From positions 1 to 64,000 of the forward strand of contig JAFCMP010000132.1 in NCBI GenBank assembly GCA_017506865.1: a DNA stretch of 64,000 bases. The letters are read 5' to 3'. The notes beneath the pieces were generated by a model, which ran no database searches, had not been told where the DNA came from, and saw only the letters and a program-made list of their open reading frames with translations. Shown here in pieces: positions 1 to 64,000 of this stretch (position 1 is the first letter of the stretch; every line of letters starts with the position of its first letter). A program made the position numbers and the translations under genes. Source of the DNA: Tribonema minus (Eukaryota > Sar > Xanthophyceae > Tribonematales > Tribonemataceae).

Positions 1-440
1 GCTGTTTACGTGTCATGTATGGTACATACCCTGTGTATGCCAGAGTCTCGTCCTCGAGCGCTTGTGCTCCTGGGAGGCCCGAACAAGCGGCACAACAATG
101 TGGTCAGGGCAGACGCTACGCCCTGTGCAATGATTCATGCTGCCTGAGCAACCATCTTTTAAGCCCGTGCACAGTACTCGTACAGCAGCTGAACATTGCC
201 TCTGTAGACCACCGTTCCTGCCTGTGCAGCAGCTGAACGCTATAGTCCATGCGCATGTCATTTGCAGCACCGCTCCTTCTCGAGCGCTGCAACATGCACA
301 AGCGCGGCGACAACGGTCTCCGATGGTCTGCAGCGCCCGGCGAAACTCTGCATGCTCACTTCATTGCGCCACTGCTGATTGCCAACTTTTAAGCTAACCC
401 TGACCTCTATGCTAACCTAACCCTAATGTTGAACATGCAG

Positions 441-1788
441 GTCTGGCCTGGGTGGCAGCCTGGACCTGCTGAGGGACATAATCAGCACACAAGGCGTCAC
501 AGGGTGAGCGCAGTGCTTGAGATCAACTGGATTTGCCAACAGTTTAATTACAGCAGTAGCATGTCTCAGGGACAAAGGCTGAGGTAGCAGCCCTCATGCG
601 CATTCGGAGAGACCTGCACTGCGCCGTTCATGTCAGTGCCGTTTTTTGAAGTGCAACTAGTTGATCCGCGCCTGCACCGTCGTACTGTCATCACATTTGA
701 GTGTGTGCGCTTATTGCGGTATACGAATACAGTCAGACCTATACTTCATTACCCAACTTCTGCTGGCGGCCGCTGCGGGTCCTGCAAATCATATTCGTCA
801 ACTCATCAGGTGGCTGCCTCAACTGTGACACAGTGTCGCGTCAACGCCCAGCGGATGCATGCACGCTGGTGCCCTTTTGCAATCTATTGCCATTTCTCTC
901 TTGTATCCGTTCTCACTCTAGCTGCAATTGCCTGTGCACATGCGCACGTCCGACTGTGTCCCGCAGGCTGTTTGCGGGGCTCAAGGCATCGTGCTGGGGC
1001 TTCGTCCCCGCCTTTGGCGCTCTGTGCGCGGCGCGTCTGCTGGTCTACATGATCACGGGCAGCTCCAGGTACGCTTGCGTTCAAACCTAGCGGAGCACCA
1101 TTTGGCGATGTCGTGTAGGAATGATTATCAATGCGCATAGAGGCACTTTCACAAGGCACGAAGAGATTCTGGCAGCAGGCTTGACATCAATCCCCCGGGC
1201 TAGTTCGCGCCCTCAGTGAGAACTTGTGAAGAGTTGCTCTGTGTTTGAGGCCGCCATGCACGCGTTCGTAGCGCTGCACCCACCAGGCACGCAGCGCCTT
1301 CCTCCAGTTGTTGGTGCTGCAAGTTGCACCACAGGAACCATGCCATGTGTCACTCGCAGAACAGTGCAGCGTTGAGCACCCCCCGTCTGACTGCCGCACA
1401 GCAGCACCGCTCAACCCGCAACCTGCTTCCCCCCCCCAGCGTCAATTTATTTAGCTTCGAGTCTCAAAGCAATCATCTGAACCATCCCCCCCCCCCCCCT
1501 CCCCCTCATTACAGCCATGCCGCGGTGCAGCGGCGCAAACGCAAGGCGCTGCTGCGGGGCCTGCTCTCCAGCGTGTCGCGCCGCGCCGCGCTGCCGCCGC
1601 CGGACCACGAGCGCGGCAGCACCGGCAGCATGGTCGGCGGCAGCGGCGGCGGCGGCGGCGGCGCCAACGGCAGCAGCGGCGGCAGCGCCGCCGGTCACAG
1701 TCTGCTCGGCGGTCTTCCTTCTTACCAGCAGCCCTTGTCCAAGGCCCCGTATACGCGGTGGGCGCCGCTGATGCCGAGCGTCATCTAG
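441..1788 (+). CDS. 3' part of a possible mitochondrial-carrier-like membrane protein (partial)
   Basis: Three exons can be joined with consistent phase: 441-503, 967-1068 and 1515-1788, ending at a TAG. The joined protein reads DIISTQGVTGLFAGL, then a hydrophobic stretch (GFVPAFGALCAARLLVY), a basic patch (QRRKRKALLRGLL), and a Gly/Ser-rich low-complexity tail. The pattern of an amphipathic helix, then G-L-F-x-G-L, then a hydrophobic segment resembles the second half of a mitochondrial carrier (SLC25) repeat, but no diagnostic PxD/ExxR motif lies in the visible part. The 5' exons are left of position 441 or outside the window; I could not place any in 1-440. The splice structure is well supported. 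The family call is only suggestive, and another small multi-pass protein is possible. Confidence 0.4.
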
Positions 1789-2201
1789 GGGAACACGTCT
1801 CCCCCCTGGGGGCACGCATGTATCTCCAGACTGTCGCGCATCGCGTCACAGCGGTCCCCCGAGAGCACATGTCTCCTTCCCCTCGTGAGCGGCATCTGCG
1901 CTGCAGCCGTGAGAAAGGGGAGGGAGGGGTGGGGGTGCGTGCAAAGAGCCGCACCTCTGAGTGGAATTCGGGGGCTTTGAATGGCAAGATGGGGCATCCA
2001 GGTTCAAGGGTGCCGCATCGCGGACAATCAGGGGGGGGCGGGCGGCGGAGGCAACTTGAACGCCTGATTTGGAGGATTTCATCCCCATACTTCCATAGAG
2101 GGCGAGGGAACTACACAGCCCGCTGGCGGGCATTTTTGATACTCCAACTGGCGTGCTTGCCCTGCCGCAGGATTGACGGGCAGGGCAGGCAGGAGGGGGA
2201 C

Positions 2202-2232
<31 letters not shown>

Positions 2233-2840
2233 GCGTGTGAATGGCTTGGTTTTGTCGTCATTACTTGCCCCGCATGCACAGTATGGGGGTTCTTGACCCC
2301 CCTCCCCCTCCTTTCTGTTCGCGGTCGCTCACGCTATCGTACATAGAAGGCTGCTGGATGTGCAGGCGACTGAAGCCTGAAGCGAGGCTTTCGATGATTT
2401 GAGGGGGGGGCGGGGGCGGGGATGTTGGGCGCTGAGGCACCCAGGGAGCGCACGCCTGTGTACAGGAAACACACACGCTTTTCTCGCTGTCGCTGCGGCA
2501 AGTAAGTTCCCATGCTTCCACGAAGCACCGGTGTGGCATTGTGTCCAAGGTACACTGTGACCGTTCCATTCTGGTCTGAGGCTTTTCTCCTCCGTGTGTT
2601 TGTCTGTCTGCTGGTAGAGACACCATTTGATCTCAACACCGAGCTGGCTGACACTTTGTGCTGATGCGCTTGTTGATCACATCTACCTTTCCTTTTTGAG
2701 GGTGATCGGGTGATCAGACCCGAGTACAGAAAGAGTCCACTGATTTGCCTGAAGAGTTCACTCTTGTCCAGAAGTCCACTGAGTGTACGATCCAAATCCG
2801 CAGAGTACTAAGCTCTCTAGCAGACCAGCACGCGTTGAAC
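1789..2840. other. Intergenic stretch with a long G homopolymer
   Basis: I find no convincing gene between the upstream stop and the ATG at 2841. The stretch contains a run of about 29 G at 2203-2231 and several shorter G or C runs. The open frames here are GC-driven shadows. The promoter of the rubredoxin gene should lie in its right half, but I see no clear core motif. Confidence 0.6.
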
Positions 2841-5800
2841 ATGGGGAGAGCAGCATCAGCGGTGTCCATCGCCATCGTGGCGGCTATATGCGTTTCTATG
2901 GGGCAATGCTTCCAACTTGCACCTTCGAAGTGCAACAGCAGGAGCAGTAGCTGCAGATTGCAGGCGACTAGACAAGGTGAGTTGCACTCGAGCTGTCTTC
3001 ATGAGACCATTGAAGTGCCATGCAAATGGCGCAGGCTTTTCATTCGTTGCGTACAGGTACGAGAGCAGAAATACAACAAAATTTAGCATGTTCAATGTTG
3101 CACTCGATTTGCAGAACACTGTTGATCCTCGTGCACATGATATCTTTTGGATAGGCCGACGGCCCTAAGCACACAGTAGCCACTAAATTGCTGCGTCGGC
3201 GGGCAGGGAAGGCCCAGGTAGGTGTACGAAACATGGGCTACCCGTTTTAGTCCATGACACGTGTAAGCGGAGGCATCCGAGCGCCTTTGCGATAATATGT
3301 GCCGCTGGTGCTGCGTACGCTATTTCCAAAGCACAGCTTCGCAATCGTCGTCTATGGTTGAGAGTGCCATAGGAAGGATGCTGCAGGAGAGCTATCTTAC
3401 CTCCTGAGTATTACATGGAAGCTCAATTTGGAAGTGCCAGGTGTGCTGGGTGTGGATGCGGCTGTAATCGTCACCTTACGCTCAAATGCAGCGGCGCGCC
3501 TGAAGGCGTGTACAGTAGCAGGCTGGCACAGTTTGACAAACTTCCCAGGAGCTGCGCTGTCTGCTCACCCATTGCCGCCCTGACAATTGCGCATGATCTG
3601 TTGCACCCAATACCCAGCACACCTATCGAGCAGGAGTCTTCAAATCGAGCAAACGGCGGCCCAGTCTTTTTAACCTTTAAGACTCAGCAGACGCCTCGCT
3701 GCTTGCTCGCCACAATTGCACATGACATGGCGCCGTGCGCCGAGCGCCTCTCACCCCACTGCACGTCGAGAGCGCTGCAAGCTCAACCACAGCGCGTTTT
3801 CAAAACAGTTCGGTCCGCCCGCCTGCCTCATGTCTTGACGCCGTCACAGCGGTGAGCATGGGGATGCTGGGGCGCGGGGGCGGGCGCGAGGTGCGCATCA
3901 CCACGCCTGACGGCGAGGCAGTGATCAGCAAGGGGGGGGGCGAGCGCACGCGCAGGCCGGACTTGCAGCGGCTGGACAGTGAGCACCTGCAGGTGAGCGG
4001 CGCGTCACACTGCGGTGGTGAACTTCAAGTTGTGATCAAATAACTTCATCTTGTGATCAGCTTAAAGGCAACAGCAGTTACGCTCAACTTCACGGCGGCA
4101 GCGGCGATCAGCAGTGGTGCCAGGCGGAGTCTGCAGCGGCTGGACAGATGTGAGTGGTGCGTCACTCTTGCGGTTGCAGTTGCGGCGGCGCACTGCAAGG
4201 CAGCAGCGATCAGCGTGCGGCGTGCGCGCGCAAGCCCCATGCGCTCGCAGCGGTGCGACCGCGGCGCTCTGTGTACACTTGCGATGTTTAAACATCTGCA
4301 AACGGCGGCAGGTTGTAGCCAGCGGCGCAGCAACCATGCCGCAGCGTACCTTGTGCTTAGCAGAACCCAAACTCAAAAGGGCAGCAGCGAGCAGTTCTGA
4401 ATTCGAAACAGTGGGCACTTTTGAGAGACATGCAGGGGTGAACAGCGGACAGCAAGTTTTGCCAAGCAGTTTGTGAAGTGCTGTTGCTTGACAGTGCCCA
4501 GCTGTTTCCAGCTGTTAACATGTCGCTGCAACGGCTACACCGCAGCAACTCTTTTTCTCTTACTTCAAGTTGAAGTTGAGCTCAGCGCATGGCAGTGAAA
4601 GCCTGAAGGAGGTCAGGACCACTAAACGATCTGCCGTCGCACCTCACAGGTGCACCGCACAGGTCTTGCGCCCAGAGCGCTTTTTGGCACGCTGCTCAGG
4701 AACGAAGCGCATCGGTGGCCTACACTGGTGCCATGATCCAACACACACGCTGCTGCAGCTGCGCTGTGGTAACGTCGAGCCGATTTTCCAACGGTTTCGT
4801 TGATGACAATGGCGCAGACGAGGAGGCTCTCTCGGCATGACTCGTTCAGCTGTATTGGGAGGGGTGCGTGTGTGTGCGGGGGGGGGGAGGGGGGGGGGGG
4901 GGGGTATCAAGAACCTTTCTCATGAAACAAAGCTATCATGCACGCATCGTAGTGGCTGCTTAAGGTCGGGCTTAAGGTGACGGCTGAGCTGCAACATCAC
5001 CGGCAGACGACTCACACACCTCCACATGACTGCATCTGCGGCAGCGGTCTGCACTGCTGTCGCAGCCGCTGCTGGAAGAGGCTCAGCTGCACAGTTACTG
5101 CGCCGCTCACGCGCCTGTGCGCGTGCGGGCACCGCGCCGACACTGCATAGCTCATCACGATGACGTCAGCACGGCTGTGCTGCCTGCACTCATGGGGCAT
5201 GAACAGGAGAGCAGCGACGGAACTGTTCTTGGGTGGGAGCTGACCGCCTGTACCGATGTCGCTGGCATGCCTTCGCGCACGCTTCCGTCGCACCCTGGCG
5301 CTGCGCAAGGCACAGCAGAGGAGCAGGTCCTCAGCAGCCCCCTTTTCCTCCATGTTCCCAAGCCGCGAATGCGCGTCCGTCCTGTGTGGTCACGGCGCAG
5401 CGGACAATCAAGCACACCCTGACACAGCAAAACCGTTGCGTCCCGCTGTCCTGGGTGGACACGGCGCAGCGAACAATCATACGCGCCCTGACACTGCCGC
5501 ACCACTGTTACGCCCCGCTGCGCTGCGCCGCGCCCTCGCCTGACGATGCCATCCCGCGAATGCGCGTCTGTCGCGGTGGACACGGCGCAGAGCGCATCCA
5601 ACAAACCTTGGCGCCCAAAACTGTTACGCCCCGCTGCTTTGCGCCGCCGCTGCCGCCGCGCAGGCGGACGCCACCCTCGGCTACTACGTCGACGAGGACG
5701 AGGAGGAGGACGAGGCCTTCCACAGCAGCGCTCCGGCGGCGTCGTCGCGGCAGCGGGCGCGCGAGCAGCCGCTGCCGCAGCGCAACGCGCCGCACACGGC

Positions 5801-8800
5801 GGTGCCCGCCGTGCCGCTGCGGTCGCCCATCGTGGCCATGTTCAAGTGAGTGACGTCCCGCGCAGCTGTGCATGTTGAAGTTGGGCGCCGTCGCGCCGCT
5901 GCAGTCGCCCATCGAGGCCATGTTCAATGAGTGACGCCCCCGCTGCTCCCCGGCACAGTGCATGTTGAAGTTGGGCACCGCCGTGCCGCTGCGGTCGCCC
6001 GTCGTGGCCATGTTCAAGTGAGTGACGCCCCGCGCTGTGCGTGTTGAAGTTGGGCACCGCCGTGCCGCTGCGCGGTCGCCCATCGCGGCCATGTTCAAGT
6101 GAGTGACGCCCCCGGCACAGTGCATGTTGAAATTGGGCACCGCCGTGCCGCTGCGGTCGCCATGTTCAAGTGAGTGACGCCCCCGGCATGATGTGCATGG
6201 TGGAGTTGGGCACCGCCGTGCCGCTGCGGGCGCCCGTCGCGGCCATGTTCAAGTGAATGACGCCCCGCGCTGCCCCGGCACCGTACATATTGAAGTTGAA
6301 CCCGCGGTGCCGCCCGCCGCGCCGCTGCAGCCGCTCCGTCGCGGTCACGCTCGAGCGATTACCGCGCCCCTTTGCTTCGGCGCGCGTTGAACAAAAACTT
6401 GGGGTTGGTGCACGTGTGGGGCTGGCACGTATCATATGATGTAGGCAGGCGCCAGGTGTGTGCGCCGCTGTTGACCACTAGTCGCTGACCCCACCCCACC
6501 CCCCCTCCCTTCCCCCTTTCTCCCCCCGCGCCCTTCTGCAGCCTCGCGTCCCAGATCTTCGTGCCCTTCGTCATCGTGCAGTTCTTCATCACGTGGGTGC
6601 GCAAGGGGTTCAGCATCCGGCGCGTCATGGCGCCTGAACGTGAGTCCTGAGTCCCAAGTCTTGAGTCTTTTACTCTGCGATCGCCGCCTGCGTGTCGCTA
6701 CTTCATGCTTCTCCAGCACTCGCCCTGGTACTTCCTGTTTATTCGACGCACGCTCTTTGTTGGCGTGGGGTAAGTTCCGTCTCGGGGTCGTAAGGCGGGC
6801 CGAATGGCATCGCGCGCAGCGCTTTGCGGCGCTTATGAGCCTAACCCTAACCCTAACCCTAACCCTGGGCGCATGGCGTCCACGGCCGCCGCAGCAGCAG
6901 CACCACCACCACCACCGCCGCCGCCGCCATTACCACAGGCACCCGCCTGCTGGCGTGTTCATCAGCTCCATCTGCTGTCGGATGCAGCGCGCTCGCGGTG
7001 GCATTTGCCGCTGATGCACCGCACGCGCTGCTGCTGCTGCGCTGCACGCCCGCCACGCAGTGAAGTGGGAGCACCTGGTCACGGAGAAAGCGCACATGCG
7101 CCGTGTCAGTGCTCAGTTCACTGCCATGAGTCGCGTTGCTTGGAGCTTGTACAGGTGCCGTACGCGGGCGCTTCGGCTGCTGTCGCTGCTGCTGTCCGTG
7201 CACGTGGCACAGCGGGCACCAGCGAGGTTTAGAGCGATATACCTCGAAGTACCAATAATCATAGATCATAATAATAGTCAAGTATTAATTGAAATGAATC
7301 AAAAGATCGTAGAGCTTCAGGTGCCAAGGGATGCTTAGCCGCAAGTGCTTTCCACCAGTAACCGTGACTAATAATAACAAGAAGACCCTCCTTTAATCCT
7401 CCGGAGGTAGGGGGCGAGGGACCCCTAGTGCATGTGTGAGGAGGCAGCCTTGAGAGTAAGTTGCACTCAAAGCGGAGCACAGTCACAGAAAATGTTCTAC
7501 GTCGAGTTGCGTCATTCAAAGCCGTTACGCACAACTTCACTTTCCGGGGAAAAGTGGTGACATGATGAGCGCGCCCTGCAGGCCATGAAGAGTGGCCGCA
7601 GGCTTAAGACTGCAGTACGATACGTGCCAAGTGTCAATTTGCTGCACGCGCTCTGCGCTGCCTGTACAGCAACACCGTACGCGCTGGAGAGCCAGCGCCA
7701 GAATAAGCTCGAGGCTCCTTGGGTGTTGCCGTCGGGGAGCGGCAACTAAACCCCTGCACGCTGATTGGTAAACGGTCGTGCCGTGCTGCCAGAGCAACTC
7801 TGTCAGAGCGCTGATTGGCGCCCATGCGCAACATGCCGCAAAAACCAGCATTCCAGTTCGCAAAAATCAGCACGCCCAGATGCATCGGTAGTGTGGAGAA
7901 TCGCGCGCGCGCCGAAATACCTAAGAAGGCTCGCGCCTGAAGGGTCCCTCGCCTATAATACTTCGAAGTAATATACAGTAAACTAATACCAATGCTAAGA
8001 ATGGGGAAGCGGCAGGAGTACCACTGCCAGCGTAGCTTGCTCTCATGTTGTGCGATGCTGACACACGACGCGTACTGCTGCTGCTGTGCCGTGCGCAGTG
8101 AAGTGGGAGTACCTGGTCACGGAGAAGGAGCACATCAAGGAGCTGCATGCCTACAGGTGAGGGCCCACGTGCTCAGCATGAAATTGCTCAGTGTGACGAC
8201 GCGTCTTCTCATCCCCCCCTCCTTGTGCTACGCCGCGCACAAGTAGCACCCCCCTGTACATCCGGCACACCACCCCCTCCCCCCTTCCTCCCCTCCCGCC
8301 GGGCGAGGAAGGGGGGAGGGCTCGCACTCAGCATGACAATGCTTAGTCTGACGCCTCGTGTCTCTCGATGTGCTGCTTGTGCTGTGGCTCAAGTGCAACC
8401 CCCCCCCCCCACACACACCCTCACACCCCACTCCACTGTAGGTGGTGGGGATCAACTGTTATGCTGTAGCGTGAGAGGTGCATGCGCACTCGTGCTTATG
8501 GAGTCAAAGCAGTGCTGGCATCTCTATTAGTAGCGCTGCACATGGTGTCTGTGAATGTCACGGTGTCGCATGCGTCAGAAGAGTAGAAGCAGCGCTTCTA
8601 CTATATTTGCTCTAGTGCAGCAAGCGCGGCAGATCGCTCTGCTTGTTGGCGAGACGGCGTCAGCGTCGTCACTGCTTCGCCGCTATGGCCGCTGTGCACC
8701 TCCTCACGCACATGCGACACTTTGGGAGACTCGGCACTCAAGTGCGCTCGCCTGATTGCACTGCGGACACAGGCTGCAATGGCAATTCTCTCACGCAGAT

Positions 8801-11489
8801 CATTCGCCTACTTGTGCATGTCCCTGAACTGCACCGCCACAAAACCCCTATTGCAAATAACACTCCTTTCAAAGCAATATTGGCTTACATCGTCGTCGTT
8901 GGCGGTCCTTCGCTCCCCCTGATCACACTCTCTCCGCCGATTGTCTCTCGCACATGCGCCGCGTTGCGTGCGTCAGGTGCGAGCAGTGCGGCTACACGCT
9001 CTTCCCGGCGCGCAACCGCCACAAGAAGTTCTTCGAGGACGTCAAGGTGAGCGCTGCTGCTGCAGTAAAGAGGTTGCTCCTTTCAAGGCAGGAGCTAGTT
9101 CAGAAACAAGAGAACGAGCAACGCTATCAAACCTAACGCGCGACGAAACGGCTCACACGTCTTCCTTTCCGATGGCCACATGGCATCAGCAGCAAAGCCG
9201 CGGCGCGCTTAACAGCGACGGGCATTGCGCCGCTGCAGAAGAAGTACTTGTGCCCACGCATGCGCAGCGCCGGGGCGCCGCGGTCGCAGCTCAAGCGCTC
9301 GATCGAAACGGCTCTTTGGCGTGACAGCCCTTGCAGGACTGGGCACCGTGGCGCCGCAGTGAAAGCATCACATGCGTGAGCATCCGGCGCAGGCCAGTAG
9401 CCGCAGCGGCAGCGCTCGACGACTGAGGCGATGGCTGCCGTGACATGCGCATTCACTTGGCAGACCGCGGTCAAGGTTTTGTGCATGTGGTCGTACGTCC
9501 AGAGCTGGCCAGCGATGGTGCCATTCAGGCTGAGAGAGAGGGCGCGCGCTCGTGTGCCGCTGTGCCGCGGAAATGCGTGCGCGCGTGCAGCATTGACGCT
9601 GCCGCCGCATCAGCGCCTTCGTGCGCTGCTAGGACTAGGATTTGAATTAGGGTTAGGGTCCACCCTTACCTCAATCTACCGCGTTCATGTGAGCAGTGTG
9701 ATGTGGCACTTCAAGCTCACGCTCTCGCGCTCTCCACCCCTCTGTCTGTGCACCCGCGCCCCCCCCCCCCCCCCCCCCCCAGGACTTCACCGCCCCTGTC
9801 TTCAGCGCCGCCAAGTCGGAGTTCTCATATATGTATACACACACATAAAAACACTTAACTGCAAGCAGTGTGGCATGCACCTCACAGTGTCAGTCTCCCC
9901 AACTTCTCTCGACGCCCCTCTGTCCGCCCCCCCCCCCCCCCCCCCCCCAAGGACTTCACCTGCCCAGAGTGCGGCGCCGCCAAGTCGGAGTTCTCATATA
10001 TACATGTATATATACACACACTACTGCAAGCAGCGAGGCATGCACCTCACACTGTCATTCTCCCCAACCTTTGCCCACACCGCTCTGTCTGTATAACCCC
10101 CCTCCCCCCCCCTCCTCAAAAAGGACTACACCTGCCCCGAGTGCGGCGCCGCCAAGTCTGAGTTTGTAGACATCCACGACCTTACCGACCCGCGCAACAT
10201 TGACCGCCCGCGTGAGGAGCTGGAGGCTGCGCTGGCTGCCAAGATCAAGGCCGAGGCGGAGGCGCTGGCGCACGAGGGGGACAGCCTGCTCGAGAAGGTA
10301 TGTAGGTGTGCTGGGCAAAGGGTATGTTCAGTCATAGCACGAGGGGGACAGCCCGCTCAAGAAAGTATGTAGGTATATGCCCAGGCGTGTAGGGCTTGGG
10401 GCTTGTTCAGAGTATTTGGGCTATGTGTGTATGCCGGTTGAATACCTAGGTGCGTTGAACTATACTTCAAAGTGTTGCTTGAAACGTGGTTCCAAAGGTG
10501 CTTTGACGGTTCGAGGTCGAGGCTGGGGCCCTGACACAGGGGGGGGGGCGGCTTGAGCAGGTACAAACCTGTATGTGTCATAACATGCAGCTGGGACGGA
10601 CGCAGCGGTGGTGTGACGTTGAAGGAGCTGAACGCTCATGCCTTGCTGCTGATGCTGACGCCTACTGTAGCTCTGCGAACGGTCTTGCCTTGCTTGTGAA
10701 CGTATGCATCTTGGGAAGTAAGGGGGGGGGGGTATGCACCCAATGTAAGCGACACAGATGATGCCGAAGCTGAGCTCGTTTGCCCACGCCGAGGGCTGCG
10801 CGCTCAAGCAGCGGGCCCTGTCGATGTGACGTGCAGGTGCGGCAGTAGCGTTTGCTACAGGTACTGCAGGTACGTAACAGTGGCGACTGAGGCTGAGGCT
10901 GCAGCTAACTCGCTGGGACATCGCCTTTAAGGCGCCATGCACAATATGAACAACATGCAGTTTATGAAGTCCAAGCGCATGCATCCCTGTGAGACAGGAT
11001 TGCTTTCAGCCTGGACGCTCACTGTCCAGCGGCAGCGCACATATCCCGCAGCCCATGGTGAGCACAGCAGTCGTTGCAGCCGCTGCGACTGTCGAGGCGT
11101 GATAGTCGTGCGCCTCTGGGTTTGTGGTGCTCCTCTATACGATGCCGCCCTGCTCTCCACTGATGCGATCATCACCCAACACAATGCCCCTGGTCTACAA
11201 CGCTGTGCAGGCCCCCACTGCGATGGCGGCGAAGACGGCGGCAACAGCAGCAGCGACGGCGGCGACGGCGGCACCGGCAGCGCCGGCTGCAGCCGCGCCC
11301 AAAGCAGCAGCAGCGGCGCCGGCGCCAGCAGCAGAAGACACGCAGGCCATGAAGGTGCACCCTGCACCACCGTCAGATCCCACGAAGGATGCGCCCGCCG
11401 GCGCTGCCGCCGCGGCCGCTGCTGCTGCCGAAGAGGACAGCAGCAGCAGCGGCGCGAGCGACGGTGATGACGATGACCTGCTTGCATGA
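2841..11489 (+). CDS. Plastid-targeted, membrane-anchored rubredoxin-domain protein, 8 exons, 379 aa
   Basis: Exons: 2841-2976, 3850-3992, 5664-5845, 6542-6639, 8099-8156, 8977-9046, 10124-10297 and 11211-11489 (TGA). They sum to 1140 bp with every phase matching. Residues 1-23 are a signal peptide followed by FQLAPS, the Phe-at-+1 pattern of bipartite presequences in complex red plastids; a Ser/Arg-rich transit-like stretch follows. An acidic run (DEDEEEDE) comes next. Residues about 155-173 form one hydrophobic segment (SQIFVPFVIVQFFITWV). Residues 207-236 are the rubredoxin iron site: CEQCGY with Cys207 and Cys210, then CPECGA with Cys233 and Cys236. The C-terminus is an Ala-rich linker with an acidic tail ending DGDDDDLLA. 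Rubredoxin-like proteins of plastids are linked to photosystem assembly or electron transfer; the exact role here is inferred. The final exon acceptor is the least certain junction. Introns hold decayed copies of exons 2, 3, 5 and 7. Confidence 0.85.
4108..4160 (+). repeat. Decayed copy of the 3' edge of rubredoxin-gene exon 2
   Basis: The stretch around 4118-4160 repeats the end of exon 2 (GCAGCGGCTGGACAG) and the first intron bases (GTGAGYGGYGCGTCAC), about 140 bp downstream of the real donor at 3993. It has diverged and is not open in frame. It is one of the exon-edge copies described in Part 2. Confidence 0.65.
5846..6300 (+). repeat. Donor-side tandem array of exon 3 edge (about 85 bp units)
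   Basis: After the real donor at 5846, the exon end (CCGTGCCGCTGCGGTCGCCC, then GGCCATGTTCAA) and the intron start (GTGAGTGACGCCCC, then GCATGTTGAAGTTGGGCACC) recur about five times. The donor-like positions are near 5929, 6018, 6100, 6170 and 6253. Most copies keep an intact AAGTGAGTGA donor; one reads AATGAGTGA and the last GTGAATGA. The array lies wholly in intron 3. Confidence 0.9.
6840..6866. repeat. Interstitial telomere-type repeat (CCCTAA)4
   Basis: Four tandem CCCTAA units sit inside intron 4 of the rubredoxin gene. The unit is the TTAGGG type on the other strand. It is followed immediately by CCCTGGG and unique intron sequence, so this is an internal tract and not a chromosome end. 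Confidence 0.9.
7061..7109 (+). repeat. Ghost copy of rubredoxin-gene exon 5
   Basis: The sequence TGAAGTGGGAGCACCTGGTC after an ACGCAG acceptor repeats exon 5 (8099-8156), including the CTG-rich tract before the acceptor. The 3' half has diverged and the GT donor is lost, so it should not splice as an exon. It lies about 1.04 kb upstream of the real exon, much farther than the other exon-edge copies. Confidence 0.8.
7409..7962. mobile_element. Possible decayed inverted-repeat element in intron 4
   Basis: GGCGAGGGACCCCT near 7409-7423 has an inverted partner GAAGGGTCCCTCGCC near 7938-7953. Both are next to AT-rich sequence with a further imperfect inverted match (CGAAGTACCAATA near 7235 and ATACTTCGAAGTA near 7960). 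The lower GC content than the flanks suggests an insertion. The ends are not clean and I see no target-site duplication, so this is tentative. Confidence 0.3.
9759..10123 (+). repeat. Acceptor-side duplicates of the rubredoxin CPxCG exon
   Basis: Two copies of the poly-C tract, the AG acceptor and the first part of exon 7 precede the real exon at 10124; they begin at 9783 and 9952 (spacing 169 and 172 bp). Both then read GGACTTCACC, a close copy of the exon start, and each is followed by the same ATATA/ACACA-rich and CTGCAAGCAG spacer. Copy 1 has lost both cysteines (TGCCCAGAG became GCCCCTGTC). Copy 2 keeps both but lacks the rest of the exon. Confidence 0.9.
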
Positions 11490-12954
11490 GCGCTGCTGCA
11501 GCTCTCTGGTGCTGTCCGGCTTGGTGCGCGACAGGCTGCCTGCGTCGTGAGTGCCGCATGTCCGTGATCGAGGCGCAAGCGGTTCCTACAGGCGCTAACA
11601 CGGCCAGCCTATGAGGACAGATGCGGCTAGCGCACGCATGGGGGCTTTTAGTGGAAAGGTTTGAGGGCTGGAGGGAATGGGGGGTGACACTGCCGCCACT
11701 GTACAAGAGGTACTTTGAGTGGAAGGGGGGGGTGTCACAGAGATGTACAAGAGGTACTTCCAAAGTGCATACTAAACGGCAGCGGGCCTTTGCTGGGCAA
11801 CTGCTGGTGGTTAAGAGCATTGCCTTTGGTAGGCGGTGGCAGGTGCGCAGCGCATGCATGCCTCCTGGTTTTTATGCGGGGGGCACGGCAAACAGTGGCT
11901 ATCACACAATTCACATAGCATTACCGGCACTCATCGCAGCAGTCTCTTGTGCATTGTCTGCTTGCAGCCAAGCTGACTTGTCATACTGTAGGCTGATTTT
12001 GCACGGGGCATACCCGTCAACTGTGCACAACACTGCTGGCAGACATGGTGAACAGAATCCCGCTTTCTCAGCCTTGAAGCCTTTGTCATTTGAACATCCA
12101 TATGAAGGTGCCTTGCCTTTTCCGCACATCCACTTGCAATGTGAACAAGCGAGCGCTGCGAGCAGCACAAGACAGTACTGCTGTATAGCCACATATTACC
12201 TCAGTTGATTGCTCGTCCTGTTAGTGCATGCGTGCATTTGGTGCCGTCCAAAGCTGAGGTTACCTGCAACACATCAACGGCAACGCTCCGCACGGGAGCT
12301 TGAGCAGCAGCACTGCCCCCCCCCCCCCCCCTCCCCCCCCATCGCTGCGCTGCACTGAGCGCGCACTGCCTTTGGCTGCGGCAGCTGTCTATCGCTGCGG
12401 GTCGCAGCATGGTGGTCTCCCAGCATTCCGTACGCGATGCCAGTGGCCTCACCCAGTTGTGTCCGTCGACAAGTGCCGTGTCGCCGGGCCCCGCCGCAAA
12501 TAGAAGTATCAAACCCACTAGCCTAGCATGATGAACTCGATCGCACTTTGGTAAGGGGTCGTTTCCCATATCTGGTGTGCCAGCCCCATGACACATCTCT
12601 CACACGAACATGGTCAGTCTCCCCATTCAAGTGGGTCCAAAAGGCCAAGAAGAGTAGGTGCAGCATGTTCGTCATTTTGCATACGAGGCAACGCTCGGTT
12701 CCCTCTGTCCTGATGCAAGACATATACGAGTTCGCCATGGCCAGCTGATGTACAGCAGACAGCACCATTGCATACACATTTCTGCAACACAGTGCCATGC
12801 TATCATTGCATGCAGCGCATGCGCAGTGCCATCATGATCACAACAAGAGCTGCAACAGAGCACCGACCGTACATAGTCGTACAAGGTATCGGCAGCAGTC
12901 AGCGTGCTGCCAGGTCGAATATGTCCAGACAGGCTGTGTGGCTGTACATATACT
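11490..12954. other. Intergenic stretch between the rubredoxin gene and the ankyrin gene
   Basis: I see no supported gene. A 195-codon open frame at 11621-12208 has no recognisable domain and no coding-like composition. There is a C run near 12317-12347 and a local duplication of the phrase TGTACAAGAGGTACTT at about 11701 and 11744. The 3' ends of the two flanking convergent genes lie here. Confidence 0.55.
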
Positions 12955-14412
12955 TCACTCGTCGTGTCCCGCACTCCTCATTGCTCGTCGTCGCGCAAGC
13001 GCGTGCTCTGCAAACTCAACTATGACGCCCACATGCGGCATGCTAGCCTCCTGGAACAACTCAGACATGACCTTTCTGACCAACACCCGGTCAGCGCGGC
13101 TCTTGACAGCATAGGCGTCTGCGCCTGCGACCAGAAGCGTCCTGACAACGCCCGCGTGCCCCCCCTGTGCCGCAAGTGGGAGAGATGTGAGATCGTGACC
13201 GTCCTCGCTTCTGGCCGTCAGCTGCCAGGAGGCGTCTTGCTGAAGTAGAGCCTTGACGCAGTCATCCTGGCCAGACTGTGACGCAAGCATCAGCGGAGTA
13301 TGGCCATCGCCGTTACAGGCGTGCAGCTGAACGGAGGCGTCGCGCTGGAGTAGAGCGTTGACGCAGTCGACGTGGCCATTCTCGGAGGCCACCATCAGCG
13401 CGATGTGGTCGTCATAATCTACTGCGGCAAGCTGAATCGAGGCATCTTGCCGAAGCAGCGCCCTGACGCACTCAGTATTGCCTTCGGCGGCGGCATGCAT
13501 CAGCGCTGTTCAGCCGCCGTAGCCGTGGGCGCTGAGCTGCTTGGCGGCATCGTGTTGGAGCAGGGCGTTGACACAGTCGACGCGGCCGATGCTTGCGGCG
13601 ATCATCAGCGCTGTGTTGCCCTCGCTGTCGCAGGCTGTCACCTGTGTGGACGCGTGCTGCTGGAGCAGCGCGTTGATGCACTCGACTCTGTTGCGGCACG
13701 CGGCGTAGATCAGCGCAGTGCGGTCGCCACTGTCACGAGCACGCAGTTGGATCAAGCCGTCGCGCTGGAGCAGCGCGCTGATGCAGACGCTATGGCCGCG
13801 GATTGCGGCATGCATCAGCGCTGTGCGTCCATCACCGTCACGAGCACGCAGCTGAATTGGGGCGTCTTGCTGAAGCAGCGTGTCGATGCAGTCCAACCGG
13901 CCGCTCATGCACGCCAGCATCAGCGCTGTGCAGCCGCTGCCGTTGACAGCAGCCAACTGCATGGAGGCGTGTTGCTGGAGCAGCGTCTTGACACAGTCCA
14001 CGTGGCCGTCACGGCAGGCTAGCATCAGGGCCGAGTTGCCCTCGATGTCGGTGTTCGCCAGATGGAGCGGAAGGAGCGCCTTGATGCAGGCGGCGCCGCC
14101 GGCAAGCACAGCATCGCGCAGGCTGCAGCATCCCAAGAAGCTGGCCGGCGCGGGAGGCGCGCTCTGGTGTTCCACATGAGACGCGTCAGCGCTCGGTATC
14201 ACCGACAAGCACAGCATCGCGCAGGCTGCAGCATCCCAAGAAGCTGGCCGGCGCGGGAGGCGCGCTCTGCTGTTCCAAGTGAGACACGTCAGCGCCTGCA
14301 CGAAGTACATCACACCAGTGGCATACTTAGATGAGCTGAATTGAATTACGTTGTGCAATGAAGCAAGTCTATGTATACAGCGGCATAAACTGGACGTGCT
14401 AGAAAAGGTCAA
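12955..14412 (-). pseudogene. Ankyrin-repeat protein with an in-frame TGA
   Basis: Reading leftwards, 14412-13510 and 13509-12955 are one frame interrupted only by a TGA at 13510-13512. Together they encode about nine ankyrin units of 35 residues with the consensus G-x-G-x-T-A-L-M-x-A-x-x-x-G-x-x-D-C-V-x-A-L-L-Q-Q-D-A-S. Unit 6 begins YGG-stop-TALMHAA where the sister units have Arg, Cys or Asn. The C-terminus ends with a non-repeat segment (AEHALARRRAMRSAGHDE). The N-terminal part is uncertain: a 103 bp duplication at 14103-14295 includes a CAG acceptor, so the true exon may start near 14163 and not at the Met at 14412. Either the gene is a recent pseudogene, the TGA is a sequencing error or is bypassed, or a short intron removes it. 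Ankyrin arrays bind proteins; the partner is unknown. Confidence 0.75.
14103..14295 (-). repeat. 103 bp tandem duplication at the 5' end of the ankyrin exon
   Basis: Starting at 14103 and again at 14206, the same stretch occurs (CAAGCACAGCATCGCGCAGG, then GCGCGGGAGGCGCGCTCTG). Each copy ends at an acceptor-like CCAG or ACAG on the minus strand and continues with GAGACRCGTCAGCGC. This is the same kind of exon-edge duplication seen in the plus-strand genes. Confidence 0.85.
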
Positions 14413-15081
14413 GGACTCATTGAGTGAGGAGGTTCAATCAGGTTCATCTACAGCGCTGAGGTGGGTGCTGCCAGGCGAACCATGGTGGCTCGCATGCCAC
14501 CATGTGTTGACCCCACTGGCGCCCAGCAAAGACCAATCACTCTGGGGGCAAAGGCTTGAAACCTCCAAAAGAAACCTCCAAAAGAGCTGCCGAGCTGAAG
14601 CTGTGTGTGCTCGTGTGCTTTAATGATTCAAGGTCTTCAATGTTACTTCTGCAAGAAACTTCATCAACAACTAAACCAGGTGGGCTCTGCTCCTGTTACT
14701 TCCAGTGAATAGAGGTATTGACAAGACCATGGGCAGCGGGTTCGTCGGCAAATGAGGCGTTGCATGAGCTGAGGTAGCGCAGAAGATGCATTTTTTTGCA
14801 GATCTAACATCTGATTCCTGAACAACGCGAAATGAGCGAAAATGAGCGACAAGGCTCGTGTGACACCTTATGGATTTCTGTGCAGCATTATCAGCATGAA
14901 GCGAGAGCAAGGCTTACCCGGAGGAGGGTCAGCTGCAGGCATCTCAGCCTCCTCCATGTTTTCTTCCACGCTAGGATCCCACGCGCGGGGCAGGGCCCAA
15001 CGAAATGATTTTAACTTCAGGTTGAACATGATATGTGGTGGTGACTTGCCATTTGTGTGTGAAGGACTACCTAGCGTGGCC
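14413..15081. other. Intergenic region between ankyrin gene and PWP2
   Basis: This is the divergent upstream region shared by the ankyrin gene (-) and PWP2 (+). The frame of PWP2 stays open upstream to 14842, but the extra residues have no match to the conserved PWP2 start, so I treat them as 5' leader. I see no repeat or RNA gene. Confidence 0.5.
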
Positions 15082-18000
15082 ATGCGTTTCGGCTATAGAC
15101 TGAGCAGGCTGCTGGGCTCTGTGCACTGCAATGCCAATGTCCTCTTCGTCCCTCCCGATGGGACCTCTGTTCTGACGGCAGTGGGCAACAGAGTCCTGTG
15201 GGTGGATCTCGTCAACCATGCCACCAGCGCCATGCCTTTCGAGGCACGCAAGGACATAGAGCTCCTGGCAGCGAGCCATGATGGGCGCATCCTGGTAGTG
15301 GTGGACGTGGAGGGCAGGGCCCTGCTGATCAACCTCCAGAGGAGGGTGGTGCTTCACAGGCTCAACCTCAAGAGTAGGGTCCGGGCCGTGGCCTTCTCGC
15401 CAGATGACAGGTACATGGCCTTTGCAGTGGGCAGGACGGTGGAGGTATGGTGCACGCCAGGGCGGCGGCATCAGTTTGCGCCCCTCGTGCTGTACAAGAC
15501 CTATGGAGGGAGCACCGATGATGTTACGTGCATCTCGTGGGCCCCCGATGGCTGCAATTTGCTCGTCGGCGGCAAGGACATGACGGCGCGGCTGCATTAC
15601 AACAACGACAGCGGCGTGCCGACGGTGAGTCACCTGCAGTTGCAGTGTTAGACACGCCAGGCAATATCTAATCGTTTTGATTTGTGCTTTGCGATGTCAA
15701 GCAGTGACTGCGGTTCTGCCTCTCATATGTCACCGCCTACATGTGTCATTGTCTCACAACCTTCCTTCCAAGTTATGCATGGCTATGCCATCATGCTCAA
15801 CAGGACTTTGTCAAGCAACGACGAATGCATGCGCTGCTTCCGGCAGCAAATGCATCAGACGCTCTAATTGCACCACACATCGCACCTTCCCCACACCCTA
15901 TACTCACTCCCCTTACAATGACCTCATCCAACCACCCACTCACCGACAGGGCTTCGTGTCGAGCACGCTGGCGGGGCACCGCGACGTGCTGCGCGGCGTC
16001 TTCTTTGATCCCAGCGGCCGCCAGTGCTTCACGGTCTCGCGCGACGGCGGCGTGTTCACGTGGGAGTTTGACGCTGACGCGGAGCTGACGGCGGGCGCGG
16101 CGCGGCCGGACCTCACGCTCTACAGCCCCACGCACGGGCGTTGGCGCCTGGCGAACAAAAATGTGAGTGCGCCGGCGGCGGCGCGTCGCGCAATTGCGTA
16201 CACACGTGGCTGCTGATGACGCGCGCGCGCCCGCAAGATGGCGACTCTGCTCATCGGGTGCTTGTCACGTGCACACAGCGCAGCACGAAATGGTGATCTC
16301 CCCTAGGCACGGGCTGTGCTGCGCGATGTCTGCAGACACAGGAAGTCGCCTGCTCTTTGGCTGTGCTGTGCTTGTCCGTCTGTCTCACGCTCACCACACA
16401 GACCGCTGCGATGGCCACACGCCGCTCACCTACCCCCCCCCGCCCCCTTGCGCCGCCCGCAGTTCCTGCGCCAGTCGACCGGCATGCGCTGCCTGGTGGA
16501 GTCCGTGGCGATGGCGCAGGAGAAGGGGCTGCTGGTTGTGGGCTTCAACCTGGGGGTGTTCGGACTCTATGAGATGCCGGGGGGTGCGGCGATACACACG
16601 CTCAGCGTTGGCAAGGGCACGGGCATCACGACCGCTGCGATTGCGCGCGGCGGCGAGTGGCTCGCGTTCGGCAGCGGGCGCACGGGGCAGCTGCTGGTGT
16701 GGGAGTGGCAGGTGAGCCGACAGTCATCATGTAATTCTTTGAAGGAGGTAATAGAGATGGTGATGCTGGGAGTGCGGGTGTAGAGCGTCCGCACGCATGC
16801 CGCGTTGGCGAACTGCTGTTGGTTGTCTCGCAGAGTTTGAGGAAGTAGACTCTGTGACGTCTGCCAGTGCCGGCAGGCAGGTATGTAGGTTTAGAGTAGG
16901 GACAGCTGCTGCCGAGCAGGTGTCGGTGCAGATTAAGACGGTCGATCTCTGGACGAACAGTTGTCGGTGGACGCGAGCACACGCTGAAGTGTCAGCCAGA
17001 GTGTGTCCGTATCAAACACAGCGGCGTACAGGTTTCACATTCCTTGCACAAGGTCGTCATTGGGTTCTCTGCGGGTGACTTCGAGGTCCACTTCAAGCTC
17101 TGCTGTACCTCCAACATGCCTGGGTGTTGAAGTACGCGGGTGGCACCATCTGCCATGATCGCCAAGGTGCATCACGAATCACTCACGCCAATGCAGCTTC
17201 AGAACGCCCAGGCCCCCGCTGGACACCCATGTCTCACTCAGCCACTAAATCACTGTCACATGGGGTGCTCATGCACTCTCAAGCGTGCGGCCCGCAGCTG
17301 CGGCTTCAGATTGGCCCTGAGCACGCATGATCCAGAATCCTGCAATCACCTCGAACACCTGTGTTCCATCGGCCATCGCTTGCCGCGCAGAGTGAAACGT
17401 ACGTGCTCAAGCAGGCAGGCCACAGCTACGGCCTCAACGCGCTCGCGTTCAGCCCCAACGGAGCGCTGTGCGCCACGGGGGGCGAGGACGGCAAGGTGCG
17501 TGCAACTTCAACTTCAAGTAAGCTTTTTGCAAAGGTTGCTCGGTGCTATGTAGGCACTACTTCTGTGTGGAGATTGGATTGATTGTTTGGTTGTACGGAA
17601 GGGGTACAGGGTCTGTCCCAAGAAAACACATGCTTACAGCACCGTTGGTCATTGTAGCGCTGTGTGCCCACGGAGCACTGCGCGCCACAAGGATGGCAAG
17701 GTATGTACGCCTGCGTCTAATGTCCACTTACTCCAACCTCAACTGGTGTCGATCAAGAGTTCAGCAATGTGACATCAGTGTATTGAACTACAAGGCATGC
17801 TTCTGTGACCTGCGCCCATGACAAGACCATCATCTGCGCGCATTGCTTGATCCCAAGTGCCGCTTACTGTCAACGATGGTTTAACAGTCATTAAGAAGAA
17901 ACTTTGCTGTGACTGTTGTGCTCAGTGCACTGGCAACCTGGCAATTCACATACGGCGCTTTTTGGCTACAACAACGGTCCTTAGGGGTGCAGCCTGATTG

Positions 18001-21000
18001 AGTGCACTGTGGTGCCTTGGCACAGGCTCTCTTGGTCGAATCCCATCGCGTCTGCGGCGTGCCAGGGCGCTTGATGCGTCCATCGCGTCAGTGACGTTGG
18101 TTGCAGGCGCGCCCATGAAGCGCGTCGCAATCTCCGTCCACGTCGCGCTGGATGTCGCACGCGCTAGCGGACAGTTCGCGTCAGGGTTAAGGCTACGTTT
18201 GCGCTCAGCCTATCCCTGAGCAAGCCCTCCACGGCATTGCCTGAGGCATCGCCCCCCCCCCCCCCCCGCCCCCCCCCTTCGCGCCTGAGGGCAAGCCCTC
18301 CACGACATCGCCTGACGCACACACACACACACCCCCTCGCCCCCCCCCCCCAAGGTCAAGCTGTGGAGCGTCACCAGTGGCTTCTGCTTTGCGACGTTCG
18401 CCGAGCACGAGGCGCCCATCACGGCGGTCGTCTTCGTGCCCGGCGGCGGCGCGATTCTCAGCGCGTCGCTCGACGGCACGGTGCGCGCGCACGACCTCAC
18501 GCGCTACCGCTGCTTCCGCACGCTCGCGACGCCCGCGGCGGCGCAGCTCACGAGCCTCGCCGTAGACCCTGCGGGGGAGGTGGTCGTTGCGGGCGCCGCG
18601 GACCCGTTCGAGCTGTACGTCTGGTCGCTGCAGACGGGCAAGGTGAGTTGATGAGCAAATGTTCTCCTTGCAATACAATTCTGCGGGGGGCGCAGTGAGA
18701 GAGGTGGTGGTCGCGGGCGCGGCGGACCCGCTCGAGCTGTCTGGTCGCTGCAGACGGGCAAGGTGAGAGACTGCACTGTTGCGGCGTCGTCTAGGGCGCG
18801 CTAGAGCGCGTGAGCGCTTGTTTGCACGACGATCTCCAGTACAGCACAAGCATCTGGCGGTGGATGCAGTGTGAAAAGTGGTAGTCGCGAGCGCGGCGGC
18901 CACATTTAAGCTGTACTTCTGGTTGCTGTAGACGGGCAAGGTGAGGAGCGCTGCTGCAGTACTGACTGTATGGCGCTGCCATCATGTATGGCGGGTCAGA
19001 GCTACCGTTGGCGTATTGGGATTCGATGCAAATTCGCAGGGAAGGTGGTTGTGCGCACCGCAGACTGGTTGAACCTGCACGTGTTTGCTGCAGACGGACA
19101 AGATGAGGGGCGCTGCTTCGGCATTGCCGTAGATGTACAAATGTTTGGAATACAATCTGCGTTGGACGAAGTGGTCGCGGGGGCGGCAAATCTGTTTGAG
19201 CTGTACGTCTGGTCGTTGCAGGCGGGCAAGGTGAGGAGCGCTGCCTCGGCGTTGCCGCTGATGTGCAAATGTTCTTTCCTGAAATAGAAGTACAATTCTG
19301 CGGTAGACGCAGTGAGAGTGGCCGCGGCCGCGGGGGGGCGGACTTGTTCGAGCTGCACGTGTGATCGCCGCAGACGGGCAAGTTGAGGAACGCTGCCTTG
19401 GTGATGATGGAGCTGTGCCGTCATTGTGTGAGCCACGTGGGCGCAAGCGCTGCAGCAGCACTAAATGCGCAGCTCCGCCATGGCGAAAGACCTCCCAACA
19501 TCGAGTGAACTGCTGCTGGTGCGGTGCGGTGTCCATCTTGCGCACGTGGCTGAATGTGTCGAGCTCTACAACTGAGCGTATGTCGGACAGCATGTCTAAT
19601 TCTTGCACACATACCTCTGAGCTTCGAGCGCTGTCGCCGCCGCTACAGTTTTGGACGTGTTTGACGGCCACAAAGCGCCGCTCACCGACATCGCGTTCAC
19701 CCCCACGGAGCGTCAGAGCGGTGCAGCGTCTATCTTGCACACATGGCTGAATGCATCCAGCTCTAACAGTGAGCGAATGCGATACCGCGGGTCTATCTCT
19801 TATGCGCATACCTCTAAGCGTCGAGCAATGCCAACTTTATTGCAGGTTCTGGACGTGTTTGGCGGCCACGAGGCGCCGATAGCGGACGTCGCGTTCAGCC
19901 CCACGGAGCCCATCGTCGCCAGCGCGTCGTGGGACGGCACCGTCAAGCTGTGGAACATCTACAAGTCGGAGCTGGTGGAGGTGGGTGGTGCTGCGCGCTC
20001 TTGACCCCCGCCCCCCCCCCGCGGTGCTGTTGAACTTGACGTCGAACTGTCGAGCTCACAGAGGAACATGTGCAAGTCGGAGCTCGTTGAGGTGGGCGTT
20101 GCTGAGCGCTGTTGACCCCATGTTGCTGTTGAAGTTGATGTTGAGGCGCACTCTCTGAGCGCTGTCGCTGTGTGACTGCAACGAGTCAGGGCTCATCGAG
20201 GTGGGTCTGCTGAGCACTGTACTCTCCTGTTGCAATTGACATTTCGAGGCTCGCTGCGAGCACTGCCAACGCGTAACTGCAAGTCGTTGACATGGGCGCG
20301 CTTCCCAGTTGCTCTGCGGGTGCTGCCTGACTTGCCAGGCGGCGGCCACGGCTGTGCGGGCGGCGCTATACCCAATCTTAACTTTCACTCTCGTCAATGG
20401 TGCCAACATGTACGGGACCTGCGTTTTGCGCAACGCGCTGCCGCCGCCAACGCCATGCGCTCGCGCGCATGCGCCGCGCGCCGCCACCTGCAGCCTAACT
20501 TGGACTCTGTCTCTAATCTAAATCCTACTGCAGACGCTGGAGATGCCCGCGGACGTGCTGGCCGTGGCCTTCAGGCCCGACGGCAAGCAGGTGTGCTGCG
20601 CCTGCCTCAACGGCACGCTTCAGGTGAGCTGGCACATTAACCCTAACCCTAATTTAGCCCTAACCGTGACCTAACCGTGACTCGAACCCCCAAGTAAACT
20701 TGAATGAACGCAGCGCGGTCTCATCACGATGACCTCGTTGCTTCAATGGCACGCGTCAGCTAGCACGGTGTCGGATCCCACTGCGAGGCCATTGTCTGTT
20801 GCGCTGCACAATGGGGCACGCGGGGGATGATGAGCTAGACCTCACAAGCAGGTGTGCTGCGCCTTCCTTGATGGCACAATTCAGGTGAGCCAGCACGGGA
20901 TCAAAGAATTGGGTGGTCCCATCGTGGCTGCTCGTTCCCCGTGCTGCACTTATGGCATGTAGCATGTGTCCAGCTTGAAGAGTGCGTGGCTTAAGTTGCT

Positions 21001-24000
21001 GACAGGGAGCTTCAATATGCAGGGAACTTCAATGTGAAGTTCACACGCAGGGTGCAGGGGAGCCACGGAGTTGTGCTGGCAGCAGGGGTCTCGCTGTGGT
21101 TCTACTTAGTTGTTCTGCCATGCTAGAAATAAGGGCACACTGCATGCGGTGTATGAGGCTGTCGAAAGCAGGATGAGTGCTGTAGGGTCTTCGACATCAA
21201 CTTCAACGTGAACTTCTGCAAGCCCCATGACGACTAGCAGCAAATGTCAACTTCTGCAAGCCCAATGCCAACTGGCAAGAAAGCGCTTGTGCACATGCAT
21301 GGCAGACATCAGATGCGTTGCCGCGGCAGTGGATCGACCAGACCCACTATTTGTATGTATGCGCAGAAGTATTTGACTGTCAACGCGCACCCTGCATGCG
21401 CCGCAAAGCAGCTGAGGTGCGCAAACGGCACAGCCCGGTGGCTAATGTACCGGCAGATGTGGGCGAAACTCCTGCTGCGTCCGCACTTCGATGATGTAAC
21501 GCGCACCGCCTGCCGGGTGTCTGCCTCTCCTCTGCAGCTGTGGGGTGTGGAGGATGGAGACCTGCAGAAGGTCATAGAGGGCCAGAGGGACGTCGCCGGT
21601 GGCAGACATAGCGGCGACAAGGTGCGCATCGCCACAACTTTATGTTGCTGAAGTTGAAGTACAAAAAAAAAACACACACACACACAAGGTTGAACACCAC
21701 ATGAAGCTTGACTAGCGACGACACGATGCGCATCACCAAAACTTTATGCAGTTGATGTTGAAGTACGCAAATAATTGACACTTTTCAAACACTACATGAA
21801 GTACAACATTGTTGTATGGCGACTGACAGCTGTGGTTGTATGGTGATTTACAGCTGTGGTGCTCTCAAGGCTGCGGACAGAGCGGATCGCAAACATCGGT
21901 TTTCCATGCTCAGAACAGCGTTTACGAAACCGTCAGTAGCATGCTCGATGCTTGATTTGACGCCATGTCGTCAAAGCCTACTTAGGGTACAGCATCTTCT
22001 GTAGGAGAAGTATATATACAATAGTGTGAGCGCTGACATACCTCATGACAACGCATGGCTGAACGGCGCAGTGCGGCTGGAGCGCAGACGCCCCGTGAAA
22101 GTGCACCTCCGCGGAGCGCACTCATAGTGATGCTGTGCTGTGCGATGCGTGGCAGTAGTCATTCGCTCGCTGCCTCGCAGCGACGCACATGGCCCAGCAC
22201 ACTGTCCAACTATCAGACGTAACTGCCAAATGAAACCGCCAAACGCCCCCCCCCCCCGCGCCCCCCCCGTCCCCCCTACGCCCCCCCCTACGGCCCCCCT
22301 GCGCCCCCTCAGATCACCGCCAAGGCGAACGCGCGCAGCAAGCACTTCACCAGCGTCGCCTACAGCGTGGACGGCTCGTGCGTGCTGGCGGGCGGCGAGA
22401 GCCGCCACGTGTGCCTCTACGCGTGCGCCAGCGGCATTCTCGTGCGCAAGTTCCAGGTGCGTCACTTCAACTTCTGGCTACCAGTTTGAAGTAAGTAAGA
22501 TAACAGTGAAGCTGACGGGGGACTGCCACGTGTGCCTTTGCGCAATCGCCAGCCGCAATTACTACATGTAGTGCGAAAGCTCCAGGTTCGTCACTTCAAC
22601 TTCAATCAACGACGTCCCACTTGCTGACTTGAAGTACTGTGAAAGTGACACCGTGGCTGCCAGGGCAGCCACGACAGCCGCTCATGCCCTGCGGTGCGTC
22701 CCATTGTGCTGACCCCTGTGCTCCCCCTAAGTATCATTGCTTATATGAAGCTGCAACAGCGCAAATCACCGCGGAAAGCTGCACCTCCCGTCGGCGTCGT
22801 CTATGCTGTGTCTGGGATGCACGGGTCGCTGCATACTTTGATGGCCGGTCGCCTCGCCGCCATTGCTGTCGCCACCGATTGCATACTGCCAGCTGCATTC
22901 AAGCTCCCAAGGGGGCAACAGTGGAACTGATTAGTCATGGCAATGTGCAGGGTCATGGCAACGCTCGGCTGGCTCGCAATCATCTGTATTTCACGCACAG
23001 GAATGGGGATAGGTGCAGGACTAACCCCCAACCAGCACTCGCCTCCATCGCACCACCCAATGCTTACAACATCTATGCAGCATGCACACGGCACTCATGG
23101 GGTTCCGTTCATTCCGCTGCCTTGACGAAACTATGTACAATCACTCATGGCTTGATCAAACAAAAGAAACGTGTGACCAGCTAGCAAACAATCTCTACAA
23201 CAAATGTTATCATGGACAGACAAAAAGTATTAACAGGTCCCAACACTGCCGCCCTCAGGTGTCCCACAACCGCTCCCTGGAGGGCATCCTGGACGAACTG
23301 CATAGCGGGCGCCTTACAGAGGGGGGTTCGCTGGACCTGCTGCCCGCCAGCGACTCAGAGGGGGAGGGGAGGGGCTCTGGGGGGGGCCTGCCGGGGGCGA
23401 AGCGCGGCAACGAGGGGAAGCGCCAGGTGCACATGAGCCACGTGTAGATATGATGCATGCTGGTGTGCGGCCAACTTGAGTTGAAACGCGGTCTACAAGA
23501 CGTGTTCTCGCTGGTCATCATGTGCAGATATGATGCATGCTGGAGGGATGCCAACGCAACTTGAAAGCGGCCAATGAGCCGTGTCGGCGATGGTCATCAT
23601 CGTTGCCTGCTTCAGTCGCTGGCGCGCTGGAGGTCAGGAGTGGCTCCAGCGCTGGATCATGAACGTCCCTCGCGGTCTCTGATTGGTCACCTGCTGCGAT
23701 GCTGTTCCGAGTGAGCGCCGCCACCGCACGTGCGCCCGTGCCGTCCTGAGATGTGTGCGAAAGCGTCACTCACGCAGCTTGAGAACACAACGCGGTCGGT
23801 TGTTAGCGAGAGGCGGCGATTGCTTGCAGCGCATCGAACGCGCGCTGTCGCCACACGCACCGCGGACCGTGCCAGCGCGCACCGACCCACAGTCTGCCCG
23901 CATTCTGAATGCGATCGTACACACACACCCGTGCGCCTTGCGACCTCTCCCGTCATGCGCAGACTGAAGACGAGGGTTAGGGCCAGTATCAGCGTTGGGC

Positions 24001-27000
24001 GCTTTGCTACTGCATCATGAAAAAAGCACGGTGCCCTCGGCATGCAGCGGCGGCTCCCTGCAGCATCCCGGACGTGCGCGCACCGTCGCCACACGCGCCG
24101 CAAACTAAAAAGCACAATACAGATTTATCATTGCGGCATGCACACAGCCCGCCCACATTCTGACCGCATGCCTGAACGCGCGGCCGCGCTGCTGCTTCCG
24201 CTGCCGCGCGCAGACCAAGGAGGCGGTGCGCACGACGTGCGTGCGCTTCAGCCCCACGGGCCAGGAGTGGGCGGCGGCGACGCCGCACGGCGTGCTGCTG
24301 TTTGCGCTCGACGACGTGACGGCGTTCACGCCCACGGACCTGGATGAGGACGCGACGCCCGCCGCCGCCAGGGCCGCCATCGCGCGCCGCGACTGGGCGC
24401 GCGCGATACTCATGGCGCTCACGCTGGGTGAGTGAGGGTCTGAATTGCACGCGCGTTTTACATTGCTACTTCAGTCTGTATGTACGTGTTTTTGTGCATC
24501 ACGCGTGCACGCCGCCATCGCGCGCCGCGACTGGGCGCGCGCGATACTCGTGGCGCTCACGCTCGGTGAGGGTTCGACTTGCGCACGAATGTTGCATCGA
24601 TGCTTCAGTCAGTACATGTAAATCCGCAGGCACGCGTGCCTGCGTATGTAATGTATGATGAATTGCGTTCACGTGCCAGGGCCGCCATCGCGCGCCACGA
24701 CTGGGCGCGCGCAATCCTGATGGCACTCACGCTCGGTGAGGGTTCGAGTTGCGCACGAATGTTGCATCGATGCGTCAGTCAGTATTTGTAAACCTGTATG
24801 CACGCGTGCACGCATGTATATGCATCGTGTGTACATGCCAAGGTCGCCGACTGGGCGCGCGGGATAGTGATGGCGCTCACGCTGGGTGAGGCTTCGCATT
24901 ACACACTGATTGCAATCTCGCATGCACATGCATGCATGTACCCAAGGGCTGCGGTCAGCCGCTGCAACTCGGGACGCTGACGGCGCTCACGCTGGGTGAG
25001 GGTCCGCATCGCGCTTGCTCGCAGCCTCATTTCCAAGCACATGCGTGCATGCGAGGCATGTGTACATGACGCACACAGGCGTGCATGCGCGTGCATCCGT
25101 ATGCTACATCCACACACGTGTATGAACAAACCCCGCAAGCAGCCGGGTACTCAGCCTGCCCCCGAGCACCTCTTGATCATCGGCACTGGGTCCCTGACTG
25201 TGGCATCAGCAACATCATCCCTGGAAGGCTTGGGTTGTCGTCCGGTTCACAAGCGCGCTGTCGCGAGCGTCACCATTACCTGCATTCGAGACGCTCCCGT
25301 TGACATTGGCATTTCTCATGCGCTGTGACAGGGGAGGCGCCGCTGCTGGCGGAGGCCGTGGACGCGGTGCCGCCCGACGAGGTAAGAACCTCAACAGAAT
25401 CTTCGACTTCAAGTATGACTTCAAATTTCAGCTGGGTAGTCAGTAATGACGTGTACATGATGTGACATGTAGGGATACCCCTGCACCACTGCATGCTGGC
25501 GCGGCAAGCTTCTGAAGCAGTTTATGGACGCTGTCTGCTGCTACGGAGAGCAGCAGCGACGTCAAAGTTGAAGTTTTCCATGCGGCCCGCGTATACTCCT
25601 CTTGAGTTTTCAGGTTATGAGAGCACTAACACTTTCTTTTGCTGCGTGTGCAGGCGCCACTCGCCATCCGCGCGAAGTACTCAGAACGCGCAGCTTATTT
25701 GTAGGACCGATGACGTATCCATCGCGCGGTTATCCCATCGCGTGCTGCCGTCCGCGCAGGCCATCCATTTGTGCATGACGCCTCACGGCACAGCTCGCTT
25801 ATATACCCTACACGTCACCAACACATAACCGTTATGAGAGTCCACACTTGATTATCATTCAACTGTACTGCTTACTTGAAGTATTGGAACTCGAACTTCA
25901 TTGTGCACGCCGCGCGCAGGTGCGCTGGTCGCGCAGGCCATCCCCGCTGCGTGCGCAGGTGCCGCCAGTACCACAGGCCGCCCCCGCGCACGCGCCAAAG
26001 CGCAGCTTGTTCACAGACTCTCAAGAGTCATTGACTCGTAATCATCAAGTATCGCCCCTTTGATGCGCTCGCAGGTGCCGCTGGTCGCGCAGGCCATCCC
26101 CGCGCGCCTCGCGTCGCGGCACCGTTCGGTCACATACCCTACAGGTCACCGAAACGCAACCAGCATGCGCCCCTGAGTCCACACATTTGAAACTACTGTT
26201 CGGCTGTACATCTTAATTGACTGGAAGTTGAATCTTCACTGTGCACGCCGCGCAGGTGCCGCTGGTCGCGCAGGCCATCCCCGCGGGCCTCGCGTCGCGG
26301 CTGCTGGCGCAGGGCACCCCCACGCACGCTCCGAAGCGCAGCTTGTGTTCAGAAAACACATCACCACTGAGCACACAAAGCCGCTGACTTGACCATCATG
26401 TGTCGCCCCCTCCCGCTGCATGTGCAGGTGCCGCTGCCATCTGCGCATGTGCAGGCCATCCGTCCGCGCATGACCATGGCACAGCTTGTTCACAACCCTC
26501 TACAGAGTCACCAATGCGTAACCGCCATGTGCCCCCATCTTCAGAGCCTGAGAGTCGTCCACAGGTTTTCGGCTGTACTTCTTACTTCACGTACTGCATA
26601 TTGAACTTCATCGTCCACTGCGCGCGCAGGTACCGCTGGTCGCGCAGGCCATCCCCGCGGGCCTCGCGTCGCGCCTGCTGGCAGCGCTGGCGCGGCGTCT
26701 CGAGGCGGCGCGCGCGCTGGAGTACCACCTGTGCTGGGTGCGCGCGCTGCTGCGCGCGCACGGGCCGCGCCTGCGCGCCGAGGCCGGGCGGGACGTTGGC
26801 GCGCGCGGCGCGCTGCGCGCCGTGCACAAGGTACATGCGCATGTATGGTGCCCATATACTATAGAAGTATACACATACCGTGTATATAAACGTATTTTAT
26901 ATATATGTGGTGCCCATATATAGTATACATGTACCGTGTATATATGCGCCTTGTATGTATAGGTGTGCGAGGCCGGGCGGGACGCCGGCGCGCGCGGCGC

Positions 27001-28075
27001 GCTGCGCGCCGTGCACAAGGTACGTACGTGCGCATGTACGGCCGCCCACATGTACCAAATCTTTTCCAAGACGGGACAAGTGTGCCTCACGGCTGGGCAA
27101 CCCCATGCAGGGTTTGGTTGTGGGATGTTGGTGGTAGTCTCAAGAGGGAGGAGCCTGTTTGCGTTTGAGTCTCACTGCGGGGAGGGAGTGCTGCTGCATT
27201 GAGTGCATTCCGAGATGAGTGGGCTTTTTGTGCCCCATTGGCAAGCGAAATCCGTCAGAGTACATGTGTGTATGTACGTATGCATGTATGCATGTGGATA
27301 GAAGCAGGTGCGTGGGCGTACGTACAGCAGGCCCGTTTTTGGGCGTGCACGCGGCGGGTGCGAGCGTGCCGTGCACAAGGTACCCTAGCCCTAAGCCCGC
27401 ACTGCATGTGATTTCACGTGCTTTGCAACACTCAGATTTTCTGTCGCACATTCTCAGCCTGCCGTGCAATGTTGCGCTTGCAGTGTAGGCGTGCCTGGGT
27501 GACGACACCCAATAGGGTACTAATGATGCTTGTATACAACACCAATGACACGGAACGTATATGACATATGCGCATAGGCACGCTGCTGCGCGGAAGACGC
27601 GCTTTGCACGCGTGTCTCTGTGTAGACCGGAACCACGAGGTCGCATGCGCTGGGTGCGAGCGCTGCTCTGCTATGGCAATGTGTCTCGGGTGCACGCTGC
27701 CCGTGCTGCCAGGCAGCAGCGCTCCACAATACTCGAGCCCCGCACGCATATGCATTGCGCAGCATGCGCCAACACATACACACGCACTCGCGGCATGAAC
27801 CGTGCGTCTGCGTTTTCCTGCAGGCGATCACCAATCATGAGCGCGATCTCTTCAAGCTGGCACGGCAGAACCAGTATACACTGCAGTTTGTGGCCATGGA
27901 ACCACCGGCGGCGGCGGCGGCGGCGACGATGATGGCAGAAGCTGCGGAGCCCGCTAAACTGCAGCAGCACGCAGATGTTGATGCGATGATTGTTAGCGAG
28001 GCTGCAGTGCAGGCTGATGATGGCGCCATGGAGGTCAATGCGGTGCTGTACACGGGCAAGCACAAACGGCGGTAG
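15082..28075 (+). CDS. PWP2: PWP2/UTP1, WD40 component of the small-subunit processome (14 exons, 911 aa)
   Basis: Exons: 15082-15624, 15950-16162, 16463-16711, 17391-17495, 18355-18642, 19846-19980, 20534-20623, 21538-21621, 22313-22456, 23259-23426, 24214-24427, 25332-25381, 26630-26830, 27824-28075 (TAG). They total 2736 bp with all phases consistent; known PWP2 proteins are about 920 aa. The start MRFGYRLSRLLG matches the family start M-K-F-x-Y-R-F-S-N-L-L-G, which fixes the ATG. WD40 blades fill residues 1-617, with typical phrases such as VVGFNLGVFGLYEMPG, GEWLAFGSGRTGQLLVWEW and ASASWDGTVKLWN. The PWP2 C-terminal helical region follows (FSPTGQEWAAATPHGVLLF near 687, then RLEAARALEYHLCW, then LFKLARQNQYTLQFVA). 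PWP2 is part of the UTP-B complex that binds the 5' external spacer and U3 snoRNP in the nucleolus during 18S rRNA maturation. The gene is about 13 kb mainly because its introns carry repeated exon-edge copies. Confidence 0.95.
17640..17720 (+). repeat. Copy of the PWP2 exon 4 donor edge
   Basis: The stretch near 17658-17708 repeats the end of exon 4 (AGCGCTGTGTGCCCACGG, then GGATGGCAAGGTATGTACGC), about 200 bp after the real donor at 17496. It keeps an AAG/GTATGT donor. Confidence 0.7.
18643..19390 (+). repeat. Donor-side array of PWP2 exon 5 edge
   Basis: After the real donor at 18643, five diverged copies of the exon end recur (GAGGTGGTCG, GCGGACCCG, GAGCTGTACGTCTGGTCG, CAGACGGGCAAG/GTGAG). 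Their donor positions are near 18763, 18941, 19103, 19231 and 19383. Four of the five keep AAGGTGAG or a one-base variant; the copy near 19103 reads AAGATGAG. Downstream phrases (GAGCGCTGC, TGCAAATGTTC) repeat as well, so the unit includes the start of the intron. Confidence 0.9.
19640..19735 (+). repeat. Acceptor-side copy of PWP2 exon 6
   Basis: TTTTGGACGTGTTTGACGGC after an ACAG acceptor near 19649 repeats the start of exon 6 (19846). It continues in parallel through CCCCACGGAG before diverging. The preceding intron sequence (GCACACATACCTCTGAGCTTC) is also repeated near 19805. Confidence 0.85.
20060..20215 (+). repeat. Donor-side copies of PWP2 exon 6
   Basis: CAAGTCGGAGCTCGTTGAG/GTGGGCGTT near 20073 and a weaker CAGGGCTCATCGAG/GTGGGTC near 20186 repeat the end of exon 6 and its GTGGGT donor (19981). 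The following GAGCGCTGTTGACC and GAAGTTGATGTTGA phrases are repeated too. Exon 6 therefore has copies on both flanks. Confidence 0.85.
20637..20684. repeat. Interstitial telomere-type tract in PWP2 intron 7
   Basis: CCCTAACCCTAA, then degenerate CCCTAACCGTGAC units, begin 14 bases after the exon 7 donor at 20624. The unit is TTAGGG on the opposite strand. Confidence 0.75.
20846..20900 (+). repeat. Copy of PWP2 exon 7 donor edge
   Basis: AAGCAGGTGTGCTGCGCCTT and GGCACAATTCAG/GTGAGCCAGCAC repeat the end of exon 7 and its donor, about 260 bp downstream of the real donor at 20624. Confidence 0.85.
22500..22610 (+). repeat. Copy of PWP2 exon 9 donor edge
   Basis: GCCACGTGTGCCTTTGCGCA through GCTCCAG/GTTCGTCACTTCAA near 22520-22598 repeats the last third of exon 9 and its donor context (GTGCGTCACTTCAACTTC at 22457), spaced by about 130 bp. 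An in-frame TAG in the copy shows it is not used as coding. Confidence 0.85.
24428..25010 (+). repeat. Donor-side array of PWP2 exon 11 edge (four copies)
   Basis: The exon end CGCGACTGGGCGCGCGCGAT...GGCGCTCACGCTGG and its GTGAG donor are repeated, with donor positions near 24565, 24736, 24886 and 24996. The real donor is 24428. Copies 1 and 2 share long downstream phrases (GTTGCATCGATGC, CAGTCAGTA), so the unit includes about 90 bp of intron. Copies 3 and 4 are shorter. Confidence 0.95.
25640..26629 (+). repeat. Acceptor-side array of PWP2 exon 13 (at least five copies)
   Basis: The exon 13 start GTACCGCTGGTCGCGCAGGC, with its GCAG acceptor and the preceding intron (ACTTGAAGT, ATTGAACTTCATTGTGCACG), is copied at about 25652 (decayed), 25920, 26075, 26255 and 26428. 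The real exon starts at 26630. The copy at 26255 is the best preserved, matching through GGCCTCGCGTCGCGGCTGCT. Confidence 0.95.
26960..27390 (+). repeat. Donor-side copies of PWP2 exon 13
   Basis: GAGGCCGGGCGGGACGCCGG through GCCGTGCACAAG/GTACGTACG (donor near 27021) is almost identical to the end of exon 13 (donor 26831). A weaker copy ending CGTGCCGTGCACAAG/GTACCC lies near 27380. Exon 13 is flanked by copies on both sides. Confidence 0.95.
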
Positions 28076-28533
28076 CCCCGGTGCGCTTGGCGCTGTTTGT
28101 AATGGTAATGTCAGTGCGACTACAATGCCAGGCGGTCCATCACCGTGTTTCTTCTACTTGCTCTGCATGGTTGCGTGCGCACCAGCACACCATTGTGCCC
28201 CATCAAGTGGCGCTGCAGTGCACACCTGCTTCTAGCATGCCCAACGCGCTCGAGCTTTGTGCAGGCAGCAAGAGGATATGCGGAGGGCGGGGAAAGAAGG
28301 CAGCGAACAAAGTAGGCAGGCACCGTGCTCGCGCGCCGCGCACTCGGCAGCAGGCGCGCGTCATCGCCTGTAGCCGTCCTACAAACGCCACTTTTGGAGG
28401 CGCGTACTGCTTTGTCGGCAGCGACGGCCGCAGATGCCATGGGCGCGGCTTCGTCAGCGCTCCGCGCAGCGCCGCTGCGGTAACTCGCCGGCCTTCTTGA
28501 GCAGCCGCTGCTTCTCTGAAGTCTGCACGGCGG

Positions 28534-29346
28534 TCAGCACAGCGGCAGCAGCAGCGGCGGCAGCCATTGACTTTTCTGCAGCAGACGCCGCATCAGCGCT
28601 GGCCGCTCTGACGCCTGCGCCTCTGCCGCCCCCCATGAGCGCACGCACGCAAGCCTCTGCCGCTTGGCCCGCTGCCGCCAATGGCAGGTGCTGCTGCTGC
28701 GCACGGCGCACGTTGACGGCGTAGAAATCCGGCACGGGGACGTAGAGGGGTAGTCCTCACTGCCATATGTGCCGTTAGTGTTAAATTCTGGTGACAGAAG
28801 GTGCGGCACTGGACCTGCATCTTCTGCATCCGCCGCGGTTGAATCGACAGCGAGTTGAATGGCTGTTTGATCGAGGTGCGCTGGCGCTGCATGCCGGAAG
28901 GCTGGGTCACGCAGCGCGTTGCCAGCGGTGCCATCGCCGCGACTGACAGCGTGCACGAGGCGGCTTTCATTATTGAGCAAGGAGCGGGGCACTCCATCTA
29001 TCCAGGGCTGTGTGACAATGTCCGCCTTGACCCAGCCGACCATGCCTCCGATGGTTCTGTAGCTGTCGTGTGCAAACCGAAACAACGTCGCATACTCGTC
29101 TTCGTCCGCCACTCGCAAGCTGGGCCATCGCACAGTAAGGTTTTTGCTGTGTGTCAGTTGCTTCCTGTCGCTTCTGCCACTGCTGCTGCTGCTGCGCATC
29201 GAATGCGGCTGAAGCCCCCGATTCGCTGCTTTTGTTGCTGTGCGGCGAGTGGTAAACGGAGTACGAGAGCATCCAGCAGGAGCCACCGCTGCCACACCAA
29301 CAGCGACAGCAGCAGGCGTTCTGATGCTGTGTCGTCGCCGAGCCAT
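28534..29346 (-). CDS. Hypothetical protein, low confidence, possibly frameshifted
   Basis: A 270-codon open frame has an internal stretch that looks protein-like (ADEDEYATLFRFAHDSYRTI, GGMVGWVKADIVTQPWIDG). Near 28755 the coding character appears to move to another frame, which reads PLYVPVPDFYAVNVRRAQQQ and runs to a stop at 28454 through an Ala-rich helix. A short intron or a one-base frameshift would join them. I do not recognise a family. It sits between PWP2 (3' end) and the glycosylase gene (5' end). Confidence 0.3.
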   Translation of the reverse strand: MARRRHSIRTPAAVAVGVAAVAPAGCSRTPFTTRRTATKAANRGLQPHSMRSSSSSGRSDRKQLTHSKNLTVRWPSLRVADEDEYATLFRFAHDSYRTIGGMVGWVKADIVTQPWIDGVPRSLLNNESRLVHAVSRGDGTAGNALRDPAFRHAAPAHLDQTAIQLAVDSTAADAEDAGPVPHLLSPEFNTNGTYGSEDYPSTSPCRISTPSTCAVRSSSTCHWRQRAKRQRLACVRSWGAAEAQASERPALMRRLLQKSQWLPPLLLPLC

Positions 29347-29666
29347 CGCGAAGCGCAGCGGTTCGCTCAGATCTCAAGGTTGTCCCGTGCTTGCCCCATG
29401 TGAAACACAGGCAGCCGGCGAATATGTAGGTTGGTTCAATCAGAATAAACCAATCTTCAAGTCAGAGTTGAGCTTTGATGTTCTACTTGCGGCCCAAGTG
29501 TGTTTGTGATAACTGGAGTTGGGTGCGCGCGCTGTCGCTGTCCTCGTGTTACTGCTTAAAAAGTGCGTGCCACGACACTGCTACGAAGGCACACTTGCCA
29601 TCATTGAGGTCAGCACGTGTCTGCAGCAGCACCAGAGCTACTCAGCTGCGCGTAGACCCGGCACAC

Positions 29667-32600
29667 ATGGCGACGACAGAGGTGCCTCGCAGCCGCAAGC
29701 GGCCCAGAAACAGCAGCAGCAGGCACTTCTCGAAGCTGAAGGCAGTGGCAGCAGCTATCGACGCAGAAGCAACAGCAAGTGTGGCCAGCACGCCGGAGAA
29801 GCGAGGGCAGAAGAAGAGCCGCTTCTTTCTGACATCATGGGACAGCCCCTACGGTGCAGCAGTGGCCTTCCCCTGGGCCACTGCCCACAGCGCAGCCGCG
29901 GCCGCCCAGCTCCGCGCCTGCGACAAATACGAGGACATCGGCATACGACACCTCTGCACCACCATGTGCTACTACTGGGCCTTCGAGCCCATACGCCAGT
30001 GGCAGGCGCTGGCAGCGGCGCTGGTCGCAGCCCACGAGTCCCCCACGCGGCTGCGGGGCTGGTCGATCACGCTCGACTACACGCAGCCCGCCGCGGCGCC
30101 GCCGCCTGCCACGGCCGCCGCCAGATCCAAGCTGCAGAAGGCGCGTGGCTGGGCGCTGTTGTTCGTCACGCCTGAGGGTCACGCGTTGGACAGACCCGCA
30201 GCAATGAAAGCTCTGGGCCTGGGTCGCACAAAGGCAGATACTGCGGACGCCAAGCCGCTGCGGTCCGGCGGCGGCGGCGACGCGCGGCGCAGGCCGCGCG
30301 CGCCGCCGCCGCCGCTGCGGTTCGACCCCGCGCACGACGCGGCGCGTGTGTGCTGCGCGGACGCGTGCTGGCCCGAGACTGCAGCAGCGCTCAGCGCTGA
30401 GCAGCGGCACGACCTTCCCCAGCGAGGGCCCGGTGCGGGGGAGCATGATGAGCAGCAGAGCTCCAGAGAGAACGAGGAACACGCAGCTCAAGTACAAGCA
30501 GGGGGAGCGGGGGTACGTGCAGCATCGCCAGCGGGCGCTGCCTCTTCGGACATTGTCAGCAAGCAGGATGGGGGGGGGAGAGCGCCGCAGCGGGGGGAGA
30601 CTGCGCCGGGGCATGCGCGCAACGGCGGCAGCGCTGCCGCTCAGGGCCCGCCGCTCAGCCCGTTTGGCCTGCTGGAGGAGCTGCTGTGGTACGACCCGTG
30701 GCGCCTGCTGATGGCGTGCATCATGCTCAACCAGACCTCCCGCAGGTGAGTGGGGGATGTAAGGGGGGGAGCTTATGGCTCGCCAGGCTGCTGTGCTCCA
30801 CTTGCGATCAGGTTCCGGCACCAGTAGTTCTGGATAGTAGCAGCCGTGGTTCCAGCATGATGAGAGAAATAACTGGCGCAGAGTGAGTCTGGCGGCGATA
30901 TTTGACGTGTTCGACATATAACACTGCCTCGAAATCGCTGCGGGCCTACTGAATTGCTCCCCCCCCCCCCCCCTCCACCCCCCCTCCAGCATGTCCGTCA
31001 CATCAACGCTCGTTTCAACACACGCCGCTCCAAGATGAACTTGAGCCACTTCACCGACCAATGATTTGGACTGCGTGCCTGCTTGAGGCGCATGACGTGC
31101 GATGAGCGTTGCGCCCGCTTGCACGCCACGCACGGAGAGCCCGCTGTTCACGCGCACCAATGCGGCGGCAGCTGCTGAGCCATGACGCGCGATGCAGATG
31201 ACCCGGCGCAGGCAGCTGGAGCGTGCGCTACCCACCGTGGTCCCAGCTCACACTAATGCGCTCGCGCATCCGCCTGCGCCAGATTGCTCATGCAATCCCC
31301 CCCCCCCCCCCGCACCCCTCTCCGCTGCGCAGGCAAGTGGATCCTGTCCTCGCTCAGTTTCTCGATACACACCCCACGCCGGAGTCCGCGGCGAAGGCAG
31401 ACCCCACCGCCCTCGCCCCGATGCTCAAGCCGCTGGGGCTCAACAAGAAGCGGCCGGTCGCAGTCGTTCGCTTTAGCAGGGAGTACCTCGCATGGCGAAG
31501 TGGCAGGGTGGGGAAGGCGGCGGGGGGCAAGCTGCAGCAGACGCTACGGACGGTGTCCCCTGTGCAGGGGGGGGAGGGGGAGAGGGGGAGGGGGGCGGAG
31601 GGGGGAGGGGGTGCCGCGCGCGCGTCGCCGGAGGCGCTGCACTGGGTGGGGCAGTACGGCGTGGACGCGTACGACATCTTCGTGCTGCAGAAGTGGGAGA
31701 CGGTGAGTGGCGCTGGTAGGATCAAGGGATAGATTTTAGGGTCAGGGTTGGGGTTAGGGGTAGGGTTAGGTAGAGTCAGGTGCGATTCGCACCGCTCCCA
31801 ACAGGTTTCTGTAGGCAAATCCATATGGTCTCAGCATCCGGATGACGTTGTGTGTCAGAGCATGCCGACAGATGACGGGGCAGTTTTTGGAAACTGGGGG
31901 GGCGGTGGGGGGGAGGGGGGGACTTGAAGGTCCGCTGCAGTGGGTGCGCTAGCGCAGCAGGGGCGTGGTGCTGATGCGAGCGCTACGGCTGCTGGCGCTG
32001 TGCAAATGCAGCGCGGCACAAGCACCCCAGTGAACTGCGCGACAGTGCAAGCACAATGTTCTGAAGGCGCCACAAGGCGACAGGCAAAACTGACAGTGCG
32101 CATCGCTCGACTAACAGTGCGCATCGCTCGACATGTGACAGCGCGGCCCAGGCGCCAGCACGCGACCACATGACCTTCTGCCTCACACCAACAAGAGCCA
32201 GTGGCAGCGACTGCAGCGTCAAATCGTGTGGCAGCGTCCCTCCATCGCCCCCGCATCATCTGCCATGCGCCCTGCCAAACTGGTTCTATACGGAACGCCT
32301 CATGCTGACGCACGCCCTCGTCTGGAACCGCCTGCTGCGTGCAGGTGACGCCCGACGACTCGGTGCTGCGCTGCTACGTCGACTGGGCGCGCGGCGCGGC
32401 GCTGGCGCGCTCCGCCGGCGGCGCCGCCGGCGCCAGCGACTCGGAGCTCGAGGAGTCGCCGCGGTCTGCGCGGCGCGCGGCGCCACGAGCATTGCCACCG
32501 CCTCTGCTGTCCGCTGCGGCGAAGGATTATCCGAACGCTCTGCAGCAGGAGTCTGCGGGGGGGGCTGCGCCTCTGACGCCGCAGCGCGCGGCGGCGGCGG

Positions 32601-32677
32601 CGGCGACGGCGCAGTGCGTGTCGCCACAAGGGTCCGCGCTGCAGCGCGGCACGGGCGGCGGCGCGGTATTGATGTGA
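29667..32677 (+). CDS. MBD4: MBD4-type mismatch-specific DNA glycosylase with a possible MBD (3 exons, 593 aa)
   Basis: Exons: 29667-30745, 31333-31702 and 32345-32677 (TGA); they total 1782 bp with matching phases. The glycosylase domain starts near residue 330: SPFGLLEELLWYDPWRLLMA, then CIMLNQTSRR, PVLAQFLDTHP, LKPLGLNKKR, and WVGQYGVDAYDIFVLQKWE. This is the HhH-GPD fold of MBD4, and Asp471 in Y-G-x-D-A-Y sits at the catalytic aspartate position. The family removes T or U from G:T and G:U mismatches, mainly at deaminated CpG. Residues about 128-186 (RGWSITLDY, then GWALLFVTPEGHALDRPAAM) resemble a methyl-CpG-binding domain. The N-terminus is basic and could be a nuclear localisation signal (RSRKRPR). 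A Gly/Glu insert lies at about 438-455. The frame is open upstream of the chosen ATG, so an earlier start is possible. Confidence 0.9.
31735..31771. repeat. Degenerate TTAGGG tract in MBD4 intron 2
   Basis: TTAGGGTCAGGGTTGGGGTT and GTAGGGTTAGG begin about 32 bases after the exon 2 donor at 31703. The units are degenerate G-rich telomere-type repeats. Confidence 0.75.
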
Positions 32678-33624
32678 GAACTGCGCCCCGTGGAAGAGTT
32701 GTCTTGAAGACTGCCGGCTCAAGATACGGCAGAGACTACCAGTTTTGCGCGGCTGAAGCACAGAGTCCTACAAGAACTGGTGTGTTGAAAAGGGTCGTCG
32801 TGGCGGCCGTAGCACTGGCGCTGTATGCCTCGTCACTGGAGTTCCCTGCATCAGCAGCCTTCGAGCTGCTGCTGCTGCGTGCTTGTAGAAGGCCTACCTA
32901 TTGGATGAGTTAATTCATGTGCTGCACGACAGGCAGCTAGAGGTTCAGGTGTGCTACAATGGTCATCAAGACGGCCTGTACAAAGGCGACCTCATGTATG
33001 GACAGTCAGCATGTATGTCACTCCCTAGCAGCCCCTGCTTGTAAGTAGCAGAATTTTGTGCTGGCCCATGGCATGGTCCGGAGCGGCAGGCCCTGCATAG
33101 GGGCTGAAATGATGCATGTGTACATATTGGTTATAATGCGTGGCGGACGTTTCACAGGCACAACTTCAGAGGGAAAAGAGTTCAATCCAGTGTCCAAGCA
33201 AAGGTCATGCTGCTACTTACCAATTTTCCTGTTGTGTCCATGTGCCTGGATCTGTGTGCATGGGCTAGACTACATTCATCTGTCGGAATATGTTCAAGGG
33301 AATATGATGTAAGACAGAGCTAATTACGTGTCCTAGTGCTGAATAACAGTCGTCTGCAGGTGATGCACTGCAAGCAGTGCTGCTTTCATTGCTTTTATGT
33401 TTGCATGAAATGTTCACTCGAAAGTTTGTCGCACTTATGCAAATGCATTGTCTTTCGACTGGAGACTCACCAGCAAAAGCCAACTTCACTTTCACCCCAA
33501 TAACTACTTCACTTCACACCTTGAAGTTGAATATCCTGAAAAGTCGGAACACGTTCCCGCTTGCAGCGACCATAGCCGCTAAAGGTGAACTTATGTAGCT
33601 GTATAGTGCTGTCTTTTGTGTCAC
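32678..33624 (+). other. Intergenic region with an isolated signal-like reading frame
   Basis: A frame without its own ATG at about 32690-32913 reads RTGVLKRVVVAAVALALYAS, then SLEFPASAAFELL. That is a basic-hydrophobic segment ending in an A-S-A cleavage-like site, as in thylakoid-lumen signals. No start exon or downstream domain could be attached, so I do not call a gene. The rest of the region shows nothing recognisable apart from a CTTCAAGGTTGAAGT-type motif near 33518. Confidence 0.3.
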
Positions 33625-34547
33625 ATGGTCCAGCACGCGCAAGCCACGTCGCCTGGCCTCAAGGTGTCCAACTTAGGTGAGCCAGGGTGTTTGCCGGATG
33701 CTAAAATGCAAGCGCATTCTCACGGTATTGCTCGTGTGGCAGATATGCGTCATGGCCTTAATGCAATTGCGTGGAGCGCCTTTGATGTGACGTACTGCGC
33801 TCAGCTGATGCGAGATCCATCACTAACTCACATGCACTGTCGCGCGCAGAGAGAGGTGAACATCCCGACGGTGGCGGCGGCGCGGACGGTGGCGGCGGCG
33901 ATGTGTCGGGACAATTTCAAAGTATGGCAGGCACATGCACCTCGCCGCAGGTCGAGAAGCACCAGTCTTTTCGAGCACCCCCATACGGCACTGTCGGAGG
34001 CAAAAGCGAGGGTGCTCATCACGGCAGCGGCGGCAGTGCTCCCATGAACGGTACGCACGCCGCTCACCCCGGCGGCAGCAGCGGCAGCGCTGACAACAGC
34101 AGGAGTGGCAGCGCTGGCGGCGGTGGCGGCGACGGCGGCGGCGGCCTGCAGCACGGCGGCATCCTCGGCGGCGCCGGCGACGCGCTATTCGGGTACGGCG
34201 GCGGCACCGGCCGGCGCCACCCGCACCTCGCCGGCAGGCACCACCACCCGCACAGCCGCGGCGCGGGCGGCAGCGCGCCGCCGCCGCCGCACCACACGCA
34301 CCTGGGCGTCGGCGGCGGCTACGCGCGGCGGCTCGGGCGCTACTTCAAGAAGTGGCGGGGGGACCCGGCGCACCGGCGCGCCAAGTTCCGGCTGTTTGTG
34401 AAGCCGCACCTGGACGAGCTGCTGATAGCCATTGCGGGCTCGTTCATTGCAATAGGCGCGCTGGGCGCGATCCACTACGACTGGTTCCAGGCGTCCGCGA
34501 TCCGCTGCGCATCGGCGGACAGCAGCCTGACGATGATCACGGGTGAG

Positions 34548-34583
<36 letters not shown>

Positions 34584-35916
34584 GCTGTGCGCGCTGAGCG
34601 CTGTCGTTATCGTTTGTGCAGCGACCAAAAGGGTGAAGCGTAGGGTGAAGCGTCAAGTGCGGCAGCCACGGATGCAGGACCGGGTGAGAGTCTCGGCTCT
34701 TGAAACACGAGAGAGAGAGCCATCTGCCCACCGCTTTTTAGCTCTGCAGTTTGCCTGCACACGTATCCCAGCGCAGGTCTGTGCCACAACCTAACCCTGA
34801 CCACCCCTGTGTGCAAGCTTTTGGCGTTGGAGGCATGGGTGTTCTATTGGTAATACTACTTCTACCCCTAACTCCATTCCTGATTCTAATCTGCTTGCTG
34901 AACGTTGACAAGACGCTGATGTGCTGACGATGGTATTACTATGATAGGAGGGCATTGTATGGCAGACATCCCTCATAGTACTTCTACAGTATGCAGATCA
35001 TGGCAAAAATGCTGCTTGTGCGAGCTGACTCGCGCAACGTGTCCTTGAAACCAGAGACCACGGTGCTGCATCAGTAGGTAGCTGTAGGGGCAGCAGCGCC
35101 GGCACTGACAGCAGCTGCGGCGGTGCCACAGCAGCAGTGCAGCACGATGCCACCGCCAGGTGTTCACGACCGACAGCTTTCCTGTGATCTGAGACAGCAA
35201 AGCCGCTCGAGCGCGCAGCAGAGGTGCACGCATCAGCACCTTTTGTGCATCCTCGCGACGAGCTGGCGTGCATTTCGCTGAGCAGTTCACTGTTGCATCA
35301 CTGGCGTTGCTTCTTTTCTGCTGACATTGCGTCACTCATATGCTCCTGCCTCGTACGCAGTCAACAGTGCCGTAAACTGTGGTACCTCAAATGTTGTGTG
35401 CAGCAGGTACATCGTTGAGACCTTGCCACAACTGCCTACTTACCATGTGTGCATCGTCTGTTCTCCGCGCGCCCCAGGTGCCTGGGGCGCCACCGCGGTA
35501 CTGCTCTATGCAGGTGAGGTCCTGTGCACAAACGCACCCATGACTGTAACGCGCTCGCACGAGGCTGCGCGTATGCGTGTGTGAGACGATTGGTTCTGTG
35601 ATAGCCCGGTCCTGAGCGATGCCACAGACAGCAAGCCAGCATCCAGCAACGCAAGAGAGGTGCATTGCTGCTGCTGTGTCTGGTGGTGCATGCGTGCATG
35701 TACGCGCAGCATGAAGTGCACTCAGGCTTTCCCCGGCGCACCGTCTCGTCCACCTTTCTTTCGCTGAGTCAGCAACTGTGACTCTCCGCATCTCACGCTT
35801 GTCTGCTGCGGTTGATTGACGGGGGGGGGGGGGGGGGGGCGCTTTTGAACCTGCCTCATCACCACTCCACTGAACCGCCCTTCTTGCGCCGCACCGCCGC
35901 TCGGCACCACCGCTGC

Positions 35917-35947
<31 letters not shown>

Positions 35948-36836
35948 GCCGGTGCTGCTGCTGCCTCCGCCACCACCGCCGCCGCTGCCGCAGCGCCGCT
36001 GTCGCCACTCGCGCAGCCGCGCAACCTCGTAGGCGGCAACATTCTGTCCGCATTCGTGGGCGTCGCGGTGTCGAAGCTGCTCGTGGGCACTATATGCCCG
36101 GCGCTGGGCGGCAAGTGCATGTGGTTCGCGTCCGGCCTTGCCGTGGCGCTGGCGATCGCCGTCATGTTCCTCACCGACACGCTGCACCCGCCAGGTCAGT
36201 GCTCGTGCGCTGCTGCCGCTGCTGCCGCTGCACTGCACTGCTGCCGCTGCGCTGCACGGCTGCTGCTGCGCTGCACTGCTGCCGCTGCGCTGACAGTAAT
36301 TATGTGGACGTGGGCGGTGTGGCGGCAGGCGGGCAGGGCGGATGCGTCGCTGCTGCCGGTGCTGCTGGGGTGCGCCGCTGCTGCTGCCGCTGCGCTGATG
36401 GCAATTTTGTTGAGACGGGCGGTGTGGCGAGGCGTGTCAGCAGCTCAATGGCGAGTGTTTGTGTGTGCAGGCGACCTGGGCATTGTGCTGCCCTTTCATG
36501 AATCATGGGTCATAGCAATAGCAGCGATGTAAGGTTGAACGCCGCGCCCTTGTCCATGCAGGCGGCGCTATTGCGCTGAGCATTGTCATCACATTTCATC
36601 ACTCCAATCTTGTGTATTTCAACAGCAAAGCATAACTGCGAACATCACGTCACGTGTGCGTGCTGCCAGGCGGCGCCACCGCGCTCATCGCCGTCATCGG
36701 CGGCCCCCCCATCACCAACCTGGGCTGGCTGTACGTGGCGGTGCCCGTTGCCAGCGGCGCGGTGCTCATGCTGCTGGTGTGCCTCATCGTCGACAACCTC
36801 AACCCCTACCACTCCTACCCCCTCCACTGGTACTGA
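33625..36836 (+). CDS. HPP-family multi-pass membrane protein (5 exons, 382 aa)
   Basis: Exons: 33625-33676, 33850-34542, 35478-35513, 35994-36194 and 36670-36836 (TGA); they total 1149 bp in phase. The long Gly/His/Ser-rich N-terminus (to about residue 195) is low complexity. The membrane domain starts KPHLDELLIAIAGSFIAIGA. It continues AWGATAVLLYA from a 36 bp exon, then SPLAQPRNLVGGN, LAVALAIAVMFLTDTLHPPG, GATALIAVIGGP, and the closing PYHSYPLHWY. DTLHPPGGATAL contains the His-Pro-Pro motif that names the family. HPP proteins are integral membrane proteins of bacteria and plastids, and some act in nitrite transport across the chloroplast envelope. The substrate here is not shown, and no clear signal peptide precedes the Gly-rich part. 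The 36 bp exon supplies the GxxGATAV motif, which supports its reality. Confidence 0.92.
35820..35840. repeat. G homopolymer in HPP intron 3
   Basis: A run of about 20 G at 35821-35840 is followed by a long (GCC)n-rich polypyrimidine stretch that ends at the exon 4 acceptor (35993). Similar runs occur throughout the window. Confidence 0.85.
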
Positions 36837-38625
36837 AACCCCCCTCCCCCATTTCCGAAACCCTTCCTCACTCCTGGTTGAACTTCAACATGAGCGCTGC
36901 GTTGCCGTGGCACCTCCCTCTAAACTCCTTCCAGTCCTATCCCCCTTTGTGTGCCCTGCAAAAGCGTTGTCCCAGGGCACACGTGCGTAGTCTGTGACCC
37001 ATGGGTCCCCGAGCCTCCCGCCCTGGGGTCGTTTCAACAGCCCCTCTTTCATGTTCCAACAAATGCGATCCCAGCTGTGAAAACGACAAGTGGCCTTTTG
37101 TGGCCTCATTCCGCAACTGCCGTGAGCCGTGTTTGTTACGGCAACTGCCGCGCTGCCAGCAATTACAACCTGCTGCCACCAGCAGCAGTGTTGCTGTAGT
37201 TGGTGTAGTTGCGCGAGCGGGTATTGCTGCCCGCCCTGCTTCATCTGTGTCCACCAATACAGCGCTCGCGGGGGGGGGGGAGGCTGAGTGTGGGGGGTAT
37301 AGCCGCTTGGACCGTCGCACTGCCCATAGAGCCAGATTCATGTGGCTGGCGGAGCGTGCCAGTGTGCACCGCCTCTGCCCTTAGTTTAGAAATGGTCAGC
37401 TGGCACTGTCAGATCTCACTGGCTTGCAGTCATGCGCTGGATTCTGTCAGTGCTGATTTCCCCAATGCAAGATGCCTAGTCCATACCCTACATACTGTAG
37501 GCTCCCTCTTGCCATTCGCAAGTTTCACCGTGCTTACGATTGCTTGTTCTTTTGTGTATGCAGCTGTTGCCGGCATTGTTTGAAGTACTGTGTGCAGCTA
37601 TCCGCTGTCAGTAAATGAGAAAGGCTGGTTGGTGCCTTCACAGTGGAGATATCCGTCAACCATCATAATCACTCCTGGCTGCATGCGCAGGGCACCAAGA
37701 GCCCACCAACATGTATGTCTATGGCTTGTTGACATTCACAATGCCCGATCCCGCTCAATCTCATGCTGAATAGTAGTTGCGCTCCCAACCACTGGCATGT
37801 GCCATATGTAGATGTCAGTCTGGTAAAGTGCCTTACATGCCTTCATTCATGGCGCGCGCAGCTGGTTGCATAGCAGGTATACTAAAGTAAAGCTTTCTTC
37901 CGGGCCGACAGGCACCGTATCGCAGTGTGCGTTGGGCTCTGCTTCACAAGCAAGGTGGCTACTCGCTGAGCGAGAGGCCCAGGGGCAGGGCAGATGGGGG
38001 GGTGTATTATCTGGCATGGCATTGGCTGTTGTGCACTGTCAATTATACAATTGTTTCTGTTCAAGATTATGAGTACATGAAGGTAGGCACTGCCTTTGTG
38101 CATTACCCAAGCAAGGAACCCATTTTTGCAGGTTCTTGAAGTGAAGGGTTAAGCTTGCCGCGGTCCTCACGCGCGGGGGGTGGTGGCATTTGGGTTTCAT
38201 GGCTTCAGACAAAACTGTCAAATTAGCCAATCGCCCTTCGCCAATCGCTCTTCGAAAGTGAAGTTTTTTTTCAAATCATCTACATGCGGTCACACATCGA
38301 GAGTGTTTGCCCAAGGAGCACACCCATGCAAAAGAAAAACACACCTCTGTGACAGTGGAACTTCTTCCTTCTCAGACCCCCTTATTTAAACCGGACTTTC
38401 TTCCTTCCCAGACCTCCTTGTTTACACCAGCACCAGCACGGAACTTCCGGCAAGCTTGACTAGCAGCGCAGTGACGAAAGCGAGTAAGACCAACAGAGCT
38501 AGAAGCGGAGAAAGCAGAGCCGGGCGCTTGCGGACACTCTGCAGTGCAAGCCTACAGCATTGCAGTGTTGGGCTTCAAAAGCCTTCGGGGCTGAAAAAAC
38601 ACAACGGCGGCGGCAAAGCCAGATC
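36837..38625. other. Intergenic stretch upstream of PPP1R11
   Basis: I see no supported gene in 1.8 kb. The longest open frame (37209-37583) has no recognisable features. The right end should hold the PPP1R11 promoter and carries the 36 bp direct repeat listed separately. Confidence 0.5.
38357..38428 (+). promoter_or_regulatory. 36 bp direct repeat upstream of PPP1R11
   Basis: Two adjacent 36-base units (38357-38392 and 38393-38428) share the pattern GGAMTTYYTTCCTTCYCAGA followed by CYYCYTTRTTTAMACC. They lie about 200 bp before the chosen ATG in a region of lower GC. They could be promoter elements or part of the 5' leader; function is inferred only from position. Confidence 0.45.
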
Positions 38626-38943
38626 ATGGAAGCCAAGGCAGTGGCGCGGAGCGCTGCCATGACGGAGACCCTGCAGGCGCCAGCAGAGGCGAAAGCGACC
38701 ACCACTACGCTGACATTGAGGCTGCAGGCCCGCAAGGCAGTGCAGTGGGACGAGGAGGTCGTGGACAACGAGAATGCAGGGCGCAAGTCCAGCAAGAGAT
38801 GCTGCATCTTCCACAAGCAGCGGAAGTTTGGGGAGAGCGACAGCGAGGAGAGCAGCTCAGATCTGGACGATGAGGAGCGGGAAAAGTACTGGAGCGAGCC
38901 AAAGCCGGGGCGCCCAAACAGAGGTCAAGTGTACCACGCATAG
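38626..38943 (+). CDS. PPP1R11: PPP1R11 / inhibitor-3 (YPI1) regulatory subunit of protein phosphatase 1, 105 aa
   Basis: This is a single-exon gene. The core reads [20 protein letters not shown], then [20 protein letters not shown], then [16 protein letters not shown]. It matches the family core K-x-V-x-W, V-D-N-E-x-x-G-R-x-S-S-K-x-C-C-I, R-x-F-G-E-S. KAVQW (residues 37-41) is the RVxF-type PP1-docking motif. The family binds and inhibits the PP1 catalytic subunit, often with SDS22. The frame is open further upstream; I chose the ATG at 38626. An ATG at 38659 (MTETLQ) gives 94 residues and fits human and yeast starts about as well. The length is normal for the family. Confidence 0.93.
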
Positions 38944-40265
38944 CGACACAGTGTTGATTGTTGTAAGTAGCGTCAGCGGTCAAGCAGATGTTCCCACTGC
39001 AAGGGGTCGAAGATTATCTCCATGTGGTTCTTCCCTGGATGCGATCAGGGCTCGGTGTGCACGCCACCGCAAGATGCCCCCCAACACATGTCTGTCAGTT
39101 TTGTTCCCCGAATGTGCAGCACTGCAATGAAACAGCTACCATCAGACTTTTGTGGCTATTGCTTGCGCTCTGCAACTTCTGCAGCCGAACCTCGATGCGT
39201 GAAGCTTTTCTTGTTGTCTATGTGTGAGTGATCTGCACCTTCATGCGCTAGAAGGCCTACCTAGAGTCTAGACAAGCGTCAGCACTTTGCAGCTTGAGCA
39301 GCTTCTGCTGTCCACCGTATAGGCGTCAGCTCGCCCAGAGCACCATATTTGACAGGGACTCTTCATTTAAGCGCATGGCAGTCCGCTTTTGCTGTTCTCT
39401 CGTCGCCCCATCAGCCGCCTGAGCGTGAAGCATGCGTTGACATGGCTCATTTGTTTGCGCATGGTAGCTCAATGTGTTTGGGCGCTCTGTGCGATGATGG
39501 TTTCAGTAGGAAAAGCATGCTCCTGCTACATGGGCTCGCTGCTGTTCGTTCAATTGCACAGTACAGCATTTACTACGATGATCGTGCTTCCACGAATAGG
39601 TGACGGCACCAGAGGTGCATGCCATCATCAATGGGTGTTCACATGAGGGGGAGGGTCCTGTCTCATAGGGGTACGCAGAACAATCTGCAACGATGAACAT
39701 GAATGCCATGCTGCTCGGCAGATCCAGTGGTACAAAAGTTCATGAGTTCAGCGCGGGTCTTGACGGTGCGGCAGCACAACAAAATCACACCATCACCGGT
39801 GAAATGCTGTCGACTTTTGTTACAGGCGTGGCACGCAGCTGTCAAAAACGCCCGCACAGTAAACAAAGCTGCCCATAGCAGCGGCAGTGGTGGCTGTCGC
39901 GCGCTGCTGATACCAGGTGCAACCACCTATTAAAGCCGGTACTGCACACCTTCGACCCCTGTCAGCCCTCCCCCCCCCCCCCCCCCCACCCCCAGACCTG
40001 AAATTGAAGCAGCGCCACTCAGAATCCCCCCCCCCCCACCCCCGCCCTCCTGCGCACACACCACATGCGTCCACACAACCGACCACCCCACCCTTGCAAT
40101 CGCCAGGATAAAAGGGCGCGGCAGCCAACTGCATTTGAGCTGCGAAGCCCACGCAAAGCTGCAGGGGGCAATGGCCACTAGCAGGCCGCCGCCGCCGCCG
40201 TCTCTGTGCGTCAGCGTCAAAACGCGCTGCGCTGACGCTGACGCGCTGACCGCGCGCGCACGCGC
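38944..40265. other. Intergenic region between the convergent PPP1R11 and DLST genes
   Basis: The 3' ends of a plus-strand and a minus-strand gene face each other here. I see no gene, RNA or clear repeat, except two C runs near 39969-39987 and 40028-40037. Confidence 0.55.
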
Positions 40266-43200
40266 CTAGAGGTCCAGCAGCAGGCGCGACGGGTCCTCGA
40301 TCTTGTTGGCGACGCTCTTGAGGAACGTCACCGCCTCCCGCCCGTCCACCATGCGGTGGTCGTACGTCAGCGCCAGGTACATCATCGGGCGCGCCACGAC
40401 CTGGCCGTCGACCTGCGCGCGCGCACAACGAGGCGGCGATTCAAATTAGCGCTAGGTTTTCGAGTGACTCAAGCACACAAGAAGTTCAAGTTGCTGGGGG
40501 TGGCGCTTGCCAACATCGCCCTCTCGACTGCTGGTCGTGTCAGCGCCGATGGGTGCGCAGCGGGCGCATCATGGACTGGCCGGGGGCTTGTGCACATGCA
40601 TGCGCATGGCAGTTCGGAAATAGACACATTCAGATGTCAACCTCACAATGACGGAGCGCATATTGGTGGCATGCAGTGCATGCTGCAAGAAAAGTTTTAA
40701 AAAGCAAACCTCAAGCCTTTGGAGGAACCTCAGCATTGAACCACACGCGCGCACTCACCACGACGGCGCGCATCTTGGTGGCGTGCATGCCGAGGATGGC
40801 GCTCTGCGGCGGGTTGATGATGGGCGTGCCCATGAGCGAGCCAAACACGCCGCCGTTGGAGATGGTGAAGCTGCCGCCCGCCATGTCCTCCAGCGCGAGC
40901 TTGCCCGCCTTGGCCTTGACTGCGTAGTCCGCGATCGCCTTCTCAATATCCGCAAAGCTCATGTCCTCGACGTTGCGCAGGACGGGGACCACCAGGCCTG
41001 CGGTGTGTGGATGAGCGACGGAGGCGGAGGATTGAGATTCGTCGTAGTCAAGAAAGAGTTGTGTTCGCAAAGCTCATGTCCTCCTCGTTGCGCGCAGGAC
41101 GGGGACCACCAGTGTAGTCAAATAGTAAGCACATGTACGCATAGGGTCACGTCCCCCACGTTGCGCAGCACAGGGGCCACCAGCCCGGCATTGTGTGGAT
41201 GAGCAATGAGCGCGGACGTTGACACTTGTGTAGTCACAGAATGAGCACATGTATGCTTAGGTCTGCGTTGCGCAGCACGGGGACCACCACCAGGCCTGCG
41301 TCTTGTGGGATGACGATGGCTATAAGAAAAAAAGAAAAGGAAGAGGAGGTTGTGACTGCAACATGGATCGTGCACACGGCATGTAGCCACTGTACATGGG
41401 TGGTGTGAGGAGTGTGTCGAAGGTGTAGGAGTGGAGGTGTATGGGGGTGTGGAGGTAGGAGTGGAGGTGGGTAGGAGTGGTTGGGTACCCCCATAAGGGG
41501 GTTGCACATCAAATCCGGCGGTAGTGCAAGACCGGTGACATGCGCGATGGGACGACGCAAGCGTCGTGATCCATCTGGTGTGTAAACATTCGTGTGAAAA
41601 GTTGGTGGACAATGTCCACCATATCAGTTTTCACACTGATAAGAACAGATACTACACTTGATCATAGCCAAAAGGCACGGTGATCGTATGATCCAGAGTA
41701 CATGTATGCGCACAGGGTGGGACCAAAAGCAAAACCACTCGCAAAACAAGAGCCAGTTAGTTGAACTTTGACGCTACTTCAACTTTTTTTTTTTCCCTTT
41801 TCCCCAAACTTTTTTTTCCGTGATTCCCTCACTCTCCTGAAACCAGAGCTTTAATTCTTTTTTTTGTGTGGTGTTTGTCTTGTCAACTGCTTTCATCGCC
41901 TGATTCCCTCACGCTCAAAGCCAGACCCTCGCTCAGAGCTCACAACAGAATTCAACCAGGTACTGTATCATTTCAGTCTAGGCCCAGTCAGGAGTGAGGC
42001 AGACCTGTGAGCCAGCTTGCTTTGTGGGTGAGGGACGTAGCATATGTGCGCAAGGTGCTCCGCACTCTACTGCGTCGCGCCTCACACAACACTTGGTGGT
42101 CATCTAGATGATCTAGGCTGCCTGAAAACTCCAATACCAACTTCAACGCCCATTGCCCCAGAACCCTGAAAAACGTGTGCCACACGCACACCTCGCGTGC
42201 ACCCACGTGCAGCAAAGCCGCCGCAGCGCTTGCGCAGTTGCGCAATCTGCTTAATCGCTACGTTGCGGCTGCTTTTTTCAAACATGTACGTGCAAGAACA
42301 AGTGTTCGAGCTGCTCCACCTTGCGTCGTGAAGCGGCGTGCTCGCGTTGCCCATCATTGGCACGGCGTACCGCGCACGCACCGTAATACACCAAGCGTGC
42401 GTGTTGCACGCTTTTACGCGCAAGTGCATGCGCGGCAGGCACCCACCTCCATGATAGTGCGCTTCTCAACACGCGAGGCCACCATGATGTCACAAGTACT
42501 GCAAGGGAAATATTTACGAGCGTGTACGTGCACCCTGAGCGAGCATTAACAAAAAGTATGTGCACCTTCAACGCGCCTCTTGCATGGCCCTGTAGGGTTG
42601 GGGAGGTAACAACCTACTTTACGCGCTGCACGCGTGCATGCGCCGCTCACCCTGCGCCTCTCATGTGGCTCTGTAGGGTCAAGGTCAAGGTGAAACCCTA
42701 CAGTACTAAAAAAAAGGACGCGCTGCATGCATGCATGCATGCGCCCCTCACCCTGCGGCGACGCGACCGCCACGCTGATGTCGACGTAGTTACGGTGCAC
42801 AATCTCCTTGGCCGCCTCGTCGATGTAGCCGTTCACGGCGGGGATCTCGCGCAGCGCGTCCGCCGACGCCTTGACGAACGCGCTCATGAACCCGAGCTGC
42901 GGGCGGGGGCGCGCATACGGTATGTATGTTCGTGCAAAGATGCGCGTGTCAGCAGCTGACGTCGGCAGCACAGTGTGACGCGACACTTCAAGTATCGACA
43001 TCTTCACATATTGGGGGCGCAGGCGTCAGGGGATCTCGCGCAGCGCGACCGCTGACGCCTTGACGAACGCGCTCATGAACCCGAGCTGCGGCGGGGGGGC
43101 ATACGCGGTATGTACTCGCAGAGATGATGCGCGTAAGTAGATGACGTCGGTAGCGCCGTGTGAGACAACACTGTGAGTATTGACAACTTCGCATATGGGG

Positions 43201-46200
43201 GACGCATTCAGTATCCACGCGCCGATATGCGCGTGTCAGCGGCTGACGTCGGCAGCTCCGTGTGGCTCGACGTTTAAAAAGTATCGACAACTTCAAAAGA
43301 AGTATGGGGCGTCGCAGACTGTGCCGGCAGTTTGCGAGCGCGCTATCGCTGTAGCTGCCTGGTGTCAAGGTGTGTCACAAATGGGTCATCGTCGCAATGC
43401 GGTCATAAACCCGGTGTCAGACTGCAGCAAATAATCCTCTGCAGGGTCGACGATGCCTGTATCTGCGTTGACAAATGGCTCCCCGTGCAACGTGACTTTC
43501 CCTTGAGGCAAATTACTGGCAATGCAGGAGGGCTTAACCAGCACCTTGTGCATGGGAGCAGCTAGACTACAGCATATGCATGTAAGTGATGCTTGTGTCT
43601 TGTACGTGCTACATCAGTGTACGGCAAATGCATGCAACGCTTTTATGCTACATCAGTGCACAGATTCTGCAGCCTGTGGTGTCTGTTTGTTGTAGATGCT
43701 TCTGTGTTGGAGTACCCAGAATCTATGTCAACAAGAGTTGGCATGATGCTCCCTTTTTAATGTCCTGCTGATCGATGCCAAAGCTACAGCTGGCATATTG
43801 CGAGCGATTCTACGTACGCCTTGAAAGCGAATAGAGGTTCCGCATTCACCTGGAGTGCACGTGTATACGCATGCAACATAGCGTGCGTACTCATTTGTTG
43901 CCCTATTTTATCGACGCGGATGTCATCATGATGCAGGCGAATGATGCAAAGCGGTTGCTCCACTTCAACATTACCTTCAAAGCGGCCACTTTTCAGGGTC
44001 ACCGAGGATCGCCTGAGACAGGAATGCATGCAGCACTTCTCCTTTCTGTGGTCTCCTGGCTCCATCGCACCGTTTCATACGGTTGCTACAGCGTCAGGTA
44101 AGCAGCGTTTGTATCGACGCTATCTTTGCTCGCATTCTCGCCTCCGCGCTGGCCAGCAGCACAGCGCGAGTTGTCACATCACCCCCTTTGCTCGTAAACC
44201 GCACACGCCACCCCTTCCCAGCGCAACTTCAAATCACTACTTCGACATGTCCTGACAGCAGCTGCTCTTCGGGATCCCCCACTATGGCGGCCCGATAGCG
44301 CAGCGGCTGGTCCACCCGGGGGAACTCGCCACCCCCTACAGCAGTGCTCGGCTCACCTTGACGCCGTGCTTCTTCTCGAACTCCTCCTTGTACTTGCCGC
44401 GCAGCGCCATGAGGCGGCTCATGTCCATCTCCTGGAACGTGGTCAGCATCGCCGCCGTGTTCTGCGCCGACTTGAGGCGCTCCGCGATGCGCTGCCGCAT
44501 GCGCGTCATCTTGATGCGCGTCTCCGTCCTGGCAGAGCGGCGGCAGCAGCACGCAGGCGTGTGAGACGTCGCCGTGCTGTTGAAGTTCAGCGTTGTGCGC
44601 CGCTGAAGTTCACACTCACGCAGTAATGATTGAGCAATGATGCAATTTCCAGGCGACGTGAGGAGCTGCGCGATGCGATACGCGTCTCAATCCTGGCGGA
44701 GCGCCAGCGGCAGCAGCGCTCAGGCACGTGAGGGATCGCCGTGCTGTTGAAGTTCACTGGTGAAGTTCAATGTTGAGGTAATGGCAAATTATCAAGCGAC
44801 GTGAGGCGGTCCGCACTCCGCGATCTGCCGCATGCGCGTCATCTTGATGCGCGTCTCTGACCTGGCGGAGCCGCAGCGGCAGCAGCGCTCAGGCGCGTGG
44901 GAGGCCGCTGCGATGTTGATGAAGTTCAATGTTGAAGTAAAAATGAAAATTTCAGGCGACTCAGGGCGCTCCGCAATGCGCTGCCGAATGCACGTCATCT
45001 TGAAGAGCGTCTCCGTCCTGGAGCAGAGCAGCAGCGCTCAAGGCTGTGTGTGTGTGCGTAGTGGCCCTCGCATACTGTTTAAGTTTGCTGGGGGTTCTGT
45101 GATGTGTCTTGTTGTGACGCTCTTGAACTCCAAGGTTTCGAAGCACGTCACGAGGGCATCTCATGCCTGTCTACGTCCCAGAAGAGCAGCGACGCCGCGT
45201 CACACGCGAGGGGTCACTCTGTTGAAGTTCACTGTTGAGGTATTCCACAATCGTGTTGCGCATTGCTTTGTAAAGTGTGCGCGACAGCAGCGCAATAATT
45301 GCAAAAGGATCTCTTGAAAGGCGTAAGCAGTAACAAATGACCAGCCCAAAACAGGCCGTGAGGGCCCAAGTCTTGCAGCCATAAGGTGAAGCCTTGGCAC
45401 CCAGTGCAGGTGCGTACACATGATGGGCACAGGCAGCGCTTGATCTATGCTGCACATAGTCCATGTGTGAAACTGCTGTGTATCACTGCGATTGTGCTCA
45501 ATTGGCACTGGCCATCACCCACTGTTTAAAACACACTACAACTAACGTTACTTTCTGCTACAGGATGTAGTTAATGACTAGGGTTGCTGTCAAGGCAGGT
45601 GCACCAGCGGAGCATTCCCCGGTGGCACAACAGTCGGACCTGAACTCGTCGATGTCGAGAGTCACCTGGGCTGTCAGCGCTCACAATAACAAACTGTGTG
45701 CGCGCCATGTCTGCAGTATGAGCATGACACCACGCACGCTTGCAAATGAAGCGCTCCAAATCACTCATGCATGCGGACAGTGTCACCCTATCAATCTACT
45801 TCATCATGCGCTCATTGAATGACGGCTGTATTCAGCGATTTTGTGCTAGCGACATACACCTCTAAGTGCCTCTGCGCACCAATGGCACGCGACCCTTGCG
45901 CATACCTCCTACCACTGTCCGCACACTCCATCAGCACACCACAAAGACGCCCGGCAGCAGCAAACGCGTCAGCACACATCAGCGCCAGCTCTGCCGTCAC
46001 ACTCACCAACCGCCATCGCACCCCATCGCGCCGACGTAGCAGCCCTAACCGCACCTGTCGACAGTCTGCGCGGCCTGTATGGGTGGCAGCGACACCTTCT
46101 GCTCCGGCGCCAGCGCCACAGAGACGCCCGCCAGCATCAACCACGTCTTTACCAGCCCTGCCATCACACTCACCGACAACCACCGCACCACATTGCACCC

Positions 46201-47714
46201 CATCACACCAAACACTCTGAACGCACCTGTCGGTGGTTGGCGCCGACTGAATCGGCGGCAGCGACACCTTCTGCCCCGGAGCCAGCGCCGGCGCCGCGGG
46301 CTCCGCTTTCACCGGCTCCTGCTTAGGCTCCTTCTTCGCCGGCGTCTGCTTGGGCGCTTCCTCCTTGGGTGCCTCCGATTTAGGAGGCGCCTCCGGCTCC
46401 GATTTGGGCTCCTTGGGCGCTGCCTTGGGGGGCGGGGGGGGGGGCTTGTCGCCTCCGCCGCCGCCGCCGCCGCCGCCTGACAGGTTCAGCTTGGCGAGGG
46501 GGTTTCCCACCTTAAGGCGGGCGCGGGGAATGCCGGGGGGGGGGGGGGGGGGGTGAATGTCAATGTGAAGTGAGGGATTTGTGCTACCAGACTGGCAGTG
46601 CATACATGGTGCAGATGCGGAATGGTCGACGCTGATGAACGCTGTGCTGGCAGCATGCTGGCGATGATTTGAGACCGCTGTGGCGCAGATGTGTTGAGCT
46701 GTTGCCCAATCAGCAGCGGTTGATCACCAAGCTGGGCGCCGTCGCCGTGTTACTTGACCAGCGCTTTGAAATGAGTCACTGCTTGTAAAACTTGTGTCGG
46801 AATATGGGCTTGTTCTGTGTTGAGCGTATAGTTCTGTGACTCACGTCTGTTTGCAGTGATAGTTACAGAGATTACGTAACCGCCGCAACATCGCTTGATC
46901 ATTCGTGAACGCACGCTTGTGTCTTTGGGCAACGCGGACATCTTGGCTTCATGCCCCTGCTGCTGTTATGTCAACTGATGGCAAGTGATGACGTTAATGA
47001 ACTTCCTCGCAAGGGAGACCTGAGCAAGCTGACCTTTATGTAATAATGGACTCTGCCTGCTGGTGCATGTGTGTATCTGTGGAAACATGAAATTTTTCTC
47101 GCTGTACTTGATTGGCATACTGGAAGCGGCTTTGTGCCAACAACCTTCACTTCACATCAGCACGACCATGGAGTGGAATCGCGAGACCATGTGAACACTG
47201 AAGTAAAATGGTGGTCGCACATGCATGAGTCGAGAAATTTTCAGTCAAATGTAGCCCGCTACATATGTTGGCAGCCATTAATGGTTTTTTGTCGCATAGT
47301 GGCTCCCCCATTTCACGTTTCCTTTCCTTGCTTCAAGTTCAACAGCGGACTCACCTGCACAGTGTCCCCCTCCCCCGCAAGCTGCGCCGCCAGCGTCCCC
47401 GCCTCCGGCGACCTGACGTCTACGCTGACCTTATCGGTCTCCAGCACCACCAGCACATCATCAACTGCCACCGAGTCCCCTTCGGCCTTCATCCATTGGA
47501 CAATGGTGCCCTCGCTGATGGAGTCTCCCATACTCGGGACGTCTACGGTGTATTCAGAGCCCGATGCGAGCCATCTGATGCCTCGGGGAGCTGAACAGCG
47601 CAGCAGCTGGGTGGTGGCACCGGCCAGCAGGGGTGGCGAGGACAGGGGTCTCCTGGCCATCGCTGATTGGCCTTGATATTGCTGGTGGTGATGGCGGGGC
47701 ATGGAAGTCGTCAT
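40266..47714 (-). CDS. DLST: Dihydrolipoyllysine succinyltransferase, E2 of 2-oxoglutarate dehydrogenase (6 exons, 448 aa)
   Basis: Exons in reading order: 47714-47355, 46510-46227, 44528-44357, 42896-42752, 40997-40759 and 40412-40266 (TAG). They total 1347 bp, in phase; animal DLST is about 450 aa. Residues 1-52 are Arg/His/Ser-rich, without early acidic residues, as in a mitochondrial presequence. The lipoyl domain is at 54-128, with Lys95 in ETDKVSV as the lipoylation site; it is split by intron 1 and completed by VGNPLAKL. A Gly/Pro/Lys/Glu linker follows, with no E3-binding domain, as in other eukaryotic E2o. The catalytic domain begins [31 protein letters not shown] and [17 protein letters not shown] follow, and [12 protein letters not shown] supplies His419 and Asp423 of the acyltransferase site. 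The product is the core of the TCA-cycle 2-oxoglutarate complex in the mitochondrial matrix. Intron 4 contains a U2 snRNA gene on the same strand. Several introns hold exon-edge copies. Confidence 0.96.
40998..41310 (-). repeat. Acceptor-side copies of DLST exon 5
   Basis: Three partial copies of the exon 5 start (plus-strand reading: ACGTTGCGCAGGACGGGGACCACCAGGCCTGC) lie upstream of the exon in the minus-strand sense. They are near 41076-41115, 41153-41200 and 41262-41312. The last two retain the CAG-type acceptor or the GTGTGGATGAGC intron phrase that also follows the real exon edge at 40998. Confidence 0.85.
41510..41687 (-). ncRNA. U2: U2 spliceosomal snRNA nested in DLST intron 4
   Basis: On the minus strand the 5' part reads TGCCTTTTGGCTATGATCAA, then GTGTAGTATCTGTTCTTATC, then AGTGTGAAAACTGATATGG. 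This is the highly conserved U2 stem I and the branch-site recognition region GTAGTA, followed by the IIa/IIc stem-loop strands. Downstream are a hairpin GGTGGACATTGTCCACC, an Sm-type site AACTTTTCA, a GACGCTTGCGTC hairpin, and a stem-loop IV-like element CCGG-TCTTGCACTAC-CGCCGG at 41535-41515. The length of about 178 nt is normal for U2. The 5' end is estimated at 41687 from alignment by eye to other U2 5' ends; the 3' end is approximate. U2 base-pairs with the intron branch site. It lies in the same orientation as the host gene, flanked upstream by a T-rich, lower-GC region (about 41780-41880) that may hold its promoter. Confidence 0.92.
43020..43290 (-). repeat. Acceptor-side copies of DLST exon 4
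   Basis: GGGATCTCGCGCAGCGCGAC through CGCTCATGAACCCGAGCTGC (43027-43090) is nearly identical to the start of exon 4 at 42842-42900 and to its intron flank (GGGGC, CATACGGTATGTA, AGATGCGCGT, GACGTCGGCAGC). Two weaker copies of the intron part follow near 43130-43185 and 43225-43285. Confidence 0.92.
44529..45030 (-). repeat. Acceptor-side array of DLST exon 3 (three copies)
   Basis: The exon 3 start (plus-strand reading: CGCATGCGCGTCATCTTGAT, then GCGCGTCTCCGTCCTGGC) and the intron flank (GGAGCGGCAGCAGC, TGTTGAAGTTCA) recur near 44675-44770, 44830-44940 and 44975-45045. Spacing is about 165 bp. The middle copy is best preserved. Confidence 0.93.
45940..46226 (-). repeat. Donor-side copies of DLST exon 2
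   Basis: GCACCTGTCGACAGTCTGCG through GCAGCGACACCTTCTGCTCC (46056-46130) repeats the end of exon 2 with its donor (46222-46290). The intron that follows also repeats: phrases GCCAGCTCTGCC/CATCACACTCACC and CACCCCATC occur near 45985 and 46160. The unit is about 170 bp. Confidence 0.88.
46540..46552. repeat. G run that forms the C-rich tract before DLST exon 2
   Basis: On the plus strand a G run of about 18 bases at 46535-46552 reads as poly-C upstream of the minus-strand acceptor at 46511. It is an example of the homopolymer polypyrimidine tracts seen before many acceptors here. Confidence 0.75.
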
Positions 47715-48275
47715 GGCGCGGGCTAGCTGCCGCCTGGGCACAGCCTGGAGGTTACGGAAAGCACATGATGAACTTCAGCAGAGGCAGCGATGCGACCGCA
47801 GTCAACTGGGACTGTGTTGTGCAGAGCAGCTCATGGATCTCAAATCAATATCGCCTTGGAATAGTCTGTGATAGAAGCCCAACGAGTTCAGTCACGTGAC
47901 AAACATGCTATGGGTGCCACGTATGGCGCGGCAACACGAGCTGATGCAGGCGGACGTCTCACGATCTGCCGTTTCCGCGGCAGCACCAGCCAACACGATT
48001 CTGGGAAATCTATGCATCGCTTTCTCCAGATTTCCCAGCCAGGCAAGGTACTCACCCGCCACACGGCACGCATAGGCAGCGTCATCCCGGCTGCGCGTGC
48101 TTCGCCGCTCTCTGTCCCGATCCAATCGATGTGTGCACTCGGCAGCCTTCACTTCTTCACACACACCTGAACCTGAACTTCACTTCCAGTTTTGACCAAG
48201 AATGTAACTGCTGAAACATGCATGTGTGTTGGTGTGAAGGAAGTGTGTCCGGATTGACAAAGCACTGAGCTTGCC
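47715..48275. promoter_or_regulatory. Bidirectional upstream region of DLST (-) and the CCDC42-like gene (+)
   Basis: The two start codons face away from each other across 561 bp, so both promoters must fit here unless a leader intron exists. I see no obvious TATA or other core motif. The DLST frame is open a further nine codons upstream of its ATG but lacks another ATG. Confidence 0.5.
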
Positions 48276-51200
48276 ATGGCGACCACCACGGCCCCAGCTG
48301 GCGATGGGTTCTTCCTCACCCAGAATGGATTGCGCACGGTCGGCGGAGGGACGATCGGTATGGAGGAGCTGCAGGAGATGGTGGCAGGCAAGCGATCTGT
48401 AGCATTACAGACGCGCGAGCACTGCGAGGCCTGTGCAACATAGAAATTGCATTCTCGTGGAACATCTTCCTATGCAATATGCAATTTGCATTCTAGTACC
48501 AGAGCTTTGTGTCGAAGGATTGGTCCTCATGATTCCTTTCGCTGGAAAAATAACAGGCGATAGCTCACAGAACTGACAGGCTGGACACATTTCAGTCTGT
48601 TGCATCGGCCAGAGCTTCTAGCATGATGAAAAGCCTTCTGGTGAAGATCGAGTGCTACTCGTCTTCCATTGATCTTGCGGGTGATCTGCGCTGCAAGACG
48701 TCCACTTGCTTCAACTGCAGTGCCACACAGCGCCTTGACTACTTGTTGTGAGCCTGAATGCCTGCACAGTGAGGTATCTGAGAGACATGCTGCCATTTCA
48801 TGCGTGTTCTCAAACGGCACTGCATTCCTAGTTCCAACTCGCACAATGTTGCCAGATGCCCAGAGTAGTAGCGGCGTGCTCCTGCAGCACACACGCAGGT
48901 GCTGCTACTGCAGCCTTTCCACCTGACATGAAGCACGTGAGTGGCATGAATATCGCCATGCCATTGCGCATGCTATGCTATACGCAATGGCATGCTATGC
49001 TATACGCACACAAACTATAAATGTCGGCATCAATTATCTGTAGGCTTGACAATGTTGCTTGAGGATTTGCGGTGATATTCGCAAGTGTGACGTAAAGAAT
49101 GAACCACGTACAAAAGTGTCCGCGCTCGTCGAGGTCTGTCGTCACGCACACGCCCTATTCACGTGTGCTCACCGCCACCCCAGGCATGGAGCAGACGGAC
49201 AGCCAGAGCACGCGGCTCCTCAAAAAGAAGCGCGAGATGCGGGAGGTGGACGACGCCATGGAGCTCATGAAGGAGCAGTACAGGCAAGCTATTATAGCGA
49301 TTGATGAAAAACACTACTTAGGTACAATAAGTACAAGTGGTGTTGGTCTTCAGGCATCAGTCTCTGCCTGTTGCTCCCTCATGTGCTGCGCTGGGGTATT
49401 GACAAGCTCACCAACTGCTGAGGCTGCTGGCGCATTTGAGGCGTTGGCGCTCCGCTGCTGCTGCTGTCACTGCATGCGCAGTGTAGGGTTAGGATAAGGG
49501 TTAGGGTTAGGGTCAGGGTTAGCACCTCGAGGGCGGGGCGCACGGACGTACTCCTATGCTGCAGATGCCGTCTACCTGCGCGTTAAACAGAGCACGTCAT
49601 CGGCGATGTAGATCTGCCGGCGCTGCGCTGGGCCGCCATCAATCCATGCCCACCGCACGCCATGGATTTGTATGGCCGCGCCGCCCGGTGCCAACGCGGC
49701 GCGCGTTTGGTGCATCGGGCGGACGACGGCTGCTGCCGTCAGCGCGTGCCCGCGTCGCAGCGTGCGCCGCGCTGCACACTGAAAGCGAGCGCAGCACTGC
49801 AGGTGACGGCGACGGGGCTGGCGCGTGCGATTGCGGTGCGTGCCGCGGTCGAAATCGGCGCGGCGGCGCGGCATCGGTGACGGGCAGGCTACGTACCCAC
49901 CGCACATGGCGCTGCGGCATACGTGCCCCCTGCGATTGCGTCGGAACTGCTGGATCCAACACGGCTCGTGAGCACACTTGCAGGGCTGGCTCGTGATTGC
50001 GCGCGATCATCATGATGCCGCGCGGCACCTTGCGCGCTGAGATCGGGAGTTGTAGCCCGTGCGCGGTCAACGCACGGAGCACTGCCGCCTGAGCACTGCC
50101 GCCTGAGCCCACAACGGCTGCTGGTCACGCCAACTTTTATGCAGAGCACGCATGCTCGCTCGATGCTGTGCGTGGTCCACTCATGCGCTGCCGCTGGACA
50201 CCTCGCGCACGCCAACGCTGCTGTTGAGCGCTGCGGAGGATGGTGAGCCACGGGGGTTGCGCTCTGGGGCGCGGCGGCTGGCATGGTGGTGTTGCAGCGG
50301 GAGGAGCTTGGCTACGCTTGCAAGACATTAACGGGCCTGTTGCCTCGAGGCCACATTCAGTCTCAGCTGGAGGGCTCGAGAGACCCTGCGTCACTCAGCT
50401 TGTGTGCCAACTCCAAACACTGAAGTCGGGGACCGAGCGCTGCCTGCCTAACTGCAACCTCAACTTCAACCCCTGCAAATCTGCGCCGCAGGCAGCGCAT
50501 GGAGCGCTGCGACCTGCGGCAGCGCGAGTTTGAGGCCAAGCAGCTGGAGATGAAGGAGCAGGTGCAGCGCTTTGAGAAGTTCATACAGGAGAACGACGCC
50601 AAGCGCGCGCGCGCGGAGGCCAAGGCCAAGCAGGTGCGGCAGCAGCGCTCAGAGGTTGAGAGGCTTTTACCACAGAAGCGAATGGCTGCAGCGTCGTTGT
50701 AGTGTTCTACTTCATGGCATCTGTGATGCGCGCATGTCGGAGACTGGCGCGGCCGCACGCTGCGAGCGCGAGCACAGCAGTCACGCGCCACCGCATGGCG
50801 TGTTCCTGTGTTTCAGATGTGCTCTGTGGGCTGAACTGAAGAGCGTTGCATGCTGCGAAGCTGGATCCACCATCGTGCAGCGGTCGCATGCAACATCAGT
50901 GACAAACTGCGGCCAAACCTCAAACATCAATGCCCCAACTTCAACATCTCAGGAGCGCCGCGCGCTGGAGCAACGCGAGGCGGAGCTCAAGCGCCTGTCC
51001 GAGGAACTTTCCTCCGCGCTTTCCGAGGAAGCCGCGCTGAAGGACCGGCGCCTGCGCCTGCGCCGCTACCAGGCGTACCTCGGCGCCGCCGTCGCCGCCA
51101 GTGAGCAGGGCTTCGACGAGATTGGCGACCTGCTCAACAGGTGCGTCACCTGGCAATGCTGAAGTTGAAATTGAAGTTGAAGTTGCAATGCTTGTATGGC

Positions 51201-54200
51201 GCGCTGCTCGTACGGCGGCCGTGCCGCTGCACGGCATGTGTTGTGGGGCACTTCGGTAGAGCGATCTGCTCAGCAGGCGCGTCACCTGGCACTGTTGCAG
51301 TGTTGTACGCATCCGAATGGCGTGCGCTCGGAGGGCGGCCGTGCAGCTGCACAGCGTGCGTTGTGGGGCAGTTGCACTATTGGTGCTTCAAAGCCCTCAC
51401 GCGTTGCGAACCGAGACCGGCGGCGGCATGTGCACCGGTGCATTCTTTGATGCCCGCAGGGTGAAGCCAGCTTGGATGGCACACAAAAGACATTTGAACT
51501 TCTTGAGCATGCTGCCTGCACCTGCCGGCTTCCCGCACAGTTTCAGCTTCCGCTGCACGGCGCCCGACACGGTTTTGAGCGCCCACCTGCACTGGTGCTT
51601 TACGCTTTCGCACATTAATTGGTGGAGAGATCCTTCGGCCCTTGACAATTTTGAGCGATGCTGCAGGTCGGCACATTGCGCGGCGCCAACACGGACCTGG
51701 GCACACAGCTGCTGTAGAGGCGCTTGATGCTCTCGCCCATTGCGCGCCGAGACATTAGCAGCAGCGCTTGCGTCGATACATGCATCCTTCGGCACCTCAC
51801 CATTCTGAGCACTGCTGCAGGTTCGGCACGCTGCGCGGCGCCAACACGGGCCTGGACGCACAGTTGTTGCACAGGCATTCTATGCTTTCGTGCGTTGCGC
51901 ACCAAGACATTAGCAGCAGCACGCGCGTCAATATACGCACGCCCTTCAGCACTTCACACCTTGTTGAACAGTGCTGCAGGTTGGGCACGCTGCGCGGCGC
52001 CAACACGGACCTGGGCGTGCAGCTACTCCAAGGGCGTCTCACGCTATAACTGGCGGCCTGCGCACCAATATGCACATCTTTCAGCACTTCACCTTTATGA
52101 GCGCTGCTGTGCGTCCCACCAGGTTCGGCACATTGCGCGGCGCCAACACGGACCTGGGCACACAGCTGCTGTAGAGGCGCTTGATGCTCTCGCGCATTGT
52201 GCGCTGAGACATGAGCCGCAGCACACGCTCCGATACCTGCATCCTTCAGCACTTCAACACCTCACCATTCTGAGCAATGCTACAGGCTCGGCACGCTGCG
52301 CGGCGCTAACACGGACCTCGCTGTCGACATGCGCACCAATATGCACATCCTTCGGCGCCTCACCATTCTGAGCAATGCTGCACCTCCCACCAGGTTTGGC
52401 ACGCTGCGCGGCGCCAACACATACCTCGGCGCACAGCTGTCGTAGAGGCGCTTGACGCTGTCGCGTGTCACCGACCAAACACCGGCGGCGGCATGCGCAC
52501 CGATACACACCGCTCCTTCAGCACTTCACACCTGTTTGAGCGCTGCTGTGCGTCCCACCAGGTTCGGCACATTGCGCGGCGCCAACACGGACCTGAGCGC
52601 ACAGCTGCCCCAAGGGCATCTCACGCTCTCGCGTGGTGCCAACCAAACCCCGGCGGCTTGTGCACCAATATACACCGTGGCGCGTCCTTCGGCACCTCAC
52701 CATTCTGAGCACTGCTGCAGGTTCGGCACGCTGCGCGGCGCCAACACGGACCTGGGCGCGCGCTGCGCGCGCGGCGAGGGCGAGATGGAGCGGCGGCGCG
52801 CGGAGGCGCTGGCGCTGCGCCAAGACGCGCAGAACGCGCTGCTCGTGCACAACTCGGCGCTCAACGAGCGGCAGCGCGAGCTGGAGGGCGCGCGCGAGGG
52901 CGTCAAGGTGCGCGCGCACTGCACAATTAACAATGATTTGTGCAACAGCGCGCTCGTGCGCTGCAGGCGTCGTGGTGTTCGGACGGCTCCTCGCCGCGTC
53001 ACGTCGTTGCGCGATTCGTCGTTGCGTGATTTTCGAGTCGCACGAGTTGACTGGACTTGAGAGCCGGAGGGGGCGCGCGAGGGCGTCGAGGTGCGCGCGC
53101 ACAGATCGAGATTGAGAGTGAGATTGATTTCATGCATGACTTTCAAGAGGAGCGTGCGCCTGTCATTGAGTGGTCGCAGCTCAACGGGCCTGCGGCATTC
53201 CGGCACGGATCGTTGTAAACCTACCCCTAGGAATGCGTGTGCACGCGGGCGACGGCGCGCTTGCGCACTGCAGATGCCGTGCCTCTCGGACCGCTCCTTG
53301 CTGTCTCAAATCATTACGTGTTTATCGAGGCCGCACGACTCGACTCGACTCGAGAGCTGGAGGGCGCGCCAGGGCGTCAAGGCACGCGAAGCGGCGGCGG
53401 CGGCAGTGCAGTGTCAAGCGCGCGTTCGCGGTCGTGCGTGGGCTTGCATTCTTTCTTCCATAGTCCTTGCAGTATGCAAGTTCTACAATGTATGACTGCG
53501 GCGTTGTGAATGAGGGGCAGGGTAGTAAGATCCGCACGGCGGCGGTCTGTGTAGAGGTGTGCGCGGCGGCGTATGCCCTAGCACGGCCGTGTACGTGCGT
53601 ACACTTCACCTACGTCTGTGTTCAGCTGCGGTGTTGCGAGCGATGGCCTCCGTCCGCGTTGTACCAGTGGCACCGCTGATGGAGTCGTGTGCTTCGCGTC
53701 AATGGCGGCGGAAGTTGAGCCGTTTTATGGCTCGTTGCGCAATGCCGTTGAAGTACACATCGCAGCTGCGGCGGTCAAGGGCGCGCGGGGCATGAGGCGG
53801 CCGCGCCGATGCGCGCTGCACATAGCTCTATCCGAGTCTTCTTACCTTGCGCGTGGGACGGCGCAGCGGCAGCGGTGTGTGTGCGCTCGACTGCTGCCGT
53901 GCGCTGCGCCGCGCGCGGTCTCAGAGTCTTGCAGCACGGCGCGAGGGGCGGTACGTACGCGTTCGGCATGCGCGGGTCAGCGTTCAGCGGCCGCTGCGCA
54001 GGCGCGAGGGGCGTGCGAGAGGCGCAGCGTGCGAGAGGCGCAGCGGGGCGGCGCGCGGCGGCAGTCCCCACGTGCTGCTGCGCGCGACTTCACGCCGCCG
54101 CTTGACGCCTGTGACGACGCGAGCGCTGCGCGACGGCTGGGCATGCGCCGCATGGAGCTATAATGCAAGCGCTGCTGCGTGATTGGTGTGTACGCGATTG

Positions 54201-57200
54201 CAGCGATGGCGGCCTGAGAATGCGCTTTGAGGTTGCAGCACTGCTTGCTTCTCGACGGTGCTCTGCGACAACTACGGCACTGGCTCATGCGCGCAATTCT
54301 CCCGCGCATGCGTCCCCCCGCCCTCGTGCGTGCCCCCCTTCGCAGCACGCCATGGAGAAGAGCGAGAGCGAGGCGGAGCGCGTCAAGGGCATAGCCAGGT
54401 GAGCTACCTACTGGCAAAGAGTAATTAATACCTACCCCTCACCCTCGCGCGGCGCAGCGCACCATGCGCTACCTGGGGTAAAGGGTATGTCATGCCTACC
54501 CCTCACCTAGGGTAAAGGGTATTCAACATCTACCCCTAACCCCAGGTATATTAGGTCGGTCTCAGCAAACCCTACGCACCGTAGGCACGGCAGGCCATAG
54601 GCGCGTGCTGTGCTGACTTCCCGTTCACTGAACCCCAATTCTAAGTAGTACTTGACTGTAACATCGGACCGCGCTGAGCATTGTCACGCGGTTTCGTACA
54701 AGGTGATGAGCCGCAAAGCGTTGCAGTATGCGCCTACTTTTATTAGACTGCTTCCCTCCATTTACCTTCGGTTGCGCTGCATCGCCTGAGTCTCTGCTGC
54801 TTGATTTAGAACCGCCAGATATGGGGAGCCTCAACGCATGGCGGACGATGGTGTTGGGGCTGGTCACAGTTTTGGGGAAAGGTTAGGGGGTAGAGTTAGG
54901 ATTGGTAGGGCTTCGCATGATTGCAAGGCATGTACCTGTTAGGTAGGCATAAACAGTATATAAATGCAAGGGCGGGGACATGAACAGGGCCTGCCAGTGC
55001 ACACAGCCGTCTTCAATGATGCATTGTGGAATGCCATAGTTGGAGTTGGGCCCGTGCGCTGCACGTTTTGAGAGTCTCGCTTCGGTAGCCGCCGCAGGAG
55101 AGAGGAACAAGGTTGACAGATACGCTCGGTTCTATGTCATACATACGGTATATACGTATACCGCCCTGAGAGGCCAGTACGTACGCAATAGACGTAAACT
55201 TCAACTTTAACTTCACATCTAACTCCATGTTGAACTTCCTCCTTCATTGTGCCGCGGTGCGTGGGGGCTGTGTGCGGCTGCCGAGCAAATGGTTTTGCTT
55301 GTCGAGCACGAGCAGCGCGCTTCATGTCGTTTATAAATGCTCAATGCAGGCATTGTACCACCATGTGTGCTCTGTATCCCAGCTGCGCTGCCTTGCTGCT
55401 GCTTGCCTGCACCGGTCCGTATATTCGTCCTGGCGGGATTCATACGTACGCTCATACGGTATATACGGTTCATACGGCGTAGGCCGTATATATCAACCCT
55501 GGAGAGGAATGGCGGATGCCACTTGCTGGATTGTTCAGTAGCGCACCCCTGCGCGGTTGAAGTAGCAGTTGGTGCAGCGAGAAGTTCAAAAATTTGAGCG
55601 TTGCAGGCTTGTCAAACTGCTCGGTTGAAGCAGCAGCTGGTGCAGCCAGAAGTTCAGCAATCTGAGCGTTGCAGGCTTTTCAAACCACGCTCTTCGAATT
55701 TGCTCATGTGCTGACCGCCATCCAGGCTGCGATCAGCGGTGGTCATGACGCGCGCGCACCAGCGCGTGCTGTGCGGTACAATGTGATTGTTCTTCACATG
55801 TTGCACATTATATGGTGTCCACGTGCCCAGCAGACACTATGTGGTCTGGTGCGGTACAGAAGATGCCACGCTGCATGAGGCGCTGTAGTGCAGCACTGGC
55901 ACCAATGGTCAGAGCCAGTGGCAGCGCAGCTGGAACCAGGATGGTCACAGCGCGTGCTTTGCGGTACAATGTGATTGTTCTTCACATGTTGCACATCATC
56001 AGCCGACATGACAGCCAACAACGTTGCGTTGATGACACCGCCGTGCACTCGCGCGCGCCGCTGTTCACTCGCCCCGTCGCAGAGAGGGGGGGCAGCTCGT
56101 TGCGGCCGTGCGGAATCTGTACACGCGTTGCAAACAGGTACGCCGCGTGCCATGGGACGCATGTTTCCGTCCCGGCTCTGCAGCACCCAGTGTATTCATT
56201 TGGGCTCGGGGTTGAAATCACAAATGTGGCGTGCTGCATGCACTCCAATGACATGCTGTATAAAGCCCTGCCGGCGTCGCCCTCGTGCCTGAGGTGCACA
56301 CGCACTCAGAGCTCCGACACAAAGGCCGCGCAGACTTTATCACACGCTACACATGCGCCATAGCTGCTGCTTTCCATCCCTACGTTTTCCTACCGAAGCT
56401 GCATATTCGAAGTTCTTCGAGTTCGATGTCATGAATGCTGACATTGCATTTGGATCAGAGAAAGCACCTCAGAGGCAACAACGTCAGCATCTTGCTTGAC
56501 GCTGCACAAGCGACTTTCAATGACCTCTCCCCCCCCCCCCCCCCTGCTCCCCCCCCCCCCCCCCCCGCGCTCTGCTGCATGTTGCAGACGATGAGAAATC
56601 CCCTGCCGGATGCCGCAGACCGGCGCGAGGACGACAGGCTCGCGCAGCTCGCGCGGTACCTCAGCTTCATCGGCGACCGCATAGAGGACCTGGCGGAAGT
56701 AGAGGTGCGCTGCCGCAATCCCGTGCTTGAGCAACATTGTTGAAGTTTTACTTGAAGTTGACAAGCCCCCCAAATGCTGAAGCTGAGGGCGCAATTATTG
56801 TGCAAACACGTATTTAAAATTTTAGATTTTAAATTGAAAAAAAAAAACAACGCTTCCGCCACCCTTCCCCACGCCAGCGCGCCTAGCGCAATGAGAGCGC
56901 CACTGACCACAGTGGTCGGTCCTCGCCTCCTATGAAAAAATTGGCGCGTCGCACGCAGCGCTGTTGAGCACTGGGTGCTGACTGCTGGCGGCAGTGTGCT
57001 GGCACGCGTGGAATCGGTGCCTGACACCTGGCGTTCTGCGCAGGGGGCGACGCACTCATGCCCCCCTCCTCTGCAGCCGTGCACTGCAGACTGCCTGAGC
57101 AGTGCGCACGCCACAGACCGATTGAGCCCAAAAACTGCGAGGACCTACATTGCGGTTCATGACTAAGCAGCGGTAGGGGCGCATGGTTGCGCTGCGATCA

Positions 57201-58520
57201 AGGCGGTGAAGTTTTGTCTAGAGCAAGACGCATGAAGTACATCATGGTGTCTCTGTGTCTCTGTGAATTCTGTGCAACGCATCATTATTGTGCAATTTAT
57301 GCATGGAGCTAGCACCAAAGTACCGTATCATCTATAATTAAGCCCATGGGGCGAGTTTTTTATGAGAGCAAAATTAGGGGGGTGGGGCACCATTAATATT
57401 TAAGGAAAAAAGGGTGGGGTGCATTAATGTTTGAGCCATTTTAGCTCATCTAATGCCATCATGAGTTGCTAGCATGCTTCTACGCCGCTCCTGAAATCAG
57501 TTCAACTTTCGGAAGCCAGCTGCTGCCTCTCGGAACCTTTTTGTGGATTTAGCTACATTCTTAGCTGCGCTTCTGTCTGCTCTGCACGTTGCTGACAGCA
57601 CACGCAGGCGCACACATAATGTGGTGATGTAGCATGAGTCACTGAGTGTGCATAGTACACGTACGCAGAGGGTACATGCTGCGTATGCATGTGAGAATAA
57701 AGGGGGGGGGGGGACACATTTCTATGAGCGAAATTAAGGGTGGGCGTCAGTTTATGAGGGCTCGGAAACTCATAAAAAACTCGCCCCATGGGCTTAATTA
57801 TAGATAAAACGGTACTCAATTTTCCGGGAGGCATCCTCGGCTGCTGGCACAGAACAATCCCGATCATGGCATGCACGTTAGCGGCCTGTGTGCAGTGCTT
57901 CAACCAAACTTTTTGATCGGCGCACGTCAAGGCAGCCTGCAACAGAGGCCGTTGAATGATGTAGGTATACATACCAGCACAGCAACACACAATACGAAGC
58001 GCCATGATCAAATCATGCACAAGAAGGGGCGCTGCTTTCTTGTCAAGTTCAACTCTCATTTTACAGTTGTTTTACTGCAATCATTTGCTCACCGAGTTTT
58101 GTACAGCATACCCATCATCAATCTCATTTCGAAACAGCAGTGCTCGACAACGCTCACGAAATCACCGACACATCCGCATCTCCCCATCAAAACCCGCATC
58201 ATGCAATCAACGAACTCAATCTACACATGACGTCATGGGCCAAGCTCTCCACCACAGCGCAAACCCCACTGAAATCACAGGCAAGCCACCACGACCCCCC
58301 CCGCTGACCCCCCCCTCCCCCCCCCCTGCACCCGCAGAGCGGCTACTGGGCGTGGGTAGAGGGCAGCGCACGCGGCGGCGGCGCCTCGTCCGCGGCGGGC
58401 GCCGCCAGCGTCGCGCTGCTCGACAGGCGCGCCGCCGCCGCCGCCAGCGCCGGCAAGCTCGCCGCGGGGCAGCAGCCGCAGCGGCAAGCGCACGCGCTCG
58501 CGCCGCGCAGCGGGTCGTAG
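48276..58520 (+). CDS. CFAP73: CCDC42/CFAP73 (FAP73, MIA2-like) ciliary coiled-coil protein, 9 exons, 368 aa
   Basis: Exons: 48276-48357, 49184-49283, 50492-50633, 50953-51140, 52721-52907, 54346-54398, 56083-56137, 56588-56704 and 58338-58520 (TAG); phases all match. The protein is largely coiled coil. Key family phrases are STRLLKKKREMREVDDAMEL, then VQRFEKFIQENDAKRARA near 86-103, then FDEIGDLLNRFGTLRGANTD, and near the end QLARYLSFIGDRIEDLAEVE. They match CCDC42 signatures such as L-L-E-K-K-K-E and F-E-x-F-I-Q-E-N-D-x-K-R. In green algae the FAP73 relative is part of the MIA complex that tethers inner dynein arms. Alternative 3' end: without the last splice, exon 8 runs to a TGA at 56743 and gives 320 aa, closer to the 316 aa of human CCDC42. 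Intron 2 begins GCAAGC, a GC-AG intron. Intron 4 holds a large exon-edge array and intron 8 a TIR element. Confidence 0.88.
49484..49522. repeat. Interstitial TTAGGG tract in CFAP73 intron 2
   Basis: TAGGGTTAGGATAAGGGTTA followed by GGGTTAGGGTCAGGGTTAG comprises about six units with a few substitutions, inside intron 2. Confidence 0.85.
51660..52720 (+). repeat. Acceptor-side array of CFAP73 exon 5 (seven copies plus the real exon)
   Basis: The exon 5 start GTTCGGCACGCTGCGCGGCG, then CCAACACGGACCTGGGC, with a GCTGCAG or CCCACCAG acceptor, is repeated with starts near 51667, 51821, 51980, 52133, 52286, 52394 and 52562. The real exon starts at 52721. Most spacings are 153-168 bp, one is 108. 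Each unit continues with GCACAGCTGCTGTAGAGGCG-like sequence and ends with CACTTCACACCTGTTTGAGC or CACCTCACCATTCTGAGC before the next acceptor. Only the last copy continues into the full coding exon and its donor. Confidence 0.96.
53060..53400 (+). repeat. Donor-side copies of CFAP73 exon 5
   Basis: GAGCCGGAGGGGGCGCGCGA with GGGCGTCGAG/GTGCGCGCG near 53058-53100, and GAGAGCTGGAGGGCGCGCCA with GGGCGTCAAG/GCACGCG near 53350-53390, repeat the end of exon 5 and its donor at 52908. The second copy has a GT to GC change at the donor. Confidence 0.88.
55560..56000 (+). repeat. Two local tandem duplications in CFAP73 intron 6
   Basis: A 65-70 bp unit (GGTTGAAGTAGCAGTTGGTG, then GAGCGTTGCAGGCTT) occurs at about 55556 and 55622. 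A second unit (GCGCGTGCTGTGCGGTACAA, then TGTGATTGTTCTTCACATGT) occurs at about 55762 and 55951. No exon could be matched to either, so these may be intron-only duplications. Confidence 0.75.
57319..57816. mobile_element. MITE-like element with 48 bp terminal inverted repeats
   Basis: 57319-57366 (AGTACCGTATCATCTATAAT ... GCGAGTTTTTTATGAG) is the inverted repeat of 57769-57816, with two or three mismatches. The 498 bp element is AT-richer than its surroundings, encodes no transposase, and is flanked by CAA on both sides (57316-57318 and 57817-57819), a possible 3 bp target duplication. It lies in the last intron of the CFAP73-like gene under the 9-exon model. It is best described as a non-autonomous DNA transposon; the superfamily is not determined. 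Confidence 0.88.
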
Positions 58521-59884
58521 CACTCCAGCTTCCCCCTGCCCTCCCCCCCTCTGCGCGCTGCCGCCAAAGCCGCCGCTGCTGCTGCCGCCGCAGCCGCCGC
58601 TGCCGCTGTCGCCGCCGCCGCCGCTGCCGCCAACGTCGCCAAATATTGTCTACACAAAGGCCGCCGCAACGCGACGCGCGGCGGCGCTGACGATGGCGTT
58701 GGAGGCGCTGGCGATACGTGCGAGTGCCCAGCTGGGTGCGTGGGAAGCGGGTGGGGGGGGGCATTACCGCGCGCTGCCGAAGCGCGCGCCGCTTTACAAT
58801 GTATTTATCGGTCACGTCAGCTCCACCGTGTCGAAGAGGAATTGCTTGCCTTGCGCTTGTGCTGTTTGGCGAACTGCTGCACTGCGGCGGCGCTGGCGCC
58901 GCTGCCTCCTGTGCGAGCCCAGCATCGCATGGGATGGGCAAGGCCTTCATGCCACTGCGCCCCCCTCCCGCTCAGTTCTCGATGGCACATGGTGTGCGGC
59001 CCGCCACGGCCCCCTTGCGCCGCCGGTGCGTGCGGTGTAGTCTAGCGGGCGACACGGCCCGGACTGTTCGCCGGGTATGCGCCACCAACCTCTTGTCACG
59101 GTCGATCCGTCAGAAGCCGCGCACGCGGCGTGCGCGTGCCACATGCCGCCGTGCTGCGTCACTCCGGAGAGCGGCGCCGCCGCAGCGCGCAGGCGGCGCG
59201 GCGCAACGCGCCAGCGCACGACGTCGCTCGCGCAGTTCGCGTCAGCGCAGCCTGCGCGTTGCTGCGAAGGTGCTGCCGCCATGGCCACTGAGCACTCTGG
59301 CCGCCTGAGTAGGCGCCAGTGCAGGGCAGCGCGCGTTCGGGCAGCGCCCGCCGGCAGCAGAGCGGCACCACAGCAGCGGAGCCAGCGCCATATCGACGAG
59401 TGCGCGGCGCTCGGCAGGAGCTGAGCGCGCTGCTGGGAGTCAGGATGCCGTGACTGTGTGAGGCGCGCATGTAGGCACGCAAGCGCGTATCGTCGCGTGG
59501 CGTCCGCCGCTGGCGCAGCGCACGCGTTTCGCATCTCGGCCAGACCGCGGCGGCAAGGGGCGGAAATCAGGCGAATCAGAGCGGTCTCTAAATAGCGTGG
59601 AGCGTAGGTTCGGGGCTTGAGTCAACTGTACAAACACCAGCCTTGACGCGTCCCGCGAATGTGGTGACAGGCGTGGGCATCAGAAGCGGAATGCTGCGAG
59701 CCAGGCTGTATTGTTTGCTGAGGGCGCTGCACCGCCGGACCTCTTGTCGAGACGCGGTCACGGGGGGGGAGGGGGGGAGCGTCTGCCTTGAAGTTCGCTC
59801 CGACCTGAACAGTCACACGGTGTGGGCCACACCACCACGCCCTTTGCAGAGTTTGTTCCCATTTGAGGAGGGGGAGGGGGGCCG
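58521..59884. other. Intergenic region between the convergent CFAP73-like and GUP1 genes
   Basis: The left part contains a (GCC/GCT)n-rich stretch (58555-58640) that could be 3' UTR. Long GC-driven open frames on both strands have no recognisable domain and I do not call them. There is a G-rich run near 59760-59780 and another near 59868-59880. Confidence 0.5.
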
Positions 59885-62849
59885 CTAGCGGCTGTACCTC
59901 TCGCGCACGTCCGTGATGACCATGGACCACTGCGTGCATGCGAACGTCATCAGCGCGGACAGCGCCGCGGCGCGCGCCGCGCGCGCCCCGCCGCCGCCGC
60001 GCGCTGCCGCCGCCAGCGCGCCCGCGCCGCCCCCCAGCCCCACCGCGTAGCCCACGAGGTTCGCGACGGCGAGCAGCAGCAGCGCCGCCGCGCCCCCTAC
60101 CCCCCTTATAACCCTGTCCCAGGGGCCGTCCGCCACCGCGCCGCCGCCGCTGCGCCAGCACGCGTAGCGCTTCGCGATCACGGCCTCGCCGAGAACAAAC
60201 ACGGCGTTCAGCGCGCCCCACGCCGCGAGCGCGGGGCGCGCGTCGTGCCACAGCGCGACGAGGGCAAAGACGGCGGGCGCGGCGAGCGCGCGGCGCGCGC
60301 GCCCGCCGAGCGGCGCGTACACGTAGCGCACGAGCCAGCGGTGGAAGGAGACGTGCCAGCGCGCCCAGAACGCCGCGACGCTCGGCGCGCCCGCGATGCA
60401 GCCCTCCATGTTCTCGGGCGGGTCGACGCCGTCGAGCAGCGCCCAGAGGCGCGACACGCGCCAGATGACCTGCGGCGGGCGGCGGCGGTGGCAGCGGCGG
60501 GGGCGGCGGCGGCGGCCGCGCGTCAGATGACGGTCGACGCGCAGCAGAGGGTGGTTGTCATGGAGACATTGTGGCCCAGGGGGGCTCTTGTGTGCACGCC
60601 GCATCGGCACAAGCGGCAGCCGCAGCAGGGAGACATGACGTGACGGAGCAGGCTCAATGGTATGCAGCGCAGTGGCGCAAGCGGCAGCACTGGCGCGGTG
60701 ACAACGACGCGGCTCGGCGCGGCGGCAGAGTCTGACGCAAGTGCAGCAGCGAGGTGGTCAGCAAGCGCTGGCCGAGGATGCTCTCTGATGCCAACGCCCG
60801 AGGCGCATTGGTTGGCCACGGCACAGATGCTCATGAGAGGCGTACAAGGCTGTCTCAGCCCCTTTGAATTGAATGAAGTTATGCCTCGTCGTAGTCACCT
60901 AGCAGGAGGTGAGCCCAAGCGTTGCTTGGCAGAAACTCAAGCAAAGTGCCGAGCGCAGCCTGCAGATAATGAGCGTCAACTTCAACTGACTCGCACGCGG
61001 CATGCAAACGCGCGCCGATGCCGACAGCAGCAGCGACCCGATGCGCCACATGCAACGCACGACTCACCAGGAACTTGAGCCACATGTTGTTGAGCGTTGC
61101 CCACCCCAGCAGCGCGAGGTCCCCCGCACCGAGCCCCCCGAACGCGCCCGACTTGGCGAGCGCGAACGTCGGCGCCACGCGCAGCACCGCCTCCAGCAGC
61201 GCCAGCGCCACCGCGAGGCGCAGCGCGTACGCGCGCAGCGCGCCGGGGCGCGGCGCCGCCGGCGCGCCGAGCCGCGCCGCGAACGCGTCGAACGTCATGA
61301 TGGGCCCCGCCACATACAGCGGCGCGTAGAAGGCGTACGCGAGAAACGCGCCGACGGAGTAGTGGTCCTGGTCGCGCTGCCGCAGCCGCGCGCGAGCCGC
61401 CGCCGGCGCCGCCGCCGCTGCCGCAGCGCTGACGGTGCTCAGGCCTGCGCCGCCCTTCGCTGCGCCCCGGCCGCCGCTGCCGCCGCCGCCGCTGCGCGTG
61501 CCGCCGCCCGTGCGCGACCAGTGCAGGTCCGCATTGAAGCTCACGACGCGCAGCAGCAGCAGCGGCAGCGCGAGGCGCCACGCGTACGCGCCGCCGAAGA
61601 CGTCGGCGACGCCGAGCAGCGGGCCGAAGAGGCGGCGGTAGCTCAGGCGCGCGTGCGCCGACTCCTTCACCCACAGCAGCGCCGCCGCATACGCCCATGT
61701 CGCAGGCAGGCACGCGCGCGTGCCCGCGAGCCGCGCGCCCAGCGCATAGCCGCCTAGCGCGAGCACGACGGGGAAGACGGCGTGCGCGCCGTGCAGCACG
61801 CAGAGGTACGCCGCCGAGAGGGCGAGGTTGGCGCGCGTGCGCCGCCGCGCGAGGGCGGCCTCGCCGCTGCCGCCGCCGCCGCCTGCGCTGCCGCGTATCG
61901 CGCGGCTCACGAGCGCGTGGATCGCGATGACGAGCGAGAGCAGCGGCAGGCGCGCGCGGAAGTCGCGCCACTGGTTGTCTGCCGTGTCTAGCATCCAGGA
62001 GCCGGGGGGCCACAGGTGCCACAGGTACCTGAGCAGTGTATGAGAGGAGAGTTTGTGAGGGTGTGTGGGGGGGCAGGAGTCGCTATGGGTGTGCGTGTGG
62101 GGGGGGGGGGTGCAGTCGGGCGTCATGCCGTTGAACTTGCACACAAACGGCAGCTCACCAGCGAAGCTGGGCAAACCTTGCAAGCCCTGAGTTGCGTGAA
62201 TGAACAATGCTTTTCCAACAGCAAGTTTAGCGCATAATCACCTTCAAAGTTGTCGCCATCGCCCACGCCAGTCATGATGGGCTGCATGAGGCCAGCGCCA
62301 GCGACACTGGTCAGACAAGTTTTGGCTACTCAATCGCAAGCGCTGAGCACTTGGCTGTGTCCAAGTGACAGCTTGAACAAGTTCTGGCTACTCAGTCGCG
62401 AGCTCCTAGCATGTGGCTGTGTGCAAGGGACAGTCGCAAGTGTTGTTCCAGTATCTGCGCGTCAATGCCGTCACCTCTGTTGGCTTTGCTCGAAGTCGTG
62501 ACCGGCACCTCTGTTCAAGCCGCAAGTTCAACACTTGCACAGTGGTCACTACGCATTGTTCGTTCGCTCATAGATCCTGTTGAGTGTCGAAATCAGGAAC
62601 AGATTCCACTTCCAGAACAAGCTGCCGTATGCACAGGCTATCATGAACTTATGCTTGCCATACTGGAAGCGATGTTCTGACAAATGTTTACCTATAGCAT
62701 GATGGACTCCTGTAGCAAGCCTGCCTCCAGCGCGCAGCTGAACTCGTCGCTCCCGTGTACACAATTGCCACCAGGTAACAAAGCAGCAGCGCCAGCAGTC
62801 CACGATACCATATACTCCTGTACGCCGGTTTGTCGAAGCCTTGCTTCAT
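59885..62849 (-). CDS. GUP1: GUP1-type membrane-bound O-acyltransferase (MBOAT), 3 exons, 567 aa
   Basis: Exons in reading order: 62849-62692, 62028-61068 and 60469-59885 (TAG); they total 1704 bp in phase. Yeast Gup1 is 560 aa. The first exon carries a hydrophobic segment (YRGLLALLLCYLVAIVYTG). The second starts YLWHLWPPGSW, then ADNQWRDFRARLPLL, as in Gup1/HHAT, and has several more membrane segments with Gly/Ala-rich loops. The third carries the signature LWALLDGVDPPENM, then FWARWHVSFHRWLVRYVYAP, then LVALWHD with the MBOAT catalytic His at residue 448. Gup1 acts in the endoplasmic reticulum on GPI-anchor lipid remodelling and is also tied to glycerol metabolism; the animal relative HHAT palmitoylates Hedgehog. 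The exon-to-exon phase agreement supports the short first exon. A leftward start at 62849 is chosen because it is the only nearby in-frame ATG. Confidence 0.93.
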
Positions 62850-63217
62850 GGCGCTGGAAGCTTGAGAAGTGGATCTCAAGAACTTCAGCCTTTGGATTTA
62901 AGTGTCCGTCAGTTTTCGAACACTCGAGCTGCGAGCGTTAATTCACGCAGTGCCATTCCAGCTCTGCCCAGTCGTGTGCAACAGCGCCCAGAAAAACAAA
63001 AAAAACAAATCAAACTGCAACTTCCAGAGAGACTTGCCAAATTTTTCCTTCAGCCGCAGTCAACCTTGCGCGGACAGACCGTGTGCCGCTCCACACCAGG
63101 CTTAGCAACGGCCTTGATTCGTCCTTTCTCCCCTGGCAGCAGACACCGACAAGTGTTCGCGTCTGTGCATTGCATAGCACCACCGCAAGCTTTGCTGCAC
63201 GAAACTTTTGCCAGAGC
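62850..63217. promoter_or_regulatory. Bidirectional upstream region of GUP1 (-) and EFTUD2 (+)
   Basis: Only 368 bp separate the two divergent start codons. An A-rich stretch (AGAAAAACAAAAAAAACAAA) lies near 62990-63007. No definite core promoter motif is visible. Confidence 0.5.
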
Positions 63218-63340
63218 ATGGACGACTCGCTGTACGATGAGTTTGGCAATTACATTGGACCGGAGCTACCGGACAGCGAGGCGGAGGGCAGCAGCGAAGA
63301 GGAGAGCGAGGAGGAGGAGGATGTTGAGCAAGAAGACCAG
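63218..63340 (+). CDS. EFTUD2: EFTUD2/SNU114, U5 snRNP GTPase: first exon only (gene continues past the window)
   Basis: The first exon encodes MDDSLYDEFGNYIGPELPDS followed by an acidic Glu/Ser run ending EQEDQ, then a GTAATT donor. Y-D-E-F-G-N-Y-I-G-P-E-L is the near-invariant start of EFTUD2/Snu114, whose N-terminus is then acidic, as here. The protein is an EF-2-like GTPase that controls spliceosome activation and disassembly within U5 and tri-snRNP. I could not place exon 2 in 63341-64000; it may lie beyond the right edge or be short. Frame is phase 0 at the donor. Confidence 0.9.
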
Positions 63341-64000
63341 GTAATTGCAAAAAAACTTTACTTGGATCCAGCTGCGTTGAGTTTTGGGGCTTGAAAGTGC
63401 GCCGACAGTGCAGACCATCAGGGACCATGTTCGCCAGCAGTCATGGCTGTGCTGTGTTGATGAGGCGATGGCGGATGACGACGTGCAATTCGATGCCGCA
63501 GTGCACTGTAGCATCAGCAATCATGATTAGCGGCAGATCGTAATTGAGAGGAAGGACGATAGCACCACAGCATGTTGCAGCATCAGCATTCGAAAATTCA
63601 GTCGATACCCAGCCTGTTTTCATGGACAAGCACAGAGTCAAACCATCATGGTGACGTGTGCAGATAGTAGCAAGCCCAGGTAGCCCTCAAAGCCAAGCAC
63701 GGATCAGGGTTGCAATGGCATGCCCTACACATGCCGATGAGATCATGCAGGAAGCTCCACATGCTTTCAGGCAGCTGGTGCTCTGCCGCATACCGCAACT
63801 TAGGCATCGGTCACTGCTATTAAGATGATGTATTGACGATTATAAGACAACAGCGGGCCCACTTTGCATATTTGGCGGATGATGCCATATCACGAAATCT
63901 GCCCAATGCACGCCTTCCAACCTGGTCCTTGTGCTCTGTCCATCAGATGACACCATCATTTGCAGAGATCAACTGTGCATCACGGCAGCACAAGCGCGCG
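63341..64000 (+). other. Probable first intron of EFTUD2
   Basis: No exon with the conserved EFTUD2 sequence after the acidic region is visible. The stretch is lower in GC than the rest of the window and carries no exon-edge copy that I can see. Confidence 0.5.

Follow-up and report, generated by a model that had tools for sequence, protein, structure and literature searches.

Existing introns in the Tribonema minus DNA examined here have probably been lengthened by the serial tandem duplication of 100–200-bp segments that straddle splice junctions. The copied exon edges lying within the introns are referred to below as ghosts. An array of such ghosts was located in intron 4 of the CFAP73 gene in the window (the whole 64,000-nt stretch of DNA that was analysed), and further ghosts were found in other genes of the window and of a genome sample.

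The array upstream of CFAP73 exon 5

The host gene was recognized as CFAP73 by a match to PDB chain 8glv_AV (E = 2.5e-23), and its protein also matches the Pfam family DUF4200 (1e-23). The named relatives of this protein are mostly ochrophytes, which also provide the best named matches. Protein homology placed exon 4 at 50953..51140 and the real exon 5, 187 bp in length, at 52721..52907, both on the plus strand. Exon 4 ends in AACAG|GTGCGT, and the acceptor of the real exon 5 reads CAG|GTTCGGCAC..., with the exon beginning at 52721. The protein segment corresponding to the exon 5 region is single-copy in all seven aligned relatives.

According to the preliminary description of this DNA, seven ghosts precede the real exon 5, and all of them were confirmed. 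Their exon parts occupy, on the plus strand, positions 51667..51710 (g1), 51821..51865 (g2), 51980..52024 (g3), 52123..52167 (g4), 52286..52318 (g5, a short unit from which part of the spacer is absent), 52394..52438 (g6), and 52562..52606 (g7); an eighth, decayed copy of the acceptor unit was added by a profile search of the window (51493..51616, plus strand, E = 1.3e-6). The successive spacings, the last being that between g7 and the real exon, are 154, 159, 143, 163, 108, 168, and 159 bp, five of the seven lying within the 153–168 bp previously given for most of the array. The tandem unit, in which AGGT is present, consists of approximately 110 bp of intron and 44 bp of exon across the existing acceptor. 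Duplication of the whole exon with both splice sites was not found, the exon-matching part of the acceptor ghosts being 33–46 aligned bases, i.e., at most 46 of the 187 bp of exon 5.

Over the first 34–35 exon bases, the ghosts differ from the real exon 5 by one to four mismatches, and g1 additionally lacks one base. In g2, all 36 upstream bases are the same as those at the real site, and one of the 35 exon bases is different. BLAST comparison within the array gave E-values down to 6e-56. Divergence between the units amounts to 9–36% in the spacer and 0–20% in the exon part, so that the exon parts are more alike (exon/spacer divergence ratio 0.41, CI 0.19–0.69). Copies comprising more than one unit are also present (51664-51853 versus 52120-52318, 87% identity), which indicates that duplication inside arrays occurs as well. 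The proposal that duplication lengthens an existing intron in this case is supported.

Donor edges of the same gene were copied in a similar manner. Sequence alignment on the plus strand revealed a donor-edge ghost of exon 4 at 51261..51301, with its donor GT changed to GC, and two donor-edge ghosts of exon 5, one at 53061..53102 with GT retained and one at 53351..53388 with GT changed to GC. Both sides of exon 5 therefore carry ghosts, and each ghost is located in the intron adjoining its source edge. The donor of CFAP73 exon 2 (window position 49283) is CAG|GCAAGC, so that the following intron is of the GC-AG type, in a gene supported by homology. Inside the contig, at window positions 49484-49522 and 6840-6866, there are short telomere-like TAGGGT / CCTAAC arrays.

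Ghosts in other genes and in the genome sample

The pattern had been described for at least four genes in the window. This held for three homology-backed genes, namely, CFAP73, the WD40/Utp12 gene, and the 2-oxoacid dehydrogenase E2 gene; at the fourth locus, the exon at 10124-10297 has ghosts, but the Pfam matches of that locus were below the cut-off. On the plus strand, the WD40 gene carries donor ghosts of the exon ending at 18642, together with a copy of the acceptor edge of the next exon (18544..19909), and the WD40/Utp12 gene carries donor ghosts of the exon ending at 24427 (24367..25051), acceptor ghosts of the exon starting at 26630 (25721..26682), and a donor ghost of the exon ending at 26830 (26779..27051). 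On the minus strand, the dehydrogenase E2 gene contains an acceptor ghost with approximately 60 bp of exon (42840..43351) and three acceptor ghosts of the exon at 44357-44528 (44468..45241). A protein considered as that of a close relative carrying ghosts (P0078) was rejected on reading, being a dehydrogenase E2 protein of another organism with an internal repeat. Repeats of another kind occur at 13133-14295 of the window, where a predicted minus-strand gene contains repeated coding units of approximately 103–105 bp, ankyrin-like by eye; these form a coding repeat, with no ghosts.

The same scan, suggested earlier for the whole genome, was applied to a sample consisting of the window and 23 stretches of ten kb each (294 kb in 24 sequences) taken at arbitrary positions, except for L020, which was chosen for a match to the CFAP73 query. 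Outside the homology-backed genes, gene models were provided by a self-trained HMM that was trained on this sample and seeded with CFAP73 exons 2–5, and its recovery of CFAP73 exons 4 and 5 is thus not independent. Later CFAP73 exons were placed by an early HMM at 56083-56137 and 56588-56704; the final HMM dropped the former and shortened the latter, and both were corrected by hand. A Pfam comparison of ten protein models gave a match exceeding the family cut-off for nine; the exception was the rubredoxin-like model. Several ghosts were called exons by the HMM, and 22% of the donors in its models are GC, a high share that is taken to be largely HMM noise.

A gapped search of this sample, with three stretches containing coding or low-complexity repeats left out (L015, L016, and L019, which were also left out of the pair, age, and AG/GT counts), detected at least one ghost at 41 of 320 predicted junctions, including four at HMM exons that are considered spurious or ghosts themselves (18754, 26075, 26256, and 55726). 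Junction-straddling duplication is accordingly frequent, with a detectable ghost at approximately one in eight to nine predicted junctions of the sample once the four doubtful exons are allowed for. A very young case was seen at L006 (minus strand, exon at 3574), where a junction in a gene encoding an NAD-binding domain is present in two copies; these agree at 63 of 64 bases in the exon and 47 of 48 in the intron, and no microhomology was seen by eye at the breakpoints.

Close copies were concentrated at exon edges. Using 24-mers with up to three mismatches within 2.5 kb, low-complexity 24-mers being left out, copies were found for 24 of 316 exon edges versus 16 of 1101 exon-interior windows (p = 2e-7) when L015 was excluded, a stretch that was dropped from this test after its coding repeats had been seen. 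The corresponding values were 29 of 331 versus 56 of 1194 (p = 0.0045) with L015 included and 13 of 236 versus 12 of 848 (p = 7.5e-4) with both L015 and the window excluded, and the inverted-copy control, excluding L015, yielded two edges and two interior windows. The direction of copying followed the type of edge: excluding L015, acceptor-edge copies lay upstream in 22 cases and downstream in 4, donor-edge copies lay downstream in all 16 cases and upstream in none, and exon-interior copies were divided equally (9 upstream and 9 downstream).

Decay, age, and possible function of the ghosts

The exon parts of the ghosts decay much as expected of neutral copies whose parent exon is constrained. 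In 31 pairs, at 20 junctions, that include a long stretch of intron, the number of exon-side differences expected from intron divergence was 165.4 if a neutral ghost stands beside a constrained exon and 263.9 if ghost and exon are both neutral, and 157 were observed. In these pairs, nonsynonymous differences were below the model (77 versus 98.5 expected) and synonymous differences above it (80 versus 66.9); exon-side differences were below expectation in three pairs and above it in one, and local gene conversion is possible in such outliers. A pN/pS value of approximately 0.5 is expected for a freely drifting ghost beside a constrained parent exon, and the value obtained was 0.50 (0.40–0.63) for 69 pairs at 38 junctions, these being the 69 of 256 alignments that passed the filters, one of which required that AG, GT, or GC be kept in the ghost. 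A cleaned set of 60 pairs at 34 junctions, omitting the HMM-exon ghosts 26075 and 26256, L021, and one L025 pair, gave 0.43 (0.36–0.51), or 0.43 (0.36–0.53) after correction for the intron mutation spectrum. Exon-side gaps were seen in 22 of these 60 pairs, and in 18 of the 22 the gap total is not a multiple of three. No purifying selection on the coding part of the copies was found in this pooled sample, which is broader than CFAP73 alone; as coding sequence, the ghosts look dead. Recent gene conversion is possible for one minus-strand ghost of L022, the ghost at −205 of the exon at 3270: its intron part differs at 24 of 117 bases, whereas its exon part, though gapped, shows no substitution in any aligned column.

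Divergence also tended to increase with distance from the live junction. The nearest ghost was less diverged than the farthest at 13 of the 14 junctions that had at least two usable ghosts (p = 0.0018), and comparisons of adjacent ghosts showed a rise with distance in 20 of 28 cases and a fall in 8; ghosts 26075 and 26256, one L021 junction, and all of L025 were omitted from this test. Younger nearest ghosts would follow from the live junction serving as the template for every new copy. A steady age gradient was sought in the CFAP73 array itself and was not found (rho = −0.18).

It is improbable that the ghosts are functional sites kept by selection, i.e., alternative acceptors, decoys, or recursive-splicing stations. 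An acceptor in every CFAP73 unit had been reported, and CAG| is indeed intact in all seven ghosts; in the sample, AG is kept in 35 of 38 acceptor ghosts (39 of 41 in a laxer count), whereas GT is kept in just 13 of 25 donor ghosts (21 of 31 in the laxer count). This asymmetry might reflect selection against ghost donors and not against ghost acceptors, as an exploratory reading of few and linked junctions. AG|GT, which each recursive-splicing station would carry, is present at six of the seven CFAP73 ghosts (g5 has AG|GC); in the sample, GT follows AG at 7 of 22 ghost-bearing acceptors compared with 21 of 182 acceptors overall, at least three of the seven coming from one array, and AG|GT is absent at the other 15 of 22. 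The sole CFAP73 ghost whose use would leave the reading frame open is g7, which would insert 159 nt in frame; when exon 4 was joined to g1–g6 and read to the real donor, a stop codon was encountered in all six cases. The higher similarity of the exon parts in the CFAP73 array, which could be read as selection on them, needs no function because the ghosts decay as neutral copies of a constrained exon, and selection was rejected as the source of the 0.41 ratio, which copying from a constrained parent explains. The pooled divergence and the gap totals likewise speak against function. Since the ghost exon sequence fits neutral decay and six of the seven CFAP73 ghosts lead to a stop, the kept acceptors are not evidence of use. 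The g2 acceptor, identical to the real site upstream, also has the same score as the acceptor of the real exon 5, so the site alone can hardly tell the spliceosome which acceptor to use; the real one would presumably be picked via pairing with the downstream donor, i.e., by exon definition.

Origin of the arrays and comparison with known systems

Two further explanations bear on the nature of the repeats. An origin of the arrays as copies of a dispersed transposon or introner lying beside exons by chance is highly improbable. A match of the repeats to a transposon away from the exon, named earlier as a finding that would refute the serial-copy reading, was looked for in the 158-Mb genome with the CFAP73 array, its spacer, and the WD40/Utp12 and dehydrogenase E2 arrays, and no convincing copy outside the respective gene was detected in this search, which skips very common words and could be escaped by a highly repeated element. 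Two weak C528 matches to the CFAP73 query (E = 3.4e-7 and 3.3e-4) were obtained and cover mostly exon 5 sequence. The CFAP73 spacer matched the genome in intron 4 alone, one match extending 5 bp into exon 5, and every array bears exon sequence of its own gene. An assembly artefact can be regarded as equally remote: the CFAP73 units differ from one another to the extent given above, unlike duplicated reads, and like arrays were found at many loci on several contigs.

Targeting of the duplication to splice junctions, for example, by breaks that arise close to exon edges co-transcriptionally or in connection with chromatin, as opposed to uniform placement, is a refinement of serial duplication, not an exclusive rival, and it is rather doubtful at present. 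For the array-placement tests, ten HMM exons regarded as false or as ghosts were removed, the CFAP73 exons were added by homology, and the WD40 and Utp12 models were treated as one gene. In nine homology-backed genes, the exon edge was included in 20 of 23 intronic arrays versus 19–21% under uniform placement, and with exons masked, 12 of 19 arrays still reached an exon edge versus 23% expected (p = 1.9e-4). Most arrays of these counts, however, are in the window, and for the six homology-backed genes that lie elsewhere, the count with exons masked (2 of 8) is at chance level, though the unmasked one is 6 of 8; the rigid-shift test on all predicted genes gave 38 of 55 compared with 28.9 of 55 expected, and a uniform simulation with shorter introns yields a fraction of 0.47–0.48. 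Uniform breakpoints would give longer exon parts than those of the 41 nearest ghosts (mean relative length 0.31, KS p = 2.6e-6, parts of more than 100 bp being invisible), but short exon parts could also reflect selection against long ghost exon parts. A lineage process that is aimed at junctions and copies approximately 45 bp of exon with approximately 100 bp of intron, serially laying down exon edges, can thus be put forward only tentatively.

Transposons, or slippage within the intron, are the usual explanation for intron lengthening. The serial duplication favoured here would act repeatedly and in tandem, at the DNA level, on short segments spanning an exon–intron junction, the median unit being 140 bp in the 23 arrays of the nine homology-backed genes. 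Each duplication would leave the outer junction copy in use, i.e., the last acceptor or the first donor, and would turn the other copy into intron, with the result of a dead exon edge with its splice site (the ghost), a longer intron, and an unchanged protein. The extra copy would be tolerated because splicing removes the duplicated segment, and we infer that splicing skips the ghosts. New ghosts, copied from the live constrained junction, would push older ones outward, and arrays would tend to be layered by age. For the observed copies, with their direction, near-neutral decay, and age trend, the probable cause is DNA-level duplication by unequal exchange, slippage, or break repair. The exon-interior copies (16 of 1101 windows, excluding L015) count against this scheme.

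Arrays of diverged tandem units are familiar in introns as minisatellites; unlike these, the present units include an exon edge, and their age can be compared with the live exon. In tandem exon duplication, including that of mutually exclusive exons, exon sequence is duplicated in tandem within the gene, whereas here the exon edge with one splice site alone was copied, and the ghosts decay approximately neutrally. The tandem duplication of an AGGT-containing segment is the model of intron gain that we take to be that of Rogers, the topic of a review cited below. Its relevance, suggested in the preliminary description, lies in the shared duplication step, and it does not extend to a new intron of the Rogers type. 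The Rogers geometry, in which the intron start resembles the downstream exon and the intron end the upstream exon, was met with in 1 of 214 predicted introns and in none after inspection: the single candidate, L025 9283-9452, proved on reading the sequence to be a misread donor ghost. In CFAP73, moreover, the AGGT-bearing unit is not exonic, as that model has it, and spans intron and exon.

The origin of new introns by tandem duplication is reviewed in PMC3443670; in the part of that review drawn on here, a gene segment with splice-site sequence is likewise tandemly duplicated and one copy handed to the spliceosome as an intron, but the segment is exonic and the new intron arises between the copies, whereas in the present case a junction is straddled and an old intron grows repeatedly. 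Novel intron positions in Drosophila have been ascribed to tandem duplication or sliding (PMC2891723). As far as the consulted portion of that paper goes, local tandem duplication within a gene supplies a second set of splice signals there too, but it is coding sequence that is duplicated, an intron position being created or shifted, and no serial array of exon-edge ghosts is mentioned. Among the titles and abstract openings of the matches listed from the open-licence literature, there was no description of serial exon-edge ghosts lengthening introns, and an earlier description is possible.

If a process aimed at junctions were confirmed, introns would grow from splice sites and would keep a layered fossil record of the neighbouring exon. 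Annotations of such genomes may hold false protein repeats, since several ghosts were read as exons by the HMM. A ghost beside its constrained parent is a near-neutral copy and allows within-genome estimates of the neutral rate and of constraint. Each array is, in addition, a natural experiment in which the spliceosome must choose one of up to eight near-identical acceptors, and it thereby provides a test of exon definition.
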